This document shows positions 1-64,000 of a stretch of 64,000 nt of DNA, piece after piece. The stretch's first letter is position 1, and every line of letters starts with the position of its first letter. Below the pieces are notes generated by a model, which did not search any database, was not told the origin of the DNA, and saw nothing but the letters and a program-made list of their open reading frames with translations. Position numbers and translations under genes: made by a program. Source of the DNA: Xanthobacter autotrophicus Py2 (lineage in GTDB: Bacteria > Pseudomonadota > Alphaproteobacteria > Rhizobiales > Xanthobacteraceae); contig CP000781.1 of the NCBI GenBank assembly GCA_000017645.1, forward strand, positions 806,001 to 870,000, given 5' to 3'.

Positions 1-3000
1 CCGCATCGCCTCGGTGAACCCCGAAAGCTCGATGCGGTTCGCACCCATCACGCGGGCGCGGCGCAGGTGCAATCCTTCGGCGAGATCGAGGACGGTGCGG
101 CCTTCCAGCAGCGCGGCATAGGCCGCATCGGGCGTCAGGCCGGCGGGGACACCGCTGGTCGAGGCGCTGGCCGCCCATGCAGGCGAGACGCGGCGACCGA
201 TGATCCGTTCGCCCTCATCGGTCTGAAGGCGATAGACGCGGGAAGACTCCTGCGGCAGGCGCTTCCAGATCGGCAGCAGCAGACCCGTCACCATATGCAG
301 CGTGCTGTCGGTGAACTCCGGCACCTCGGCGAGTTCGGCCCTCCAGGCCGCGCCGAATATCTCCCGATCGGCCTCGACCCAATGCGTCTCGCCCATCATG
401 CGAACGGGGACGTTCTGCGCCTCCATCGGCCGGATCAGCCGGACGCGCCGCTCGATCTCGCCATCGTCCAGCATGATGCTGGTGGTGGGGATCTGGACAG
501 CGGCACGGCCGGAACGCTCATTGACCAGCAGCTTCGCGCGGGGATCGTCAAGTTCAGCCATCGCGTCGTCCAGAGTGACCGGCCGGTTGCGCTTGCGCTC
601 GGCGATGGTAAGGAGCCGGGTCTCCGCGCCGGTCGCCGGATGGGTGTAGATCACTTGCCGGTCGGAAACCGTGAAGCGTTCAGCCCGCAGCGTTTCCAGA
701 CCCAAGTCATAGGAACCGGATGCGATTGCCCCGTCGATCCGGGCCTCGAGCAACTGCTCGAAGGCCGCGAACAGGATCCCCTGGAGTTCGATGGTCAGAG
801 CCAGCAGACGATTCAGGAAGGTGGAGATCGGCGGCAGGTCGTCCTTGATACCATTACTGTCCATCAGCTTGAGACCGGTCGCAGTCTCGAACCGCTCCAG
901 CGGGCAACCCTCGACCTTGCCGCGCACAATCAGCAGATAGAGCCGGCGCAAGGCGTCGCGGGCATAGCTGGATTCCAGATTGTCCTCGGGCCGGAAGAGG
1001 CCCTGTCCGCCGGTCTGGCGCTGTCCGCGCGTGATGGCGCCCAGCGTGTCGAGGCGGCGGGCGATGGTCGAGAGGAACCGCTTCTCGGCCTTCACATCCG
1101 TGGCGATGGGTCGGAAGAGCGGCGGCTGCGCTTGATTGGTACGGTTGGTGCGCCCCAGGCCCTGGATCGCGGCATCGGCCTTCCAGCCGGGTTCCAGCAG
1201 ATAGTGAACGCGCAACCGCTGGTTCCTGGCCGAGAGTTCGGCGTGATAGCTGCGCCCGGTTCCGCCCGCATCCGAGAAGACCAGGATGCACTTCTGGTCA
1301 TCCATGAAGGCCGAGGTCTCGGCAAGATTGGCGGACGGCGCGCGGCTCTCGACAGCCAGCCGCGCGGCGATACCCTCGCCTCGGCGTACGATCCGCCGCG
1401 AACGTCCCGTCACCTCGGCGACCATGTCGGTCCCGAAATGCTGCACGATCTGGTCGAGCGCGCCGGGAACGGGTGGCAGGCTGGCGAGCTGCTCGATCAT
1501 CTCGTCGCGCCGGGCCACGGCCTCGCGGCTTTCGACGGGCTGGCCATCGCAAAAGACCGGCCGGGACGAAAGGTTGCCTTCGCCATCGGTGAAGGGTTCA
1601 TAGAGCTGCACCGGGAAGGAATGGGCGAGATAATCGAGAACGTATTCCCGCGGCGTGATGTCCACGCGGACGTCGTTCCATTCCTCGGTCGGCAGTTCGG
1701 ACAATCTCCGCTCCATCAGCGCCTCGCCGGTCGAGACGATCTGGATGACGGCGGAATGGCCCGCCTCCAGATCCTCCGTGATCTGCCGGATCAGGGTCGG
1801 CGTCTTCATGCTGGTCAGCAGATGGCCGAAGAAGCGCTGCTTCGCGCTCTCGAAGGCGGAGCGTGCGGCGGACTTGGCCTGCCGGTTCAGCGTGCCCTCG
1901 CTGCCGGTGATATTGGCGGCCTCCATCGCGGCATCGAGATGGTTGTGAATGACGGCGAATGCTCCGGCATAGGCATCGTAGATGCGGCGCTGCTCGCCGC
2001 TGAGCCGGTGCTCGACCAGTTCGTATTCGACGCCATCATAGGAGAGCGACCGTGCGGTATAGAGGCCGAGCGCCCGGAGGTCGCGGGCCAGCACCTCCAT
2101 GGCCGCCACGCCCCCGGCCTCGATCGCCTCGACGAATTCGGCGCGGGTCGCAAACGGAAAATCCTCGCCGCCCCAGAGGCCGAGCCGCTGTGCATAGGCG
2201 AGATTGTGGACCGTGGTGGCACCGGTCGCAGAGACATAGACCACGCGCGCGTCCGGCAGGGCGTGCTGGAGCCGCAGGCCCGCGCGTCCCTGCTGTGAGG
2301 CGGCGACATCGCCGCGTTCTCCCTTGCCGCCGCCGGCATTCTGCATGGCATGGCTTTCGTCGAAAATGATGACTCCATCGAAATCGGAGCCTAACCAATC
2401 CACGATCTGCCGCACCCGCGAAACCTTCTCGCCGCGGTCGTCGGACCGTAGCGTAGCGTAGGTGGTAAATAGGACGCCTTCGGTGAGCGTGATCTGCTTG
2501 CCTTGAGCGAATCGCGAGAGCGGCGTGATCAGCAGCCGCTCCATGCCGAGCGCCGACCAGTCGCGTTGTGCGTCCTCGATCAGCTTGTCGGATTTGGAGA
2601 TCCAGACGGCCTTGCGGCGACCGCGCAGCCAGTTGTCGAGGATGATGCCGGCAGACTGGCGGCCCTTGCCCGCGCCAGTGCCATCGCCGAGCATGAAACC
2701 CCGGCGGAAGCGTACCGCGCCTGTCGCATCCTCAGGCGCCGCGCTGACATTGTCGTAGGTCGCATCGACGGTCCAGGCTCCCGACAGATAGTCGGCATGG
2801 GCCTCGCCCGCATAGACCACAGTCTCGAGCTGAGCATCCGACAGGCGCTCATGGATGTCGGCGGGCAACGTTGGCCGATAGGTCGGGCGGGGCGGCGCAA
2901 CCGAGGCCATGGCGGCGGATTGCACCAGCTTCGTCGGATGTGGCTGCGCGCCGGGAATCCGCAGGGATTGCAGCGCATATTCCTCGTAGATGGAGTCCGA

Positions 3001-4173
3001 CAGCCGCACCCCTTCAGGCGGCGTCCAGTCGAGCGTCTCGTAAGTCAACTCCACGCCTTCAGGAGCGCTGGCCGGGGCTGCAACAGGACGCATCGCAGCC
3101 GGGCGGGAGTGATAGCCGCGCGCGGTCTTCGGCGCGGCAGTCGAGGCGGAAGCGGTAACCTTCGGCAATGCGGCCGGCAGGCGCGGCGGCACCTGCGTCT
3201 CGACCCAATGCAGCAACGTCGCGACATCCGGGGCCATGCCCGGTGAGGCCGGGAAGAAGGACGGATCTTCGGCGGGCAGCTTGTCGATGACGGTCAGCCG
3301 CGTGTCGATGCTGGTGCCGTGCCTGGCATAGACCGCGCCGTCGACAGTCGCGGTGAACATCACCCGCCCATGTTCCTGCAACCGAGCAAACGCATCGCGC
3401 CAAGCAGGCGCGTCAGGGCCGAAGTTCGCGCCCGTGATCGCGACCAGCCGGCCGCCGGGGGCAAGCCGGTTGAGCGCCGAGGCGACATGCCGATAAGCCG
3501 CATCGGCCATGCGTCCGATGACATTGGCCATGACCGAGAACGGTGGATTCATCAGCACCACGGACGGGACGGCACCAGGCGCGAGGTGATCGTCGATCTG
3601 GGCGGCATCGAACCGGGTGACGGGAGTGACCGGAAAGAGGGAGGACAGTAAATCGGCGCGCGTGTCGGCCAGTTCATTGAGGATCAGCGATCCGCCGGCA
3701 GTCTGCGCCAGGATCGCCATCAGCCCGGTGCCGGCCGAAGGCTCCAGCACCACATCATCCGGCGTGATCGCAGCCGCGCTCAGCGCCGGGAAGCCCAGCG
3801 GGACCGGCGTGCTGAACTGCTGGAAATTCTGGCTTTCTTCCGAGCGCCGCGTATGCGTCGGCAGCAACCCCGCGATCTTCGTGAGCGCGTCGAGCCGTGC
3901 AGTCGGAGACGCGGCTTTACGGAAAAGCGCCTTGCCGTATTTGCGCAGGAACAGGACGGTCGCGGCCTCGCAGGCGTCATAGGCCGCCTTCCAGCCCCAC
4001 GCGCCGGTGGCGTCGGAAGCGCCGTAGGCGGTTTCCATGGCGGCGCGCAGGATGATCGCATCGATGCGCCGGCCGTGTTCGAGATGGGGCAGCAGGAGAT
4101 TGGCGGCGGCAAGGATCGCCGGCGCAGGGGCAAGCGGTGCGGCCGGATCGGCCGCGGGGAAAACCATCTTCAT
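1..4173 (-). CDS. Strawberry-notch-like methyltransferase/helicase, 3' end outside window
   Basis: One reading frame stays open for 1391 codons from an ATG preceded by GAGG eight bases upstream, and leaves the window without a stop. About residues 150-250 carry a methyltransferase-like fold with EPSAGTG (SAM loop) and LMNPPFS (the NPPF catalytic motif of N6-adenine methylases). The middle holds an SF2-helicase-like ATPase with GDGTGAGKGRQ (Walker A) and FDESHAM (DEAD-like Walker B), followed by a C-terminal helicase half containing QGLGRTNRTNQ. This order is typical of strawberry notch-like proteins of about 1400 residues on alphaproteobacterial plasmids and conjugative elements. The role is inferred: DNA modification or remodelling during transfer, or protection against host restriction. 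The long open frame on the opposite strand (67-2298) is its shadow. Confidence 0.9.
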   Translation of the reverse strand, partial: MKMVFPAADPAAPLAPAPAILAAANLLLPHLEHGRRIDAIILRAAMETAYGASDATGAWGWKAAYDACEAATVLFLRKYGKALFRKAASPTARLDALTKIAGLLPTHTRRSEESQNFQQFSTPVPLGFPALSAAAITPDDVVLEPSAGTGLMAILAQTAGGSLILNELADTRADLLSSLFPVTPVTRFDAAQIDDHLAPGAVPSVVLMNPPFSVMANVIGRMADAAYRHVASALNRLAPGGRLVAITGANFGPDAPAWRDAFARLQEHGRVMFTATVDGAVYARHGTSIDTRLTVIDKLPAEDPSFFPASPGMAPDVATLLHWVETQVPPRLPAALPKVTASASTAAPKTARGYHSRPAAMRPVAAPASAPEGVELTYETLDWTPPEGVRLSDSIYEEYALQSLRIPGAQPHPTKLVQSAAMASVAPPRPTYRPTLPADIHERLSDAQLETVVYAGEAHADYLSGAWTVDATYDNVSAAPEDATGAVRFRRGFMLGDGTGAGKGRQSAGIILDNWLRGRRKAVWISKSDKLIEDAQRDWSALGMERLLITPLSRFAQGKQITLTEGVLFTTYATLRSDDRGEKVSRVRQIVDWLGSDFDGVIIFDESHAMQNAGGGKGERGDVAASQQGRAGLRLQHALPDARVVYVSATGATTVHNLAYAQRLGLWGGEDFPFATRAEFVEAIEAGGVAAMEVLARDLRALGLYTARSLSYDGVEYELVEHRLSGEQRRIYDAYAGAFAVIHNHLDAAMEAANITGSEGTLNRQAKSAARSAFESAKQRFFGHLLTSMKTPTLIRQITEDLEAGHSAVIQIVSTGEALMERRLSELPTEEWNDVRVDITPREYVLDYLAHSFPVQLYEPFTDGEGNLSSRPVFCDGQPVESREAVARRDEMIEQLASLPPVPGALDQIVQHFGTDMVAEVTGRSRRIVRRGEGIAARLAVESRAPSANLAETSAFMDDQKCILVFSDAGGTGRSYHAELSARNQRLRVHYLLEPGWKADAAIQGLGRTNRTNQAQPPLFRPIATDVKAEKRFLSTIARRLDTLGAITRGQRQTGGQGLFRPEDNLESSYARDALRRLYLLIVRGKVEGCPLERFETATGLKLMDSNGIKDDLPPISTFLNRLLALTIELQGILFAAFEQLLEARIDGAIASGSYDLGLETLRAERFTVSDRQVIYTHPATGAETRLLTIAERKRNRPVTLDDAMAELDDPRAKLLVNERSGRAAVQIPTTSIMLDDGEIERRVRLIRPMEAQNVPVRMMGETHWVEADREIFGAAWRAELAEVPEFTDSTLHMVTGLLLPIWKRLPQESSRVYRLQTDEGERIIGRRVSPAWAASASTSGVPAGLTPDAAYAALLEGRTVLDLAEGLHLRRARVMGANRIELSGFTEAMR

Positions 4174-4385
4174 GAGAGGGAACCTCGGGAGAGCGGGAAC
4201 GGGAAAGCCCAGCCAGCGCTCTCTCAACCGCCCGGACTCACCCCGTCCCGGCGGGCCTCTCCCTCTTCAAGCACACCTTATAGGTCTTGAACCTTCTATT
4301 GTTTCATCCCATTTGCGGTAACAATTCATGATGTTCGCGGACGTCGCGGCAGGACCGGCGGCAAACTAGTCATAGTGGGGGAACA

Positions 4386-4757
4386 ATGGCCGATAAGAAG
4401 ACGATCTTCGTGGCATTCGCGATGGAAGATGTACGGTGCCGCGATTTGCTCAGGGGCCAGTCTCTCCACACCGACTCTCCTTTTGAATATGTCGACATGT
4501 CGGTGAAGGAACCTTACGACGAGGATTGGAAGGCGCGGGTCCGGACTCGGATCAGGCGGTCGCACGGCGTGATTGCGCTGGTCAGCAAGAGCTCTCTGAC
4601 CTCTTCCGGCCAGAAATGGGAGATCAGCTGCGCGAAGGAGGAGAAGGTCCCGCTGCGGGGCTTCTGGTGCTACAAGGACGACCGCACCAACCTTGTTGGC
4701 GTGAACACTAACGTTTGGACTTGGCAAAACATCGCTGCCTTCATCAATAGCCTCTGA
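4386..4757 (+). CDS. TIR-domain protein, ThsB-like (Thoeris-type sensor)
   Basis: This 123-residue protein is a single TIR-like domain of the DUF1863/ThsB kind. It starts IFVAFAMEDVRCRDLL, continues with DSPFEYVDMSVKEPYDEDW, and has GVIALVSKSS and KWEISCAKEE, where the Glu of WEI fits the catalytic Glu of TIR NAD-processing enzymes. In Thoeris systems such proteins detect phage and make a cyclic ADP-ribose-type signal. The ATG follows a GGGGG ribosome site. The stop lies nine bases before the next start, so it is co-transcribed with a caspase-like protease and a RyR-like protein. That neighbourhood matches caspase-effector (type IV) Thoeris. The 100 bases upstream are poorer in GC than the surroundings, which suggests acquisition as a unit. 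Family assignment is by eye; the signal molecule is inferred. Confidence 0.85.
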   Translation: MADKKTIFVAFAMEDVRCRDLLRGQSLHTDSPFEYVDMSVKEPYDEDWKARVRTRIRRSHGVIALVSKSSLTSSGQKWEISCAKEEKVPLRGFWCYKDDRTNLVGVNTNVWTWQNIAAFINSL

Positions 4758-4766
4758 GGTTCCACG

Positions 4767-5741
4767 ATGAGGAAAGCGCTCGTTGTCGGGATCAACCATT
4801 ACGACAAAGCCGGCTCACTCTACGGCTGCGTTAGTGACGCTTACAGCGTGAACGCCATGCTCGAGCGAGACGCCGACGGATCCCGAAACTTCCACACCCG
4901 GATCCTGACTGCGACTGGCCCCGGCCAAGAAGTCAATCGGGCCGAACTCAGAGGTGCCATCCAAGAACTCTTCAATGGCGACAGCGAGATCGCTCTGCTC
5001 TACTTTGCTGGACATGGATACGTAGAAGCGGCCGGCGGCTTCCTCTGCCCCTCAGACACCGAGACCGGTGACGATGGGGTTTCCTTAGCGGACGTCATGA
5101 CTTGGGCGAACAAGTCAGCCGCTCGAAACAAGGTGATCATCCTCGACAGTTGTCACAGTGGCGTCGTCGGGAAGAACCCGATTGCTCCCGTGACCGAGCT
5201 CAGCGAAGGCATGACTATCCTAACGGCATCGACTGAAGAGCAATACGCGAACGAGCAAAACGGCTCCGGGGTCTTCACGACGTTGCTGGTCGACGCTCTC
5301 GGCGGTGCCGCGGCCAACCTAGTTGGGGAAGTCACGCCGGGCAGTGTCTATGCGCATATCGACCAGTCGCTTGGCGCCTGGGCGCAACGCCCAGTCTTCA
5401 AGACAAATGTTAAGACCTTCGTGTCACTTCGGAAGGTGCAGCCGCCTCTCGAGCTTGGCGACCTACGTCGTCTGGCGGAGTTCTTCCCTGAACCGGGTTT
5501 CGAGTACCCACTCGACCCGAGCTACGAACCGCATCGCTCTGGTAATGAGAAGGCTGGTGTTCCCGGCCCTGATTCAGAGAAGACAGTGATTTTCGCCATC
5601 CTTCAGAAGTATAACCGGGTGAACCTCGTGGTTCCGGTCGGAGCTCCCCACATGTGGCATGCTGCGATGGAAAGCAAAGCCTGCACACTGACAGCGCTTG
5701 GCGAACACTACCGCCGGTTGGTCGCCAATGGCATGATCTAA
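4767..5741 (+). CDS. Caspase-like protease (C14), probable Thoeris effector
   Basis: Residues 1-210 form a caspase/metacaspase-like domain: [11 protein letters not shown] at the start, YFAGHGY with the catalytic His at 83, and IILDSCHSG with the catalytic Cys at 129. Residues about 225-324 are a separate C-terminal domain (YPLDPSYEP, then [30 protein letters not shown]) that I take as the signal-sensing part. Bacterial caspase-like proteases act as toxic effectors cutting many host proteins once a defence sensor fires. In type IV Thoeris a TIR-made cyclic nucleotide switches on such a protease, and here the TIR gene lies directly upstream. The stop TAA ends three bases before the next ATG, so the RyR-like gene belongs to the same operon. 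Both catalytic residues are present, so the enzyme should be active. Confidence 0.85.
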
Positions 5742-5743
5742 CA

Positions 5744-6019
5744 ATGGACAGAGAACAAACTGCGGAACGGCTCAACGACATCATCGACGAGCTCGCGGAT
5801 ATCGAACATGAGCGGTGGGCGCACTGGCAGCGGTATATGCACAACCAGTGTGAGCAACGGCCCGACGGGTCTCTGGTTATACCGCCGGACTTAGCCGCAC
5901 AGTGGGAACGGCAGATCGCCACCCCTTATCGCGACCTCACCGACCAGGAAAAGGAGAGCGATCGGGAGCAGGTCCGGAAATACTTACCGACCATCGTTCG
6001 TACGCTTTCAGATCCATAA
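5744..6019 (+). CDS. Small RyR-domain-like protein, third gene of the TIR-caspase operon
   Basis: This 91-residue protein reads IEHERWAHWQRYMHNQC, then PDLAAQWERQIATPY and DLTDQEKESDREQVRKYLP. The HERW...dLT..EkesDR pattern resembles the RyR domain of ryanodine receptors, which also occurs as a free-standing domain in phages and bacterial conflict loci. I chose the ATG just after the protease stop rather than an upstream start that would overlap the protease gene. RyR domains have been proposed to bind nucleotide signals, and cyclic ADP-ribose acts on animal ryanodine receptors. A third component that binds or buffers the TIR product is therefore attractive, but this is inference. It could equally be an unrelated accessory gene. 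No membrane segment is visible. Confidence 0.65.
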   Translation: MDREQTAERLNDIIDELADIEHERWAHWQRYMHNQCEQRPDGSLVIPPDLAAQWERQIATPYRDLTDQEKESDREQVRKYLPTIVRTLSDP

Positions 6020-6036
6020 AGCAAAACACCTAATCA

Positions 6037-6681
6037 TCAACCGAAGCGGCGACCGGCCTCGGTGAATGTGTATTCGTTCGCGATGATGGTTTGGTCGACG
6101 GCCTCGTCGGACGAGAGATAGTCATATTCCCGTTCGAGCTGGCGATAGAGCCAGCGGGCAAGATCGCGCAGCACCTCGATCACCGCATCTTCGGCATCGG
6201 CCGTCATGTCCTGCCAGACCGGGCCGTCGCGCTCGACCGAGATCACCATGCAGTATTCGTGGAAATAGTTTCCGCGATGGCCAATATCGGCGCGCAGCTG
6301 GTAGAAGTTACGCCGCTGGATCGATTGAAGCGCATCTGCGATCCGGTGCAGGTCGCCATCCTGCGGAGCATAGTCCCGGATGCGTTTAGCCGCGCCCTTC
6401 GCATAGGACCAGAAGCCTTCGTAGCAGGCCCCGTCCCCTTGCGACCAGAAGCCCCGGAACCATATGCACGGTTCCTGTCGCATGCCCCCGCCATAGAGAC
6501 GAACAGGCCGGGTCTTGAGCCGGACCCCGAGGATTTCCGCGATCCGCTGGAAATCCTCATAGACGGCATCGTACCAGTCGTAGTCAAAGCCGCCCTCGCG
6601 ATACCAGGCGCGGGCCTTATCCTTCGCCGCATCGGAAAGTTCGTCGAGACGGTAGACGGTGGTTTCGATGATCTCAGGCAT
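6037..6681 (-). CDS. Conserved backbone protein of unknown function (antitoxin-like annotation in relatives)
   Basis: The 214-residue protein begins MPEIIETTVYRLDELSDAAK and contains GGMRQEPCIWFRGFWSQGDG, a Trp- and Tyr-rich soluble fold without membrane segments. I recognise it as a protein often found beside ParB-like and DUF6915/DUF6878 genes on alphaproteobacterial plasmids, where it is sometimes labelled an antitoxin of a stability system; I see no evidence for that function. GGAGG lies nine bases before the start, and its start overlaps the end of the upstream gene by eight bases, so the two are translationally coupled. It converges on the RyR-like gene with only 17 bases between the stops. 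Confidence 0.8.
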   Translation of the reverse strand: MPEIIETTVYRLDELSDAAKDKARAWYREGGFDYDWYDAVYEDFQRIAEILGVRLKTRPVRLYGGGMRQEPCIWFRGFWSQGDGACYEGFWSYAKGAAKRIRDYAPQDGDLHRIADALQSIQRRNFYQLRADIGHRGNYFHEYCMVISVERDGPVWQDMTADAEDAVIEVLRDLARWLYRQLEREYDYLSSDEAVDQTIIANEYTFTEAGRRFG

Positions 6682-7090
6682 AGGGATCGCCTCCTTCCAG
6701 CACCGTGGAGAGCCACCCGTCGGTGTAGATCCAGTCCACCGTCTCGCCGGTGACTAGATCGAGCACATGCGCACCGCCCCCGAAGCCATCGACCCGCGGC
6801 TTCGAACAGGTGTTGGCGTATTGCATGCCCCATCGCCCGGTCAGGCCGAACTCGGCGGCACAGCGCATGACGAACCGGATCACATGCTCGGGATCGCCGG
6901 TGCCGTCATCGCGCATCCACAGATGCGTGCCGCCATGCTCGGGCTGGATCGACAGCATGAACCCATCCGAGGGCGGGTCCTCGGCGGCGTTCTCGTCGGA
7001 CAGCGAATTGTAGAGTTCGAGTGCGCGGGCGGCGTTCTCGGGGGTGCCCACATCGAGCAGGCAGGAAAAGTGCGTGAAATGGTCGGCCAT
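6674..7090 (-). CDS. Conserved hypothetical backbone protein
   Basis: A 138-residue acidic soluble protein with MADHFTHFSCLLDVGTPENA at the start, GGTHLWMRDDGTGDPEHV in the middle and HVLDLVTGETVDWIYTDGWL near the end. I do not recognise a characterised domain; the type is common in the accessory block of trb-type elements. It has a GGAGA ribosome site, and its last codons overlap the start of the following 214-residue protein, which marks an operon. Function unknown. Confidence 0.75.
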   Translation of the reverse strand: MADHFTHFSCLLDVGTPENAARALELYNSLSDENAAEDPPSDGFMLSIQPEHGGTHLWMRDDGTGDPEHVIRFVMRCAAEFGLTGRWGMQYANTCSKPRVDGFGGGAHVLDLVTGETVDWIYTDGWLSTVLEGGDPYA

Positions 7091-7156
7091 GACGGTCTCC
7101 AGAAATGTAACGGCCCGGTGCAGAACAGGACCAGATGGATGGGAATGGGTGGAAGA

Positions 7157-7714
7157 TCAGGCGGCCTGTGGAAGGCGGAGCAGGTCGGTCGCGGTCTCGC
7201 GCCAGAACGCATCGACCAACCGCGCCTCAAGCAGGCTGGCGCGGTAACGCAGGTCGCGCGCCGATCCGTGTTCCCCACGCCCTGACGCGGCGAAAGCCAT
7301 GCCGCGCAGACGGCTGGCGTCGGTCACGACACGGCGGGCCTCGGCGTCGGACGCGACCGGCTGCCGCCAGAGGATGATCCCGGCACGCACTTCCCCTGCG
7401 AGCACCAGGCCGTATTCGCTGTCCTGAATGACCGCGATGCGCGGCCGGAAGCGCAGCGTGTCGTCGCGACCTGCGTGGATGTCGCCGCGCGACACGCGCA
7501 GAATGGCGAGGTCCATGGCCTCTTCGGGGGATTGACGCGTACCGAGCGACACGGTGCGATCGAATACATGAACGTCGTCGCCATCATCATAACTGGCGGC
7601 GCCGAGGCAGGTGACGCGCAGCGGCAGCTTTCGCGCATGGCAAAGCGCCGGAAGCAGATCAGCGGCAAGAATCTGGCCGATCGAGCGGAAGGTATCGTGG
7701 CGGGGAAGGGTCAT
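7157..7714 (-). CDS. Conserved hypothetical backbone protein
   Basis: A 185-residue protein starting MTLPRHDTFRSIGQIL and containing YDDGDDVHVFDRTVSLGTRQ and EYGLVLAGEVRAGIILWRQP. I do not recognise the family and see no catalytic motif or membrane segment. I chose the internal ATG because the longer frame starts inside a conserved leader hairpin (see the element just upstream) shared with three other genes of this window. It lies 66 bases upstream of the next two genes, so all three may be one transcript. Confidence 0.7.
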   Translation of the reverse strand: MTLPRHDTFRSIGQILAADLLPALCHARKLPLRVTCLGAASYDDGDDVHVFDRTVSLGTRQSPEEAMDLAILRVSRGDIHAGRDDTLRFRPRIAVIQDSEYGLVLAGEVRAGIILWRQPVASDAEARRVVTDASRLRGMAFAASGRGEHGSARDLRYRASLLEARLVDAFWRETATDLLRLPQAA

Positions 7715-7728
7715 CGGTGTTGCTCCGC

Positions 7729-7768
7729 GACGGGCGGCGGAGGCCTCTCCTCCACCCTCCAACCCGTC
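7729..7768 (-). promoter_or_regulatory. Leader hairpin, copy 1 of a four-copy family
   Basis: Arms GACGGG and CCCGTC enclose a pyrimidine/purine-biased loop (AGGCCTCTCC on the given strand). The same design lies before the two ParB-like genes and the DUF932 gene. The 3' arm ends about 15 bases before the start codon, immediately beside the ribosome site, so a role in translation or RNA stability is plausible. Confidence 0.5.
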
Positions 7769-7914
7769 ACTGCCAAACCGGCCCGCACTCTCCCTCTCGT
7801 CGCCGAGGGCCTCGGCCCTGGCGCCACCTCCGGCGATGGGTGATCATCGCCAGGGGGAAGGCCCGGGACGCGCTTCCGCGTCCCGGATTGGCGGGGATGA
7901 GGCGCTTTCGCGCC

Positions 7915-8079
7915 TCAGGCCCATGGATCGAGCTCCAGCTTCACCATTTCCTCATCGCCATCGAACTCGTTGGCGGGCATGGCGCCGTGGGTGCCGTCGC
8001 CCGCCTCGAACACGACGATCGAGACCATCAGCGTGGCGGCGAGGCTGGCGGCGAAGGCGGTGGCATCTGCATAGGACAT
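7915..8079 (-). CDS. Small membrane-anchored protein, paralogue of the 44305-44472 protein
   Basis: A 54-residue protein: MSYADATAFAASLAATLMVSIVVFEAGDG, then an acidic tail with MPANEFDGDEEMVKLELDP. The first half contains one probable membrane-spanning or strongly hydrophobic helix (about residues 8-25). A close paralogue (SLATTLMVAIIIFQAGDG, MPASEYDGD) lies in the second backbone block, and both are preceded by the same type of leader hairpin. I chose the inner ATG because of this similarity and because the upstream extension would run through the hairpin. Function unknown. Confidence 0.7.
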   Translation of the reverse strand: MSYADATAFAASLAATLMVSIVVFEAGDGTHGAMPANEFDGDEEMVKLELDPWA

Positions 8080-8090
8080 GGGTTCCGGCT

Positions 8091-8129
8091 CCTGTCTTGG
8101 AGGCGGGGGACCATCCCCCGCGCGACAGG
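8091..8129 (-). promoter_or_regulatory. Leader hairpin that overlaps the ribosome site, copy 1 of 2
   Basis: Outer arms CCTGTC (8091-8096) and GACAGG (8124-8129) enclose inner arms GCGGGGG (8103-8109) and CCCCCGC (8115-8121). Read on the coding strand, the last arm GACAGG runs into AGGAG, the ribosome site of the 54-residue protein, so folding would affect translation. The other copy is at 44483-44517. Confidence 0.55.
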
Positions 8130-8498
8130 CGCACGAAGTGTCTGACCGGATCTGCACTCACCCTCGCGCGTTCGGGTTCCCCCGAATCCGCGAGGGCGGC
8201 ACGCGCAGCGTCAAGCCGACTCCTTGGGGTTGAATGCCAAGAAGCGGATCAGACCAAGGTTTGCGAATGGAGGCGGGGGGTGGTGCCTTGCATCTGACCG
8301 GATGCCCGAGACCCGTCGCAGATGCCTCGTCCCGCCCGCCTTGCTGGCACGCTGGCCGAAAATTCGTGTTCGCACGGGGCCGGACGGCAACCGTCACCCA
8401 TGACATCGATGGCTAATGGCGAAGCTGGAGCCCGGTCCATCACTGCCGGCAAAGCGATAACCGGCGGCGCCGCAGGGGGGCGGAACCGGCCTTGCCGC

Positions 8499-8804
8499 TC
8501 AGTCCCAGAGCCCATCGGCGATTTCGCGCGCGATCATGGCGCGGGCCTTCATCATCACCTCGTCGCCCGACGTGTCGACATGGCCGAAAAACCGCGCCCT
8601 GGCGCCATGCGCGATCCAGTCGGCGTAACGGCAATATTCTCGGGCATCGAGGCGGAACGCCCGCATGTCCTCGGCCCAATGGGGCTTGGGCTCCACCACC
8701 ACGGTGACGCCGTCGCGCGTCTCCTCCCAGGGCAGCGAACGCTCGGCCGGGAGATTGCCGACGTCGTGGCGGAAGATCTCGTCGATATCGATCAATCCGG
8801 TCAT
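8499..8804 (-). CDS. Conserved hypothetical backbone protein
   Basis: A 101-residue protein beginning MTGLIDIDEIFRHDVGNLP with RDGVTVVVEPKPHWAEDMRAF and DAREYCRYADWIAHGARARFFGH. No known catalytic motif, signal peptide or membrane helix. I chose the ATG after the upstream hairpin. It sits between the 54-residue protein and DUF6915 in a run of small minus-strand genes. The 419 bases between this gene and the 54-residue protein hold no supported gene apart from the leader hairpin. Function unknown. Confidence 0.7.
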   Translation of the reverse strand: MTGLIDIDEIFRHDVGNLPAERSLPWEETRDGVTVVVEPKPHWAEDMRAFRLDAREYCRYADWIAHGARARFFGHVDTSGDEVMMKARAMIAREIADGLWD

Positions 8805-8823
8805 TGGGGCTCTCCAATGCAAA

Positions 8824-8844
8824 GCCCGGTCACGAGGACCGGGC
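8824..8844 (-). terminator. Hairpin with short T tail between DUF6915 and the 101-residue protein
   Basis: A perfect stem GCCCGGT/ACCGGGC with a 7-base loop is followed on the minus strand by TTT. It lies just after the DUF6915 stop and could be a weak intrinsic terminator or attenuator, since the downstream gene starts 20 bases later. Confidence 0.5.
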
Positions 8845-8866
8845 GGATTGTGGGGGATGGTCATGG

Positions 8867-9286
8867 TCAGGCTGCCCCTGGGCCGGACCCAGGATGCGGT
8901 GGACCGCTTGCGTCCGGCTCACTGTCAGCCGCAGCGGCGAAGGGGTCGACCAGCTTGTGAATCGGCTGGGCGCGGCCCATCCAGGGCTGGGGCCGGATCG
9001 CACGCACCCAATCGGCAAAGCTCGGAATGAAGCCGAGATCCTCCAGCACATGCTGTTCGCCGATCAATCGGACGGGGACGACGCGGCCGGTCGAGACGGT
9101 GATGGTCGGCCCGAAGACCCGCTCCAGCTCGAATATGCCCTGGGCGTGATGGCGCAGCGCCCGGTGCCGGAAGTCGGCGGTGATCTCCTTCGATTCATCG
9201 AACCACTGATGCAGCGGCAGATAGTCCTCCGCGGTGCCGCCCCATTTGCGCGCCGAGGACAGCGCGTGATGATAACAATGTCCCAT
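8867..9286 (-). CDS. DUF6915 family protein
   Basis: A 139-residue protein starting MGHCYHHALSSARKWGG and continuing DYLPLHQWFDESKEI, DFRHRALRHHAQGIFELE and VPVRLIGEQHVLEDLGFIPS, which is the conserved core I know as DUF6915. The many His residues at the start and in RHHAQ could bind metal, but no function is established. GGGAGG lies six bases before the ATG. Its start is 12 bases after the DUF6878 stop, so the two genes are co-transcribed. Confidence 0.8.
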   Translation of the reverse strand: MGHCYHHALSSARKWGGTAEDYLPLHQWFDESKEITADFRHRALRHHAQGIFELERVFGPTITVSTGRVVPVRLIGEQHVLEDLGFIPSFADWVRAIRPQPWMGRAQPIHKLVDPFAAAADSEPDASGPPHPGSGPGAA

Positions 9287-9297
9287 TGCCGCCTCCC

Positions 9298-9777
9298 TCA
9301 GAACTGATGCGTGTAGTTTTCGGTGGCGGTGTAGCGCTCGTTGTAGTCGAGCGTGATCGCATGCGCCGCCACATCGAAGGTGATGTCGCCATAGGCGCCG
9401 TCGGAGTTTTCCCAGCCGCAATGCGTCCGCTCCAGAACATGATAGGTCAGGCTTTCGACGGCCGCCGCGATCGCGACCATGGATCGTTCCGGCTCGGATT
9501 GGCCCCAGACGGCTTGCGCGATCTCGATCGCGCCCTCGGGCATCGGGATGGCATCGTCGCCAGACCGGACCTCGACATTCTCGATCTGACCGGAATCGCC
9601 GTAGCCGTCGAAGGTCACGACGACATGCGTGACTCCCGCGGATGCGAGGGCATCGAGCAGCACGCCCTTGTTGAGGTTGAACAGCTCGGCCTCGAGTTTG
9701 GCACGAAGGGCATCCAGCGTCCTCCACTCGGAGAGCGGCGGGCAGGCGTTGGGTACGGTTTCGGTGTCTTCGGTCAT
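9298..9777 (-). CDS. DUF6878 family protein
   Basis: A 159-residue protein with CPPLSEWRTLDALRAKLEAE, VTHVVVTFDGYGDSGQIENV and HCGWENSDGAYGDITFDV, which I recognise as DUF6878, a backbone protein of alphaproteobacterial plasmids. Soluble and acidic, with no catalytic motif that I can identify. The ATG follows AGGAG at normal spacing. It is directly downstream of the ParB-like gene and upstream of DUF6915. Confidence 0.8.
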   Translation of the reverse strand: MTEDTETVPNACPPLSEWRTLDALRAKLEAELFNLNKGVLLDALASAGVTHVVVTFDGYGDSGQIENVEVRSGDDAIPMPEGAIEIAQAVWGQSEPERSMVAIAAAVESLTYHVLERTHCGWENSDGAYGDITFDVAAHAITLDYNERYTATENYTHQF

Positions 9778-9842
9778 CGGTAGCTCCTGAAGCGAATGCG
9801 CCCGGCGCGGTGGCCGGGCGGATGGAAAATCGAGAGGGAAGA

Positions 9843-9869
9843 TGCGGGGCGGCCGAAGCCGACCCCGCA
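9843..9869 (-). terminator. Hairpin after the ParB-like gene
   Basis: Arms TGCGGGG and CCCCGCA, with a partly paired interior, lie nine bases after the ParB-like stop, followed on the minus strand by a moderately T-rich stretch. It probably terminates or attenuates transcription before DUF6878. Confidence 0.4.
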
Positions 9870-9877
9870 GGCGGAGG

Positions 9878-12013
9878 TCATTCATCGGCGACCATGTGCT
9901 CCTCCTCCTCGGCGAGGTCTTCATCCTCGCTATCGCCTGCCAGGAACTCCGGCAGGTCGTCGGCCTCGACATCGGCGGAGGCCATAGCGTCGGTCTCCGT
10001 GCCGGGGTCGATCATGCGCAGCGGCTCGGGCAGCCAGCCGGTTTCCGCGAGCAGGCGCTCGGCCTCCTTCGCCATGTCGCCCTTCTTCAGGTGGTCGATA
10101 AGCTCGGCCGCCCGTTCGCCCGCCCCCTCGCGCACAGCTTCGAGAATGCGCGGCTTGGTCACGCGGCCGAGATAGTTCGCGACCGTCGGCCGCCAGCCCA
10201 CGGCCACCATGTCGAGCCCGGTTGCTCGCGCCAGCCGGTCGGCCTGCGCCAGCCGCACCTCAAGACCGTGCTGGCTGACTCCCATGCCGCCATAGGGGTT
10301 CGGCTTCTCGTAGAGCGCGTTGACGCCGAAGCTCACGCAATGGGCGAGAAGCTCCATGCGGGAGTCGTCGTCGAGATCGGCCAGCCAGTCCCAGAGCGCC
10401 GCGTCATCTGCGGGGATATGATCGCCCCAGCGTTCGTGCCGTTCGGCCACCGCCCGCGCCGAGGCGCTGTCGCGCAGATCCTCGGCCTGCGCCGGGAAAT
10501 GCACATCGCGGACCTGAGCCTCGATGCAACCCCGCGTGGAATGCGGGAGGAAACTGTCCGTGACCAGCCGGTGCAAAAGCGCGGTCATGGCGACATGGGG
10601 GTTCATCGCCACGGCATCGCGCAAGGCGAGCGTACGATGCGCAGTCAGTTCGCTGACCAGGCGGTCGGGAAGCGGCCGGATTGTCTCGACCTCATCCTCC
10701 TCCTCGTCTGCCTCGGTGGGGGATCCGCCAACCGTAATCACGGCGCGCTGGACGCCGGCCAGCTGATCACCCTCGGTCGCAGTGCCCGCAGCGTCAGCGC
10801 CATCGTCGCCCTCGGGCTCGGCCGTCGCCTCGTCCCCGGGCCGGACATAGCCGCGCTCGACCAGGAGCGTTCCATCGGAGTCGATGCTGACGAAGGCACC
10901 GGCCCGGGCCATCTGCTCGGGGGTATAGGTCATGGGACGGTGATCGAAGGCCTCCAGCGCCTCTTCGATCTCACCGAGGCGCTGGTCGACCTCGTCGGGA
11001 AGCTCGTCAGCCTCGGCATATTCGGCCTCGAGCCGGTCGTATTCGTCGCGCAGCGCTTCGCGGGTCGCGCGTTCCTCCTCGGTCAGGTCGACCGTGGCGC
11101 CGACGAGTTCCCGCAATCCGTGGTCATGACCATAGGGAAAGGTCACGGCGATCTCGATCCATTTCCAGCCCTCGGCAGCGACGGTCTCGGCTTCGGCCTT
11201 GAGCTTCTCGGTGACGAGACGGTCGAGCAGGACGGCGTCCTGGAGCCAGCCGCCATCGTCGGACTGGAAGAGATCGCGCAGGACGTAGCCGCCAGCCTCT
11301 TCATAGGCCGCGATGCCGACGAATGCCGCCCGCTTGTCCGAGGCCCTGACCGTGGTCTCGGTCATCAGGCGACGGATGTAATAGGGCTCCTTCTGCCAGC
11401 CGTCCTTGATCGCCTCCCAGACCTGCTCCTGGCGCGCATGATCCTCCGAGACGGTGAACGCCATGAGCTGTTCGAGGGTCATGCCGTCCTCGGCATAGAT
11501 GTCGAGCAGCGCGGGAGAGACCGATGCCAGGCGCAGGCGCTGCTTCACGACCTTGACGTCGACGAAGAAGGCCGCCGCGATTTCCTCCTCGGTCATGCCC
11601 TTCTCACCCATGGCCTGAAAGGCGCGGAACTGGTCGAGCGGATGCAGCGGCGCGCGCTCGATATTTTCGGCAAGCGACACCTCGTCGATCAGGATGCCGG
11701 CGCCGGCCTCCGACACGACACAGGGCACCGGGGCGGTCTTGTTGAGCCGCTTCTGCTTCACCAGCAGTTCCAGCGCCCGGTAGCGGCGGCCGCCGGCAGG
11801 CACCTCGAACATGCCGGTTTCCTTGCCCTCGGCATCGACCACCAGCCGGACATGCAGCGACTGGATCAGGCCGCGCCGGGCGATGGACTCGGCCAGTTCC
11901 TCAACCGAAATACCGGCCTTGACCCGTCGGACATTCGCCTGGGAGAGCACCAGCTTGTTGAAGGGAATGTCGCGCGAGGACGACAGGGTGATCTTCTGAA
12001 CGGCAGTAGCCAT
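9878..12013 (-). CDS. Large ParB/Spo0J-like DNA-binding protein, copy 1
   Basis: A 711-residue protein. Residues about 15-130 are the ParB N-terminal domain (IPFNKLVLSQANVRR, MFEVPAGGRRYRALE, SLAENIERAPLHPLDQFRAF), followed by a HTH (MTEEEIAAAFFVDVKVVKQR). It is more than twice the length of a chromosomal ParB; the C-terminal half is acidic with low-complexity Glu/Asp runs and ends EEEEHMVADE. Such long ParB-like proteins are common on alphaproteobacterial mobile elements and may act in partition or gene control. The inner ATG (MATAVQKI) is used, preceded by a conserved leader hairpin. A full-length paralogue lies at 47930-50056 with similar order of parts. Confidence 0.85.
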   Translation of the reverse strand: MATAVQKITLSSSRDIPFNKLVLSQANVRRVKAGISVEELAESIARRGLIQSLHVRLVVDAEGKETGMFEVPAGGRRYRALELLVKQKRLNKTAPVPCVVSEAGAGILIDEVSLAENIERAPLHPLDQFRAFQAMGEKGMTEEEIAAAFFVDVKVVKQRLRLASVSPALLDIYAEDGMTLEQLMAFTVSEDHARQEQVWEAIKDGWQKEPYYIRRLMTETTVRASDKRAAFVGIAAYEEAGGYVLRDLFQSDDGGWLQDAVLLDRLVTEKLKAEAETVAAEGWKWIEIAVTFPYGHDHGLRELVGATVDLTEEERATREALRDEYDRLEAEYAEADELPDEVDQRLGEIEEALEAFDHRPMTYTPEQMARAGAFVSIDSDGTLLVERGYVRPGDEATAEPEGDDGADAAGTATEGDQLAGVQRAVITVGGSPTEADEEEDEVETIRPLPDRLVSELTAHRTLALRDAVAMNPHVAMTALLHRLVTDSFLPHSTRGCIEAQVRDVHFPAQAEDLRDSASARAVAERHERWGDHIPADDAALWDWLADLDDDSRMELLAHCVSFGVNALYEKPNPYGGMGVSQHGLEVRLAQADRLARATGLDMVAVGWRPTVANYLGRVTKPRILEAVREGAGERAAELIDHLKKGDMAKEAERLLAETGWLPEPLRMIDPGTETDAMASADVEADDLPEFLAGDSEDEDLAEEEEHMVADE

Positions 12014-12027
12014 GATCTTCACTCCAT

Positions 12028-12069
12028 GACGGACGCCGGGGAGCCTCTCTCTCCGGCAACCAGCCCGTC
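12028..12069 (-). promoter_or_regulatory. Leader hairpin, copy 2 of a four-copy family
   Basis: Outer arms GACGG and CCGTC and inner arms GCCGG and CCGGC enclose CCTCTCTCTC. It starts 14 bases before the ParB-like start codon. The inner CCTCTCTCTC segment is shared with the copies at 50072 and 51434. Confidence 0.5.
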
Positions 12070-12130
12070 GCGAACTCCCCATCCCTCCTTTCACTCTCCG
12101 GGCCCCGCGCCGGCGCAATTCCCATGACCA

Positions 12131-12302
12131 TCAGATCTCGCCTCGGGCGCGCAGGCTGGTCTCCCGGCCGGCGCCGGTGATGATGTGGTCATGCAGCGTC
12201 ATGCCCAGAGCCGCGCACGCCTTCTGGATCTCCATTGTCATCGCGAGATCGGCGGCTGACGGCTCGGGATCGCCGGCCGGGTGATTGTGCACGATGCCAT
12301 CG
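12131..12302 (-). pseudogene. Truncated radC (JAB-domain) remnant
   Basis: The reading frame gives HNHPAGDPEPSAADLAMTMEIQ, then LGMTLHDHIITGAG to a stop. This is the C-terminal end of a RadC-type JAB domain with its HNHPxGD metal motif. Everything upstream of it is missing: the frame continues into AT-rich sequence (about 12300-12345) without RadC resemblance. A normal RadC or JAB plasmid protein has 150-230 residues. The break marks the left edge of the 12.3-21 kb insertion or rearrangement region. Confidence 0.7.
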
Positions 12303-12410
12303 AAAATCCGTAAACGATTGAAATTGCTAAGAAAATTATGCATCTGGCGGAGGTGTAGAGGCTGTAATTGGGGGCGGTCTTGTGTGATGCATCGTGATGG
12401 TCACGCCTCG

Positions 12411-12632
12411 TCACGTGCCATCCGTGTTGAGTCGCTTTGACGCACGACATGTCACCATGTTCTTTTGATCCCAGGCCTCCAAATCGTCAATTGGATAGAG
12501 GACTGCCTTTCCGATCTTGATGAAAGTCGGCCCAACCCTCATTGAACGCCAGTTTCGCAGAGTCCCCACCGAAATTTCGCCGCGATAGCGTTCCGAGACT
12601 TCTTCGGCAGTCAGATATTTCCTCTCATCCAT
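12411..12632 (-). CDS. AlpA/excisionase-type helix-turn-helix protein
   Basis: A 73-residue protein with KYLTAEEVSERYRGEISVGTL, RNWRSMRVGPTFIKIGKAVLYPIDDLEAW, the pattern of MerR-like winged-helix excisionase or AlpA regulators in which a Tyr-pro-x-D-aspartate-rich tail follows the wing. Start is the ATG after GGAGAG. Such genes normally sit beside an integrase, but none is visible here, so it is probably an orphan left from a former mobile element. It binds DNA by inference only. Confidence 0.75.
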   Translation of the reverse strand: MDERKYLTAEEVSERYRGEISVGTLRNWRSMRVGPTFIKIGKAVLYPIDDLEAWDQKNMVTCRASKRLNTDGT

Positions 12633-13306
12633 TGATCTCTCCTGCATCTCGTCACTGGCGACTAATGCCGGGCCACATGCCGACGACGATTCGGCACAGA
12701 TGGCGTTGAGCAGGTTTCGACATGCTGCCGAACGGGCGCTCATGCTGTCGCCCGCCTATGGATGGACGCCCTTTCAGAGAAGGGAAGAATTGAAAGGTCG
12801 TAGTAGTAGGTTCGGATAGCGTCGGATGGAAATCGGATGCTTTGAAAATTCATTTCGATGGCGCGACATCTCACTCCCCCGCCAAGTAGAGATCAAAGTC
12901 CAGCTGTCTTTCAGCCTAGTCGGCTGCTGTCAGGGTAGAATGGGCGGAGGCCGGCGCTCGCAGTTCTGTACCGAGATGGCGCGCCCCAGCGTGGATGAAA
13001 CCGATAACTACATTTCCGCTGGAGCACTATGATATTCCGATCTTCGGCCTGCGATTGTCGCCGCGAACATCCGAGGCTCCCCAAAGCCACTACGATTAAT
13101 CGCCTAGGTGGACGCGCGCCAGGACCGCGCGCATTAGTCGGAACTCGCGACAACAACAAGGTATCCGTAGGGGCTCTCTACCCATATCTCCCTTCGGCGG
13201 GAGTTCTAGTTGAGCAGGAGGCGACCGCGAGGAACCAGGCCCTGGCCGGCTCCTCAAGCGCTCTTCTGAGAGTGGACGGGGCCAGCGGTAGCTCGCACCG
13301 GCGTGT
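12633..13306. other. Gene-poor stretch
   Basis: No frame here has a recognisable product, a good ribosome site or codon use like the neighbours. The base composition is lower in GC than the flanking backbone. It lies between the orphan excisionase-type gene and a DUF1801 remnant and looks like decayed DNA. Confidence 0.5.
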
Positions 13307-13491
13307 TCAGTGCCACGGCGGTGCGATGACCGCCTTCAGCACCTTTTCATCAATCTTGTCGCCCCCATGGAATCGATGGCACGCTTGGTGTTGCCTTCGA
13401 GGCTGGAGTTGAAGAGGCCTGAAGGGTCCTCCAACGAGGTGCTCTTGGCGAAGGTCATCCGCACGACATTCTAGTACGTCTCACCGGGCCA
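13307..13491 (-). pseudogene. DUF1801-type protein remnant
   Basis: Reading on the minus strand gives WPGETY, a stop, then NVVRMTFAKSTSLEDPSGLF, NSSLEGNTKRAID and, after a frameshift, GDKIDEKVLKAVIA. This closely follows the C-terminal half of DUF1801 proteins. A stop and a frameshift interrupt it and no start is left, so it is a dead fragment. Recognition is by eye. Confidence 0.6.
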
Positions 13492-13560
13492 CTGTCCCGG
13501 GATGTCCGAATCCGAGGCAGTCATTTCCAATGTTCGCGAATCTTAGCGAAGTTGAAGACC

Positions 13561-14505
13561 TCAAGCGCTTGGCCCTTCTCGTCGTTCTATTGATCCTTGC
13601 TTGACTAGCATGTTCTCAACTTGACGCGCCCGATCAGCTTCCTGGTGCAACCAACCGCGAAAAGCTAGAAGTGCCGGATCTTCCTTTCGAATAGCGCGGT
13701 ATTCTAGAAGCCAACCCCCGACTGTGTGCGCGACGATCGGGAATGGCGCGACCAAGCGGCCCGCTGCCAGGGCATCGCTGACGTAAGGGATTTGAGCGAT
13801 GGCGACTCCGACCCCGTCGAGCGCTGCCTGCATCGCCATGACATTGCTCTCGAATGACACTTCACCGGCGGGGTGCACGGGGGAGCGTAAGCCCGCCGCC
13901 GCGAACCAGTGTGGCCATTCGTTTGGCATGTGGGACACGACGATGAGAGTCGCGTTGCGCAAGTCGTCAGGCGAGCGCAGCGTCGATGCGAGCTTAGGCG
14001 TGCAGACCGGCACGACGGTGCTCGGGAATAGGCATTCTGCATTGTAGCCCGGTAACGCGTCGGTATCGCGTCGGATAGTGCAGGTCCAGTCATCGCGTAC
14101 CGGGCGAGTTGCGCCACCCGTCGCCATGCGCACTTCGACGTCGGGATGGCTGCGATAGAAGTGTGCCAGTCGCGGGATCAGCCAAGTGACCGCCAGGGTT
14201 GGGCCGACTCCAACCGTTAGCACCGGGCCACCACGCATCGCCGTAACGCTTTCAGTGAGCCGGGCGATGGTATCGAAAGCATCGGTCAGACCGGACAGCA
14301 GTGCCTGCCCTTGCGCCGTTAGCTCAAGCGCGTTCGCATGTCGCCGGAACAGAGGAAAACCAAGACGATCCTCCAGCAGACGGACCAAGCGGCTTACCGC
14401 TGTTTGGGTGACGTTCAGCTCTCTTGCCGCGGCGGTGAAACTGCCGTGCCGGCCAGTTGCCTCAAAAGCGCGCAGTCCGTTCAGCGAGGGTAGCCGCCGC
14501 ATCAT
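13561..14505 (-). CDS. LysR-family regulator (GcvA-like)
   Basis: A 314-residue LysR-type regulator. The N-terminal winged HTH reads PSLNGLRAFEATGRHGSFTAAARELNVTQTAVSRLVRLLEDRLG, and the rest is the two-lobed effector-binding domain. LPSLNGLRAFEA is typical of the GcvA-like subgroup. It is transcribed divergently from the cupin-efflux genes, 220 bases apart, the usual arrangement for a LysR protein controlling its neighbours. I chose the double ATG (MMRRLPS) because the 37 residues upstream do not resemble the family. Effector unknown. Confidence 0.9.
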   Translation of the reverse strand: MMRRLPSLNGLRAFEATGRHGSFTAAARELNVTQTAVSRLVRLLEDRLGFPLFRRHANALELTAQGQALLSGLTDAFDTIARLTESVTAMRGGPVLTVGVGPTLAVTWLIPRLAHFYRSHPDVEVRMATGGATRPVRDDWTCTIRRDTDALPGYNAECLFPSTVVPVCTPKLASTLRSPDDLRNATLIVVSHMPNEWPHWFAAAGLRSPVHPAGEVSFESNVMAMQAALDGVGVAIAQIPYVSDALAAGRLVAPFPIVAHTVGGWLLEYRAIRKEDPALLAFRGWLHQEADRARQVENMLVKQGSIERREGPSA

Positions 14506-14725
14506 GTGAGACCCCAATCTTTTCTTGGGCACACGGTAAGTTAAACGCGTTTGCCTGACAATGATCTTCACCCCAATATACCTTGAGTAATCGGACTTCG
14601 TGCGGAGGGCGCGCATGCACTATCCTGTTGGTTCAGGCTCGGTTTTTAATGGGCTATCGTCAGTGCAACGTCCGGGTCCAGCCGGACCCGGCATTTGGGC
14701 ATCTCAGAGCGTCGGGAGGCAAGGC

Positions 14726-15151
14726 GTGCCTAAAGGCGCTCTCTTCAGCATCGTTGTGGCAGCAGGAGTCCTATGCATGGCTTACACCCAGCCGGCCTTC
14801 GCCCAGGAAAAGCGAGGCGTGATCCCGCATACGCCGCTGCTGAAGACAGCCGTGCCCGATACGGTGAACCAGGAAGTCGCCGTCTACCACACCGAATATG
14901 AGCCGGGCGGCATCAATCCGCGGCACTTTCATCCGGCCGCTGTCACCTTCCACATCCTCTCCGGCACTGGCATCTGGCAGGAGGAAGGCAAGCCGCCGGT
15001 CACCTTGCATGCGGGCGATAGTTTGCTGGTCCCAGCCGGGACTACTCATGCGCACTGGAATCCCAGTTCAACCGAAAAACTCCGCTTCCTCGAATTCATT
15101 GTGTCGGAAAAGGACAAAGGCCGGTCCATTCCCAGGCCGTTAAAGGACTAG
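14726..15151 (+). CDS. Secreted cupin-domain protein
   Basis: A 141-residue protein with a signal peptide (hydrophobic ALFSIVVAAGVLCMAYTQ, cut after AFA) and a cupin barrel: HTEYEPGGINPRHFHPAAVT, GTGIWQEEGKP, LHAGDSLLVPAGTTHAHWN. The His residues of RHFHP and TTHAH are likely metal ligands. I chose a GTG start because GGGAGG lies five bases upstream and gives a normal signal peptide; the longer frame does not. It is followed 72 bases later by the efflux adaptor gene and may be co-expressed under the divergent LysR regulator. The substrate is unknown. Confidence 0.8.
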   Translation: MPKGALFSIVVAAGVLCMAYTQPAFAQEKRGVIPHTPLLKTAVPDTVNQEVAVYHTEYEPGGINPRHFHPAAVTFHILSGTGIWQEEGKPPVTLHAGDSLLVPAGTTHAHWNPSSTEKLRFLEFIVSEKDKGRSIPRPLKD

Positions 15152-15223
15152 CTCGCCTCTGACGCCGGTCAACTCGAATAAACCGGGTTTCTTATCTGCA
15201 GGCGCATCAGACAAAAGGTGGAT

Positions 15224-16387
15224 ATGTCTGTCCGAAACCTGTGTCGCATAATTCTCGTCGGCGCCGGTGCAGCGATTGCCGTCGTCGGACTGCTCTATTG
15301 GCAATTTGCGCCGAGTCCTCCGCAAGAGCGCAGCGCGCGCTCGCAGGCGCCCGCGCCGGCACCTGTGAGCGTCGCGACGGTGACGAGACAGGACGTCCCG
15401 ATTCATCTCTCAGGACTGGGAACGGTGCAGGCGTCATTGACCGTCGGTATCCGTTCCCAAGTCGACGGCAAACTGCAGGAGGTGCTATTTACCGAAGGAC
15501 AACGCGTCCGGAAGGGCGACGTATTGGCGAAGATCGATCCGCGACTGTTCCAGGCGGCGCTCGATCAAGCCATAGCCAGGAAGAGGCAGAACGCCGCATT
15601 GCTGGCTGGTGCGGAAAAAGATCTGGCACGCTCGAAGGCGCTCGCGCAAAAGGATATCGGCACGCAACAGAATGTCGACCAGCAGCAGGCCAAGGTCGAT
15701 CAGTTGAAAGCCTCCATCGAGGCTGACATGGCTGCGATAGCCACCGCGCAAACTCAGCTTAACTACGCCACGATCGCCGCGCCAAGCGACGGCCGCATGG
15801 GCGTCCGACTGGTTGACCCCGGCAATCTGATACGCGTGTCGGAGTCCGGACCGATTGCCACTCTCGTGCAGATCCAACCTGCGGCGGTTCAATTCACGCT
15901 GCCGGCGCGCGTGCTGCCGGACCTACGGGAGGCTATGGCGCGCGGGCCTGTCGAGGTTACGGCCTTCGACCAAGACAACAGGCGCGCGCTCGACACGGGT
16001 ACGATTCTGCTTATCGACAATGTCATCGATCAGGCCACCGACATGATTCGTCTCAAGGCCATGTTTGCCAATGCTGATGACCAACTGTGGCCGGGTCAAT
16101 ATGTTAATGCGCGTGTGCTGGTCGCGATCAAGCGCAACGTACTGACAATCCCGTCCAGCGCAGTACAACGCGGACCGCAGGGTCTGTTCGCCTGGATCGT
16201 GACGAGTAAGAACAATGCGGAGCCGCGTCCACTTCAGGTCGGACTGACGACGAGTGATCTGACGGTGGTTGCATCAGGCCTGTCCGAAGGAGAGCGCGTC
16301 GTAATCGATGGGCATTACCGGCTGCGGCGCGGCGCTTTGGTGACTATCGCAAAGCCGCAATCCGTCGATGCACGGAGTGGATCGTGA
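15224..16387 (+). CDS. RND efflux periplasmic adaptor (MdtA-like)
   Basis: A 387-residue membrane-fusion protein: N-terminal membrane anchor (IILVGAGAAIAVVGLLYW), Pro/Ala-rich linker, barrel-sandwich domain with GIRSQVDGKLQEVLFTEGQ, a coiled-coil hairpin (AEKDLARSKALAQKDIGTQQ) and LNYATIAAPSDGRMGVRLVDPG. This is the HlyD/MdtA pattern. It links the inner-membrane RND pump to an outer-membrane channel; no channel gene is present here. ATG follows AAAGG at good spacing. Its stop overlaps the pump start by four bases, so the two are translated together. Confidence 0.92.
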   Translation: MSVRNLCRIILVGAGAAIAVVGLLYWQFAPSPPQERSARSQAPAPAPVSVATVTRQDVPIHLSGLGTVQASLTVGIRSQVDGKLQEVLFTEGQRVRKGDVLAKIDPRLFQAALDQAIARKRQNAALLAGAEKDLARSKALAQKDIGTQQNVDQQQAKVDQLKASIEADMAAIATAQTQLNYATIAAPSDGRMGVRLVDPGNLIRVSESGPIATLVQIQPAAVQFTLPARVLPDLREAMARGPVEVTAFDQDNRRALDTGTILLIDNVIDQATDMIRLKAMFANADDQLWPGQYVNARVLVAIKRNVLTIPSSAVQRGPQGLFAWIVTSKNNAEPRPLQVGLTTSDLTVVASGLSEGERVVIDGHYRLRRGALVTIAKPQSVDARSGS

Positions 16388-19300
16388 ATCTCTCCGACCT
16401 ATCGATCAGGCGACCGGTCGCAATCACGCTGCTGATGGCGGCGCTAGCCCTTGTCGGAATGACATCATTCTTCCTCTTGCCCGTTGCGCCGCTTCCTCAG
16501 GTTGATTTTCCGACGATTCAGGTCACGGCCACACTCGCGGGCGCCAGCGCCGAAACCATGGCCTCGTCAGTTGCGACTCCGCTCGAACGCCAGATCGGGC
16601 AGATTGCCGGTGTCACGCAGATGACGTCCTTCAGCGCGCTCGGCGCGACGTCGATCACCATCCAGTTTGATTTGGATCGCAACATCGACGCGGCCGCGCA
16701 GGACGTTCAGGCGGCGATCTCCGCCGCCTCCAGAAACTTGCCGGAGTCGATGACATCGCCGCCGACCTATCGCAAGCTCAATCCGGCCGAGGCGCCCATC
16801 CTGATCCTCTCGGTAAGTTCAGAGACGCTGCCGCTGACCGCCGTCAGCGAATATGCAGACAACTTCCTCGCGCAGCAGATTTCACAGGTGCAGGGTGTCG
16901 CCCAGGTTTCGATCGGCGGCGAGCAGAAGCCCTCAATTCGGGTTCAACTGGATCCGGGAAAACTCGCGGCGCGCGGATTGACGTTTGAAGAGGTGCGAGG
17001 CGCCCTCGTCAACACCACCACCAATGCCCCAAAGGGTAGCCTGACGACACCGAAGGCGAGCTTCGCATTTGTCGCGAACGATCAGATCACCGAGGCAGAG
17101 CAGTTCGAGGACGCGATCATTGCGTATCGCGATGGCGCGCCGGTTCGGGTGCGGGATGTGGGGCGCGCCGTTTCCGCGGCATCTGACAGGAATACAGCGG
17201 CCCATTACAACAACGTTCAGGGTATCTTGCTTTCGGTCAACAAGCAGCCCGGTGCGAACGTCATCGAAACGGTCGATCAGATCAAGGCGCAACTGCCCAA
17301 GCTGACCGCGAACCTGCCCCCTGCGATCACGGTCGAGACCGTGCTTGATCGTACCGTCACCATCCGGGCGTCCGTTCACGAGGTCGAGTTCACGCTTGTG
17401 CTCACGGTCGCCCTCGTGGTGCTGGTGGTTCTGCTGTTCCTGCGCAACGTGTGGGCGACCCTGATCGCGAGCATCACAGTGGTGCTCGCGCTGATCGGGT
17501 CGTTCGCCGCGATGTATCTCCTCGGATTCAGTCTCAACAACGTTTCATTGATGGCGCTCACCATAGCCATTGGTTTTGTCGTTGATGACGCGATTGTGGT
17601 TGTCGAGAACATCTATCGCCACATGGAAGAGGGACAGTCGCCGTTCGAGGCGGCGCTGGCCGGGTCCCGCGACATCGCCTTCACCATTGTGTCAATCAGC
17701 GTGTCGCTGGTTGCGGTCTTCATTCCGCTCTTGCTCATGGGCGGCATTGTCGGGCGACTGTTTCGCGAGTTCGCCCTCACCGTCACAGCCTCGATTCTGG
17801 TATCGGTCATCGTCTCGCTCACGCTCGTGCCGATGCTTTGCTCGCGCTTCATGTGGCCGAATACCGGCCAGCATCGGCGCCTCTATTGTGCGATCGAGAG
17901 TGTGCTGGACGGAATCCTCTCCGGATATCGCTATACGCTCGACATTGTGCTCCGGCACCAGGCAACGACTTTGGCCGTGTTCTTTGCAACCATGGCGCTC
18001 ACCGTCGTTTTGGCCATTCAGATTCCGAAAGGATTCTTTCCGACACAGGACACCGGACTGATTGGAGGCGTGGCGGAAACCGCGCAGGGGGCCTCGTCCG
18101 AAGAAATGCAGCGCCTGATGAAAGTGTTGGCCGAGGTCGTGCTGCGCGATCCCGACGTTGCGGGTGTCAGTGCAACGACCGCCAGCACGGGCGGCAACGG
18201 AAATGCGCAGACCGCCAACACTGCCCGCTTCACCATTGTCCTGAAGCCGCGCGAGGAACGCACCCAGACGGCCTCGCAGATCATCAACCGGCTGCGGCCG
18301 CAATTAGCCAAGGTCCAGGGCGCAAACCTGTCCATGCAGCCGATCCAAGACATCACAGTCGGCGGTCGAAGTTCGCGCGGAAGCTTTCAATATACGCTGC
18401 AAAGCGTCGACGTCGGTGAATTGACGACGTGGTCCCAGAGAATTCTGGATAAGATGCGGACGCTGCCGCAGATTGCGGATGTCGCAACGGATCTTCTCGC
18501 CAATGCGCCGCAAATCCAGGTGCAGATCAATCGCGACCAGGCGGCGCGTTTCGGGATTTCGCCGCAACTGATCAACGACACCCTCAACGATACCTTCGGT
18601 CAAAGGCAGATCACGCAGTACTTTACGCAGCTCAACACCTATCCAATCATTCTGGAACTGCTTCCAGAGCTCCAGACGGATTTCTCCTCGCTTCAGCGTA
18701 TCTACCTGAAGTCGCCGCTGACCGGAGCCGCTGTGCCACTTTCCGCGCTGGTGACTTTCGATACTACCAGGGTGGGGCCGCTGTCCGTGACGCATCAGGG
18801 GCAGTTTCCGTCCGTGACCTTGTCGTTCAACCTCGCGCCGGGCGTCGCTCTCGGCCAGGCTGTCGATGCTATCAGGCAGTCGGCACTTGATATCGGTATG
18901 CCCGGTGCGGTCACTGGCACGTTCCAGGGCAACGCGCAGGCATTCCAGGACTCGCTGTCAAGCACCCCGATACTGATCATCGCCGCGCTCGTGGTGGTCT
19001 ACATCGTGCTCGGGATTCTCTATGAAAGCTTCGTCCATCCGCTGACGATCCTCTCCACGCTGCCATCCGCGGGCATCGGCGCACTGCTCGCACTGCAATT
19101 CGGCCATATGGATCTGTCGGTGATCGGAATCATCGCCCTCATTCTGTTGATTGGTATCGTCAAGAAGAACGGCATCATGCTTGTTGACTTTGCCATCGTG
19201 GCGGAACGCGACCGACATTTGCCGCCGGTCGTCGCCATTCGCGAAGCATGCCTGTTGCGGTTTCGCCCGATTTTGATGACGACCGCGGCTGCGCTCCTTG

Positions 19301-19548
19301 CGGGCGTACCGTTGGCGCTCGGAACCGGCACTGGTTCGGAGCTACGGCAGCCCCTCGGCTACGCGATGGTCGGTGGGCTGGTGCTTAGTCAGCTGCTCAC
19401 GCTGTACACGACACCAATTGTCTATCTCTATCTGGATCGTTTTCAGTCTTTCCTCAAAGGGAACGCAAGAGCAAGGCCTGAGATGGATAAGCCGATGTTC
19501 AAGAATTCGGAGGGAAACGTTTTCGTGCTGGTTGAAGACAAGAAGTGA
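16384..19548 (+). CDS. RND efflux permease (MdtB/MdtC-like)
   Basis: The 1054-residue length, 12 expected membrane helices with two large periplasmic loops, and motifs such as RRPVAITLLMAALALVG, LPQVDFPTIQVTATL, FVVDDAIVVVENIYRH (with the proton-relay DD in helix 4) and GIVKKNGIMLVDFAI identify an inner-membrane RND pump of the multidrug type. It starts with GTG inside the adaptor's last codons. The pair should expel drugs or toxic organic compounds; the actual substrate cannot be read from the sequence. Intact, with no frameshift. Confidence 0.92.
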   Translation: MNLSDLSIRRPVAITLLMAALALVGMTSFFLLPVAPLPQVDFPTIQVTATLAGASAETMASSVATPLERQIGQIAGVTQMTSFSALGATSITIQFDLDRNIDAAAQDVQAAISAASRNLPESMTSPPTYRKLNPAEAPILILSVSSETLPLTAVSEYADNFLAQQISQVQGVAQVSIGGEQKPSIRVQLDPGKLAARGLTFEEVRGALVNTTTNAPKGSLTTPKASFAFVANDQITEAEQFEDAIIAYRDGAPVRVRDVGRAVSAASDRNTAAHYNNVQGILLSVNKQPGANVIETVDQIKAQLPKLTANLPPAITVETVLDRTVTIRASVHEVEFTLVLTVALVVLVVLLFLRNVWATLIASITVVLALIGSFAAMYLLGFSLNNVSLMALTIAIGFVVDDAIVVVENIYRHMEEGQSPFEAALAGSRDIAFTIVSISVSLVAVFIPLLLMGGIVGRLFREFALTVTASILVSVIVSLTLVPMLCSRFMWPNTGQHRRLYCAIESVLDGILSGYRYTLDIVLRHQATTLAVFFATMALTVVLAIQIPKGFFPTQDTGLIGGVAETAQGASSEEMQRLMKVLAEVVLRDPDVAGVSATTASTGGNGNAQTANTARFTIVLKPREERTQTASQIINRLRPQLAKVQGANLSMQPIQDITVGGRSSRGSFQYTLQSVDVGELTTWSQRILDKMRTLPQIADVATDLLANAPQIQVQINRDQAARFGISPQLINDTLNDTFGQRQITQYFTQLNTYPIILELLPELQTDFSSLQRIYLKSPLTGAAVPLSALVTFDTTRVGPLSVTHQGQFPSVTLSFNLAPGVALGQAVDAIRQSALDIGMPGAVTGTFQGNAQAFQDSLSSTPILIIAALVVVYIVLGILYESFVHPLTILSTLPSAGIGALLALQFGHMDLSVIGIIALILLIGIVKKNGIMLVDFAIVAERDRHLPPVVAIREACLLRFRPILMTTAAALLAGVPLALGTGTGSELRQPLGYAMVGGLVLSQLLTLYTTPIVYLYLDRFQSFLKGNARARPEMDKPMFKNSEGNVFVLVEDKK

Positions 19549-19666
19549 CGTTTCGAGCAATCATGGCAATCAAAGGCACTCGCGCGAATGAGCGGCGAAT
19601 CGAGTGCGGCACGCTGCCAAGCCGCAGGAATGGCACAGGCGCCCCTTCGGCGCCGAATAGCTCTGT

Positions 19667-19750
19667 ATGCTCAACGTCGACGATGTCGATGCGGCGTTCA
19701 AGCGCGTGCTCGATGCTGGCGCGCAGGTCAAGCTGCCTGTCTCGCGTTGA
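19667..19750 (+). pseudogene. VOC/PhnB-like remnant
   Basis: The frame MLNVDDVDAAFKRVLDAGAQ, then VKLPVSR and a stop, matches the internal repeat of VOC (glyoxalase/PhnB-like) proteins. The rest of the domain is absent or out of frame, so it is a fragment left between the pump and the second LysR gene. Confidence 0.55.
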
Positions 19751-19821
19751 TGCCCGCTTGGGCTGCGGGAGTTCTGTTTGCCAACCGAGCAGCGGGCGGC
19801 AGATAACATCGCGACCGTGAC

Positions 19822-20766
19822 ATGCGCGTCCGAGACCTCGGAATGTTACCGGTTGAGCTCAAGCATCTCCGCTATGCCGATGCGGCGTCGCAGCACGGCA
19901 GCTTCCGCAAGGCGGCCGACGCACTTGGGCTCAAGCAATCAAATCTCAGCCGCAGAATCCGAACTCTTGAGGAGTGCCTCGGCTACCGATTGTTCGAACG
20001 GACCAATGGGGGCGTACAGCCGACACCTATGGGGCGCGACTTTCTTCAAGGCGCACGGCGCGTTCTCGATGATGTCCAAGCGATTGTGGATGCCGCAGAT
20101 GCAGTGGCGCGGGGCGCGGCCGGACAACTTCGGCTCGGGTTCTATACATCGCTCTCGGCCGGGAATCTGCGCAGCACGCTGCTCGACTATGCACGCCGTT
20201 TTCCGCAAGTGCGCATCAGCGTGGTTGAGGACGAGCGATGTCGTTTGTGCGCCGGCCTGCGAAACGGGAAAATCGACATTGCGATCGTCACTGGTGAGCC
20301 GACTGCCGAAGGTGGCACGTCGATGGCGCTTTGGAGCGAACGGATCCTGATCGCACTTCCGGAAGCCCATGAACTTGCGGCCAAAGAGGTCCTCAATTGG
20401 GGCGACTTGAAGCGCGAACGCTTCGTGCTGAGCACGCGCGACCCCGGCCCCGAGATCGAATCCATCCTGATCGCGAAGCTGGTTACACCGGGAGAGTCAC
20501 TCAACATCGATCATCACGATGTCAACGCGGAGAGCCTGAAGAGCCTGGTCAGTGCGGGACACGGCATCACCGTGGTCTGCGAGTCCTGCATGGGGTCTGT
20601 CCCGCCTGGGATGGTGTTCCGCGAGACACGGGACGGCAATGGATCGACGCGTGTTGGCTTTTGTGCCTATTGGATGCCAGGCAACGAGAACCCGGCGCTG
20701 CGGAATTTCATTCAGTTGCTGGAAGAGCGCTGCCCACCGTTGGGTGTGCGGCTGAACGGCGTTTAG
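19822..20766 (+). CDS. LysR-family regulator
   Basis: A LysR-type regulator of 314 residues (307 if the second ATG at 19843 is used, giving the more typical MLPVELKHLRYADAASQHGS). The HTH reads RKAADALGLKQSNLSRRIRTLEE; the remainder is the substrate-binding domain. No convincing ribosome site decides between the starts. It is downstream of and in the same direction as the efflux genes, after a decayed VOC gene. A second regulator of the cargo is possible; its target is unknown. It contains a cluster of Cys (CRLCAGL, VCESC), unusual for the family. Confidence 0.85.
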   Translation: MRVRDLGMLPVELKHLRYADAASQHGSFRKAADALGLKQSNLSRRIRTLEECLGYRLFERTNGGVQPTPMGRDFLQGARRVLDDVQAIVDAADAVARGAAGQLRLGFYTSLSAGNLRSTLLDYARRFPQVRISVVEDERCRLCAGLRNGKIDIAIVTGEPTAEGGTSMALWSERILIALPEAHELAAKEVLNWGDLKRERFVLSTRDPGPEIESILIAKLVTPGESLNIDHHDVNAESLKSLVSAGHGITVVCESCMGSVPPGMVFRETRDGNGSTRVGFCAYWMPGNENPALRNFIQLLEERCPPLGVRLNGV

Positions 20767-21144
20767 CGGATCGCGCAGGTGGTAGCGAAAGACACATGTA
20801 TCGCTTCAATTGCGTGCTTGTGCATGAAATCCTGCGCTCGTTATAGGCGTTATGTCCCTGCGTGACTGGCGGCAGGGCAACGCAGGATTCTCTCGCCGCG
20901 GGCCTGGGCGTCCCTCAAGCATGAAAACGCCCAACATTAAAGAGCGACCCACAACCTGATCGATGGCCATGAGCTGCTCTATCATGGCAACCTGGGGCTG
21001 GACGAATATGGACCCCTCATGGCCGCACGGGGCTTTGAGGTTGTGTGGCGCATCAGCTCGATGATCCCTGCGATGCGGCGAGCATATTGCCGGCGCAAAG
21101 GCGGCGGATGCTCTCCAGCGCTGCTGTGCGCCGCTGCCATCGGC
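20767..21144. other. Gene-poor junction between cargo and trb operon
   Basis: One frame (about 20960-21150) reads LIDGHELLYHGNLGLDEYGP, MAARGFEVVWRISSM, which looks like decayed coding sequence, but I cannot assign a family and it has no start or ribosome site. I see no terminator or attachment repeat. It probably marks the right edge of the inserted cargo. Confidence 0.4.
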
Positions 21145-21375
21145 CTATGAACTACCGCTACTCACCGTGCGCTTCGCCTTGAGGAATCCCCGGTCGGTGG
21201 CCATGAAACGCGCGACCATCGGTGCGACTAGCTTAGCGGGCTCGATAGCTTGCCCGCTCTCGCGGCCGAGAATTTCCGCATAGGCGAGGAGATCGCGGTG
21301 AAGGGCGGCGGGCAGTTCCACCGAGATCTTCACCGGCTTGTCGTCTTCGATCGCTCCGAGCTTTAGCTTGGCCAT
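21145..21375 (-). CDS. DUF2274 protein
   Basis: A 76-residue protein starting MAKLKLGAIEDDKPVKISVELP and AALHRDLLAYAEILGRESG. This is the DUF2274 family, found almost always just after trbI in trb-type elements. The VKISVELPAALHRDL segment looks like a ribbon-helix-helix, so DNA binding is possible. It starts three bases after the trbI stop and closes the trb operon. Confidence 0.85.
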   Translation of the reverse strand: MAKLKLGAIEDDKPVKISVELPAALHRDLLAYAEILGRESGQAIEPAKLVAPMVARFMATDRGFLKAKRTVSSGSS

Positions 21376-21378
21376 TGG

Positions 21379-22584
21379 CTAGCCTCCGTAGGGTTCGAGC
21401 ACCAAGTCCCGCGTGATGATCACGCGGACCGGGAAGCCGGGCCGGATGGTCAGCGTCGGCGCGACGTTGAGCTGCCGGCGGATGATCTGCTGGCCGGCAT
21501 CGTTGATGGTGTCCTGGCCGCCGTTGCGTATCGCCTGGATCAAGCGGTCGTCGTCATTGGTCGCGAGCTCAGCGCCGACGCTCAGCAGCGTCGAGAGGCC
21601 GGCCGCCTTTGCGAGATCCCACCAATGGTAGTCGACGCCGTCTTGCAAGCCCGCGTAGCCTTCAACGTCTGCGCCGGGCTGACGCTCGAGCACAATGGAG
21701 CGTCCGTTCGGGAAGATCAGCCGGTTCCAGATCAGCAGCACGCGGCTCTGACCGAACTGAACGCTGTTGTTGTATTGCCCGATTACGCGTGTGCCTTGGG
21801 GCACTAGAAGAATGCGGCCTGTCGGGCTGTCGTAGATATTCTCCGTCACTTGCGCCGTGATCTGGCCCGGGAGATCCGAGTGGATGCCAGTAAGGAGCGC
21901 TGCTGCGATCACCGCACCTGCCTGAAGGATGTAAGGCGACGCCGGTGCGGCGACGCGATCGGGTGCGACGGTGCGCCGATCGGCGGCCGCATTGAGGAAT
22001 GCGAGCTGGCGATCCTGGGGCGATGGGGTGGCGGGTGGTGGCGCGAGGCCGAGGCCAGTGAGGTCAGGCGCCGGCGGCGGCGCGATCGTCGCGGCGCCGG
22101 GGCCTGTCGAGGCCATGGGCCGGTTCTCGGAGCCGCTGAACAGCCTGCTGACCCGGGCGGTCTCTATTTCTTGCAGCCGGCGCTGCTCCTCCGCGCTGAT
22201 GCCGGGGTTGGGCTGGTTCGGCAGTGGCTGGCCACGACTTTGCGCGCCCAGGATGGGTCGCCCGAGGTCGCCCGGGAGCGGCGGACCGAGCTGGGGAATT
22301 CCGCTGTAATCGCGTGGCAATCCGGCCAGGCCATCGGCGGTCGACCGATTGTCGGTCGAGTAAAGTTCGTCCGCCGGTCTTCCCGCGTCGCGGGTTTGGA
22401 GCGCATAGACTAAGGCGCCGCCGATGCCGACGCTCGCCACGAGTCCGATGCCAGCGAGCACGTTACGCGAGAGCCGCGTGACACGCGGCGCCTCACCACG
22501 GAGCCGCATCGGGTCGGCCGCGTTGCCGGCCGACCCGGTCAGCGGCGCATCGTCTTCCTCTTTCCGGGGTTCAGGATCGCTCAC
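21379..22584 (-). CDS. trbI: Conjugal transfer protein TrbI (VirB10-like)
   Basis: A 401-residue VirB10-type protein: cytoplasmic acidic N terminus, one membrane helix (RNVLAGIGLVASVGIGGALVY), Pro-rich periplasmic linker, and a C-terminal core with LQAGAVIAAALLTGIHSDLPG, QVTENIYDSPTGRILLVPQGTRVIG and the final VIITRDLVLEPY. It spans the envelope as part of the core complex of the mating-pair type IV secretion apparatus, together with TrbG and TrbF. Overlaps trbG by four bases. Confidence 0.93.
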   Translation of the reverse strand: MSDPEPRKEEDDAPLTGSAGNAADPMRLRGEAPRVTRLSRNVLAGIGLVASVGIGGALVYALQTRDAGRPADELYSTDNRSTADGLAGLPRDYSGIPQLGPPLPGDLGRPILGAQSRGQPLPNQPNPGISAEEQRRLQEIETARVSRLFSGSENRPMASTGPGAATIAPPPAPDLTGLGLAPPPATPSPQDRQLAFLNAAADRRTVAPDRVAAPASPYILQAGAVIAAALLTGIHSDLPGQITAQVTENIYDSPTGRILLVPQGTRVIGQYNNSVQFGQSRVLLIWNRLIFPNGRSIVLERQPGADVEGYAGLQDGVDYHWWDLAKAAGLSTLLSVGAELATNDDDRLIQAIRNGGQDTINDAGQQIIRRQLNVAPTLTIRPGFPVRVIITRDLVLEPYGG

Positions 22585-23606
22585 GACGTCGGCCTCCCGT
22601 CAGTGCGAACGATGCGGACGCGCTTCTGGCGGTCGCCGGCGCCGAAACGCAGCTCGGCGGCTGCGAACAGCCGGTCGACGATCATGTAGTTGGCGCGGAC
22701 GCGGTAGTTCACGAGTTCGGAGGTGTTGCCCTCCGGACCGACGACGAACAGCGGCGGCATTTCGCCCTGACCGATGCCGCGCGGAAACTCGATGAAGACC
22801 TGGCGACCATCATCGTAGGCGCGCAGCGGTCGCCACGGCGCACGGTCACCCTCGATGGCGTAGCGGAAATTGATGTTGGCGAGGTCAACGCCGGTGGCGA
22901 CGGGACTGCTGGCCTCGGCCTGCGCGTTTTGGCGCCGCAGCGCGATAAGCTGATCCTGCGGATACCGCCAGGACACCGACGCCATATAGGTGCGCTCGGT
23001 CGAGCGCAGCTCCATGTGGTAGGTGCGCAGATTGGTGTTGATGATGAGATTCGTCATCAAGTCGGCGCGGGTCGGTTTCACCAGGATATGAACTTGCTGG
23101 GTCGCGCCCGAGCCGCTCAACGTGTCGCCGATGATCCAGCGAACCGTGTCGCCGGCGGCGACCGGGCCGGAGCCGACCAGTTGCTCGCCCGGCTGAAGAG
23201 CGATGTCAGTGATCTGGCCTACGGCGGTGTAGACCTGATAGAGCGCGCCGCCCGTATAGGGATACACTTGCATGGCGTTGATGAAGCCATCGCGGACCGG
23301 CTGCACGCGCGCGGCTGCGTTGGCCTGATTAACGCGCGCTGTCGGATCGGTAGGCTCCGGTGTGCCGCGGGACGGCTCGACGGGCTTCATCTGACCGGGG
23401 AGTGGCAGAGGTCGCGGCAGCTCGACCACGCGCACGGGAGCCGGAGGATTGGCGCTCAGCGCCGCTGGCACGGCGTCATCATAGGAGATCTCTGGCGGCC
23501 TGTTCGCCGTGGCGCAGCCGGCGAGCGCCGACGTGCACAGCAAGAGAATCGTAAATGTGGAAGTGCGAGAAGCCGGGTTTCCGGCTTTACGGAAAGACGG
23601 CTTCAT
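22581..23606 (-). CDS. trbG: Conjugal transfer protein TrbG (VirB9-like)
   Basis: A 341-residue protein with a lipoprotein-like signal (TFTILLLCTSALAGCATANRPP, lipobox LAGC), a Pro-rich linker, and the VirB9/CagX core: VYTAVGQITDIALQPGEQL, TRADLMTNLIINTNLRTYHME, ADRLFAAAELRFG. It forms the outer-membrane ring of the secretion channel with TrbI. The lipobox suggests it carries its own lipid anchor in place of a separate VirB7. Overlaps both neighbours by four bases. Confidence 0.92.
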   Translation of the reverse strand: MKPSFRKAGNPASRTSTFTILLLCTSALAGCATANRPPEISYDDAVPAALSANPPAPVRVVELPRPLPLPGQMKPVEPSRGTPEPTDPTARVNQANAAARVQPVRDGFINAMQVYPYTGGALYQVYTAVGQITDIALQPGEQLVGSGPVAAGDTVRWIIGDTLSGSGATQQVHILVKPTRADLMTNLIINTNLRTYHMELRSTERTYMASVSWRYPQDQLIALRRQNAQAEASSPVATGVDLANINFRYAIEGDRAPWRPLRAYDDGRQVFIEFPRGIGQGEMPPLFVVGPEGNTSELVNYRVRANYMIVDRLFAAAELRFGAGDRQKRVRIVRTDGRPTS

Positions 23607-24286
23607 TGCCCAAGCTCCCGTGACCAGTTGATGGCGTTGACGTAGATTCCAAGCGGGTTGGCGCGCAGCCGATCGGCGTTGCGCGGAACCTGCACGACGA
23701 TGGTGAGGATGGCGGTCCAGCGGGTCGTCTCGGCGAGCTGGCCGTTCTCGTACCGGCGCTCGACCCAGGCGACACGGAAACTGTCCGGCGATGCCCGGAT
23801 CACGCTGGAGACGTCGACCGCGATCTGTTGTCGGCCGACCTTCGTGAAGGGGTCATTGGATCGCGCATAGTCGTTCAGCGCCATCGCGCCGCGGTCGGTC
23901 GTGAAGTCGTAGGCGCGCAGCCAGTTCTGCCGGACGATGATGGCGTCGGCCGGAATCGAGCGGACCTGCTCGATGAAGCGCGCGAGATGAAAGGCGATCT
24001 GGGGATCGGTCGGACGATAGTCCGCGACGGCGGGCGCAACGGCCTGCGCCTGGCCGAGCCTGTCGACCTGCACCACCCACGGCACGATCGTGCCGCGCGC
24101 CGATTGCCAGACCAGCGCCGCCGCGAAGCTGGCGGACAGGAGCAGCGAACCGAACGCCATGAAGCGCCAATTCTTCGCCTGGACGCGCGCGGCGCCGATG
24201 CGCTCGTCCCAGACCTGAGCGGCGCGCTGGTACGGCGTCTCGGGTTCGGGCGCTTTGCCATAGTGGGTCGAGGGTCTTTTGAACAT
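23603..24286 (-). CDS. trbF: Conjugal transfer protein TrbF (VirB8-like)
   Basis: A 227-residue inner-membrane protein with a cytoplasmic N terminus (PYQRAAQVWDERIGAARVQA), a single membrane helix (FMAFGSLLLSASFAAALVWQ) and a periplasmic VirB8-type domain (RQNWLRAYDFTTDRGAMALNDY, VEVSS-like strand, RWTAILTIVVQVPRNADRLRANPLGIYV). It is the assembly scaffold of the type IV channel. Immediately after trbL (one-base overlap) and before trbG. Confidence 0.93.
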   Translation of the reverse strand: MFKRPSTHYGKAPEPETPYQRAAQVWDERIGAARVQAKNWRFMAFGSLLLSASFAAALVWQSARGTIVPWVVQVDRLGQAQAVAPAVADYRPTDPQIAFHLARFIEQVRSIPADAIIVRQNWLRAYDFTTDRGAMALNDYARSNDPFTKVGRQQIAVDVSSVIRASPDSFRVAWVERRYENGQLAETTRWTAILTIVVQVPRNADRLRANPLGIYVNAINWSRELGQ

Positions 24287-25638
24287 CAGCGGTCGCCTCC
24301 GGAGAGATTGATGGAAGAGCCGCCGCCGTGGCTGTCGCCGCTGCGCACGGCTTGGGCGGCCGCGGTCACACCGTGGCTCAGGGCTTGAGAGCGCTTCATG
24401 CGGCGGGCCCAGGCCGGCGGTCCGTCAGCAGCCTGCGATGGCGCAGCCTCGGACGCCGTGCCGCCGATCGAACCCATGGTCGATGTGCCGCCGGTAGCCG
24501 CGAACGCGGACTTGGCGCCATCGGAGAAGCTCGACTTCATGCCGTCTGCCGCCCGGAAGGCCGCGCGACGCAGCGGTGAGCCGGCGGCCGCGCCAGCGGC
24601 GCGAGCAACGCCACCGAGTCCGAACCCGACGGCGGACGCGCCCGACTGGCCGGCGGCACCGAGGCTGTAGGCCGTCGAGGCGCCACCGGCCAGGGCCGCC
24701 CCCCCTCGAGCGGCAGCGGCAGTTCCGGAAAGAGCAGCGGCACCGCCGCGCAGGGCCATTCCGCCAGCCGCGCCGGCCGCGACCAGAGCGCCGCCCGCCG
24801 CGAGCCCGGTTCCGACCGCCGCACCGGCGCCGAGCTGCGGACCGCCGGAGACAAGGCCGTTGGCGATGCCGGGGCCGAAGATTCCGAGGCCCAGCAGCGA
24901 GAGCGCGGCAAGCACGATCGCCATCGCCTGGTCGATCGTCGGTGTCTGGTTCGCGAAGCCGGCGGTGAACTGAGAGAACAACGTCGAGCCGATGCCGATG
25001 ATGACGGCGAGCACCAGAACCTTGATGCCGCTCGAGATGACGTTGCCGAGGACGCGTTCGGCCATGAACTCGGATTTGCCAAAGAGGCCGAAGGGGATCA
25101 GCACGAAGCCCGCCAGCGTCGTCAGCTTGAACTCGATCAGGGTGACGAAGAGCTGGACGGCGAGAATGAAGAAGGCGAGGAGCACCAGGGCCCAGGCGAA
25201 CAGCAGGCAGGCGATCTGGATGAAGTTCTCGAAGAAGGCGATCCAGCCCATCAGGTTGGAGATCGAATCGAGCAGCGGTCGGCCGGCATCGAGGCCGGTC
25301 TGCGCGACGCGGCCGGGGCGCATGAGATCTTCGACGGTGAAACCCGTGCCTGACGCCTTCAGGCCGAGCCCCGCGAAGCTCTCGAACACGATGCGCGCGA
25401 GGTTGTTCCAGTTGCCGATGATGTAGGCGAAGACGCCGACGAACAGGGTCTTCTTGACTAGGCGCGCCATGATGTCGTCGTCGGCGCCCCAGCTCCAAAA
25501 CAAAGCGGCCAACGTCACGTCGATGACGATCAGCGTGGTGGCGATGAACGCCACCTCGCCGCCGAGCAGGCCGAAGCCGCCGTCGATATAGCGGGTGAAG
25601 ACCTCGAGGAATTGGTCGATGACGCCGGTGCCGCCCAT
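24286..25638 (-). CDS. trbL: Conjugal transfer protein TrbL (VirB6-like)
   Basis: A 450-residue polytopic membrane protein; about six hydrophobic helices in the first 270 residues (VAFIATTLIVIDVTLAALFW, LLFAWALVLLAFFILAVQLF, LVLAVIIGIGSTLF), then a Gly/Ala-rich low-complexity C terminus of about 160 residues that is typical of TrbL. It forms part of the inner-membrane pore. Located between trbK-like and trbF in normal trb order. Confidence 0.92.
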   Translation of the reverse strand: MGGTGVIDQFLEVFTRYIDGGFGLLGGEVAFIATTLIVIDVTLAALFWSWGADDDIMARLVKKTLFVGVFAYIIGNWNNLARIVFESFAGLGLKASGTGFTVEDLMRPGRVAQTGLDAGRPLLDSISNLMGWIAFFENFIQIACLLFAWALVLLAFFILAVQLFVTLIEFKLTTLAGFVLIPFGLFGKSEFMAERVLGNVISSGIKVLVLAVIIGIGSTLFSQFTAGFANQTPTIDQAMAIVLAALSLLGLGIFGPGIANGLVSGGPQLGAGAAVGTGLAAGGALVAAGAAGGMALRGGAAALSGTAAAARGGAALAGGASTAYSLGAAGQSGASAVGFGLGGVARAAGAAAGSPLRRAAFRAADGMKSSFSDGAKSAFAATGGTSTMGSIGGTASEAAPSQAADGPPAWARRMKRSQALSHGVTAAAQAVRSGDSHGGGSSINLSGGDR

Positions 25639-25641
25639 GGT

Positions 25642-25932
25642 TCACCGCCCGTCCTGCGGCTGGGGCGATGCTGGCGCGGGCGTAACGCCAAGGAAGCGGT
25701 CGCGGGTTTCAGCCCAGGTGCGCAGGCATTCGGTATCGCGCGAAGCGGCCTCGCCGAGCAGTTGGCAGCGCCGCTGCGCCTGTCGCAGTGGATCGGCCGG
25801 GGTGACCTCAACTGGCCGCAGCACCTGGCCGGCCGGCTCTTCCTCTTTCCGGGTCATCTCGATCGCCGTGGCGGTGATGGCGACGGCGACGAAGACGATG
25901 GCGCCGAGGCGGGCTAAAAGCTTGCCATCCAT
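25642..25932 (-). CDS. Putative entry-exclusion protein TrbK-alt
   Basis: A 96-residue protein with one N-terminal membrane helix (LARLGAIVFVAVAITATAIEM) and a short periplasmic domain with two Cys (RRCQLLGEAASRDTECLRTWAETRDRFLG). Size, position between trbJ and trbL, and the RCxxLG...C.R.WAE pattern fit the TrbK-alt family, which blocks entry of a second copy of the same element. I chose MDGKLL as start because the longer frame overlaps the end of trbJ. Confidence 0.82.
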   Translation of the reverse strand: MDGKLLARLGAIVFVAVAITATAIEMTRKEEEPAGQVLRPVEVTPADPLRQAQRRCQLLGEAASRDTECLRTWAETRDRFLGVTPAPASPQPQDGR

Positions 25933-25954
25933 GACCTGATCCTCGCGAGGGGCC

Positions 25955-26716
25955 TTAGTTGCCATTCGGGAACATGCGGGCGTTGCCGGGCTGATAGGCG
26001 CTGCCGGGGGACAGGAAGCGGCGGCGCTGCTCGCGACCCTGTTCGGCAGCCGCAGCGCGCTCCGCTTCGGACAACGCTTGTGCCCGACCGTTCGCGGCGA
26101 CGACGGCCGTAAGATCGGCGAGCTGCTGGGCTTGGAGGGCGAGGAGCTGATTGCCGGCCTGCGACGCCTGCAAGGCGCCGGTTGCGCCCTGGCTTTGGCC
26201 GATGAGCGCCGACATCTCGGCGCGGTTGGTCTCGATGTTGCCGACGACGCCTGCCTGCACGCGCATGGCGTCCTGCAGACCGCCGACGGTGTTCTGCCAG
26301 CGCTCGCGCGCTTGCGCGACGAGCTGCTGGTCCGATGCCGAGAGCGACGCGTTTCCGTAGGTGGACGTGAACGCCTGGTCGATCTGCTGGACGTCGTAGG
26401 CGATGCGCTGCGCCTGGCCGAGGAGTTGTTGCGTCCGCTGCACGGACTGCTGCAGGCGCTGAAGCGAGGTGTAAGGCAGGCTCGCGAGATTGCGCGCCTG
26501 GTTGATCAGCATCGTTGCTTCATTCTGAAGCGAGGTGATCTGGTTGTTGATCTGCTCCAGGGCGCGAGCCGCGGAGAGAACATTCTGCACGTAGTTCGTC
26601 GGGTCGTAGACGATCCATTGCGCGGACGCGGGCTGGACCATCACTGACGACATCGTCACGGGGACAGAAAGGATCGACGCGGAAAGAAGCGCCGCGCATG
26701 AGCGACGGAAGATCAT
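25955..26716 (-). CDS. trbJ: Conjugal transfer protein TrbJ (VirB5-like)
   Basis: A 253-residue secreted protein with a signal peptide (ALLSASILSVPVTMSSVMVQPASA) and the TrbJ signature QWIVYDPTNYVQNVLSAARALEQINNQI, followed by long Gln-rich helices. It is the minor pilus-tip or adhesion component of the mating apparatus. Overlaps trbE by four bases at its start. The C terminus (SPGSAYQPGNARMFPNGN) is unstructured. Confidence 0.92.
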   Translation of the reverse strand: MIFRRSCAALLSASILSVPVTMSSVMVQPASAQWIVYDPTNYVQNVLSAARALEQINNQITSLQNEATMLINQARNLASLPYTSLQRLQQSVQRTQQLLGQAQRIAYDVQQIDQAFTSTYGNASLSASDQQLVAQARERWQNTVGGLQDAMRVQAGVVGNIETNRAEMSALIGQSQGATGALQASQAGNQLLALQAQQLADLTAVVAANGRAQALSEAERAAAAEQGREQRRRFLSPGSAYQPGNARMFPNGN

Positions 26717-29151
26717 GGCTGGGTCTCCAGGTTATTGAGGTTGGGGATGAGGTCAGCGGCCCAGGCGACGCCGCGCAGACGCAGCCAGGCCGGCAGGAAA
26801 CCTTCGCGGCCGTGCTCTGCGACGACGCGCTCGATGGCGGCCTGATCGGTTTTCGAGGAAGCAGCGCAAAGCGCCAGCGCCACGTCGGACAGACCGAGTT
26901 CGAAGAGCCGGTTGCCCCGCCGGGATTGGCAGTAGTAGTCGCGCTTCGGCATCGCGCGGGCGAGGATCTCGATCTGGCGATCGTTGAGCCCGAACCGCCT
27001 ATAGATCGCCGTTATCTGCGGTTCGACCGCACGCTCGTTCGGCAACAGCAGCCGGGTCTGGCAGCTCTCGACGATGGCCGGCGCGATTGCCGAGCTGTCG
27101 ATGTCGGAGAGCGATTGGGTGGCGAAGACGACGGACGCGTTCTTCTTGCGGAGCGTCTTCAGCCACTCGCGGAGCTGGCCGGCGAAATCCTCGTCATCGA
27201 GCGCCAGCCAGCCTTCGTCGATAATGAGCAGCGTGGGGCTGCCGTCGAGGCGGTCCTCGATGCGGTGGAAGAGATAGGCGAGGACGGCTGGTGCGGCGGC
27301 CGTGCCGATCAGGCCTTCGGTCTCGAACGCCTGCACAACGGCTTCGCCAAGATGCTCGCTCTCGGCGTCGAGCAGCCGGCCATAGGCGCCACCGACGCAG
27401 TAGGGCCGAAGCGCCTGTTTGAGATCGTTCGATTGAAGGAGGACGGCGAGTCCGGTGAGAGTGCGCTCGCCAACCGGTGCGCTCGCCAGCGAGGTCAGCG
27501 CCGTCCAGATGTATTCCTTCACCTCCGGCGCGATCGTCACGCCCTCGCGCTGCAGGATCGCGACGATCCAATCCGCCGCCCACGCGCGTTCCGGCACGTG
27601 GTGGATGCCGGCGAGCGGTTGCAGCGAGACGCTATCGGCGGCGCCTTCTGTCAGGCCGCCGCCGAGATCATACCAGTCACCACCCATGGACAGCGCGGCC
27701 GCACGGATCGAGCCGCCGAAGTCGAAGGCGAAGACCTGTGAGCGAGGATAGCGCCGAAACTGCAACGCCATGAGCGCCAGCAGCACGGACTTCCCCGCGC
27801 CGGTCGGCCCGACCACCAGCGTATGGCCGACGTCGCCGACATGGAGGGAAAACCGGAACGGGGTTGATCCTTCGGTCCTGCCATAAAGCAAGGGGGGTTG
27901 CCCGAAATGCTCGTCCCGCTCCGGTCCCGCCCACACCGCCGACAGCGGAATCATATGGGCGAGATTGAGCGTCGAGACCGGCGGTTGCCGGACGTTGGCG
28001 TAGACATGGCCCGGCAGCGAGCCAAGCCAGGCGTCGACGGCGTTGATCGTCTCGGCCATCGCGGTGAAGTCACGGCCCTGAACGATCTTCTCCACCAGGC
28101 GCAGCTTCTCGGCTGCGATGCGTGGATCGGCGTCCCAGACGGCGACCGCCGCGGTGACATAGGCCTGACCGGCATAGTCGGCGCCGAGCTCCTGCAGCGC
28201 GAGGTCGGCATCGGCGGCCTTGTTCGCCGCGTCGGTATCGACGAGCACCGAAGCTTCGTTGGTCATCACCTCCTTGAGGATCGCCATGATGCTCTTGCGC
28301 TTGGCGAACCACTGCCGCCGGATCCTGGTGAGCAGCTTGGTGGCGTCGGTCTTGTCGAGAAGGACGGCGCGCGTCGACCAGCGATACGGAAAGGCCAGCC
28401 GGTTGAGGTCGTCGAGCAGCCCGGGCGTGGTCGCGGTCGGAAAGCCGACAATGGTGAGGATGCGGAGATGCGTGTCGCCGAGGCGCGGCTCCAACCCGCC
28501 GGTGAGCGGCTGATCGGCCAGCAGCGCATCGAGATACATCGGCGTCTCTGGCACCCGCACGCGATGGCGCTTGGTCGAGACGGTCGAGTGCAGATAGGTC
28601 AGCGTCTCACCGTCATCGAGCCATGCACATTCCGGCATGAAGTTCTCGACGAGCTGCAGCACGCGGTCCGTGCGATCAGCGAAGCCGCGCAGCGCCTCAT
28701 GAGGATCAAGACCGTTGTCGGCCTTGCCTTCATAGAGCCAGTTCTCGGCGCGGGCGGCGTCCTCGGCCGGCGGCAAATAGACGAAGGTCAGGAAGTAGCT
28801 GGACTCGAAGTGCGAGGCGTCTTCCTCGAAATCGGCCTTGCGTTCGGCGTCGACTAGCGCCGACGCCGGCTCGGGGAAACGGCTCACCGGATAGGCTCCG
28901 GCGCCATGGCGCTGCGCCTCGACGAAAATCGCCCATCCCGAGCCGAGGCGGCGGAAGGCGTTGTTAAGCCGGCCGGCCACGGCGACGAGTTCGGCCGGCA
29001 CCGCGGAATCCAGGTCGGGACCGCGAAAGCGAGCGGTGCGTTGGAAGCTGCCGTCCTTGTTGAGGACGATGCCCTCGCCCGCGAGCGCGGCCCAGGGCAG
29101 GAAGTCCGCGAGGCGGGTTGAGGTCCGGCGATATTCGGCAAGGTTCATCAT
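26713..29151 (-). CDS. trbE: Conjugal transfer ATPase TrbE (VirB4-like)
   Basis: An 812-residue ATPase with an N-terminal CagE/VirB4 domain and a C-terminal RecA-like domain containing VVGPTGAGKSVLLAL (Walker A) and LLIIDEGWLAL (Walker B), followed by ATQSLSDIDSSAIAPAIVESC. Its length fits TrbE. It powers assembly of the pilus and channel from the inner membrane. Starts MMNLAEYRR; the stop of trbJ's start region overlaps it by four bases. Intact. Confidence 0.94.
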   Translation of the reverse strand: MMNLAEYRRTSTRLADFLPWAALAGEGIVLNKDGSFQRTARFRGPDLDSAVPAELVAVAGRLNNAFRRLGSGWAIFVEAQRHGAGAYPVSRFPEPASALVDAERKADFEEDASHFESSYFLTFVYLPPAEDAARAENWLYEGKADNGLDPHEALRGFADRTDRVLQLVENFMPECAWLDDGETLTYLHSTVSTKRHRVRVPETPMYLDALLADQPLTGGLEPRLGDTHLRILTIVGFPTATTPGLLDDLNRLAFPYRWSTRAVLLDKTDATKLLTRIRRQWFAKRKSIMAILKEVMTNEASVLVDTDAANKAADADLALQELGADYAGQAYVTAAVAVWDADPRIAAEKLRLVEKIVQGRDFTAMAETINAVDAWLGSLPGHVYANVRQPPVSTLNLAHMIPLSAVWAGPERDEHFGQPPLLYGRTEGSTPFRFSLHVGDVGHTLVVGPTGAGKSVLLALMALQFRRYPRSQVFAFDFGGSIRAAALSMGGDWYDLGGGLTEGAADSVSLQPLAGIHHVPERAWAADWIVAILQREGVTIAPEVKEYIWTALTSLASAPVGERTLTGLAVLLQSNDLKQALRPYCVGGAYGRLLDAESEHLGEAVVQAFETEGLIGTAAAPAVLAYLFHRIEDRLDGSPTLLIIDEGWLALDDEDFAGQLREWLKTLRKKNASVVFATQSLSDIDSSAIAPAIVESCQTRLLLPNERAVEPQITAIYRRFGLNDRQIEILARAMPKRDYYCQSRRGNRLFELGLSDVALALCAASSKTDQAAIERVVAEHGREGFLPAWLRLRGVAWAADLIPNLNNLETQP

Positions 29152-29158
29152 TGGGGCC

Positions 29159-29440
29159 TCACGCGCTCAGATGGCCGGGAATGCGCAGGTGACGGCGCAC
29201 CACGTCGACGAATTGCGGATCGCGTTTGGCCGCCCACACGGCGGCGAAATGCCCGATCGCCCAGAGCCCGAGACCGACCAGCCAGAGGCGCAGGCCAAGG
29301 CCGAGCGCCGCCGCTAGCGTGCCGTTCAGGATCGCGATGGAGCGCGGCGCGCCGCCGAGCAGGATGTGCTCGGTGAGCGCCCGGTGGACCGGAACGGCAT
29401 AACCCGGCACTTCGCCGGCGCTGTCGATCAGGCTCGCCAT
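29159..29440 (-). CDS. trbD: Conjugal transfer protein TrbD (VirB3-like)
   Basis: A 93-residue membrane protein: GYAVPVHRALTEHILLGGAPR, a hydrophobic hairpin (IAILNGTLAAALGLGLRLWL, GLGLWAIGHFAAVWAA), then KRDPQFVDVVRRHLRIP. This is the VirB3/TrbD family. Its ATG overlaps the trbC stop (TGATG). It ends seven bases before trbE starts. Confidence 0.9.
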   Translation of the reverse strand: MASLIDSAGEVPGYAVPVHRALTEHILLGGAPRSIAILNGTLAAALGLGLRLWLVGLGLWAIGHFAAVWAAKRDPQFVDVVRRHLRIPGHLSA

Positions 29441-29772
29441 CAGACGAGCGCTCCGCCGCCGAAGGAGAAGAAGGAGAGGAAGAACGAGCTGGCCGCGAAG
29501 GCGATCGAGAGGCCGAACACGATCTGGATCAGTCTGCGAAAACCACCGCTCGTATCGCCGAAGGCGAGCGTCAAGCCGGTGATAATGATGATGATCACCG
29601 CCACGATCTTGGCGACCGGTCCCTCGATGGATTCGAGGATCGACTGCAGCGGCGCTTCCCACGGCATCGAGGAGCCGGAAGCGTAGGCGGCCGGCGCCAG
29701 CATCATGCTGAGGACAGTGACGGACACGGCCGTCGCGATATGATGGCGAACGCGCAGGGCATGGCGGATCAT
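29440..29772 (-). CDS. trbC: Conjugal transfer pilin TrbC (VirB2-like)
   Basis: A 110-residue pilin precursor: a long signal sequence (HIATAVSVTVLSMMLAPAAYASG), SSMPWEAPLQSILESIEGP, then two hydrophobic helices (VAKIVAVIIIIITGLTLAFG and IVFGLSIAFAASSFFLSFF). That is the VirB2 pattern in which the two-helix mature pilin is extracted from the membrane into the pilus. In IncP plasmids TraF, a signal-peptidase-like enzyme, circularises TrbC; a TraF-like gene is present at 38102. Confidence 0.92.
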   Translation of the reverse strand: MIRHALRVRHHIATAVSVTVLSMMLAPAAYASGSSMPWEAPLQSILESIEGPVAKIVAVIIIIITGLTLAFGDTSGGFRRLIQIVFGLSIAFAASSFFLSFFSFGGGALV

Positions 29773-30752
29773 GCAGGATCTCCTTGGGCGGACTGGGTTG
29801 TGGGGATGACGCGGTAGTCGCCGTCGGGCTGAAGGCCCTCGACGCGGGCGAGTTCGGCGAGGCGACGGGTCGAGCCGCGGCCGCTGAGCACGGCGACCAG
29901 ATCGATGGTCTCCGCGATCAGCGCGCGCGGGACGGTGATGACGGCTTCCTGAATGAGCTGCTCGAGGCGGCGCAGCGCGCCGAGCGCGGTGCCGGCGTGG
30001 ATCGTGCCAATGCCGCCCGGGTGGCCCGTCCCCCAGGCCTTGAGCAAATCCAGCGCCTCGGCGCCGCGCACCTCGCCGATCGGAATGCGATCGGGGCGCA
30101 AGCGCAGCGAGGAGCGGACGAGATCGGAGAGCGATGCGACGCCATCCTTCGTCCGCATGGCGACAAGGTTGGGCGCGGCGCATTGTAGCTCGCGCGTGTC
30201 CTCGATCAGCACGACGCGGTCGAAGGTCTTCGACACTTCGGCGAGCAAGGCGTTGGTGAGCGTGGTCTTGCCGGTCGAGGTGCCGCCGGCAACGAGGATG
30301 TTGCGGCGGTCCGCGACGGCGCGGCGGAGGATCTCAGCCTGTTCGGCCGACATGATCTCGGCGGCGACGTAGTCAGCGAGCGTGAAGACGGCGATGGCAG
30401 GTTTGCGGATCGCGAACGCCGGAGCGGCGACGACGGGCGGCAGAAGGCCTTCGAACCGCTCCCCCGTCTCGGGCAGCTCGGCCGAAACCCGCGGTGAACC
30501 CGAATGAACCTCGGCGCCGACATGATGCGCGACGAGGCGAACGATGCGTTCGCCGTCCGCGGGCGACAGACGCTCTCCTGTGTCGGACAGTCCCTCGGAC
30601 AGCCGGTCGATCCAGAGCCGCCCGTCGGGATTGAGCATCACCTCGACGATCGACGGGTCTTCCAGAAATCCGGCGATGGCGGGGCCGAGGGCCGTGCGCA
30701 ACATGCGTGCGCCTCGAAGGATCGCCTCTGATTGCTGGTGAGAAACCGCCAT
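29769..30752 (-). CDS. trbB: Conjugal transfer ATPase TrbB (VirB11-like)
   Basis: A 327-residue hexameric ATPase: N-terminal domain with [20 protein letters not shown], then [20 protein letters not shown] (Walker A), [15 protein letters not shown] (Asp box), [21 protein letters not shown] (Walker B) and [20 protein letters not shown] (His box). First gene of the trb operon; 169 bases separate it from the CopG-like gene, where a promoter may lie. Overlaps trbC by four bases. Confidence 0.94.
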
Positions 30753-30921
30753 GTCGTCCCCGTTCTGCGCGGGACCGCAAACACGCGGCCCTGGATCGGG
30801 GATGAGTAGAAGAGGCAGAAATCAGGTCATGACAACAAGGAGAATGGGGTGGTAGGGCTCTGGCGTACAAAGACAGGGCGACGGCGGAACTGACAAACTC
30901 TTGCGATGTCCGGCGCGACCA

Positions 30922-31356
30922 TTATTCCGCGCCCGCGTTCCCCGCGACGTCTTCGGAAATCTCCTCACGCACCTTCGGGCCCTTCGCGAGTCGCCGTCCC
31001 AGTGCTGCGACAAACGCGTCGTAGCGCTCGCCCGCCTGCGCGCGTGCGGCCGCCTGCGCTGGCTCAGGTAATGGCGGATTGGTGGTGAGCCAGAAGCGAA
31101 CGAACACCGCCAGCATTTCCACCGAAATGCCGAGGTCGCGTTCCATGCGCGTCATGCGCCGGTCGAGTTGGTCCAATCGCTTGGTGGTCGCGGCTTCCTG
31201 GCGCTCGGCCGCATCCGGCGACAGGAACGACGCGATGGCCGCTTCAGCGACCAGAGATCTCGATTGGTCGCGCCGCGCAGCATAGGCGGCCAGCGCCTTC
31301 GTGACGTCCGGATCAAGATAGACCGAGAGCCGCTGCTTCTTCCGAATTTTCGTCAT
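30922..31356 (-). CDS. CopG/ribbon-helix-helix protein
   Basis: A 144-residue protein: the N terminus KKQRLSVYLDPDVTKALAAYA, RRDQSRSLVAEAAIASFL is a ribbon-helix-helix DNA-binding domain, followed by a helical region (LDQLDRRMTRMERDLGISVEML) and a hydrophobic segment FVRFWLTTNPPLP. This gene regularly sits between traG and trbB in trb-type elements and is labelled CopG family. It may control the transfer operons or assist the relaxosome. It starts eight bases after the traG stop. Confidence 0.85.
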   Translation of the reverse strand: MTKIRKKQRLSVYLDPDVTKALAAYAARRDQSRSLVAEAAIASFLSPDAAERQEAATTKRLDQLDRRMTRMERDLGISVEMLAVFVRFWLTTNPPLPEPAQAAARAQAGERYDAFVAALGRRLAKGPKVREEISEDVAGNAGAE

Positions 31357-31364
31357 CGGTGCAC

Positions 31365-33350
31365 TCAGAGATCCATGCCGTCATTGGGGTCGAGCGAGAC
31401 CTGCCGCGCGACCCCCTGCATGACCTGGTTCAGCCGGCCCGCACGGGCGGTGTCGTCATCGGCATCGTCGGCGCCATCGAGGTCGAACTCGTTGTCGATC
31501 GGAGCCTTCTTCTCGACACTCCTCGCCGTCGTTAGCTCGGGTTGCCGACGGCGCTCCGAGCCGGTCGGGTCGTCGTCACCCGTGCTGTCCTGCCGGGCGG
31601 CTGGATCGAGCGGTGGCCGCGACGGCAATGGAAGAACGCTCCAGTCGTCCGGTTTTCCCGCGGCTGGCTTCGCAAGCGCCGGCGGCGGCTGCACGCGCTC
31701 CTGAAAGCGGCGGTCCTCGAAGTAACGCGCTTTCTTCGCGCGGATGGGCGGTGTGCCGGCGACCATGACGATCTCGTCAGCGGGCGGGAGCTGCATCACC
31801 TCGCCGGCCGTCAGCAACGGGCGCGCCGTCTCCGATCGCGACACCATGAGATGCCCGAGCCAGGGGCTGAGCCGATGTCCAGCATAGTTGCGCATCGCGC
31901 GCATCTCGGTCGCCGTCCCCAAGGCATCTGACACGCGCTTGGCCGTCCGCTCGTCGTTGGTGGCGAAGCTGACGCGGATATGGCAGTTGTCGAGGATCGA
32001 ATTGTTCGGCCCATAGGCTTTCTCAATCTGATTGAGTGACTGGGCGATCAGGAAGCTCTTAAGTCCGTAGCCCGCCATGAACGCCAAGGCGCTCTCGAAG
32101 AAGTCGAGCCGCCCTAGCGCGGGAAACTCGTCGAGCATGAGCAGGAGCCGATGCCGCCGCCCCTTAGCATTGAGATCCTCCGTCAACCGGCGTCCGATCT
32201 GATTGAGGATCAGACGGATCAACGGCTTGGTGCGGGCGATGTCAGAGGGTGGCACCACGAGATAGAGCGTCGATGGCTGTGGCCCGCCGACAATGTCGGT
32301 GATCCGCCAATCGCAGCGGCGGGTTACCTCGGCGACGACCGGATCGCGATAGAGTCCGAGAAACGACATGGCGGTCGACAAGACACCTGAGCGCTCGTTG
32401 TCGGATTTGTTCAGCAGCTCGCGCGCGGCAGAGGCGATGACGGGATGCGGGCCCGCCTCGCCGAGATGCGCGGTCTTCATCATGGCGGCGAGTGTGGACT
32501 CGATCGGCCGCTTCGGATCGGACAAGAAGGCGGCGACGCCCGCGAGCGTCTTGTCCGCCTCCGCGTAGAGGACATGAAGGATTGCGCCAACTAGAAGCGA
32601 ATGGCTCGTTTTCTCCCAGTGGTTCCGCTTCTCCAGCGAGCCTTCCGGGTCGACCAGGATGTCAGCAATATTCTGGACGTCGCGGACCTCCCATTCGCCG
32701 CGGCGGACCTCGAGTAGCGGGTTGTAGGCCGACGACTTCGCGTTGGTGGGATCGAACAGCAGCACGCGTCCATGTCGGGCGCGGAAGCCGGCGGTGAGCT
32801 GCCAGTTCTCGCCCTTGATGTCGTGAACGATGGCGGAGCCGGGCCAGGTCAGCAGCGATGGCACCACCAGGCCGACGCCCTTGCCAGAGCGGGTCGGCGC
32901 GAAACACAGCACATGCTCTGGCCCGTCATGGCGAAGATAGGCGCGGTCGAACTTGCCGAGCACGACGCCATCGGGGCCAAGCAGACCGGCGGCCCGCACC
33001 TCATCGGCTCGCGCCCACCGCGCTGAGCCGTAGGTCTCGACATTCTTGGCCTCGCGCGCTCGCCAGACCGACATGCCGATGGCGACCGCGATGGCGATAA
33101 AGCCGCCCGATGCCGCGATATAGGCGCCCTCGACGAAAACGTGCGGTGCATAGGCATCGTAGAAGTACCACCACCAGAAGAAGGCCGGCGGATAATAGAT
33201 CTGCCAGCCGAAGAGTTCGAACCAAGGCCGGCCGAGCTGCGGCTGGAAGCCGAGCTGCCATGCCGTCCACTGCGTCGCGGCCCAGGTGGTCGCGAGCACA
33301 ATCAGGGAGACGACAAGGATTTGGCCCCAGAGGATTTTGGTGGCCGACAT
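31365..33350 (-). CDS. traG: Type IV coupling protein TraG (VirD4-like)
   Basis: A 661-residue coupling ATPase. Two N-terminal membrane segments (LVVSLIVLATTWAATQWT and GAYIAASGGFIAIAVAIGMSV) precede the motor domain with CFAPTRSGKGVGLVVPSLL (Walker A) and LLLMLDEFPALGRLDFFES (Walker B). It hands the relaxase-DNA complex to the Trb channel. The C-terminal 110 residues are charged and disordered and probably recognise the relaxase. AAAGGA precedes the ATG. The neighbouring relaxase ends 30 bases upstream of its start. Confidence 0.94.
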   Translation of the reverse strand: MSATKILWGQILVVSLIVLATTWAATQWTAWQLGFQPQLGRPWFELFGWQIYYPPAFFWWWYFYDAYAPHVFVEGAYIAASGGFIAIAVAIGMSVWRAREAKNVETYGSARWARADEVRAAGLLGPDGVVLGKFDRAYLRHDGPEHVLCFAPTRSGKGVGLVVPSLLTWPGSAIVHDIKGENWQLTAGFRARHGRVLLFDPTNAKSSAYNPLLEVRRGEWEVRDVQNIADILVDPEGSLEKRNHWEKTSHSLLVGAILHVLYAEADKTLAGVAAFLSDPKRPIESTLAAMMKTAHLGEAGPHPVIASAARELLNKSDNERSGVLSTAMSFLGLYRDPVVAEVTRRCDWRITDIVGGPQPSTLYLVVPPSDIARTKPLIRLILNQIGRRLTEDLNAKGRRHRLLLMLDEFPALGRLDFFESALAFMAGYGLKSFLIAQSLNQIEKAYGPNNSILDNCHIRVSFATNDERTAKRVSDALGTATEMRAMRNYAGHRLSPWLGHLMVSRSETARPLLTAGEVMQLPPADEIVMVAGTPPIRAKKARYFEDRRFQERVQPPPALAKPAAGKPDDWSVLPLPSRPPLDPAARQDSTGDDDPTGSERRRQPELTTARSVEKKAPIDNEFDLDGADDADDDTARAGRLNQVMQGVARQVSLDPNDGMDL

Positions 33351-33380
33351 AGCGGAGTCCTTTCTTGATGAGGCCGCGGT

Positions 33381-35120
33381 TCACAGGCCCAGCCCCCGCT
33401 TGCGGCCGAAGCTCCAATCGATGCCGCCGTCGCCTCGGGCGAGGCCGGAGACATGACGGCCAAGCTGTTTTTCGAGTGAGGGGGACCAGGGCACGAGCTG
33501 GAAGCCAAGGCCGTCATCGATCATCGCGAAGCGACCGGAGGCGAGTGCGATGCGCCGCTGGTAGGCGCCAGCGACATATTCCCCCGCTGCGGCCTTATTG
33601 AATGGGCGGCCGCTCTCTGCCGCGAGCTTCGCGCCGACGGCATCCAATTCGCGTCGGCGCAGCGTTTCGATCAGGTTGCGGCTGAAGCTGACGCCGCGGT
33701 TCTGACGTTCGGCCAGACCTTGCCCAATCAGGTGTTCGGCGCGCCGGTCCAGGGCTTCGCGCACCTCCGCGCCGAAGCCCCCGCCGCCGAGCGCAATCGG
33801 CTCGCGGGCGATCGACTGTCTATCAAGCCAAGTCGCACCTTTCGCCGTGATCTGCTGCTCGATGGTGAGGTCCGACCGGACTGCCATCGCGACGCGACGC
33901 TGTCCCTTCGCGTCGTCGAACCTGCGCAGCTCGACGATCGAGCCGGGTGCGCTGTCGCCGGCGGCGTCGAGGTCGGGCAGCTTGATGTGATGGGTGCGGC
34001 CGTCCGTGCCGTCGACCACGGCATAGGCTGTACCCGTCAGCTCATCGTCGAGACCGCGGGCGACCAGCCGACCGACCACAGGATCGTCCAGGCTTTCCCC
34101 GGCGAGCACATAGTTGGACGCACCGCGTTCGATGCCGTGTTCGGTCAGACCGCGATGGATGCGCTTGATGATGTCGCCGCGTTCACCGAGCTGGCGCAGC
34201 GTCGTTTCGGCGTTCTCCGAAATCGCCCACTGGCCGGGACCGATTTGGTCGGCCAGGCCGAGGGACCCAAGCTTTCGCAGGCGTCCGACTTTGAGCGTAT
34301 GAAATTCGTCGGGCTGGTGGTCGGGCCGCGGCGCGAGGTCGACGACACCGGTGCGGTAGCTGTCTCGGGCGAGCTGCCGATCAAGATTGGTCCAGCGCTC
34401 GGTCTCGATCTGGCGTTCGAGCGTGCGGCGGATTTCATGGTCGGTGCGCGGTCCGAGTTCTTGGGTGATCAGATCCCGTGCCCGATCGCGCATGCCTTCC
34501 TTGATGTAGTCGCGGGAGATGACGAGGTTCTCGCCATCCTCGCGCACACCGCGCACGATTAGGTGGACGTGCGGATGTTCGGTGTTCCAGTGATCGACGG
34601 CGACCCAATCGAGCTGGGTGCCGAGGTCCTTTTCCATCTGCCCGACCAAATCGCGGGCGAAAGTCTTGAGGTCCGCCATCTCCACGGCGTCGTCGGGCGA
34701 TACGATGAACCGGAAATGATGCCGGTCATTCTCGCACCGCTCCGCGAACGCCTTCGAGTCGGCGTCGTCGGCGCCAGGCCCGAACAGCCGGGCCCTCTCT
34801 CCGTCCCGGGTGACGCCCTCGCGGCGCAGATAATTGAGGTGAGTGTCGAGTGGCGCATTGCGTCCGCCGTGGCGGACCACACGCGCTTTGACGACGGTGC
34901 CGCGTGAGTGGGAGTTGATGAGCCGGTTGGCCTGCACCGACGCGCGCTGACCCTGGCCGAACCGAGAACGGTGGCCTGGCCCGATCGTGCCCTTGCGCGA
35001 GACGGAGCCGCCGGCGCGCTGGGCGGCAGCGAGTGCCTGGGCAATGAACGGTCGGGCGCGTTGCGCGCTCGTTGAGCGGATACGGCCTGGCCGGATACGG
35101 AAATCGTCCTCGCTGCTCAT
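33381..35120 (-). CDS. Relaxase/mobilisation nuclease (VirD2-like, DUF3363)
   Basis: A 579-residue relaxase. Residues about 60-240 form the nuclease with ANRLINSHSRGTVVKARVV (candidate Tyr positions lie further on), RHHFRFIVSPDDA, and the metal-binding His cluster WNTEHPHVHLIVRG; the C-terminal half is the DUF3363 region. It should nick oriT, stay bound to the DNA end and enter the recipient. The start MSSEDDFRIRPGRIRS was chosen over an upstream frame that lacks similarity. An IncP-like nic sequence lies 155 bases upstream, facing the gene start. Confidence 0.92.
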   Translation of the reverse strand: MSSEDDFRIRPGRIRSTSAQRARPFIAQALAAAQRAGGSVSRKGTIGPGHRSRFGQGQRASVQANRLINSHSRGTVVKARVVRHGGRNAPLDTHLNYLRREGVTRDGERARLFGPGADDADSKAFAERCENDRHHFRFIVSPDDAVEMADLKTFARDLVGQMEKDLGTQLDWVAVDHWNTEHPHVHLIVRGVREDGENLVISRDYIKEGMRDRARDLITQELGPRTDHEIRRTLERQIETERWTNLDRQLARDSYRTGVVDLAPRPDHQPDEFHTLKVGRLRKLGSLGLADQIGPGQWAISENAETTLRQLGERGDIIKRIHRGLTEHGIERGASNYVLAGESLDDPVVGRLVARGLDDELTGTAYAVVDGTDGRTHHIKLPDLDAAGDSAPGSIVELRRFDDAKGQRRVAMAVRSDLTIEQQITAKGATWLDRQSIAREPIALGGGGFGAEVREALDRRAEHLIGQGLAERQNRGVSFSRNLIETLRRRELDAVGAKLAAESGRPFNKAAAGEYVAGAYQRRIALASGRFAMIDDGLGFQLVPWSPSLEKQLGRHVSGLARGDGGIDWSFGRKRGLGL

Positions 35121-35247
35121 GCGCGCGCGGTCGCACATCGCGCCATCGCGCGGATAATCTTGGAGAATCGCGGAAGCCGCAGTCTGCGCCGGTAAGGCGC
35201 ACCTCGCGAATTCACTGCGTAAGCCCTTGAAAAAGCACAACCGAACC

Positions 35248-35282
35248 AAGGCGCACATCGCGCCCCTTTATCCTGCCCTCCT
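35248..35282 (+). other. Candidate oriT core with IncP-like nic site
   Basis: An imperfect inverted repeat (AAGGCGC at 35248-35254 against GCGCCCCTT at 35260-35268) is followed seven bases later by ATCCTGCCC, which matches the nic consensus (T)ATCCTG|C of IncP/MOBP-type origins; cleavage would fall between 35275 and 35276. In RP4 the same order, an inverted repeat then about eight bases then nic, is found. It sits directly upstream of the relaxase gene, where oriT is expected. Confidence 0.6.
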
Positions 35283-35676
35283 AATCGGTCGTATTTCCAC
35301 TGCTCTTGCGGACATCGTCGTTCATCCTTCCCGATGCGAGAATATACTATGCTGTTCGCCACGGCACGCCTCCGCTCGCGGGCTTCGAGTTCCGATGCGC
35401 CTTGCACTCCTCCGCGCTCTGCGACGGGGTGTTCCGGCTGCACGTCGGCAGCGCTCGAACCGTCGCGGCGCACTTTTCCATCGGATTGACGGAGCATCGT
35501 CACAGGCAATCGAGCGCGGTCCGGCCGTCTTCCGATCGGCACAGCCGCAGGCAAGATAACGTGCGTTCCGTCGGTCCTGGTCTGCATCGGTCCTCATCCG
35601 CCGAGGGCGGATCTCCATGTTCAGAATGGCGTCCGTCAGTTGCGGGCGCGCTGCATGTCTCGTGTCAGCAAGTTGC
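35283..35676. other. Non-coding stretch between oriT and IS110 transposase
   Basis: Short frames here have no recognisable product. Part is probably the oriT-flanking region and part the 3' non-coding end of the IS110-type element, whose boundary I cannot fix by eye because this family lacks long terminal repeats. Confidence 0.4.
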
Positions 35677-36765
35677 TCATCGGTGGGCTCCCAGGAGCTT
35701 GCGATCCTTGGTGTGCGCCCGCTGCGCGGCGTCGGCAGTGCTCGCTGCCGGATCGCCGAGATAGAAGGTGCCGTCGCTCCACATGGCGTGCATGATGACG
35801 GCCAGTTTGCGGGCCACGGCGACGCACGCCTTGCGATGGCAGGAGCGCTTGGCGATCTCCTGGCCCCAGGCCTTCACCTTGTCCTTGCCCTTGAAGCGGG
35901 TCAGCAGTCCCGATGCCGCCTCGTAGAGCGCGCGGCGCACATCAGAGTCCCCAGCCTTTGAGATACGCCCCTGCACGTCGATCGATGTGCCCGACTGCCA
36001 TCGCCTGGACGTCAGCCCGAAATAGGCGGCAACGTCGCGCGAGCGGCGGAAGCGGGACGGGTCGTCGATCGCCGTCATGAAGCTGAGCGCCGTCACCGGC
36101 CCGACGCCTGGGATCGCCATGAAGCGCCGGCACAGCTCGCTTTGCGCCACCAGCTTCACGACGAGATCGTGCAGCCGGCAATACTCCTTCCACAGCGCGG
36201 CGCGCGCCGACAGCATGGCGTCCATGAGCTCGCAGGACAGCGGATCGTCGGCCACCGCCTCCCGCACCGCCTGGTCGAACTTGCCGCGCGAGGTGCCACC
36301 GAGCTTGATCCCGAAGCTCTTCAGCGAGTGGCGGATGGCGTTCTCGAGATCGAGGAACTTGCGCTTCAGGTTGCGTCGATGCGTCAGCAGCAGGCGCATC
36401 CGGTAGCAGCTTTCCGTCTTCACGTGCGCCTGGCGGAACCAGCCTGTGCGCATGATGTGGGCGATCCCGAGGGCGTCCGCTGCGTCGGTCTTGTTGCGCT
36501 GGGCCGACATCGCGGCCCGCACATGCTGCGTCTCCAGGCAGATCGCCGGCAGGCCGAGCTTCTTGAGCTCGGGATGGAGCCAGGGCGACAGCGAGCCGGC
36601 CTCGTGGCCGACACGCTTCAATCGCCCAACGAAGGGCTTCAGCACCGCCAGCAACGCCTCCGGCTCGGTCGCCACCTTCACCGTCAGATGTACTTCACCG
36701 CGATCATCGACGACGCACACCGCCGTCTCCTCGATGGCCACGTCCAGCCCGCAAAAGAAGTCCAT
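35677..36765 (-). mobile_element. IS110-family transposase gene (DEDD/Ser recombinase)
   Basis: A 362-residue transposase. The N-terminal RuvC-like DEDD domain shows FFCGLDVAIEETAVCVVDDR (first Asp), GHEAGSLSPWLH (Glu) and AQRNKTDAADALGIAHIM (the two Asp); the C-terminal Tnp_20 domain shows FMAIPGVGPVTALSFMTAI, FRRSRDVAAYFGLTSRRW and the nucleophile-type Ser in GRISKAGDSDVRRALYEAA. All are IS110/IS1111 hallmarks, and the gene is intact. Current work shows that this family is guided by a bridge RNA from a non-coding end of the element, which here would be within about 36766-36955 or 35290-35676. The element separates oriT and relaxase from the lytic transglycosylase gene. I chose the ATG that gives the normal start MDFFCGLDVA. 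Confidence 0.9.
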
Positions 36766-36955
36766 CACCCGCCTCCTGCGTTGCGTAACGCGGGAGATTT
36801 TACCGGGCGGCGAAGCTGTTGGTGGCGCGCTCTTCGGCGGGGAACCGTCCTGCCGATTACGGGCGGCAATCGTGCGGTTGTGTTGCCCTGCGTCCCCCTC
36901 CGCGCACTCCATGATGCGACGGCGCACGCCAGACTGCGAAAGAGGCCGGGGCACC
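36766..36955. other. Non-coding 5' flank of the IS110 transposase with hairpin
   Basis: Immediately upstream of the transposase start lies a hairpin whose arms CTCC-GCGTT and AACGC-GGAG each carry one unpaired base (about 36772-36795). The remaining sequence is GC-rich without a gene. It is one of two places where the bridge RNA of the element could be encoded. Confidence 0.4.
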
Positions 36956-37717
36956 TCATCGCGGTTTTCCGCTGACGGTTCGCGCGACAAATAGGCCGGC
37001 TGACTGCGGCATGATCGCAGAAGCCTCGCGCACCGGAGTTGCTGCCGGATCGTCCTCCGAACGGCCTTCCGTCTGCGCTGGATCGGCGCCGGCAATGCGC
37101 TCATCGCGCGCAACGAACAATGGCGCACGAGTCCAAGCGCGAGCATCGGCCGTGGCGACGGTGATTGCGCCGGGTAGATCACCGCCGCCGAAGGAAGGGA
37201 GCAAGGCGGCGACATACGCTCGGGTCTCGGCCGGCAACGGGCGGCCCGCGAGATACTCTTCGTATCGCCCTGGTCCGGCATTGTAGGCCGCGAGAAAGCC
37301 CGGCGAACCGTAGCGATTATACATCTCGCGCAAGTACGCTGCGCCGGCCAGGATATTGTCGCGCGGATCATAAGGATTACGTTCGAGTCTGTGGCGGACG
37401 CGCAGCTCCGCCCAAGTATCCGGCATGATCTGCATCAGGCCCATCGCGCCGGCGGAGGAAATCGCGCGCACGTCGCCGGCGCTTTCAGCGCGCATGACGG
37501 CTCGAATCCAAGCGGCCGGGATGCGGAAACGCTGTGCGGCCTCGTCAATGTAGGCCGCGAACGGATGGGCCGGCGCCGTGCGCTTGGCCGGTCCATTCTG
37601 CGCGTTCGCTGTGACACTGAGCGGCACGGCGAGGAGCAGGCCGGAAAGGAGAAGGAAGCCTGTCAGTCGGACGGCGCTTGACCGCCCGACGACAGTTTGA
37701 TGGCGCGGGCCGGACAT
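36956..37717 (-). CDS. Lytic transglycosylase (conjugation-associated)
   Basis: A 253-residue secreted enzyme with a signal peptide (GFLLLSGLLLAVPLSVTANA) and an SLT domain: IPAAWIRAVMRAESAGD with the catalytic Glu, ISSAGAMGLMQIMPDTWAEL, ILAGAAYLREMYNRYG and FLAAYNAGPGRYEEYL. It opens peptidoglycan locally so the mating channel can cross the wall, like VirB1/TrbN. It follows the DUF736 gene by three bases and belongs to the 36956-40323 operon. Confidence 0.92.
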   Translation of the reverse strand: MSGPRHQTVVGRSSAVRLTGFLLLSGLLLAVPLSVTANAQNGPAKRTAPAHPFAAYIDEAAQRFRIPAAWIRAVMRAESAGDVRAISSAGAMGLMQIMPDTWAELRVRHRLERNPYDPRDNILAGAAYLREMYNRYGSPGFLAAYNAGPGRYEEYLAGRPLPAETRAYVAALLPSFGGGDLPGAITVATADARAWTRAPLFVARDERIAGADPAQTEGRSEDDPAATPVREASAIMPQSAGLFVARTVSGKPR

Positions 37718-37720
37718 CGT

Positions 37721-38056
37721 TCAGTCCCGTTCGCCGCGCTTGGGCGGGCGATTCCAGTGCAGGCTCCAGGCGGATTTGTCCTCGGCGGATTGGAAGAGGT
37801 TTGCGCGGATCGGCTGGGCCAGCGTGGGGTCGTCGATCTGCAGGGAGACGTAATCGCCGGCCTTTTCGCCGGTGCGTTTCCATCCCGCGCCGATTTCGGG
37901 TCCGTCATCGTTGACGTGGTGAATACGATAGTCCGGCGCATTCTCGGCGTCGGCGTGCTCGGCGGGGATGAGCACGATCTCGACATCGAGCGAGAGGGTG
38001 CGAATGTGGCCGGCGTAGCCATTCTTCGTTCGCGTGAATTCGCCAATCTGCGGCAT
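37721..38056 (-). CDS. DUF736 protein, copy 1
   Basis: A 111-residue protein with MPQIGEFTRTKNGYAGHIRTL, DVEIVLIPAEHADAENAPDYR, GPEIGAGWKRTGEKAGDYVSL and RANLFQSAEDKSAWSLHWNRP, the DUF736 pattern. Usually near transfer or replication genes in alphaproteobacterial elements; function unknown. A second, more diverged copy is at 42236-42562, so the element carries two paralogues. Confidence 0.9.
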   Translation of the reverse strand: MPQIGEFTRTKNGYAGHIRTLSLDVEIVLIPAEHADAENAPDYRIHHVNDDGPEIGAGWKRTGEKAGDYVSLQIDDPTLAQPIRANLFQSAEDKSAWSLHWNRPPKRGERD

Positions 38057-38101
38057 GGGAAGGCTCCTTTGCTGTGCGGTGAAGTCGGATAGGCGCGTCG
38101 T

Positions 38102-38647
38102 TCACCGCGTGGCGGCGCGCCATTCGAAGCGGCCGCGGCCGTCTTCATCGGTCCACAAAGGTGTTGCGCGACCGATGATCGAGCGGATGGAAATCGGACC
38201 GAAGTAGCGACCGTCGAGGCTGTCCCCGACGGACCAGTTCATGAGGAAGATTTCGTCCGCGGCGATGCGTCGGCAGCCTTGCCAGACCGGCAGTTCGCGG
38301 CCGAGCCGATCGCGTTCGAGCGCCTCGCCCATCGCGATGCCATCGATCGTGATGCGAGCGCCGGTGCGGCAAACCCGTTGCCCGGGAAGAGCGGCGACGC
38401 GTTTCATGAGGGGAACGCCGCGCGGCACGTAGTCACGCTCGGCGAGGAACGATGCGAGCGGCTCAGGGGCGTCCACGGCGACGAGGTCGGTCACTTCAAG
38501 GCGCGGCGACCGATCGAGCGAATAGAGTCCGATCGGGGTGCTGGCGGACGCGTTCCAGATCAGCCAGGGCGTGATGTGGATGAAGGACAGGCCACCGATC
38601 AGCATCACGGTGAAGTACGTCGTCATGACGTAGCCGAAGCGGGTCAT
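38102..38647 (-). CDS. traF: TraF-like S26 signal peptidase
   Basis: A 181-residue membrane peptidase: N-terminal helix (VMTTYFTVMLIGGLSFIHI), NASASTPIGLYSLDRSP around the catalytic Ser, GVPLMKRVAALPGQRVCR with the catalytic Lys, and the final GDSLDGRYFGPISIRSIIGRATPLW. TraF of IncP plasmids matures and cyclises the TrbC pilin. It overlaps the DUF2840 gene by four bases. Confidence 0.88.
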   Translation of the reverse strand: MTRFGYVMTTYFTVMLIGGLSFIHITPWLIWNASASTPIGLYSLDRSPRLEVTDLVAVDAPEPLASFLAERDYVPRGVPLMKRVAALPGQRVCRTGARITIDGIAMGEALERDRLGRELPVWQGCRRIAADEIFLMNWSVGDSLDGRYFGPISIRSIIGRATPLWTDEDGRGRFEWRAATR

Positions 38648-39150
38648 GGCTCGACCCTTCGGCGCAAAAGGATGCCCCGATGCTGTTCGACCGTGTAGCT
38701 GCGCGGCTCTTGGCCGGCAGCGAGACGATTGTGGACGTGCCGCCAATGATGCGGCGAGACCTCGGCGGGATTGATGCCGATCGCTTCGATCGCATCAACG
38801 ATTTGCAGAACGCGTTCGACTTTCGGCCAGCTCTCGGCCTTCAGCAGGATATCGCCGCCGGGACGCACAAAGGGCAACGTCTGATAGGGTTCGCCCGGCG
38901 AGATCGCGCGCACAATGTCGATGCGGGAGATAATCGTCCCGAAGTCGTTGGACGCCCAACGAACGAAGGCGAACACGCTATGGGGCGGGAAGCTGACGAC
39001 GCGCCGACGGCGGTCGAGAATCTGTTCGTGGACGTCCTGACCGAACCTGATCCAGTATTCGATCTTCTTCTCAAGCCAGGTTAGCTCGACATGGGTCAGA
39101 CCAACTACAGTCGGCGTCGCCACGCGACGCAAGTCAGGAGCGCCGTTCAT
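38644..39150 (-). CDS. DUF2840 protein
   Basis: A 168-residue soluble protein: THVELTWLEKKIEYWIRFG, VVSFPPHSVFAFVRWASNDFGT, IDIVRAISPGEPYQTLPFVRPGGD, VERVLQIVDAIEAIGINPAEVSP. This is DUF2840, always next to traF and parA in these operons. Function unknown; the constant position suggests a role in transfer or its regulation. Overlaps the genes on both sides by four bases. Confidence 0.88.
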   Translation of the reverse strand: MNGAPDLRRVATPTVVGLTHVELTWLEKKIEYWIRFGQDVHEQILDRRRRVVSFPPHSVFAFVRWASNDFGTIISRIDIVRAISPGEPYQTLPFVRPGGDILLKAESWPKVERVLQIVDAIEAIGINPAEVSPHHWRHVHNRLAAGQEPRSYTVEQHRGILLRRRVEP

Positions 39151-39401
39151 GGCGTACCTCCTTCGGCCGGAGAAAATTCGCGGGCGAGCAACTCGCGCAG
39201 CATGTCCGCGACCGTGACGCCGCGCTGGAACGCGGCGATCTTGATCTGGCCGCGCAGGTCGGGCGTAACGTCGATGGTGAGCCGTGCGGTGAAATTCGTG
39301 GCACCACCGCCGCGCGCGGAGCGCGGTTCGGGCGCTTTCACCCAGCTTTCGGGATCGGCTGGACGTGCGGTGAAGGCGCGCTTGTGGGATCGCTCTGTCA
39401 T
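39147..39401 (-). CDS. Ribbon-helix-helix partner of ParA
   Basis: An 84-residue protein with a basic, disordered N terminus and a C-terminal ribbon-helix-helix: NFTARLTIDVTPDLRGQIKIAAF, QRGVTVADMLRELLAREF. Small RHH proteins coded next to ParA are the centromere-binding partners of type Ib partition systems. Here it directly follows ParA with a four-base overlap. DNA binding is inferred from the fold. Confidence 0.82.
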   Translation of the reverse strand: MTERSHKRAFTARPADPESWVKAPEPRSARGGGATNFTARLTIDVTPDLRGQIKIAAFQRGVTVADMLRELLAREFSPAEGGTP

Positions 39402-40036
39402 GGCGCGATCCTCCCGGCCTCAGCGCATAACGCTGTGATCTCGCGCGCGCCCGGGCTGTGCTCATTGATTTCCGAGACGAGGCGCCTGGACCGCGCTGCG
39501 TCTGCAAAGGCGACGCGCTGGCCGATAGTGCTGGCGAGTACGGGCGGATCGTGATCGGCGAGCGTCTCGGCCGTCTCGCGCGCGATGACGGTGCGCGCGC
39601 CACATCGATTCAGCACGAAACGGGCGGCAAGATGAGGGCGATATATCCGCGCCTCGCCGAACAGCGAGAGCATTTCCGCGGAAGCCCAGCCATCGAAAGG
39701 CGATGGCTGCACGGGGATCAGCACGACGTCCGCGGCAAGCAGCGCAGACCGCATCAGGCTGGCGACACGCGGTGGCCCGTCGATCACCACATGGTCGGTG
39801 CTCCGCGCCAGTTCAGGTGCTTCGCTATGAAGCGTATCTCGCGCCAGGCCGACGACGTCAAACAGCCGTGTCAGACCCTCGCGCGCACGCTGCTGCGACC
39901 AGTCGAGCGCCGAGCCTTGCGGATCGGCGTCGATGAGAATGACGCGCTTTCCTCGCCTAGCCCATTCGCCAGCGAGATGCAGCGCGAGCGTCGTCTTGCC
40001 GACACCACCCTTCTGATTGAGAAGCGCCACGATCAT
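39398..40036 (-). CDS. parA: ParA-family partition ATPase
   Basis: A 212-residue ParA of the short (type Ib) class without an N-terminal HTH: MIVALLNQKGGVGKTTLALH (deviant Walker A with the signature Lys), VILIDADPQGSALDWSQQR, DHVVIDGPPRVASLMRSALL. Drives segregation of the element or positions the transfer machinery. Overlaps both the AlpA-type gene and the RHH gene by four bases. Confidence 0.9.
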   Translation of the reverse strand: MIVALLNQKGGVGKTTLALHLAGEWARRGKRVILIDADPQGSALDWSQQRAREGLTRLFDVVGLARDTLHSEAPELARSTDHVVIDGPPRVASLMRSALLAADVVLIPVQPSPFDGWASAEMLSLFGEARIYRPHLAARFVLNRCGARTVIARETAETLADHDPPVLASTIGQRVAFADAARSRRLVSEINEHSPGAREITALCAEAGRIAP

Positions 40037-40323
40037 GACGTGCCGCCACGTCGCATGAGCATCGCACCGGCCGGCGCCGCCTGTGGCTTCGCCGGGTGAA
40101 CGACACCGTGGCCGGGGTCCGACGTCGACTGCCGTGTGCCGCGATCGGCCCAAGCCTGTAGGTCGTCGAGGGCATAGACAATGCGGCCACCCAGCTTGCG
40201 ATAGATCGGTCCCGTGCCGTAGGTACGGTGCTTCTCCAGCGTGCGGCCGGACAGACCGAGGAAGCGCGCCGCCTCGGGTGTGCGGAGATAGCGTGGCGGG
40301 GGATCGAGTCGCGCTGCTGACAT
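40033..40323 (-). CDS. AlpA/MerR-like helix-turn-helix protein
   Basis: A 96-residue protein: RYLRTPEAARFLGLSGRTLEKHRTYGTG, PIYRKLGGRIVYALDDLQAWAD is a winged HTH of the excisionase/AlpA type. Widely conserved as the first gene of the parA-RHH-DUF2840-traF operon in such elements, so it probably controls this operon. GGAGG precedes the ATG. Confidence 0.87.
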   Translation of the reverse strand: MSAARLDPPPRYLRTPEAARFLGLSGRTLEKHRTYGTGPIYRKLGGRIVYALDDLQAWADRGTRQSTSDPGHGVVHPAKPQAAPAGAMLMRRGGTS

Positions 40324-40478
40324 TGGAGCCTCCGGGTCGTTGGCCGCGCCGTCGGCGTGCGGTGGCGAAGCAGCGACCACGATGGCGAACCACCGGCGTC
40401 AGGGTGGATGACGGAGTGAGACCCCTGTGTGTGCGTACCCCCTTGCGGCCATCGAACCGATGGGCGTGGGGCGTAGGT

Positions 40479-40988
40479 TCAGCGGCCTGCCAGCAAGCGG
40501 AGATAGCCGCCGCGCACCATCGTCTCGGCATCCTTGACCAAGCGGATCGTCTGGGCGCGGATGGACGACGTTTTCCATTCGGTCGCGGATTGCTGGTGCG
40601 TTTCGAAGAGTACCGCGGCGATCTCGCGATACGTGGCGCCGGAGGATCGGCCGTCTAACGCACGCACCATGCGCACCAGCCGCAGGCGGTAGCGTGGAGT
40701 AAGCGCGAGCGCGCGTGGTGGCGGACCGGTCGCGCGTCCGAGCAGATGCCGCTGGAATTGGAGTGCCGCTTCGGCGCGGATGTGGAAGCTATCGTCGAGC
40801 GGCAGTAGCACCGCAAGGGGTTGCGTCGGTTCGATGGCGCCGACAACCAGATGAATATCACCGCCGGGGTGAGGCAGCACGATCGCGGCTCCGCCGCCGC
40901 GCCGTCTGTCTGTGGTGGCTAGAGTCAGATCGAGTTGTTCGAGTCGTCGAGCCATCCGAAATACCGCTGGCGCGGCTTCGAGTAGCAA
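40479..40988 (-). CDS. DUF2285 protein, frame-split from its N-terminal domain
   Basis: The frame reads LLLEAAPAVFRMARRLEQLDL, DIHLVVGAIEPTQPLAVLLPLDD, RYRLRLVRMVRALDGRSSGATYREIAAVLF, the DUF2285 family (replication-initiator-like regulator of alphaproteobacterial elements). The homologous sequence continues in this frame upstream (FLIDPDRSAHETTIFWRPEY) to about 41070, but the only starts are rare codons, and the normal N-terminal domain is in another frame (41029-41259). Either a real frameshift at the GATCGATC repeat split the gene or two proteins are made. The 98 bases before the next gene to the left hold nothing recognisable. Confidence 0.7.
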   Translation of the reverse strand: MLLEAAPAVFRMARRLEQLDLTLATTDRRRGGGAAIVLPHPGGDIHLVVGAIEPTQPLAVLLPLDDSFHIRAEAALQFQRHLLGRATGPPPRALALTPRYRLRLVRMVRALDGRSSGATYREIAAVLFETHQQSATEWKTSSIRAQTIRLVKDAETMVRGGYLRLLAGR

Positions 40989-41028
40989 TACGCTGGCGAG
41001 GTACTCGGGACGCCAAAAGATCGTGGTC

Positions 41029-41259
41029 TCATGAGCGGATCGATCGGGATCGATCAGGAAAGCGCAATCCCCATTGCGGGGCGGTGCTCCTTTGTCGCGA
41101 TGTAGCGCCTGGCTGGCTTATTGGGGTCCTGTGCAGGCTGTCGTACTCACTGCGGTAGTCGGGATTGCGGCGCAGAAATTCCCACGCGAATCCCTGCCGC
41201 TCCAGCCGGTTAAGGGCGCGTTCGGTCTGCTCTAATCGCCAATCGAGCGGCTCGGCCAT
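41029..41259 (-). CDS. N-terminal regulator domain normally joined to DUF2285
   Basis: A 76-residue frame: WRLEQTERALNRLERQGFAW, EFLRRNPDYRSEYDSLHR and APQWGLRFPDRSRS. The AWEFLRRNP..Y motif and WGLRF are the signature of the DUF6499-type domain that in many relatives is fused to, or overlaps, DUF2285. It ends where the DUF2285 frame has become homologous, at a run of GATCGATC-type repeats, which favours a slip of one base or a programmed frameshift. Confidence 0.65.
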   Translation of the reverse strand: MAEPLDWRLEQTERALNRLERQGFAWEFLRRNPDYRSEYDSLHRTPISQPGATSRQRSTAPQWGLRFPDRSRSIRS

Positions 41260-41385
41260 ACGCGTCTCCTCGTCCGCGCTCAGAGTGGCCCCCTGCGCGC
41301 GCAGAGTTGCTGCCGACGAGACATGACGGAAGTCCCTGAATCTGGACGGCGCGATGCCTTCCACAACCGGGAGGAGAGCCCTATT

Positions 41386-41661
41386 TCACTGCGCCCGGGG
41401 GCGGAGGAGCTCGCGATAGCCGGTCGTTGTCATCCAGCGCGCGCGGGCGAGGTGGGTTTGATGCATGATGCGAGCGCGTTCAGGGTCACGTTCGGGGTCA
41501 AGTCCGAAGATGATCTGCACTGCCTCACGCCAATCAGCGCCTTCCGCGTCGGCGTCCAGCAACCGTATATAGGCGGCGAGATGGCTTTCATCGTAGGCCG
41601 TGAGACGGTCGCTCTCGGGCGGACGATCTTGGAAGGCAATGGCGGTCATTGGCGCGTCCAT
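41386..41661 (-). CDS. Conserved hypothetical protein beside DUF2285
   Basis: A 91-residue soluble protein: AIAFQDRPPESDRLTAYDES, HLAAYIRLLDADAEGADWREAVQI, ARIMHQTHLARARWMTTTGYRELL. I know it only as a regular companion of DUF2285 genes. No catalytic motif. Start is uncertain between the first ATG and one 12 bases on. Expression probably comes from the leftward promoter in the 41784-41816 palindrome. Confidence 0.7.
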   Translation of the reverse strand: MDAPMTAIAFQDRPPESDRLTAYDESHLAAYIRLLDADAEGADWREAVQIIFGLDPERDPERARIMHQTHLARARWMTTTGYRELLRPRAQ

Positions 41662-41783
41662 CGTCCTTGGTTAATCGATCGTATCCGCAGCGCAACTGCA
41701 AACCAGACCGGTAGCTGAAATTTCCCGATGCTTTTCACGCATCGCGCCATCCCGCTGGCGGCATCGCGAGCAAGCGGCGTGGC

Positions 41784-41816
41784 CGTGTATTATAACACGT
41801 AGCGATATAATACACG
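41784..41816. promoter_or_regulatory. Palindrome with two divergent TATAAT boxes
   Basis: Perfect 10-base arms CGTGTATTAT (41784-41793) and ATAATACACG (41807-41816) are separated by 13 bases. Each arm carries a TATAAT: 41806-41811 for the plus strand (XRE regulator, ATG 25 bases on) and 41789-41794 for the minus strand (genes leading to DUF2285 and possibly parA). It looks like an operator placed across two back-to-back promoters, probably bound by the XRE protein. Confidence 0.7.
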
Positions 41817-41835
41817 ATTGTCTCCTATCCTGCGG

Positions 41836-42123
41836 ATGGACATTCGCAGAATCTTTGGAGCCAACGTCAGGAGGTATCGCATCGCGGCCGGCCTGAGTCA
41901 GGAGGCGGTCGCCGTGAAAATGGGTGTGGACCGCGCTTATGTGAGCGGCATGGAGCGGGGCCAGCAAAATGTCACGCTGTTGACGATGTGGCATCTGGCG
42001 GAAGCGTTAGAAGTGAGGCCTGCCGCCTTTCTCGATGAAACGGTGGCTCCGATCCGCTTAACCGGATCGGCGGAAACGCGCAAAGCCGCAAAACCGCGGA
42101 CACGGAAATCCGGCGACGTGTAG
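41836..42123 (+). CDS. XRE-family transcriptional regulator
   Basis: A 95-residue protein with a Cro/C1-type HTH: IRRIFGANVRRYRIAAGLSQEAVAVKMGVDRAYVSGMERGQQNVTLLTMW, then a basic tail (TRKAAKPRTRKSGD). It is transcribed away from the DUF2285 side, and its start lies 20 bases after a perfect palindrome containing promoters for both directions, so it most likely represses itself and the opposite operon, acting as the transfer/maintenance switch. I chose the ATG at MDIRRIF. Confidence 0.88.
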   Translation: MDIRRIFGANVRRYRIAAGLSQEAVAVKMGVDRAYVSGMERGQQNVTLLTMWHLAEALEVRPAAFLDETVAPIRLTGSAETRKAAKPRTRKSGDV

Positions 42124-42188
42124 GGTCGAGTCTGCTCAAGGTTAGCCGCTCGGGTCGTCTGAAAGCGGCTTCGCGAGCTTTGCAGAAT

Positions 42189-42227
42189 CGAAAAGACGAA
42201 CCCCGCCCGAGGATCGGGCGGGGTTCG
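42189..42227 (-). terminator. Strong intrinsic terminator after DUF736
   Basis: A perfect 14-base stem (CGAACCCCGCCCGA / TCGGGCGGGGTTCG) with a three-base loop, followed on the minus strand by TCTTTTCG. It ends the DUF736 transcript and, because it is symmetrical, may also stop the converging XRE transcript. Confidence 0.85.
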
Positions 42228-42235
42228 CGGGCGGG

Positions 42236-42562
42236 TCAGTCGGCGCGGCGGCCGTTGGGACGAGACCAGATCAGGCTGTAACCCTCGCCGTCCTCGTCAT
42301 CGAAGAGGTTGGCGTAAATCGGGGCGGTGAAGCTCGGATCGTCGAGCTTGAGGCCCAGGTAATCGCGGCCCTCGTTGCTGCGCTTGGACCAGGCGGCGCC
42401 AATCTCGACGCGGCCGACGAAGACGCGGTGGCTGGGGGCGTTGTCGCCGGAGCGGTTGGCCTCGGGGACGATGCGGACGTTCTTGGCCTGGACGCTGAGG
42501 GTGACGATTTGGCCCGTGAACTCGTTCGCGCCGGACTTCTTGAAGGTGCCGATGGTCGCCAT
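42236..42562 (-). CDS. DUF736 protein, copy 2
   Basis: A 108-residue DUF736 protein: [89 protein letters not shown] precedes the ATG and a strong terminator follows, so this is a single-gene unit, unlike copy 1, which lies in the traF operon. Function unknown. Confidence 0.92.
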
Positions 42563-43035
42563 GATAGTTCTCCTTGAACTCTGTTCCGAGCCCGCACCAT
42601 TGCGGCCTCGATGGCGATCGACAGGCCGGAGGCGATCGACGCGGCATCTGCTCGCAGGCCGTAGCGCAGCGGAGGATGGTAGCCAGGCGACTTTCTTGTT
42701 TCGCGAGGAATGACGGCGCAGCCGGCAGGGGAAGAAAGCCGATCGGCGCCATTGCCGCATAGGCGGTCGAGGCGCAGCCGACCTTCGGCCAGATCAGCCC
42801 ATTGAAGAGGCCGTTTGGAGCGGTCGACCAGACAGAGACCGAGCAACGGAGAACGTGGCGACCTCGCTGCAACCGACGAGATCCCGGCAACGACTCACGC
42901 CGTCGAAGACGCGCTCTGAGTGCAGGCCTCGGTGCGGATCAGTCGTGAGTCGCCATTCCACGATCAGAGCATTAACGCCACAGACATCTTCACTGGTTGT
43001 GCCGCGCGACGGCTCTGCTGATCACGCGGGGCAGC
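42563..43035. other. Non-coding stretch with leader-like sequence
   Basis: No supported gene. The part nearest the DUF736 gene (about 42660-42770) shares AGCGGAGGATGG and neighbouring words with the leader of the DUF2493 gene (about 46608), so it is probably an untranslated leader of DUF736. The right half looks like decayed sequence. Confidence 0.4.
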
Positions 43036-43676
43036 TCATGCGGGCCGCATGAGGCCCCATAGATCGGTCGCGACATGAGCACAGATCAACATCAGCACAT
43101 CGCGCCGCCAGATGTAGAGGAGCGTCAGGATTCCGCCTGAAACCAAGGTTGTCGCTGCTGGCCCGGGTCCCCAGACGGGAAGATGCACGAGCACGAACGC
43201 GGCAAGGGACATCGCGCCTGCGACCAGGCATTCCCAGTGAGTCGTTCAAGGTGCTCGATGGCATAGCCACGGTACAGCCATTCCTCACCCGCGCTGACGA
43301 TCACGATGGCGAGCGCGAGATAACACCGTGGGAGCAGGCGAAACTGATCTATTCCCGTGTCGAATGAGCCTGCGTTCAGGTTCGTCAAAAGCGCAAAGGC
43401 CGCTGGCCCGAAGATAAAGATGAAGATGAAGAACAGGGCGACTGGCACAGCCCAGAGCGGTGACAACCAGCCAGAACGTCTGAACCCGACATCGCGCCAG
43501 CCAAGGCGTTCTCGGGCGGCGATCAATGCCACCGCCACGAGCAGCCCCAGGAACAAGCCAAGTGACAACGCGCGTGGCGTGAGCGTCTCTGGCTCGGAAG
43601 CAATTGCCGTCGACAATAGCGCTACGGCTCCGGGCCCGATCAGCGCGATAGTAATGCCAAGATACGTCACGTTCAC
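43036..43676 (-). pseudogene. CPBP intramembrane protease gene with frameshift
   Basis: The first part is a membrane protein with the CPBP motif EEWLYRGYAIEHLERLTGNAW. Near 43225 the frame breaks: the first frame runs into non-homologous sequence, while the expected continuation (AGAMSLAAFVLVHLPVWGPG, TLLYIWRRDVLMLICAHVATDLWGL) lies in the next frame. Insertion of one G after TGG would restore about 210 residues. CPBP proteins are membrane proteases linked to self-immunity and peptide processing. It may be a real mutation or a sequencing error. Confidence 0.7.
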
Positions 43677-43719
43677 TCGGTCCGCTCCAGCGGCTAGGCA
43701 CGGCTCGCAATCTACGATG

Positions 43720-44160
43720 TCAGCCGTGAGCGACGCTCCCGCCGGGCGATCCGGGCGTCGCCATCGTCGTCATCTTCAACAGTGCAGTGACGCCGACGGC
43801 GGTCGCGCCGATGACGGAAAAGGCGATCTGCCATGTCTCGGAGGGCATCGTGTGTTTCACGATACCGTGGGTGGCATGGTAGCCGGCAAGCGCCGCCGGA
43901 GCGACTAAGGCGAGCGCGATGCCGATCCGCAGCCAAAGCGGGCGCACGAAGGCGAGGAGAAGTTGGCCGACGCCATAAGTCAAAGCCGCTGCTACGGCGC
44001 CGACGATAAAGCCGCCGGGCCAACCGGCGCCGCTCTCATACGCCCACATGCCGGCGGCGACGCCTGCAAAGAGCGGCAGCGTAAAGACTGCGAGCGTGAA
44101 GAGTAGCCAGCAGAGCACGCCGATGGCTGCGATGCTGGCGAGGATGCCGATGAAGATCAT
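43720..44160 (-). CDS. Small polytopic membrane protein
   Basis: A 146-residue protein with about four hydrophobic segments (IFIGILASIAAIGVLCWLLF, AVFTLPLFAGVAAGMWAY, GGFIVGAVAAALTYGVGQLLL, LRIGIALALVAPAALAGYHAT). Of the type annotated as conserved hypothetical or ammonium-transporter-like small membrane protein on such elements; I cannot assign a function. GGGAGA precedes the ATG. A single-gene unit or co-transcribed with the broken CPBP gene. Confidence 0.75.
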   Translation of the reverse strand: MIFIGILASIAAIGVLCWLLFTLAVFTLPLFAGVAAGMWAYESGAGWPGGFIVGAVAAALTYGVGQLLLAFVRPLWLRIGIALALVAPAALAGYHATHGIVKHTMPSETWQIAFSVIGATAVGVTALLKMTTMATPGSPGGSVAHG

Positions 44161-44304
44161 GGTGATGGTCTCCCGTGAGAAATGTCTGACGGTCGCGCCT
44201 TCCACCACCACCACGGCGCGACGTAAACATAGTCGAAATCGAGCGAAAACGGGAGTGGAAATCCGATAGAACTTCCGCTCCCGCGAGCAATATCTTCGCC
44301 GTGG

Positions 44305-44472
44305 TCACAAGGCGAACGGATCGATTTCATGGATAATCACCGCCGCGTCGCCATCGTATTCGCTGGCGGGCATGACGGCGAGGCTGCCGTCTCCGGCCTG
44401 GAAGATGATGATCGCGACCATGAGCGTCGTGGCAAGGCTGAAGGCGAAGGCGTGAGCGTCGTTGAGGGACAT
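44305..44472 (-). CDS. Small membrane-anchored protein, paralogue of 7915-8079
   Basis: A 55-residue protein: MSLNDAHAFAFSLATTLMVA, IIIFQAGDGSLAVMPASEYDGD, then IHEIDPFAL. It shares the pattern hydrophobic helix-(F/Q)(E/Q)AGDG-MPA(N/S)E(F/Y)DGD-(L/I)(E/D)P with the 54-residue protein of the first block, and has the same leader hairpin. Unknown function; conservation of protein and leader in two places argues that both matter. Confidence 0.7.
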   Translation of the reverse strand: MSLNDAHAFAFSLATTLMVAIIIFQAGDGSLAVMPASEYDGDAAVIIHEIDPFAL

Positions 44473-44482
44473 CGATCCGGCT

Positions 44483-44517
44483 CCTGTTTCGAGCGGAGGA
44501 CCATCCCCGCTGACAGG
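44483..44517 (-). promoter_or_regulatory. Leader hairpin that overlaps the ribosome site, copy 2 of 2
   Basis: Outer arms CCTGT (44483-44487) and ACAGG (44513-44517) with an inner GCGG/CCCCGC pairing and the conserved GGACCATCCCC. As in copy 1, the last arm on the coding strand abuts AGGAG, the ribosome site. The sequence beyond the stem (CGAAGTGTC) is also shared with copy 1. The following 300 bases up to the next plus-strand gene hold no other feature that I can support. Confidence 0.5.
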
Positions 44518-44824
44518 CGCCCGAAGTGTCGGACTGAGCGCTGCAATCACCGCGCAGGCGTAGCTGGAGCGGCGGCATGCTCGCATAGCCGACCCTTTAC
44601 GGGTTGATGGCGTCAAGCGGTCAGTCCGGCCAAGGATCAGCGCAGATAAGCGGGGATGCTTTGCTCAACGCGGAGCCACCGATCAGTCCATTGAGGTCAG
44701 TCGCTTCGCCGTGCGAAGTCACTCGGTGTCGGCTATTCTTGCATAGGCTGACTCGGCGTGTAGGTCCTGAGCCCCGAGGTTGTCACGGCAACTCATGCCT
44801 AAGGGAAGAACGAGGACATCCGGC

Positions 44825-45529
44825 ATGGGAGAGATTAACATCCCCCGCGATCAGCAGGTTGCCATCGCGGCGATCGACGCCAGCGAGTTGGACAGACTCA
44901 TCGAGCAGGCGATCCGGGAGGAACGGTCGGGCGATTTGCGCCGTCTCGCTCTTGTGAACTGCGGCTCCTACATCGCTACAAAGTTCCATTCCTTCGAGCA
45001 GGCATTGGCAAAACGCCGCGAGGCCAAGGCGCAGCGAAAGCGGGCGGAAACAGAAAACGCCCTTCGACGCGCAGGCCATGATTTGTCCTCCGCCGTCGGA
45101 GCTATGAAGCAACGGCTGGAAACCGAGCAGAAGGAAGCGCAGCTCTTTATCGTCGATGACCAGATCATGCCGCCTCATCGCTTCAGCAAACATCTGAGTG
45201 TGAGGGTGAGCTATCGGTGGCGCCGGACTGTCGATGACGAGTGGACGTTCGGCAGCATAACGTTCGTACATGACGTCGATTTACGTCCGGACTATGCGAC
45301 ACCGATTCCCAAGCGAAAGCCGAGCGCCGCCAAGCGGGAACAGGACCAACAAGACAGGCTGTATCAAACTTGGGAGCACCTGATGAGAGGCGCGCTCTAT
45401 TCGGTCAGGGACTATTTCCGGGAAGGCGGTGACGGAGACAAGATTCCCGACACCTTCCAGGCGACGGTCGATTCTCACTCCCGCGGGCTGAACAACTACA
45501 GCACGCAGTTCTGGCGCCAGCAGCCTTGA
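44825..45529 (+). CDS. Hypothetical protein with coiled coil
   Basis: A 234-residue protein. Residues about 60-115 are charged and probably coiled coil (ALAKRREAKAQRKRAETENALRR). The rest includes HLSVRVSYRWRRTVDDEWTF and FQATVDSHSRGLNNYSTQFW. I do not recognise a domain. The start may be ATG here (GAGG ten bases upstream) or 30 bases earlier. It is the only rightward gene between the XRE regulator and the caspase region, has no close neighbours, and could be an independent acquisition. Confidence 0.65.
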   Translation: MGEINIPRDQQVAIAAIDASELDRLIEQAIREERSGDLRRLALVNCGSYIATKFHSFEQALAKRREAKAQRKRAETENALRRAGHDLSSAVGAMKQRLETEQKEAQLFIVDDQIMPPHRFSKHLSVRVSYRWRRTVDDEWTFGSITFVHDVDLRPDYATPIPKRKPSAAKREQDQQDRLYQTWEHLMRGALYSVRDYFREGGDGDKIPDTFQATVDSHSRGLNNYSTQFWRQQP

Positions 45530-45574
45530 AGACGTTCGCCTATCAGGGTGATTGAAGGTGAAAGATGGCGGCGC

Positions 45575-46501
45575 TTACGCGCCGCCGAACTTCCAGACCG
45601 GGATGCCGAGCTTGCGTGCCTTGTCGGCGAGGTTGTCCTGAATGCCCGTGCCCGGGAAATGCATGACGCCGATCGGCAGTACGTCGAGCATCTGGTCGTT
45701 GCGCTTGAATGGCGCGGCCTTGGCGTGCCTCGTCCAGTCGGGCTTGAAGGCGATCTGCGGCACGTTGCGATGATCGGCCCAGCGTGCGGCGATGCGTTCG
45801 GCGCCCTTAGGGCTGCCGCCGTGCAACAGCACCATGTCCGGGTGCTTGGCGTGAACCTGATCGAGCTTGGCCCAGATGAGCCGATGATCGTTGAAGTCGA
45901 GTCCGCCGGTGAGCGCGATCTTCGAGCCCGCCGGAAGAAGGACTTCGTTCTTGGCGCGCTTCCTGGCAGCGAGGAAGTCGCGGCTGTCGATCATCGCCGA
46001 GGTCAGGTTGCGATGGTTGACCATCGATCCGCTGCGCGGCCGCCACGATGAGTTGGTGTGGCGTTCGAAATGTTCGGCGGCCTGGTCGCGCATCAGCTCG
46101 AACGCGTCCCTGCGTTCGATCAGCGTTTGCCCCTGGGCGGTGAGCCGTTCCAAGTCGACGGATTTAACCTCGGAACCGTCCTGCTCCCGTTGGCTCCGCC
46201 TCTGCGCCTGCTCGTTATCGTCGAGTTCGCGCTCGATCCGGTCGGTGGCGCGGTGGAAAAGATTGACGGTCGACCAAAGCAGATCGTCGAGGTCGGGCTC
46301 GAGGCGGGTGTCCTGCAGGGTGACGATCAGGGCGTCAAAAATGTCAGCGATGGCGCCGGCGACGACGTTCCCGTTGGGTAGCGGCCTCGGGTCGAGTTCG
46401 TCCTGGAAAGGGCGGAAGCCGTAAAGCTGAAGTTCGGTCAGAACGTGGTCGGTAGGAGATGAAGCGTGATGGGGCTCGAAGTCGTCGCGATCGCTCGTCA
46501 T
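45575..46501 (-). CDS. DUF2493 protein (SLOG superfamily)
   Basis: A 308-residue protein: helical N-terminal region, then the DUF2493 domain with AGSKIALTGGLDFNDHRLIW, DMVLLHGGSPKGAERIAARWAD, MLDVLPIGVMHFPGTGIQDN. DUF2493 belongs to the SLOG superfamily, Rossmann-like domains thought to bind or process nucleotide ligands. It is a standard backbone gene of these plasmids, coded next to Toprim, ParB-like and DUF932 genes. AAGGAG precedes the ATG. Its 3' end contains a GCGGCGC/GCGCCGC hairpin. Confidence 0.87.
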   Translation of the reverse strand: MTSDRDDFEPHHASSPTDHVLTELQLYGFRPFQDELDPRPLPNGNVVAGAIADIFDALIVTLQDTRLEPDLDDLLWSTVNLFHRATDRIERELDDNEQAQRRSQREQDGSEVKSVDLERLTAQGQTLIERRDAFELMRDQAAEHFERHTNSSWRPRSGSMVNHRNLTSAMIDSRDFLAARKRAKNEVLLPAGSKIALTGGLDFNDHRLIWAKLDQVHAKHPDMVLLHGGSPKGAERIAARWADHRNVPQIAFKPDWTRHAKAAPFKRNDQMLDVLPIGVMHFPGTGIQDNLADKARKLGIPVWKFGGA

Positions 46502-46819
46502 GGGATGCTCCTTCGTCGGTCTGACCGCGACCCTCGCGGCCTTCTGGCGACGAAAGCCGTCGGGCGGGCCGGGCCTGCACCCGGAGCGAAGCGCAGGGCC
46601 CAAGCGTCAGCGGAGGATGGCGAAGCCCGGTTGTTTTGCTTCGCGATGCAAAGGCCCGAAGGGCCGGCGGAAAAGAACCGGGCGCAGCCATTGCCGGGCC
46701 GGACCGTTTGACGGCCGATCGCCCTCTCGAAGGCCGGGTCGCGGTCTCTCCGGCGAAAGGAGAACCCAGTCGGGCGGTCGTGCTGACAGCGCCGCCGCTA
46801 TTGCCGCATCCCGGCGGAA
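46502..46819. other. Non-coding leader between Toprim and DUF2493 genes
   Basis: No gene is supported. GC-rich sequence includes AGCGGAGGATGGCG, also found in the DUF736 leader near 42670, and several short inverted repeats such as GGCCCGAAGGGCC. Probably the untranslated leader of DUF2493. Confidence 0.4.
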
Positions 46820-47860
46820 CTACATCGCATCGGTCGCGATGAAACGCACGACATCTTCTGGGGCGAGCTGGCCGCGGACGTTGGCCCAGAGTGCACTGAT
46901 GCCGATGCGCCTGAGGTCCTCGTTGAAGTCTCCGAGCGTGGGTGACAGAACAATCGCCTCGATCCCAAAAGAGTTCGCCCGTTCGATCAGACTGTCGCGT
47001 GCGCCGTCACCGGCCGGATCGTCGTCACGCACGATGTAGAGTCGGCGGACCGTCGGCGGGAACAGCATGGCTGCGAGATGCGCGGCCGATAGCGCGGCGG
47101 CCATCGGCATAGGGGGTGACGCCATCCGCAGCGACAGAATCGTTTCGATGCCTTCTCCGGCGGCCATCACGTCACGCGCCACGCCGAATCGGACCGCGTG
47201 GCCGAGCAGATCGCCCATCGCCCGCCGCGGCGTGTCAATCGGCGCCTTGCCGCTACCGTCGAGTGCAAGCCAGGTGCGATGTGCGCCGGTGATCCGGCCG
47301 CCGAGATCGGTGACGGATGCGATCATCGCCGGCCAGCTCTCGGTCGGGCTATGCTCATCCGGCCGATAATAGCATCGCGGATGAAAGCGCAGCGATCCGG
47401 TTCCGTGCAAAGCCGTGATGCCGCGTTGACGTAAGTACGTCTCCACGAGAGTGCCCGGAATCGGCTGTGACATGGACAAGAGCCGGCGTGCCGCCTCCGC
47501 CGACCCGGTCGGTGCCGGTGCGAGGCGCCTCGATTGCGGCTCGGGGTCCGGGTGCGGCAGGCTGAGGAAGACTCGGGCTTCGTCGACGACATCCTTGAAG
47601 TCGAGCAGGCCGCGACTCTCACGGATGACGTCGAGCAAATCGCCATGCTCGCCGGTGGCGGCGTCCCTCCATTTGCCCGCAGCGCCCTTGCCGAACTCGG
47701 CGCCTTTCAGGCGGACGAACATGGACCGGCCCGGCGTGTTGCGGGCATCGCCGACCAGCCAGTAGCGACCCTCGCGGCGGCCATTCGAAAGATAGTGACG
47801 GCACACTGCCTCGGCCTGCCGCCCGAGACGTTGCGCCAGATCGGATGCATTGTCCGGCAT
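46820..47860 (-). CDS. Toprim-domain protein (plasmid primase-like)
   Basis: A 346-residue protein with an N-terminal region resembling a primase zinc-finger relic (RREGRYWLVGDARNTPGRSM, KWRDAATGEHGDLLDVIRES), a middle helicase-like or DUF7146 part, and a C-terminal Toprim domain: VMAAGEGIETILSLRMA (catalytic Glu) and LYIVRDDDPAGDGARD (Asp pair). It may prime plasmid or transferred single strands. GGAGG precedes the ATG. It is separated from the upstream ParB-like gene by an intrinsic terminator. Confidence 0.85.
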   Translation of the reverse strand: MPDNASDLAQRLGRQAEAVCRHYLSNGRREGRYWLVGDARNTPGRSMFVRLKGAEFGKGAAGKWRDAATGEHGDLLDVIRESRGLLDFKDVVDEARVFLSLPHPDPEPQSRRLAPAPTGSAEAARRLLSMSQPIPGTLVETYLRQRGITALHGTGSLRFHPRCYYRPDEHSPTESWPAMIASVTDLGGRITGAHRTWLALDGSGKAPIDTPRRAMGDLLGHAVRFGVARDVMAAGEGIETILSLRMASPPMPMAAALSAAHLAAMLFPPTVRRLYIVRDDDPAGDGARDSLIERANSFGIEAIVLSPTLGDFNEDLRRIGISALWANVRGQLAPEDVVRFIATDAM

Positions 47861-47875
47861 CGTGTCCTCCGGAAC

Positions 47876-47905
47876 GAAAAAGGGCCCGCCATCGCTGGCG
47901 GGCCC
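47876..47905 (-). terminator. Intrinsic terminator after ParB-like copy 2
   Basis: Perfect 9-base stem GGGCCCGCC/GGCGGGCCC, six-base loop, followed on the minus strand by TTTTT. It lies between the ParB-like stop and the Toprim start, so the two genes are separate transcripts or attenuated. Confidence 0.9.
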
Positions 47906-47929
47906 CTGACGGTGCGGTTGGCTCCTTCG

Positions 47930-50056
47930 TTACTCGGCCGCTGTGGCGTGGTGTTCGAGCGCGACCGATACATCCTCGGTCACTTCCTCATCTTCCACCA
48001 CGACCGTTTCGCCGCCGTCCGCCGCCGTTTCTGCGCCCGCCGCATCGGCGCCCGCTTCGGCGGAATCAATGACGTCGGACTCAGCAACATTCGGCACGCA
48101 GCGACCAGGCGTGCGGAGCGGCTCCGGAAGCCATCCGGACCCGGCCAACAGGGTCTCGGCCTGTTCCGCCATCTCGGCCTTCTTCAGGTGCTCGATGCGG
48201 TCGCCCGCACGCGCGCCCTTCGCCTCCCGCACTGCTGCAAGGATGCGGGCCTTGGTGACGCGGCCGAAATAGTTGCCGATCGTCGGCGTCCAACCGGCGG
48301 CGACCATGTCGAGATCGATGGCTTGGGCGATGCGGTCGGCGTGTGCAAGGGCTCGAGGCTTGCGATTGTAAGCCTCATAGATCGCGTTGACCGACAACGA
48401 CACGCAGTGCGCGAACAGCGCCTGACGGCTGTCGGTGTCGAACGACATGAGCCCGTCCCAGAGATCGGCTGGCTCTTTGGGCAGGGCGGAGATCCAAGCC
48501 TGATGCCGGGTGTCGAAAGCGACGGCGAGCGCGCTGTCGGCAAGGCCCGGCGCCTGAGCACCGAATCCCGCGCTTTTCACATCGAGCTCCAGGCAGGTGT
48601 CCTGTGCGTAGCGGTAGAATACCTTGAGGCACAGGGCATGAAGCGCCGCGACGAACGCGATGTCGGGATTCTCGCCCAGGGTATGGCGAAGGGCTAGAGT
48701 CCTGTGGGCGGTCAGCTCGGTCATCAGCCGGTCGGGAATCGGCTTGATGCCATCGTCCTCTTCGGGCTCATCCGCAGGAGACTCCGCGCCTGCGCTCGCA
48801 TCGTCGTCCTCGGCTTGGACTGCGATCGCATCCTCGTCGGCGGGATCGGTCTCGACGTCGGCCTCCGAAGCAATCGGAAGCTCATCCTCGGGGCGAACGT
48901 AGCCACGTTCGACGCGCAGGACCCCCGAGCCGTCGATGCTGACGAATGCGCCAGCACGCGCGACCTCGTCGGGATCGAAAGCCTGAGGACGATCGTCGAA
49001 GGCGGCAAGCGCCGTCTCGATCTCGCCGAGCCGCTGATCGACCTCATCGGGCAACTCGTCGGCTTCAGCGTAGGTCTCCTCCAGACCGTCCATCTCGGCC
49101 TGCAACGCATCACGGGTCGCCTGCTCCTCGTCAGTGAGCGGAATCTGCTCGCCGCGCAGTTGCCGCAGGCCATAGGTGTGGCCGTAGGCGAAGTCGGGCG
49201 CGACATCGATCCACCTCCAGCCTTCGGCGCGGATCGCCTCGGACTGCTCCCGAAGCTTCTCGGCCACCAGCGTGTCGAGGAGACCAACATCCTGCAGCCA
49301 GCCGCCGTCGTCGCCCTGGAACAGGTCGCGCAGAATCACGCCGCCCGCCTCAGTGTAGGCGTCGAGGCCGATGAACTGCGCGCGCTTGTCCGAAGCTCGC
49401 ACCGCACCCTCGGTCAGCATCCGGCGAATGACGTGCGGCTCCTTGGAGTAGGACTGGCTCAGCCGCTCGAACACCTGCTCCTGCCGCTCGTGGTCACCGT
49501 TGACGGTGAACGCCATGAGCTGGTCGAGAGTCATGCCATCGTCGGCATAGACGTCGAGGAGCTTGGGCGAGACCGACGCCAGGCGCAGGCGCTGCTTGAC
49601 CACCGATACGGCGACGAAGAAGGCCGCGGCGATGTCTTCCTCGGACTGGCCCTTCTCGCGCAGCGTCAGGAAGGCCCTGAACTGATCGAGCGGATGCAGC
49701 GGCGCGCGCTGGACATTCTCGGCGAGGCTGTCCTCCTCGGGGATGCCATCCTCGCGCACGACGCAGGGCACTGGCGCGGTCTTGGCCAAGCGCTTCTGCT
49801 TGACTAGGCGTTCGAGCGCGCGGAAGCGACGGCCGCCGGCCGGAACCTCGAACATGCCGGTCTCGACGCCGTCGGCATCGCGAACCGGCCGCACGGTGAT
49901 GCTCTGCAGGAGCGTGCGCCGGGCGATGTCCTCCGCCAGCTCCTCGATCGAGACGCCGGCTTTGATCCGGCGAACATTGGACTGGCTCAGCACCAGCTTG
50001 TTGAAAGGGATGTCCCGCGACGAGGACAGGGTGATCTTCTTAACAGCAGTAGCCAT
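47930..50056 (-). CDS. Large ParB/Spo0J-like DNA-binding protein, copy 2
   Basis: A 708-residue paralogue of the 9878-12013 protein: MATAVKKITLSSSRDIPFNK, VRRIKAGVSIEELAEDIARR, GRRFRALERLVKQKRLAKTA, HTH KGQSEEDIAAAFFVAVSVVKQ. Order of parts, the acidic linker and the C-terminal region (GWLPEPLRTP, AEMAEQAETLLAGSG) match copy 1 throughout. Two complete copies on one element may have different targets or derive from two merged elements. It also has the same leader hairpin. Confidence 0.88.
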   Translation of the reverse strand: MATAVKKITLSSSRDIPFNKLVLSQSNVRRIKAGVSIEELAEDIARRTLLQSITVRPVRDADGVETGMFEVPAGGRRFRALERLVKQKRLAKTAPVPCVVREDGIPEEDSLAENVQRAPLHPLDQFRAFLTLREKGQSEEDIAAAFFVAVSVVKQRLRLASVSPKLLDVYADDGMTLDQLMAFTVNGDHERQEQVFERLSQSYSKEPHVIRRMLTEGAVRASDKRAQFIGLDAYTEAGGVILRDLFQGDDGGWLQDVGLLDTLVAEKLREQSEAIRAEGWRWIDVAPDFAYGHTYGLRQLRGEQIPLTDEEQATRDALQAEMDGLEETYAEADELPDEVDQRLGEIETALAAFDDRPQAFDPDEVARAGAFVSIDGSGVLRVERGYVRPEDELPIASEADVETDPADEDAIAVQAEDDDASAGAESPADEPEEDDGIKPIPDRLMTELTAHRTLALRHTLGENPDIAFVAALHALCLKVFYRYAQDTCLELDVKSAGFGAQAPGLADSALAVAFDTRHQAWISALPKEPADLWDGLMSFDTDSRQALFAHCVSLSVNAIYEAYNRKPRALAHADRIAQAIDLDMVAAGWTPTIGNYFGRVTKARILAAVREAKGARAGDRIEHLKKAEMAEQAETLLAGSGWLPEPLRTPGRCVPNVAESDVIDSAEAGADAAGAETAADGGETVVVEDEEVTEDVSVALEHHATAAE

Positions 50057-50071
50057 CGGGATGTACTCCGC

Positions 50072-50112
50072 GACGGGCGGCCGAAAGCCTCTCTCTCGGC
50101 CTCCAACCCGTC
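50072..50112 (-). promoter_or_regulatory. Leader hairpin, copy 3 of a four-copy family
   Basis: Outer arms GACGGG and CCCGTC, inner arms GGCCGA and TCGGCC, loop with CCTCTCTCTC. It ends 15 bases before the ParB-like start. Confidence 0.55.
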
Positions 50113-50166
50113 ACGAAGCGAGCGCAGCCCTCTTCCTCTAGGAGGTTGGGGCTGCGCAGAGGCGTA

Positions 50167-50200
50167 GAGGCGTGAAGCCGCAAACCCGGCTCCACGCCTC
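50167..50200 (-). terminator. Hairpin after the DUF932 gene
   Basis: Arms GAGGCGTG and CACGCCTC, with further pairing of AGCCG and CGGCT inside, eight bases after the DUF932 stop. No T run follows, so it may protect the RNA end or be a Rho-linked terminator. Confidence 0.45.
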
Positions 50201-50207
50201 GCGGTGT

Positions 50208-51419
50208 TTACCGGACGCTGGAAAGGAGCTTCGCGGCCTTGCCCTCCAGCTCCAGCCGCGAATCCTGATGCGGCTTGGTGCGGGCAAGCGCCGTGATCCC
50301 CTGGACGAAGTCGAAGATCGACTCTGGTGGACGCCCTTCTTCCTCCAGCACGGTGGCGATGATCTTCTCGGTCTCGGGACGTGAGAAGCCGCGGCGGCGC
50401 AGGAAGCTTTCGCGATCGTCATCCTTGCGGGCGACGATCTGTTCGCGAGCCGCCCTGATCCCGGCCAGAAACGGCATGGGCGACGACGTGGCGAAGCGTT
50501 CCAGCGCCGGCGCCGCCTGATGCGCGAAGCGATGGCTGGCGAACTTGCTGTGGCGGATCGAGATCTCCTCGAAGCCCTCCGCGCCCCAGATGTTGCGATT
50601 CATGCAAACCGCGCGGAGATAGAAGGACGCCATTCCAAGCGTCTTCGAGCCGACCTCGCTATTCCAGCAATAGAAGCCCCGAAAATAGAGATCGGGATCG
50701 CCATTGGGCAGGCGGCCGGCCTCGATCGGATGGGCGTCATCGACCAGGAAGAGGAAGACGTCGCGATCGGAGGCATAGAGCGTGGTGGTGTCCTTGGTCA
50801 CTTCGACGAACGGGTTGTGCGTCATGGTCGACCAGTCGAGCAGGCCCGGCACCTTCCACCTAGTGTCGCCTGTCCCTTCACCGGCGATCTTCATGACCGC
50901 GGCGACCAGCTCATGGTCCCAGATGCGGCCATAGTCAGGACCGGTGACGGCGCGCAGCTCGATCCGCCCGTCATCGGCTTCCAACGTCTTCACCAGCTCG
51001 GCCCGGTGCGAGAGCAATCCGTGCTGCATGTTGATTCCGGCAAGCGGCGCGGGAAGCTGCCGCATATAGCTGGCCGGGGCGCCGACCAGGCTGCACATCT
51101 GACCAAATGACCAGTGTGTCGGCGCGATGGGTTCGTCGCGGCCCGGGACTATCAACGCCAGGCGCTCGGCGTCGTCGCGACTTGCTTCGATGCGAAGGGC
51201 CCGGGTCTCCACGGTGCGGGCGCTGGCTCGATCAGCACGTGCACGAACGGCAGCGTAGAGCTCGCTGAGCGAAAGGTAGCGCTCGTCGCCGGGTCGCGAG
51301 AACCACTCGGACGACACGCGCCCGATCCGTTCGCCGCGCGAGATGTCGACCTTATAGCCGGCTGAAACCGGCGGGGCGCCGAAGGCGTCTTGCCCGGCGA
51401 GCGTGCTTATCTGAGTCAT
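50208..51419 (-). CDS. DUF932 (LGT/YfjQ-type plasmid) protein
   Basis: A 403-residue DUF932 protein: PTHWSFGQMCSLVGAPASYMRQLP, YGRIWDHELVAAVMKIAGEG, TLYASDRDVFLFLVDDAHPIE, RGFYCWNSEVGSKTLGMASFYLRAVCMNRNIWG, then HQAAPALERFATSSP. DUF932 proteins are common on plasmids and in phage-derived DNA; the function is not established. It sits at the right end of the second backbone block, immediately left of the caspase region, and is transcribed away from it. Confidence 0.9.
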   Translation of the reverse strand: MTQISTLAGQDAFGAPPVSAGYKVDISRGERIGRVSSEWFSRPGDERYLSLSELYAAVRARADRASARTVETRALRIEASRDDAERLALIVPGRDEPIAPTHWSFGQMCSLVGAPASYMRQLPAPLAGINMQHGLLSHRAELVKTLEADDGRIELRAVTGPDYGRIWDHELVAAVMKIAGEGTGDTRWKVPGLLDWSTMTHNPFVEVTKDTTTLYASDRDVFLFLVDDAHPIEAGRLPNGDPDLYFRGFYCWNSEVGSKTLGMASFYLRAVCMNRNIWGAEGFEEISIRHSKFASHRFAHQAAPALERFATSSPMPFLAGIRAAREQIVARKDDDRESFLRRRGFSRPETEKIIATVLEEEGRPPESIFDFVQGITALARTKPHQDSRLELEGKAAKLLSSVR

Positions 51420-51433
51420 GGCAGAATCTCCAT

Positions 51434-51475
51434 GACGGGCCAGCCGGGAGCCTCTCTCTCGGCCTCCAGCCCGTC
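51434..51475 (-). promoter_or_regulatory. Leader hairpin, copy 4 of a four-copy family
   Basis: Perfect 7-base arms GACGGGC (51434-51440) and GCCCGTC (51469-51475) enclose CCTCTCTCTCGGCCTCC. On the coding strand the ribosome site GGAG follows directly after the last arm, and the DUF932 ATG lies 14 bases beyond it. Confidence 0.6.
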
Positions 51476-51600
51476 ACGAAACCCCCGTCTGCACTCTCAC
51501 TCTCGGGGCGCGGGGTTCCCCCGCAGAAGGGGTCGGCCGAGACGAAAGGCTCGGCCGCAAGGGAAGGCCTTCCCCACCCGAGGGTCGTTGCCTCACGGCC

Positions 51601-51629
51601 TTTCCGGGTTGGAGGACCGGAAGCGATTA
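51601..51629 (+). promoter_or_regulatory. Bipartite promoter-like element 1 (before caspase gene)
   Basis: TTTCCGGGTT (51601-51610), 13 bases, then CGATTA (51624-51629). The same pair with identical spacing lies before the sigma-like gene and the ubiquitin-like gene. A transcript would begin near 51636, so translation must start downstream; the TTG at 51689 is 60 bases from the second box. Confidence 0.75.
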
Positions 51630-51688
51630 TAGAATTGGGACTGCCATGGAGCGGCCAAGCGAAAAATCTGGATGACGAGGAATTCGAA

Positions 51689-53152
51689 TTGACGGTGAAA
51701 CGGAAAATGGCGGCGCTGGTGATCGGGAACGGTGCCTACCGCGATTGCGGCGTGCTGAAGAACCCGGTGAACGACGCCGACGACATGGCGACGAAGCTCA
51801 GGTCCTACGGATTCCATGTGGTCTCGAGCGCCGACGCGACGCGCATCGACATGGACCGCAGGCTCCGCGAGTTCAAAGACCTGCTCGCGACCAATGACGT
51901 CGGGCTGTTTTTCTTCGCCGGGCACGGCATGCAGATCGACGGAACGAACTACCTCCTCGCAACCGACACGGACACCTCGTCGGAACTCGACGCGAAGCAC
52001 AGCTCGCTTTCGCTCGATAAGGTCATCGACACGATGGCGAAGTCACAGGCCTCGATGAAGATCATGATTCTCGACGCCTGCCGTAACAACCTGTGGGAGC
52101 GGGCTTGGCATCGCGATGCATCGACGCGGGGCTTGGCCTCGGTGTACGCCCCGAAAGGCACGATCATCGGCTTTGCGACCTCGCCCGGCGAAGTCGCCGA
52201 AGACGGCACAGGTCGCAACGGTACCTATACCGCCGCACTGCTGCAGCATATCGACACGCCGGATTGCTCGATCGAGACGATGTTCAAGCGGGTGCGGAAC
52301 ACCGTGGCGGCCGAAACGCGCGGGAAGCAGACATCCTGGGAGCACACCTCGCTCTCGGGGGAGTTCTATTTCAACATGAGCCTCGGCCGTGTCATCCGGG
52401 AATATAAAGAAACTTCGCTCGCCGACGGCCTCTTCGTCATCGACACGAGCAAGAAGTCACACCGGATTATTCAAGGCCTGAAGAGCCACAACTGGTACAC
52501 GCAGAACGACGCCTTGGGGATGCTTGATGCGGCATCGGCTTCGAAGATGGCGGATGACAGCCTGTTCGTCGTGGGGCGCAACATCTACCAAGCCGCCTGT
52601 GGTGGCGCGAATGCGGCGATCCCTTTCGCCACGAACTTCCTCACTGAGACGAGCGGCTATCCCCCGGAGAAGCGCAAGGCGCTTCTGGATGGCATGTTGT
52701 TCGAGATATTCTTCAACCCGAAGGGGGAGCTGCGAGAGGCGATCAAGGACGGCTACTTCGACGAGCTCTTCGAGTTGCAGCGATATGCCGAGACCAAGGA
52801 GAGCTTCCGGTTCATCAGCGACGCGCTGCAGGCTGCCCGCGGCGATTTCTATGCGCTGCCGGGCAAGAACCGCGAGGTCGCCGTCACTGTCGCGACCAAG
52901 AAAATGAAGGACGGTTATAGGGTGGAGGCCGTGTTCGTGGACGGCGCCGATGTCTTGCGGGCGAAAGACGAGGAATGGGACGTGCCCGAGGCGGAGCGGT
53001 TCTATGAACGCAAGGATCTGGACGCGCTCGTCAGGCAGCTGTCGGCCGAGATGGTGGTCCCCGGCCGATCGCTCAAGGTGACGTTCACGCCCATTGCGGC
53101 GGCGAACGCCGAGTTGCGGTTCCCGACGGGGTGGACGGTTCGCAAGGCTTGA
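51689..53152 (+). CDS. Caspase-like protease with long C-terminal domain
   Basis: A 487-residue protein. Residues 1-230 form a caspase-like domain: AALVIGNGAYRDCGVLKNPV, LFFFAGHGMQIDGTNYLLAT with the catalytic His near 80, and KIMILDACRNNLW with the catalytic Cys near 131. The C-terminal 250 residues (SLADGLFVIDTSKKSHRIIQ, LFVVGRNIYQAACGGANAA, and a final beta-rich segment) match nothing I know and may sense a signal or bind a partner. A longer frame begins with TTG at 51635, but the promoter element overlaps it, so I chose TTG 51689 (GAGG nine bases upstream); GTG 51695 and ATG 51707 remain possible. It shares its promoter element with the sigma/helicase and ubiquitin-like operons, which makes it the likely killing effector of that system. 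Confidence 0.85.
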   Translation: MTVKRKMAALVIGNGAYRDCGVLKNPVNDADDMATKLRSYGFHVVSSADATRIDMDRRLREFKDLLATNDVGLFFFAGHGMQIDGTNYLLATDTDTSSELDAKHSSLSLDKVIDTMAKSQASMKIMILDACRNNLWERAWHRDASTRGLASVYAPKGTIIGFATSPGEVAEDGTGRNGTYTAALLQHIDTPDCSIETMFKRVRNTVAAETRGKQTSWEHTSLSGEFYFNMSLGRVIREYKETSLADGLFVIDTSKKSHRIIQGLKSHNWYTQNDALGMLDAASASKMADDSLFVVGRNIYQAACGGANAAIPFATNFLTETSGYPPEKRKALLDGMLFEIFFNPKGELREAIKDGYFDELFELQRYAETKESFRFISDALQAARGDFYALPGKNREVAVTVATKKMKDGYRVEAVFVDGADVLRAKDEEWDVPEAERFYERKDLDALVRQLSAEMVVPGRSLKVTFTPIAAANAELRFPTGWTVRKA

Positions 53153-53358
53153 GCCTGGTTCGCGTCCGCGGGCGGTGCCGGCTCGGCCAGCGGGGACAAT
53201 CGTGTCGTTAAATTCAAACGGGATATCAGACGCTTATGGGCCAACAACAGAACATGTCGTGCTGGGCGGCCGGCGCGTTTTCCGCTAGGATCAGCCTGCA
53301 ATTCGCTAGCGCTGTGCCGGTCGCGGCGAAAAAAAATTGTGCGGCGACGCGGATTCCC

Positions 53359-53387
53359 TTTCCGGGTTCCCTAGGACGACGCGATCA
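53359..53387 (+). promoter_or_regulatory. Bipartite promoter-like element 2 (before sigma-like gene)
   Basis: TTTCCGGGTT (53359-53368), 13 bases, then CGATCA (53382-53387), 66 bases before the sigma-like ATG. The rest of the 300-base gap contains an A-rich run (about 53328-53340) and no gene. Confidence 0.8.
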
Positions 53388-53452
53388 AGGTAGTGACGGG
53401 CCGGCCATCAGGTCACCCGGTCTGACCGCTGTTGCGAGAGCATGGGGGGACG

Positions 53453-54244
53453 ATGGCGCGACCGTTAACGAAAACCGAAGCGGACGGGACGCTCTACCGC
53501 CGACCTGCACCTGTCGAGGCGCAGGTGGATGAGGCGGTGCAGCTGAAGTTACCGGATCTGCAGAGCCGACTCTTGGTCACGGACAGGAATGACGCCGCTT
53601 ACTTGCGGTCAGAATGCCTCGTGCACCTTCTGCGCCACGGCCGTCGGGCTGGGGATCAAGCGCTCATGAGCGCGGTGCTGCCGGTCCTGCTCAGTCGATG
53701 CGAGGCCAATCTTTTGGTCACCGTTCCTGACGGCCGCATGCCGGATGCCACCAGCCTGCGCCAGGACATCCTGGATGAGCTCACCGAACTCTTTGTGCTC
53801 GACGGCTTGGGAGAGAATCCCGCCGAGCTCGACTTCTATGAATGCCGCTTCAACAAGGCGTTTCGGACTCTTCGGATCGACGCCGTTCGCCGGGCCGCCC
53901 GCCGCAGCAAGGAGATCATCGATGTGGCCGCGCTCCCGCCGTCCGAGGCCGAAGGTGAGCCCGACGCCTACGAGGATGCGTTCGCGCGCGTCTCGGACGC
54001 CTTCAAGGTCTTTCCGACCCAGGAGTGGGATGCTTTCCGGGAACCGTTCGTGAACGCGATCGAAGCCTTGCCGCCCGACGAGCGCGAAGCGGTCATCCTG
54101 GTCCATGTCCTCGGCTACAAAGAAGAGTCCGAAGACCCGAATGAGGAGACGGCGGCGACGCGCTGCAACTGCACCGGACGCACCATTCGCAATCGGCTGA
54201 CGCGCGCTGCGGGGAAGCTCGCGCGTTTCAAGGAGGATTTATGA
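53453..54244 (+). CDS. Sigma-70-family (ECF-like) factor
   Basis: A 263-residue protein. The central part (DILDELTELFVLDGLGENPA, DFYECRFNKAFRTLRIDAVRRAARR) fits sigma region 2, and the C terminus (IEALPPDEREAVILVHVLGYKEE, ETAATRCNCTGRTIRNRLTRAAGKL) fits the region 4 HTH. The first 60 residues are an extension. It has a GGGGGG ribosome site, and its stop overlaps the next ATG (ATGA). The same promoter-like element stands before this gene and two neighbouring operons, which suggests that it switches on itself, the caspase gene and the ubiquitin-like operon. A Cys-x-Cys in the recognition helix is unusual. Sigma activity is inferred; it could be a sigma-like regulator that no longer binds core polymerase. 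Confidence 0.75.
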   Translation: MARPLTKTEADGTLYRRPAPVEAQVDEAVQLKLPDLQSRLLVTDRNDAAYLRSECLVHLLRHGRRAGDQALMSAVLPVLLSRCEANLLVTVPDGRMPDATSLRQDILDELTELFVLDGLGENPAELDFYECRFNKAFRTLRIDAVRRAARRSKEIIDVAALPPSEAEGEPDAYEDAFARVSDAFKVFPTQEWDAFREPFVNAIEALPPDEREAVILVHVLGYKEESEDPNEETAATRCNCTGRTIRNRLTRAAGKLARFKEDL

Positions 54245-54903
54245 GCCAGACCCTCAATGCAAATCCGCACAGCTTAAGGGACGCGTTCTATGCGCTTTCC
54301 ATCGCTCAGGACATTCCGGACGCCAAACTGCTGGACGACATCGTGCGGCGTTATCCCAAGTTCGGCGAGGAGCTGACCGAATTCGCCATTGCGCTTGCGG
54401 TCGATGCGCTCCGGGGCGCGCGCGTGATCGAGGCGGCCGAGGCGGCGCTCGATCCAAATGTGGTCAGTCCCGCGGTGAGCCGCGCGATCAGCCATTTCCA
54501 GAACCGACTTCACGCGGTGACGGTCGACGCGCGCGCAACGGAGGCGAAGCGAGCGCCGGCGACCTCCGCGGATGCGCCTAATCCGTTCTTGGCGCTGCCT
54601 CGCCAAGAATTCCGCGCGCTGGCCGAGCGGCTAAACGCGAACGCGGTGTTTGTCGGCAAGCTGCGCGATCGTCAGATCGACCCGAGGACGATGACGTCCG
54701 GGTTTCAGCGGCGGGTCGCCGAGGAGCTGAAAGCACCACTCGAGGTCGTGGTTGCGCATTTCGCTGCCAGCCAGTCGGCGCCGGCGCGACAGTTCTTCAA
54801 GGCCGAAAGCAAACCGTCGGCCGGCGGCCAGCAGACGTTCGAAGAGGCGGTCAGAAGTTGTGGCCTCACCGAGGCCCAACAACAGACGCTCCTGGAGCTT
54901 TGA
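54241..54903 (+). CDS. HTH-like protein, probable partner or repressor of the sigma-like factor
   Basis: A 220-residue soluble protein. N-terminal half is helical (LRDAFYALSIAQDIPDAKLL, DDIVRRYPKFGEELTEFAIA). Residues about 115-180 (FLALPRQEFRALAERLNANA, VFVGKLRDRQIDPRTMTSGF, QRRVAEELKAPLEVVVAHF) resemble a lambda-repressor-type HTH as found in antitoxins. It is translated from AAGGAGG inside the sigma gene's last codons and followed after three bases by a protein with an ImmA/IrrE protease domain. ImmA/IrrE proteases cut HTH repressors in known systems, so this protein is a good candidate for the substrate that holds the sigma-like factor inactive. That role is inference. Confidence 0.65.
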   Translation: MSQTLNANPHSLRDAFYALSIAQDIPDAKLLDDIVRRYPKFGEELTEFAIALAVDALRGARVIEAAEAALDPNVVSPAVSRAISHFQNRLHAVTVDARATEAKRAPATSADAPNPFLALPRQEFRALAERLNANAVFVGKLRDRQIDPRTMTSGFQRRVAEELKAPLEVVVAHFAASQSAPARQFFKAESKPSAGGQQTFEEAVRSCGLTEAQQQTLLEL

Positions 54904-54906
54904 TAC

Positions 54907-57900
54907 GTGGACGCCTTCGAGCCCATCCGGTCCAAGGCCGCAGCGCTTCATGGCCAGCTGGTCTCGGAGGGGTGTGACCCGTTTGACCCGCTCGCGCTCG
55001 TTCTGGCCGCCGCCGCCAAGCTCGATCTCCAGGTCGTCTGGCTTCCTGCCGGCGATCCTGCACTGAAGGGCGCGCGGGCTCTGTACGACGACCAAGGCGG
55101 CACCGTCTGTTGCGAGCAGGAGCCTGATCCGGCGACACGTGCACTGTTGGTAGCACACGAAATCGGACACGCCGATCTGCATGCTGGATCGGCGGTGTGC
55201 GCCAGCGGCGACATCGATCCGTCGAGAAGCACGGAGGCGGCGCCCGTCGGATTGCAGCGGGTGGAAGACTACGGCGCTCGCGAACGGCGCGAACTGCAAG
55301 CCAATGTCTATGCGCGCGAACTCGTCCTCCCGCGCGTAGTCGCGCGGGACCTGCATGTCTCACGCGGGATGACGGCGAGCGCCATCGTCGATCGAACGAA
55401 ACTGTCCATGCCTCTGGTTCGCCAGCAGTTGTTCGACGCGCTCCTCTTGCCGCCCTTGGGCGACATTGAAAGCGAGCCGCCCGTCGGTGTCGTCGCGACG
55501 CCGAGGCACGACCCGTCACAAGATCGCGCTGCCGCACACCGCGACACACCGTTTCAGCTGCAGGCCGGCCCGGGCACGGGCAAGACGCGAACCTTGGTCA
55601 AGCGGGTGCTGTCGTTGCTGGCCGACGGTATCGACCCGGCGGCCATTCTTGTCCTGACATTCTCCAACCGCGCCGCCGGCGAACTCTCCGAGCGCCTGAT
55701 TGCGGCCGCGCCGGACGCGGCGCCTAAGCTCTGGATCGGCACCTTCCACGCCTTCGGTTTGGATCTGGTCCGCCGCTACCATGACAAGCTCGGGCTAACG
55801 CCCAACCCGGCGCTCTTCGACCGGAGCGACGCGATCGCGGTTCTCGAAGAAATTCTGCCGACCCTGCCGCTGGTCCACTATCGCAATCTCTGGGATCCGG
55901 CGATGGTCCTGCGCGACATCGTCGCGGCCATCTCGCGTGCCAAGGACGAGCTCGCCGATCCGGCGCGCTATCGCGCGCTGGCGCAAGGCATGGCGGCCGA
56001 GGCCGTCGACGAGGAGGCGCGCATCGCAGCCGCGAAGTGTCTCGAGATCGCCGACATCTATGATCTCTACGAGCAGGCGCTGCGAAAGCACGGCGGCGTG
56101 GATTTCGGCGATCTGATCATGCGCCCGGCGCGCCTCCTCGAAACGGACGAAGCCACGCGCATCGCGGTGCAGCTGCGGCACCGTCACGTGCTCGTCGATG
56201 AATACCAGGACGTCAATCGCGCCAGCGCCCGTCTCCTGAAGCTGGTCGCCGGCGACGGCGAGCGGCTATGGGTGGTCGGCGACGCACGGCAGTCGATCTA
56301 CCGGTTTCGCGGCGCCTCATCGGAGAACATGGTGCGCTTCGGCCGGGACTATCCGGGCGCAGCGGTTGACCAGCTCGGCGTCAATTATCGCTCGACGGAC
56401 CAGATTGTCCGCAGCTTCGTCGCCGTCGCACCGCGGATGGGCGCCTCCCACGGCATGCTGGCGCTGGCGCTCGAGGCGGACCGCGGCGCCGCGCCGAGCC
56501 GCCCTGAAATTTGCCGCTTCGAAACGCTTGACGATGAGGCCGCGGGCCTGGCGGCGAGCATCCGTGAGCTCGAAGGCGCAGGCGTGCGGCTGCGCGATCA
56601 GGCCGTGCTCTGCCGCACCAACGGACGCCTCAATGAGATCGCCGCGGCGCTGGAAGCCCGCGGCATTCCCATCCTCCATCTCGGGAGCCTCTTCGAGCGC
56701 GAAGAGGTCCGCGATCTGCTCTGCCTGCTGAGCCTGGCCGTCGATCCGTTTGGCGACGCCATCGTGCGCGTCGGCGCGATGCCGCGCTACGGCCTCTCGC
56801 TGCAGGATGCGTATTGCGTTTCCCGGCACCTGCGCTCAATCGGCAAGCCAGCGCTTGCCGGCCTCGCGGAGGCCTCGGCCGCGCCGGGCTTATCAACAGC
56901 CGGGCGCGCGGGGGTCGAACGGCTGGCCGCAGACCTGGCCGGCCTGCGCGCGAACGCGAGCGCCTGGGATTTCCTGGCCACCTACCTGCTCGACCGGACG
57001 GACCTTGCAAAACAGCTTAGCCAGGCGGACAGCCTCACCGCACAGATGCGTGCGGTCGCCATCTGGCAATTCCTCAACTTCGTCCGCGAACAAGTGCCGG
57101 TCGGCGGCGGCTTGCCGATCCAGCGGACGCTGGACCGTGTGCGCCAGCTCGTCTTGCTGGCCGAGGAGCGCGATCTGCGCCAGGTCCCGGCCGCTGCGCT
57201 GCATCTGGATGCCGTGCGGCTGATGACGGTGCACGGCAGCAAGGGCCTCGAGTTCGAGGCAGTCCATATCCCCGGCCTGACGGTCGCAAGCTTTCCGAGT
57301 TCGAATCGTGGTCAGCGTTGTCCGCCACCGCGCGGCATGGTCGAGGGTGCCGGCGATCTTTCGCCCGCCGACGAGGCGAAGCGCGCGCATGACGACGAAG
57401 AGGAGTGTCTCTTCTTCGTCGCGCTGTCGCGCGCCCGAACGCACCTGCGTCTCTACCATGCGCGCAAGCAGCGCAATGGGAGCGGTCGATCTGCCTCGCC
57501 CTTCTTAGGTTGGATACCGGCGACCCTCCTGGACGAGATCTCGAATCCACCGACTCTTCCGCTGCCGGCAGGCGCGTCCACGTCGCAGCCGATCGCGATC
57601 GCCTGGCCGGCCGACTGGTCCGTCACGGACAGCCGTCTGGGGTCGTATGAGAAGTGTCCGCGCCGGTTCTTCTACACCCACGTTCTGGGCCTCGGCGGGG
57701 CGCGCAAGCCCACGGCCTTCTCGCGGACCCATGACTGTCTCTACGATCTGCTGCGGTGGCTTGCCGATACGCGGCGCACGGCCGAGCCCACCGTCGCGGA
57801 CGCGGAATCCGCATTCGAGAAAATCTGGGGCACGCGGGGCCCGACGGATCACGCCTTTGCAGCGGACTATCGCCGGCTCGCATCCCGCTTGATCGGAGCA

Positions 57901-58338
57901 CTGGTCAGATCCGGAGCCGGACGGCGGTTTCGCGAGGCGCAGCCTCTTGCGATCGATTTTCCCAACGGGCGGGTGGTGGTGGAGCCGAACGAGCTCGCCG
58001 AGCTGCCCGATGGCACGGTCGTCATTCGCCGGGTGCGGACCGGTCACAAACGCAGCGACGAATATGACCGGCTCGAATACACGCTTTATCATCTTGCGGC
58101 GGAGAGCCAGTTCGGCGGTCGCGCGGTCGTTCAGGCGCTGCATCTGACCGATGAAACGGCGGAGGCCGTCGCCATCAGCGCTACCAAGCTCGGCAACCGC
58201 AAGAAGAAGAGCGACGGGATGCTGGCCGGCATCGCCGGCGGCGCCTTCCCGACCGAGGTGGACGTCGTGACGTGCCCGCGCTGCCCGCACTTCTTCGTCT
58301 GCGCCGCGACGCCGCCAGGCCCCCTCACGCTCGACTAG
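54907..58338 (+). CDS. ImmA/IrrE metalloprotease-UvrD helicase fusion with degenerate RecB-type nuclease domain
   Basis: A 1143-residue fusion, GTG start, GGAG eight bases upstream. Residues 1-180: ImmA/IrrE-like protease with VAHEIGHADLH (zinc HEIGH at 84-88) and RRELQANVYARELVLP (Glu ligand near 129). Residues 205-880: UvrD/PcrA-type helicase with LQAGPGTGKTRTL, LTFSNRAAGEL, VLVDEYQDV (near 430), GDARQSIYRFRGA, VNYRSTDQI, TVHGSKGLEFEAV (near 775) and FVALSRARTHL. Residues 905-1143: nuclease-like domain with EKCPRRFFY and CPRCPHFFVC, the four Cys of an AddB/Cas4-type iron-sulphur cluster. The catalytic core motif (normally D-Y/F-K-T-G) reads VIRRVRTG, so this nuclease is probably inactive. 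The unit looks like an AddA-type helicase whose DNA binding could control the fused protease. Family calls are firm; coupling is inference. Confidence 0.9.
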   Translation: MDAFEPIRSKAAALHGQLVSEGCDPFDPLALVLAAAAKLDLQVVWLPAGDPALKGARALYDDQGGTVCCEQEPDPATRALLVAHEIGHADLHAGSAVCASGDIDPSRSTEAAPVGLQRVEDYGARERRELQANVYARELVLPRVVARDLHVSRGMTASAIVDRTKLSMPLVRQQLFDALLLPPLGDIESEPPVGVVATPRHDPSQDRAAAHRDTPFQLQAGPGTGKTRTLVKRVLSLLADGIDPAAILVLTFSNRAAGELSERLIAAAPDAAPKLWIGTFHAFGLDLVRRYHDKLGLTPNPALFDRSDAIAVLEEILPTLPLVHYRNLWDPAMVLRDIVAAISRAKDELADPARYRALAQGMAAEAVDEEARIAAAKCLEIADIYDLYEQALRKHGGVDFGDLIMRPARLLETDEATRIAVQLRHRHVLVDEYQDVNRASARLLKLVAGDGERLWVVGDARQSIYRFRGASSENMVRFGRDYPGAAVDQLGVNYRSTDQIVRSFVAVAPRMGASHGMLALALEADRGAAPSRPEICRFETLDDEAAGLAASIRELEGAGVRLRDQAVLCRTNGRLNEIAAALEARGIPILHLGSLFEREEVRDLLCLLSLAVDPFGDAIVRVGAMPRYGLSLQDAYCVSRHLRSIGKPALAGLAEASAAPGLSTAGRAGVERLAADLAGLRANASAWDFLATYLLDRTDLAKQLSQADSLTAQMRAVAIWQFLNFVREQVPVGGGLPIQRTLDRVRQLVLLAEERDLRQVPAAALHLDAVRLMTVHGSKGLEFEAVHIPGLTVASFPSSNRGQRCPPPRGMVEGAGDLSPADEAKRAHDDEEECLFFVALSRARTHLRLYHARKQRNGSGRSASPFLGWIPATLLDEISNPPTLPLPAGASTSQPIAIAWPADWSVTDSRLGSYEKCPRRFFYTHVLGLGGARKPTAFSRTHDCLYDLLRWLADTRRTAEPTVADAESAFEKIWGTRGPTDHAFAADYRRLASRLIGALVRSGAGRRFREAQPLAIDFPNGRVVVEPNELAELPDGTVVIRRVRTGHKRSDEYDRLEYTLYHLAAESQFGGRAVVQALHLTDETAEAVAISATKLGNRKKKSDGMLAGIAGGAFPTEVDVVTCPRCPHFFVCAATPPGPLTLD

Positions 58339-58354
58339 AATCCGCGCCGTCGCC

Positions 58355-58383
58355 TTTCCGGGTTCCTGCTCCGCCGTCGATCA
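58355..58383 (+). promoter_or_regulatory. Bipartite promoter-like element 3 (before ubiquitin-like operon)
   Basis: TTTCCGGGTT (58355-58364), 13 bases, then CGATCA (58378-58383), 64 bases before the ATG of the ubiquitin-like protein. It starts 17 bases after the helicase stop, which gives the conjugation genes their own start point while keeping them under the same control. Confidence 0.8.
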
Positions 58384-58446
58384 ACTGAGCAAAGGGACGG
58401 AGACAGGCACTAGGGCCTCGCACTTCGATCCCCGGAGTGCAGACAC

Positions 58447-58956
58447 ATGAAGTCCATCGACCTGTTCTACCAGGGCGAGGGTGTCGGCGAGATCGCGCAC
58501 ATCGAGCTCGAGCCCGACGCCACCTTCGCCATCCTCAAGGGCCTCTTGGCCGACAAGCACGGCGTCGCCTCGGATGCGATGCTCTTCCTCGAGGACGAGG
58601 ACGAGCCCATCGACGAGGCCGTGCTGCTCAAGGATCGCGCCACCGCCAAAGGCCTCAAGGTCCACATCCACCGCTGCCGTCACATCGAGGTGACGGTGAC
58701 GTTCAACAACGAGACGGTCGAGCGCCGGTTCGCACCGGGTACGACGGTCGCGCGGGTCAAGCGCTGGGCCGCCGAGCACAAGTTCGGAATGTCCGACGAG
58801 GAGGCCGGCGAGCACGTGCTGCAGATCGCCGGTACCCATGACCGGCCGGCGCCGGGGACGCATATCGGCGCGCTCACCGACGGCAAGGTCTGCGGCCTCG
58901 CCTTCGACCTCGTCGCCGACGAGCGGGTGAACGGCGCTTCCGGGGCCGGCGCGTGA
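58447..58956 (+). CDS. Tandem ubiquitin-like (beta-grasp) protein, BilA-like
   Basis: A 169-residue protein made of two beta-grasp domains: residues 1-77 ([46 protein letters not shown]) and 78-160 ([51 protein letters not shown]). The tail reads VNGASGAGA, without an exposed Gly-Gly, so it would need trimming or uses a different end. It is first in a run Ubl-E2-JAB-E1, the order of bacterial ubiquitin-like conjugation (Bil) operons, in which the Ubl is attached to target proteins, for instance phage structural proteins. It overlaps the E2-like gene by GTGA. The target here is unknown. Confidence 0.8.
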
Positions 58957-59426
58957 ACGGGCCGGACCAGCGGGCCTTCGAGGCGGACGTGGCGAAGGCC
59001 ACGTTCCGCCTCGGCGTGGCCGAGCGCCGCTGGCGCCTGGCCGGCGTCTCCTGGCCCTTCGTCTTCATCGGCGCAAGCGCAAGGGACGGCCGCGAGTACA
59101 TCCTGCGCTTCAACTGCGCAGGCTACCCGCAGGCCGCCCCGACGGGAGGGCCGTGGGACCTGAAGACCAACCAAGTGCTCGCCTTCGATCTGTGGCCGCG
59201 CGGGCGAGGCGGGCGCGTGTCGGCGGTCTTCCGCACCGACTGGAAAAACGGCACCGCCCTTTACCTGCCCTGCGACCGCGAAAGCTTCGCAGGCCATGAC
59301 AACTGGCGGCACGAGATGCCGTCGAAGATCTGGCGCCCAGCTGATGGGATCGTCCAGTACCTGGAGCTGGTTCATGAACTTCTTCAATCTCGCGACTATA
59401 CGGCGCCTGTTCGCGCCGCGGCATGA
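58953..59426 (+). CDS. E2-like (UBC-fold) protein, BilB-like
   Basis: A 157-residue protein. After a beta-sheet region ([36 protein letters not shown]) comes the conserved [20 protein letters not shown], in which Cys107 is the likely thioester residue and His115 a conserved companion, then [22 protein letters not shown]. This is the pattern of bacterial E2-like proteins coded with Ubl, JAB and E1 genes. It should take the activated Ubl from the E1-like protein and pass it to a target. It starts with GTG inside the Ubl stop and its end overlaps the JAB-like gene by 53 bases. Confidence 0.75.
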
Positions 59427-59892
59427 GCTGTCCTGCTCGTGGCTGCTGTGGCTGCGGCTTTGCGAGAGGCTGCGTGAGCGCGGCCGCCGGTGCAGCCGGG
59501 AGAGCGGCGCATTCCTGCTTGGGCGTCGGGAAAACGGCCGCGTGCGCGTCGTCGACTTCGTCCTCTACGACGACCTCGATCCACACTGCCTCGACAGTGG
59601 CATCGTGCGCTTCGACGGGCGCTACTTCAGCGAGCTGTGGGCGATCTGCAAGGCGCGCGGCTTGTCGGTCGTTGCCGACATCCACGTTAACCCGGGCGGC
59701 GCGGGACAAAGCGACTCCGACCGCGACCACCCCATGATCTCGCGCGCCGGGCACATCGCTTTGATCCTGCCGCGTTTCGCGACCGGGCGTCAGCCGCGGC
59801 GCGACATCGGCATGTACCGATACCTTGGTGGCAAGCGCTGGGCGACGGTCCCGGCGGCCGAGCGCAGCCGCTTCTTCCACATCGGACTGTAA
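59374..59892 (+). CDS. JAB/MPN-domain protein with altered metal motif, BilC-like
   Basis: A 172-residue JAB-fold protein: [20 protein letters not shown] with the Glu, then [25 protein letters not shown]. The JAMM motif of active deubiquitinases is H-x-H-P...S-x2-D; here the second His is Asn (HVNP), while the first His, Ser and Asp are kept. Bacterial relatives in Ubl operons normally read HTHPGG..QS..D. It should process or remove the Ubl, but the substitution of a zinc ligand may weaken or abolish activity. Start at [11 protein letters not shown] (GGAG upstream), inside the E2-like gene. No sign of a decayed gene otherwise. Confidence 0.8.
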
Positions 59893-59905
59893 GGAGGCGG
59901 CCTTC

Positions 59906-61273
59906 ATGACTGCGTTGATTTCACCAGACTCGTTTCATCGGCTTGTCAAACACGCGATCGATAGCGGGACGGCCGCGAGCGTCGCGGAGGCCGAGGCCCT
60001 ATTCCGCGGCTACCGGCTTGCCGTCGAGATCGATGCGGCCGCCGCTCGCGACCCGGTCCACCAGGCCGCGCTCTTAACGGCCGTCGCCCTTGGCCGCCGC
60101 GTCTTTCTCGGCGGCGTGACGGTCAGCGGCGCGCTCGATGCGCCGCTCGTCCTTTCGATGCCGCTCGGGCGAACGCTCGCCAAGGCTGTTGTTGCGCTCG
60201 GCGGCGCCTTGGAACTCCGCGGTGACGAGTGCCCGACCATCTTCATCGGGGGCGGTCCCGGCGCTCGCCGGGAGGGCTTCTGTGTTCGAACGGCGGCAAG
60301 CGGCTGGCGAGGTGGGATCCTGCCGATCCACTCCGATCTTCAGCCCTCCGCCGGCGCGGCTATGCCGCTGAGCGGCATGCTGTCGGCCGCTTTGGCCGTC
60401 AACGAAGCCTATCTCCATGTGAGCGGCGGCATGCCGGCGGCGGGACGGCGCGTGGTCGGGTTCTCGCTCTGGCGCCCCAGCCCTGACGCGGATTGGCTCG
60501 AGGCGGATGCGCGCGAGCCGGCGCTGACCTACTTGCCTTCCCGGCTGTGGCTGATCGGGCTGGGGCATCTTGGCCAAGCCTATCTCTGGGCACTGGGCCT
60601 TCTCCCGTACCGGGACCCTGCCGAGCTCGCGCTTGTGCTCCAGGACATCGACCTTATCACCGCCTCGACGGAGAGCACCTCGATCCTCAGTGAAAGCGAC
60701 ATGATCGGGCAGCGGAAGACGCGCGCGATGGCGGCGTGGGCGGAGCGCCGCGGCTTTACGGCGTCGATTCAGGAGCGGCTGTTCGCGGCCGACTTCAAGC
60801 GCCAGCCCGAGGAGCCGGCGATCGCCCTGTGCGGACTCGACAACGCGGCGGGGCGCCGAGCCCTCGACCAGGTGGGGTTCGATCTCGTCGTCGAGGCGGG
60901 TTTGGGCCGCGGCCATCGCGACTTCCGCACGATGCGCCTTCACCTGCTGCCCGGCCGCCGGCCAGCGGCAGAGATGTGGAAGGCAGCCGCAGGCGGCGAA
61001 ACGGTCGAGGCGCGACCGGCCTATGCCAAGCTGGTCGCCGAAGGCGTGCTCGACCGGTGCGGCATGACGCTGCTGGCGGGCAAGGCCGTGGGCGCGCCGT
61101 TCGTCGGCTCGGTGGCGGCCTGCCTGGCGCTGTCAGAGGTGCTTCGCTTGCTGCATGGCGGCGAGCTCCATGGGCTCATCGATCTCGACCTTCTGAGCCC
61201 CGAGCAGCGCCTGTTGTGGCGCCATCCCGGCGACTTCAGCCGCTTCAATCCCGGGTTCTCAATGGCCGGGTGA
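59906..61273 (+). CDS. E1-like (ThiF-family) activating enzyme, BilD-like
   Basis: A 455-residue protein. N-terminal 210 residues form a separate domain; from about 215 the ThiF/E1 Rossmann domain follows: LPSRLWLIGLGHLGQAYLWAL (nucleotide loop), ALVLQDIDLITASTESTSIL, AIALCGLDNAAGRRALDQV, and near the end LDRCGMTLLAGKAVGAPFVG, whose Cys is the probable catalytic residue. It should adenylate the C terminus of the Ubl and transfer it to the E2-like protein. GGAGG lies nine bases before the ATG, 13 bases after the JAB-like stop. Belongs to the bacterial E1 group that is coded with Ubl, E2 and JAB genes. Confidence 0.82.
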   Translation: MTALISPDSFHRLVKHAIDSGTAASVAEAEALFRGYRLAVEIDAAAARDPVHQAALLTAVALGRRVFLGGVTVSGALDAPLVLSMPLGRTLAKAVVALGGALELRGDECPTIFIGGGPGARREGFCVRTAASGWRGGILPIHSDLQPSAGAAMPLSGMLSAALAVNEAYLHVSGGMPAAGRRVVGFSLWRPSPDADWLEADAREPALTYLPSRLWLIGLGHLGQAYLWALGLLPYRDPAELALVLQDIDLITASTESTSILSESDMIGQRKTRAMAAWAERRGFTASIQERLFAADFKRQPEEPAIALCGLDNAAGRRALDQVGFDLVVEAGLGRGHRDFRTMRLHLLPGRRPAAEMWKAAAGGETVEARPAYAKLVAEGVLDRCGMTLLAGKAVGAPFVGSVAACLALSEVLRLLHGGELHGLIDLDLLSPEQRLLWRHPGDFSRFNPGFSMAG

Positions 61274-61300
61274 TCAGGGCCGCTCGCGGGTGATGTCGTA

Positions 61301-61540
61301 TTGTGGGTGAGAGATCAGGTGGCGCCGGCCCGCCCCGCGATGTCGCCAAGCAACCGAGGCCACAGGCGAACGGCCGGGATGGAGAAGGCGCCCCTAGGGG
61401 CGGAAATTCTTGGAAATCCGATGTTCCGCTTTATTCGGCGCCTGGCGATTATGTTGATGGGCAACCGTGATCGACAGTGCTCGATGCGGTTGTTCGGCAA
61501 GACGAAGTGGGAATGGAAAGGGGAAACCGGGGGACAATGA
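61301..61540 (+). CDS. Possible small gene between E1-like and nuclease genes
   Basis: A 79-residue frame that ends LFGKTKWEWKGETGGQ and overlaps the next start in the form ATGA. It contains one weakly hydrophobic stretch (FRFIRRLAIMLMG). There is no good ribosome site and I recognise nothing, so the 263-base gap may instead be a leader. The coupling overlap is the only support. Confidence 0.25.
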   Translation: MWVRDQVAPARPAMSPSNRGHRRTAGMEKAPLGAEILGNPMFRFIRRLAIMLMGNRDRQCSMRLFGKTKWEWKGETGGQ

Positions 61541-64000
61541 ACCGTCGGACCGTCATCGTTGAGGGGCCGCTCGCCTTTCGTATGAGGCGCATCGCCGCCG
61601 CGCGACAGGGCGAAGCTGGCGTACAGATCATGACCTTGCCGCAGCTTGCGGCGCGCCTCGCCGGCGGCTTCACGCGCCCAGCGCGATCCGAGGACCTTGA
61701 CCCGGCGATCCGGTTGGCACTCGACGCCGGCGGTTTCGCCGAACTCGAGAGCATCCGAAGCCTGCCCGGCATGACGCGTTCAGTGGCTTGGACGCTGACC
61801 CGGCTATGGAACGCCGACTTCGCATTGGCCGACCGCGCCCATGAGCGCGCGCGGCTTCAGGATCTTATGACGATCGAGGCGCGCGTGCGTGCGAGCCTGC
61901 CGGCGGGTGTGCTGTCGCCGCGCGATCTGCGCGATGCCGCCCTGCAGCGCGTGACGCACGCGCCAGCGGTCCTCGGCGCGGTCGAGCTTGATCGCGTCGT
62001 GCGCGTCGCCTCGGTTTGGCGGCCGCTGCTCATCGCCCTGGCGCGGCAGGCACCGCTCACCTGGCGCAATCCCGGCGATCCCGATGCCGCCTGGTTCACC
62101 GGCGAGCTTGGTTCCGATCCGCGGCCCACACCGGCGTCGCCTGACATCGTCTCCTGCGCCTCGCCGCGCGCCGAGGCCGTCGAAGCTCTGCGGTGGACCC
62201 GCGAACTCATCGCGTCGGGCCGCGCTCGGCCGGACGAGATCGCCGTCTGCGCCACGGCGACCGAAGATTGGGACGACCACATGCTGGTGCTGGCGGCCGA
62301 CGCCGGTCTGCCGTTGCATTTCTCGCACGGCATGCCGGCCCTGGCGTCGCGCGAAGGGCAGGCCTGTGCCGCCCTGGCCGACGTCTTGATCAACGGGTTG
62401 AGTCAGGGTCGCGTGCGCCGTCTCTTCGGCCACGCCGCCGGGCGCAGCCGCGGCCTCGACGCGCTGCCTCCGAGCTGGGCGCAGGGCCTGCGGCCTGGCG
62501 CTGCCCTCTTCGAGCTTGAGCAATGGCGGCGCGCACTCGATGAAGCCCACGCGCACCGCACGGATGGTGTCGACGTGCGGCCGCTGCTCATCCCGGTTCT
62601 CGAGGTGCTTGCCAGAGGAGCCGCCGCCGCAGATGCGGCCGGGGGCTTGCTGCTCGGACGCGCGGCGCGGGCGCTCTGGGTCGAGGCGCTGCGCCGCGCG
62701 CCGCCAGAGGCGCTCGAATTCTCGCTGCAGGAGCTTCGTCTTCCCGATGGCCGCGACCCGGGCGCCTGCGCGGTCTGGTGTCCAGCGGGTCATCTCGCAG
62801 CGGCGCCACGACGCTTCGTCCGCCTGCTCGGCCTGTCGACGCGATCGTGGCCGCGGCGGTCCGGCGAAGATCCATTGGTTCCGAGCCACATCCTGTCGCG
62901 TGACGCCCTCGATTCCGAGTCGGTCACCGAACAGGACCGGCGCACGTATATGCTCGTCACCGCACAGGCCGGCGGCGCTCTGGTGCTCTCACGCAGTCGC
63001 CGCAACGCCCAAGGCGGGCTGCAGGCGCCCAGTCCGCTCGTGCCGCACGACCCGCGACGCACCACGGCGTTGAAACGCGCACGCGTCCCGAGCCATGCGT
63101 TCAGCGAAGCCGATCGCCTGCTCGCGCGGCCCGAGGAGGCGGCGACCTCGCCTGTGCTGCGAGCAGCTGACGCTTGCTGGCGCAATCGCCGAAGCCCCGC
63201 AGTCACCGCTCATGACGGCCGCGTGCGCGAGGATCATCCCGTCATCGCCCGAGCCATCGCGCAGGTGCAGTCCGCGACGTCGCTTCGCCTCATGCTGCGC
63301 GACCCGCTTGCCTTCGTGTGGCGCTACGCCTTGGGCTGGCGTTCGCTGGTCGAAGACGAACAGCCCTTGTCGCTCGACGCGCGCGCCTTCGGCGAGCTCG
63401 TCCACGAGATGCTGAAACGCACGGTCGACGCGCTCGAACCTCAACCCGGCTATGTGCGCGCGGCCCGCCATGAGATCGAGAACGCCCTCGATGCGGCGTC
63501 CGCCGCCATCGCGGTGCAGTGGCCGGTCGAGCGCTCGACCCCGCCCGTCCTCTTGTGGCGCCACACCCTCGCGGCCGCACGCGATCTCGCGCTGAAGGCG
63601 CTGACGCTCGACGAGGCATTTCAGCCGGTCACGCGCAGCTGGACCGAAGTGGCGTTCGGCCGCGAGGACGACGGGACGAACGCCGCCGGCGATCTGCTGT
63701 GGCCGCCGACAGCGCAGGTGATCATTCCCGGCGCCGGGTTGCGCATTCGCGGCAGCATCGATCGGGTGGATTTCAATAGCGCACACAACGGCGTTCGTGT
63801 CTCCGACTATAAGACCGGCGTCGAACCGCCGAAGGCTAACGAGATCGTTCTCGGGCGCGGCGCCGAGCTGCAGCGCGTGTTCTACGCCTTGGCCGCGCGC
63901 CAACTGGTAGCGGACAATCCGCGGGTCATTGCGCGCCTGGTCTTCCTCGGGACCGATCGGCCCAGGCCGTACAGTCTTCCCGATGTTGATCAGGCGATCG
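61537..64000 (+). CDS. RecB/AddB-family PD-(D/E)XK nuclease, 3' end outside window
   Basis: An open frame of more than 820 residues leaves the right edge without a stop. It starts RTVIVEGPLAFRMRRIAAAR and has a helicase-like body without Walker motifs. At the C terminus are SATSLRLMLRDPLAFVWRYALGW, FGELVHEMLKRT (His motif), LRIRGSIDRVDF and VRVSDYKTG (the Asp and D-x-K of the RecB nuclease) and AELQRVFYALA (Gln-Tyr-type motif). All active-site residues are present, unlike in the helicase fusion at 54907, so this protein probably supplies the cutting activity as in AddAB. It is the last gene in the Ubl operon seen here. Confidence 0.85.
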   Translation, partial: MNRRTVIVEGPLAFRMRRIAAARQGEAGVQIMTLPQLAARLAGGFTRPARSEDLDPAIRLALDAGGFAELESIRSLPGMTRSVAWTLTRLWNADFALADRAHERARLQDLMTIEARVRASLPAGVLSPRDLRDAALQRVTHAPAVLGAVELDRVVRVASVWRPLLIALARQAPLTWRNPGDPDAAWFTGELGSDPRPTPASPDIVSCASPRAEAVEALRWTRELIASGRARPDEIAVCATATEDWDDHMLVLAADAGLPLHFSHGMPALASREGQACAALADVLINGLSQGRVRRLFGHAAGRSRGLDALPPSWAQGLRPGAALFELEQWRRALDEAHAHRTDGVDVRPLLIPVLEVLARGAAAADAAGGLLLGRAARALWVEALRRAPPEALEFSLQELRLPDGRDPGACAVWCPAGHLAAAPRRFVRLLGLSTRSWPRRSGEDPLVPSHILSRDALDSESVTEQDRRTYMLVTAQAGGALVLSRSRRNAQGGLQAPSPLVPHDPRRTTALKRARVPSHAFSEADRLLARPEEAATSPVLRAADACWRNRRSPAVTAHDGRVREDHPVIARAIAQVQSATSLRLMLRDPLAFVWRYALGWRSLVEDEQPLSLDARAFGELVHEMLKRTVDALEPQPGYVRAARHEIENALDAASAAIAVQWPVERSTPPVLLWRHTLAAARDLALKALTLDEAFQPVTRSWTEVAFGREDDGTNAAGDLLWPPTAQVIIPGAGLRIRGSIDRVDFNSAHNGVRVSDYKTGVEPPKANEIVLGRGAELQRVFYALAARQLVADNPRVIARLVFLGTDRPRPYSLPDVDQAI

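Follow-up and report, generated by a model that had tools for sequence, protein, structure and literature searches.

Three adjacent genes at 53453-58338 of the DNA analysed here probably encode a controller that governs immune operons through a sigma-like factor: a motor-coupled protease would sense DNA and free this factor by cutting the product of gene 3, a reading to which we assign a probability of roughly 0.62. The DNA comprises positions 806,001-870,000 of contig CP000781.1 from Xanthobacter autotrophicus Py2 (GCA_000017645.1); we refer to this whole 64-kb stretch as the window, and all features described below lie on its + strand. Sequence comparison supports well a core consisting of a three-gene controller, namely a sigma-70-region-4 protein, gene 3 and an ImmA/IrrE-UvrD-pseudo-nuclease. 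The gene order, the conservation, the active-site residues, the loss of a nuclease motif and the promoter-like sites with the genes behind them are observed.

An earlier note had proposed nine co-directed genes as a candidate defence system. The gene and domain calls of the window bear out the nine genes, at 51635-64000. The proposed common switch of sigma-like gene, partner and ImmA-helicase ahead of a ubiquitin-like cassette is also supported, and the caspase gene has the same type of promoter. The claim that overlaps and a shared promoter join the block holds in part, in that the promoter motif is real but the AddB-like gene is joined by neither. The view of the whole block as one system was abandoned because, among the 80 related genome loci kept as the best of 308, the caspase family of the window is present in one, the close relative L018, and an AddAB-like pair scores in seven. 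The surrounding DNA, with AbiE, type I restriction, AbiV and T4SS genes, is a defence island that adjoins conjugation genes, and the caspase, AddAB and IetAS vary in their presence among loci. Across the 64-kb window, no match was obtained from Rfam at gathering scores and no tRNA was found by tRNA search.

The best 80 of 308 related loci were kept for comparison, with a flank threshold of at least 1.5 kb on each side for the partner and cassette counts. The sigma-like gene and gene 3 are both present in all 75 loci with at least 1.5 kb upstream, which come from several phyla, and a Ubl-type cassette is present in 73 of the 75 with at least 1.5 kb downstream; CBASS (L064) or an SMC/phosphoesterase pair (L076) takes the place of the cassette in the remaining two. 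The helicase and Ubl units, whose joint occurrence had been proposed as a check, do keep company, whereas the caspase shows no such tendency. Relatives exchange the Bil operon of the window for other ubiquitin-like cassettes, for CBASS or for the SMC pair. Within the class, gene 3 and the full helicase match the same 5 of 385 genomes, where they are adjacent and each pair is accompanied by a Ubl cassette. Defence genes are prone to pile up on mobile elements, and the setting beside conjugation genes, with its variable caspase, AddAB and IetAS, is what one would expect of neighbours brought together by chance that form no functional unit; however, we consider this very improbable given the constancy of both partner genes (75/75 among the best 80 of 308, several phyla), the fixed place of the promoter-like site and the matching of -10 boxes within a locus.

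The promoter-like sites share a two-box motif, TTTCCGG-N16-CGATYA, which marks three places of the window: the caspase gene (51600-51631; CTTTCCGGGTTG ... GCGATTATA; 25.5 bits), the sigma-like gene, which it precedes (53358-53389; 33.0 bits), and the ubiquitin-like cassette, where it stands before bilA and directly 3' of the helicase stop codon (58354-58385; 31.1 bits). The weight matrix was trained without the window sequence; its next-best site in the window scores 16.3 bits, the best of 20 mononucleotide shuffles 17.8 bits, and 852,521 mononucleotide-shuffled bases yield no site at 17 bits. Four intragenic matches of 17.3-19.3 bits are found in real Bil loci (L011, L015, L039 and L041). The exact pattern occurs five times in 5.6 Mb, three of these being from this locus, and a reversed control pattern not at all. 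Ahead of the cassette, the strict pattern is present in 71/85 loci (72/85 with a slightly different span) and missing in 14/85, and a site of the cassette type also precedes both the CBASS output of L064 and the SMC output of L076. With a relaxed pattern, 30 of 33 Bil loci carry the sigma-gene site as well as the cassette site. Within a locus, the -10 hexamer of the sigma-gene site matches that of the cassette site in 25 of 30 cases (shuffled mean 12.7, none of 2000 as high) and, after dereplication, in 21 of 26 (shuffled mean 9.5, again 0/2000). The site at 53358 suggests a probable autoregulation of the sigma-like gene in the Bil branch; the strict pattern is found before this gene in 25/85 loci and is absent from the non-Bil branches, and autoregulation is therefore not general.

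The putative reader of these sites is the sigma-like factor (53453-54244), whose region 4 is clear (PF08281, 3.1e-7). PF08281 is found in 44/44 members of the family at E <= 0.5, with a best value of 6.6e-10, solved sigma factors align with the protein across region 4, and Sigma70_ECF matches 8/44 members; region 2 is not among the matches listed for the family, which cover 25 of 40 Pfam families. Among the helicase-bearing Bil loci examined outside the main set, three (L105, L108 and L116) gave no match to the profile of the sigma-like gene; in L116 an insertion element occupies its place.

Gene 3 (54241-54903) encodes an all-helical protein that matches no known family and represents a new one. 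The earlier label of this protein as HTH-like is not established, since HTH_3 is found in 2 of 48 members with a best E of 0.11. Its AlphaFold model (pLDDT 86, pTM 0.56) is all-helical and has no match in the PDB at E <= 0.001, and neither an HTH nor an anti-sigma family was detectable by profile, profile-profile or fold comparison. We regard gene 3 as a candidate sigma-factor inhibitor and a candidate protease substrate. The trio might instead be a controller in which gene 3 acts as a co-activator, or as a protease-cut, DNA-binding repressor resembling DdrO or CapH, while the sigma-like factor acts unheld; this differs from the preferred reading in the role of gene 3 alone. The model does bear a weak likeness to YdaS (TM 0.62 by target), ClgR (0.53), BldD (0.50) and DdrO (0.26), which are XRE-type regulators, and the profile aligns weakly with three CapH-like HTHs (probability 1.4%); but all of the fold matches have E > 2 and none of the fold or profile matches is significant, and we judge such a role unlikely, if still worth serious attention. 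The simple description of gene 3 as an HTH repressor was set aside, the family, profile and fold matches all being non-significant.

Gene 4 (54907-58338; 1143 aa) fuses an ImmA/IrrE metallopeptidase (PF06114, 5.4e-5), a UvrD helicase (PF00580, 5.1e-63) and a PD-(D/E)XK pseudo-nuclease (PF12705, 2.7e-8). In an alignment of 86 rows, the HExxH motif of this ImmA/IrrE-like protease, which lies upstream of an immune operon, is kept in 85 (one row is gapped) and the Walker residues in all 86. The C-terminus lacks a catalytic (D/E)xK motif: an acidic residue is absent at the motif position, a column placed by eye against the DYKTG motif of the AddB of the window, in 84/86 rows, the other two being gapped. 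Four conserved cysteines are present in the pseudo-nuclease domain. As the protease and motor residues are kept and the nuclease motif is lost, gene 4 is better read as a sensor than as a nuclease. PADLOC places its motor among GajB-like and RTasHel helicases, and the protein could itself be the effector of a GajB-like helicase defence, with the sigma-like factor and gene 3 regulating only that and the Ubl cassette being a second system served by the same promoter. Some support for this comes from viral contigs, in a scan of which 80 of 199 relatives were kept and L132 alone was inspected: L132, a distant copy on a phage-like contig and the only full-length match among the 80, carries gene 3 and the helicase, and no cassette follows them. 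However, no readable row retains the acidic nuclease residue, the cassette promoter sits 3' of the helicase and, in plasmid Bil loci, of which 19 were examined and 11 have the controller, a simpler HTH+ImmA pair of the CapH+CapP kind substitutes for it in five; an effector role for gene 4 thus appears quite improbable.

Under the controller reading, DNA trouble probably turns the ubiquitin-like defences on by way of the three-gene switch. We infer that the sigma-like factor reads the promoter-like sites, that gene 3 inhibits it, that the signal is DNA and that control runs from the trio to the cassette. The sigma-like factor would drive the dedicated promoter of the cassette and, in the Bil branch, its own gene, together with the caspase in the window, and gene 3 would keep it inactive. 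The ImmA-UvrD protein would travel along DNA until it meets a state that phage or damage brings about, in all likelihood broken or single-stranded DNA, whereupon the ImmA domain would cleave gene 3. Release of the sigma factor by this cut is the mechanism that we judge most likely, and the freed factor would bring about production of the Bil conjugation system and the caspase.

The cassette itself is, as the earlier note had recognised, a known Bil operon of Ubl, E2, JAB and E1 genes, with all four members of the bacterial ISG15-like BilABCD operon matched by PADLOC in order at 58447-61273: BilA, a double ubiquitin-like protein (58447-58956; 1e-60), the E2-like BilB (DUF7665; 58953-59426; 3.1e-62, and PF24702 at 5.4e-73), the JAB-type deconjugase BilC (59374-59892; 6e-66) and the E1-like BilD (59906-61273; 2.5e-172). 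In known BilABCD systems, the ubiquitin-like protein is conjugated to a phage structural protein and protection results. In the BilC of the window the second His of the JAMM HxH motif, kept in 34/36 rows, is Asn, and an active deconjugase is not indicated; the other exception, L009, is from the same genome.

The caspase-like protease (51695-53152; Peptidase_C14, PF00656, 6e-41), whose GTG start is inferred within a frame open from 51635, has both the His and the Cys motifs. Promoter comparison makes it a predicted member of the controller regulon in the window and in one relative, L018, the caspase of which has a similar site (26.7 bits). The AddB-like PD-(D/E)XK protein (61477-64000, extending beyond the window; 906 aa) is followed by an AddA-like helicase and separated from the block by a gap of 203 bp. 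AddAB is best regarded as an optional neighbour outside the core; its membership of the regulon was considered and dropped because the window has no promoter site there, the best upstream score of 12.5 bits being at the level of shuffled sequence.

PprI (PMC10904395) and CapP (PMC13373217) are described as ImmA/IrrE-type proteases activated by ssDNA. As in CapH+CapP and PprI-DdrO, the protease of the window adjoins the gene of a candidate substrate and lies 5' of immune operons, and it is the place of the controller that CapH+CapP-like pairs occupy in 5/19 plasmid Bil loci. In contrast to CapH+CapP, the protease is here part of an 1143-aa fusion with a UvrD motor and a pseudo-nuclease rather than a separate small protein, no HTH repressor can be recognised in its partner, and a sigma-like activator and its promoter seem to exert the control. 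CapK+CapS and CapW, as described in PMC13373217, exert DNA-damage control and accompany operons of the Bub and CBASS types and, in the case of CapK+CapS, Bil as well; these are a kinase with a STAS repressor and a WYL repressor, respectively, and unlike the window have no sigma-like factor, helicase or protease. In CalpL/T/S and Csx29-Csx30-CASP-sigma a CRISPR-linked protease cuts an ECF sigma inhibitor in antiviral defence, and CASP-sigma sites are present in its own locus (PMC11417357, PMC10028731); the signals described there are cA4 or target RNA and the proteases Lon or CHAT, with neither a helicase nor a Ubl cassette. A caspase-type gene also adjoins an ECF sigma factor in EACC2-caspase neighbourhoods (PMC8195603), which resemble the window in this respect, although the partners described there are EACC2 and TPR rather than an ImmA-helicase or Ubl. 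Against the EACC1-associated caspase model, the caspase of the window scores 68 bits, under the cut-off of 140.

Three families of DNA-damage-responsive immune controllers are named in PMC13373217. Tentatively, and at somewhat less than even odds, the trio may represent a fourth, in which a motor-coupled protease turns DNA translocation into the release of a dedicated sigma factor and a modular regulon is exchanged over evolution; an earlier description of the trio is possible. If so, the regulon would take in Bil and other ubiquitin-like systems, CBASS, SMC-phosphoesterase pairs and the caspase, and one bacterial switch would tie both ubiquitin-like conjugation and caspase-type killing to DNA damage. 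This bears on the open question of how dangerous bacterial immune operons stay off until needed, would mean that a single type of switch governs ubiquitin-like conjugation, CBASS and a caspase, and offers a direct test case of whether a helicase can do the sensing for a protease. Since a sigma-like activator comes with a readable promoter, its regulon can be searched from sequence alone, as for the caspase.

Two minor observations concern the relatives. The helicase of L108 (the G340 stretch) has an open frame at 10639-14001, and the TAA in the G340 helicase is therefore probably its terminal stop. A structured RNA leader ahead of the multi-ubiquitin cassettes was rejected for want of covariation, 0 pairs having changed on both sides; the stem sequence itself is kept in 10 aligned leaders.

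The block in this stretch of Xanthobacter autotrophicus DNA carries, in order, a caspase-like gene, a sigma-like gene (53453..54244), gene 3 (54241..54903), a fusion of ImmA/IrrE, UvrD and PDDEXK domains of 1143 amino acids (54907..58338), the ubiquitin-like operon BilABCD (58447-61273) and an AddB-like gene, which runs beyond the end of the window and is followed by AddA, AbiE, a type I restriction system and AbiV. To its left lie conjugation genes (TraG/VirB-like ATPases and a relaxase) with ParB-like and Toprim genes, and of the two contigs of the 5.6 Mb genome the window belongs to the one of 5.3 Mb. The sigma-like gene, gene 3 and the fusion (the helicase), all on the forward strand, are referred to here as the trio or controller, and the output genes that follow as the cassette.

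When genome contigs were scanned with seven aligned helicases, 308 relatives were found and the best 80 loci retained; these were picked by similarity to the window and the figures are valid for this helicase family, not for all UvrD proteins. Both the sigma-like gene and gene 3 are present in 75/75 of these best 80 of 308 loci that have at least 1.5 kb of upstream sequence, the remaining five having a shorter flank. By their record titles the loci come from Pseudomonadota, Acidobacteriota, Planctomycetota and Verrucomicrobiota, some as MAGs only, with one archaeal MAG that is possibly mis-binned, and the trio is also present on a cyanobacterial plasmid. Among 385 genomes of the class, the gene 3 profile alone matches five, and the full-length helicase matches the same five. 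In the four of these that are not the window's genome, the helicase is followed by Bil (loci L108 and L109) or by multi-ubiquitin genes (L110 and L111); a profile detects the sigma-like gene in L109 (20 bits), L110 and L111 and does not detect it in L108. On a phage-like contig (L132:1-4316) the sigma end is cut, gene 3 and ImmA-UvrD are distant relatives (30% identity) and no cassette follows.

In an alignment of 86 ImmA-UvrD rows, from which L009, L032 and the split L045 were excluded, HExxH and E129 are conserved in 85 rows (one is gapped), the Walker residues in all 86 and four cysteines in 83 to 86, the remainder being gapped. The acidic position of the nuclease (D/E)xK motif, a column assigned by eye against the window's AddB, is D or E in 0 of 84 lettered rows, and at the lysine position 53 rows have R and 25 have K. 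The nearest solved structures of the motor are PcrA, UvrD and Rep. We read the fusion, from its conserved residues, as a putative DNA-tracking protease rather than a nuclease. Sigma region 4 is recognised in 44/44 sigma-like members, and region 2 is absent among the 25 of 40 Pfam families listed for them. Gene 3 has no convincing family match; its AlphaFold model (48 sequences) is all helical, with a pLDDT of 86, a pTM of 0.56 and four helices at 121-175. A Foldseek search of this model against the PDB gave 27 chains with E values of 2.6-9.9, none significant, several of them XRE-type regulators, DdrO included, a hint only that gene 3 may resemble such proteins.

A promoter-like motif (TTTCCGG, 16 (15-17) bases, then CGATCA or a variant) lies 5' of the sigma gene and again after the helicase stop, ahead of the cassette. 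The 40 sites used to build a matrix come from neither the window nor its nearest relatives (L009, L010, L017-L019); a duplicate record and the three loci L042, L044 and L067, which have a deviating box, were also left out. Scanned with this matrix, the window has three strong sites, at 51600 (caspase), 53358 (sigma gene) and 58354 (bilA), all others being at shuffle level, and of the five occurrences of the exact pattern genome-wide three fall in the block. No site of at least 17 bits was found in 852,521 shuffled bases (one mononucleotide shuffle per Bil locus), the real Bil loci have four intragenic matches of 17.3-19.3 bits, and in L015, L042, L044, L065 and L067 the matrix detects neither of the two expected sites. 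The strict pattern marks the cassette in 71/85 loci (Bil, 25/33; two multi-ubiquitin types, 24/26 and 17/18; others, including CBASS and SMC loci, 5/8). Outside cassette positions it occurs 111 times in 1.87 Mb, 106 of these within open frames, a rate from which, by our own arithmetic, about 0.3 sites would be expected by chance in cassette positions. Relaxing the pattern recovers both sites in 30/33 Bil loci, and their -10 boxes match in 25/30 against 12.7 by shuffling, an agreement inflated by kinship, and in 21/26 against 9.5 after dereplication. Outside the Bil branch the pattern search of 85 loci found the sigma gene without a site of its own. The caspase gene of L018 has a promoter-type site of 26.7 bits, and a site stands ahead of a phosphoesterase gene in L031 (24.1) and L030 (17.9). 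In L031 (3461-8392) this sigma-type site is followed by the phosphoesterase gene and an open frame of 1207 aa; both stand upstream of the controller and are likely a further member of the regulon.

Outputs were counted over those 75 of the best 80 of 308 loci whose downstream flank reaches 1.5 kb. By profile, BilABCD follows in 29/75; a multi-ubiquitin output of the type of L050, whose cassette by Pfam comprises Multi_ubiq with E2, JAB with ThiF, and DUF6527, is found in 25/75, the other 24 being assigned by profile score alone; and a type with multi-ubiquitin, E1 and DUF6527 in 17/75. JAB and ThiF genes (Pfam) follow in L063 and L073 (2/75), a CBASS cyclase with a patatin phospholipase in L064 (1/75) and a phosphoesterase with an SMC protein in L076 (1/75). 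In a rapidly built tree of 65 helicases with SH-aLRT support and some long branches, the cassette types require 8 changes, against a minimum of 5 and 31.9 by shuffling, which suggests that outputs mostly pass down with the controller and are sometimes exchanged; L015 (Bil), L079 (multi-ubiquitin) and L076 (SMC) group together with a support of 100. The window's BilC (59374-59892) reads DIHVNP, with Asn replacing the second JAMM histidine, and HxHP is kept in 34/36 BilC rows, the exceptions being the window and L009, the locus of the same genome; this may be either an impaired copy, a tolerated change or a sequencing error. A single controller in L101 (2824-14989) has a ubiquitin-like cassette on either side; one of the two is divergent, with an exonuclease and a YhaN-family gene after it. 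In multi-ubiquitin leaders (L078-L095, about 13430-13485) a CCTTAG...CTAAGG stem, without covariation support, is conserved adjoining the start codon.

On plasmids, 36 records match a BilD anchor and 19 of these were examined. Gene 3 and ImmA-UvrD precede Bil in 11/19; the sigma gene scores just 19 bits in L103 and 27 bits in L104 and is not detected in L105 or in L116, where an insertion element occupies its position. In L115 (1/19) sigma and gene 3 are present and the helicase is absent. An HTH and an ImmA/IrrE domain, separate or fused, are found in 5/19, by Pfam in L106, L107 and L117 and by record annotation only in L113 and L114, and neither arrangement is present within the stretch fetched of L102 and L112 (2/19). 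The trio and a CapH+CapP-like pair thus appear to be alternatives at one position before Bil.

In published work, 219/544 Bub operons of one set are associated with CapW or CapH+CapP, ssDNA activates PprI and CapP (PMC10904395), ECF sigma factors are described at caspase loci (PMC8195603), and in two CRISPR-linked defences, CalpL/T/S (PMC11417357) and Csx29-Csx30-CASP-sigma (PMC10028731), a protease cuts the inhibitor of an ECF sigma factor. The trio would combine a protease-released sigma factor, as proposed, with a helicase. The words 'helicase', 'UvrD' and 'sigma factor' are absent from the main text of the 2006 survey of prokaryotic ubiquitin-like operons (PMC1779556), and the trio was not found described in the literature searched, whose coverage of key papers is incomplete, so that an earlier description is possible.

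Among the accessory genes, a caspase of the window's family was found elsewhere in L018 only; beside the Bil operon of L118 lies a gene (8400-10616) with the annotation CHAT-domain (caspase-like). High-scoring IetA is found in 13 and IetS in 14 of the best 80 of 308 genome loci, upstream of sigma; in L050 (5173-8564) this pair, an AAA ATPase and a subtilase identified as IetAS by PADLOC, stands immediately 5' of the sigma gene, as in many multi-ubiquitin loci. An AddAB-like pair scores in 7 of the same best 80, in three groups (L017-L019; L046, on the opposite strand; and L080, L085 and L093); a more distant pair neighbours Bil in L114 and multi-ubiquitin genes in L101. Such helicase-nuclease pairs (L008:1477-7517; L046, L080, L085, L093, L101, L114) repeatedly adjoin ubiquitin-like cassettes and accompany several cassette types and either controller. 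Another AddAB of the host genome (L124), with none of the profiled genes alongside within 20 kb, is about 78-81% identical to the AddAB of the Ensifer locus L080.
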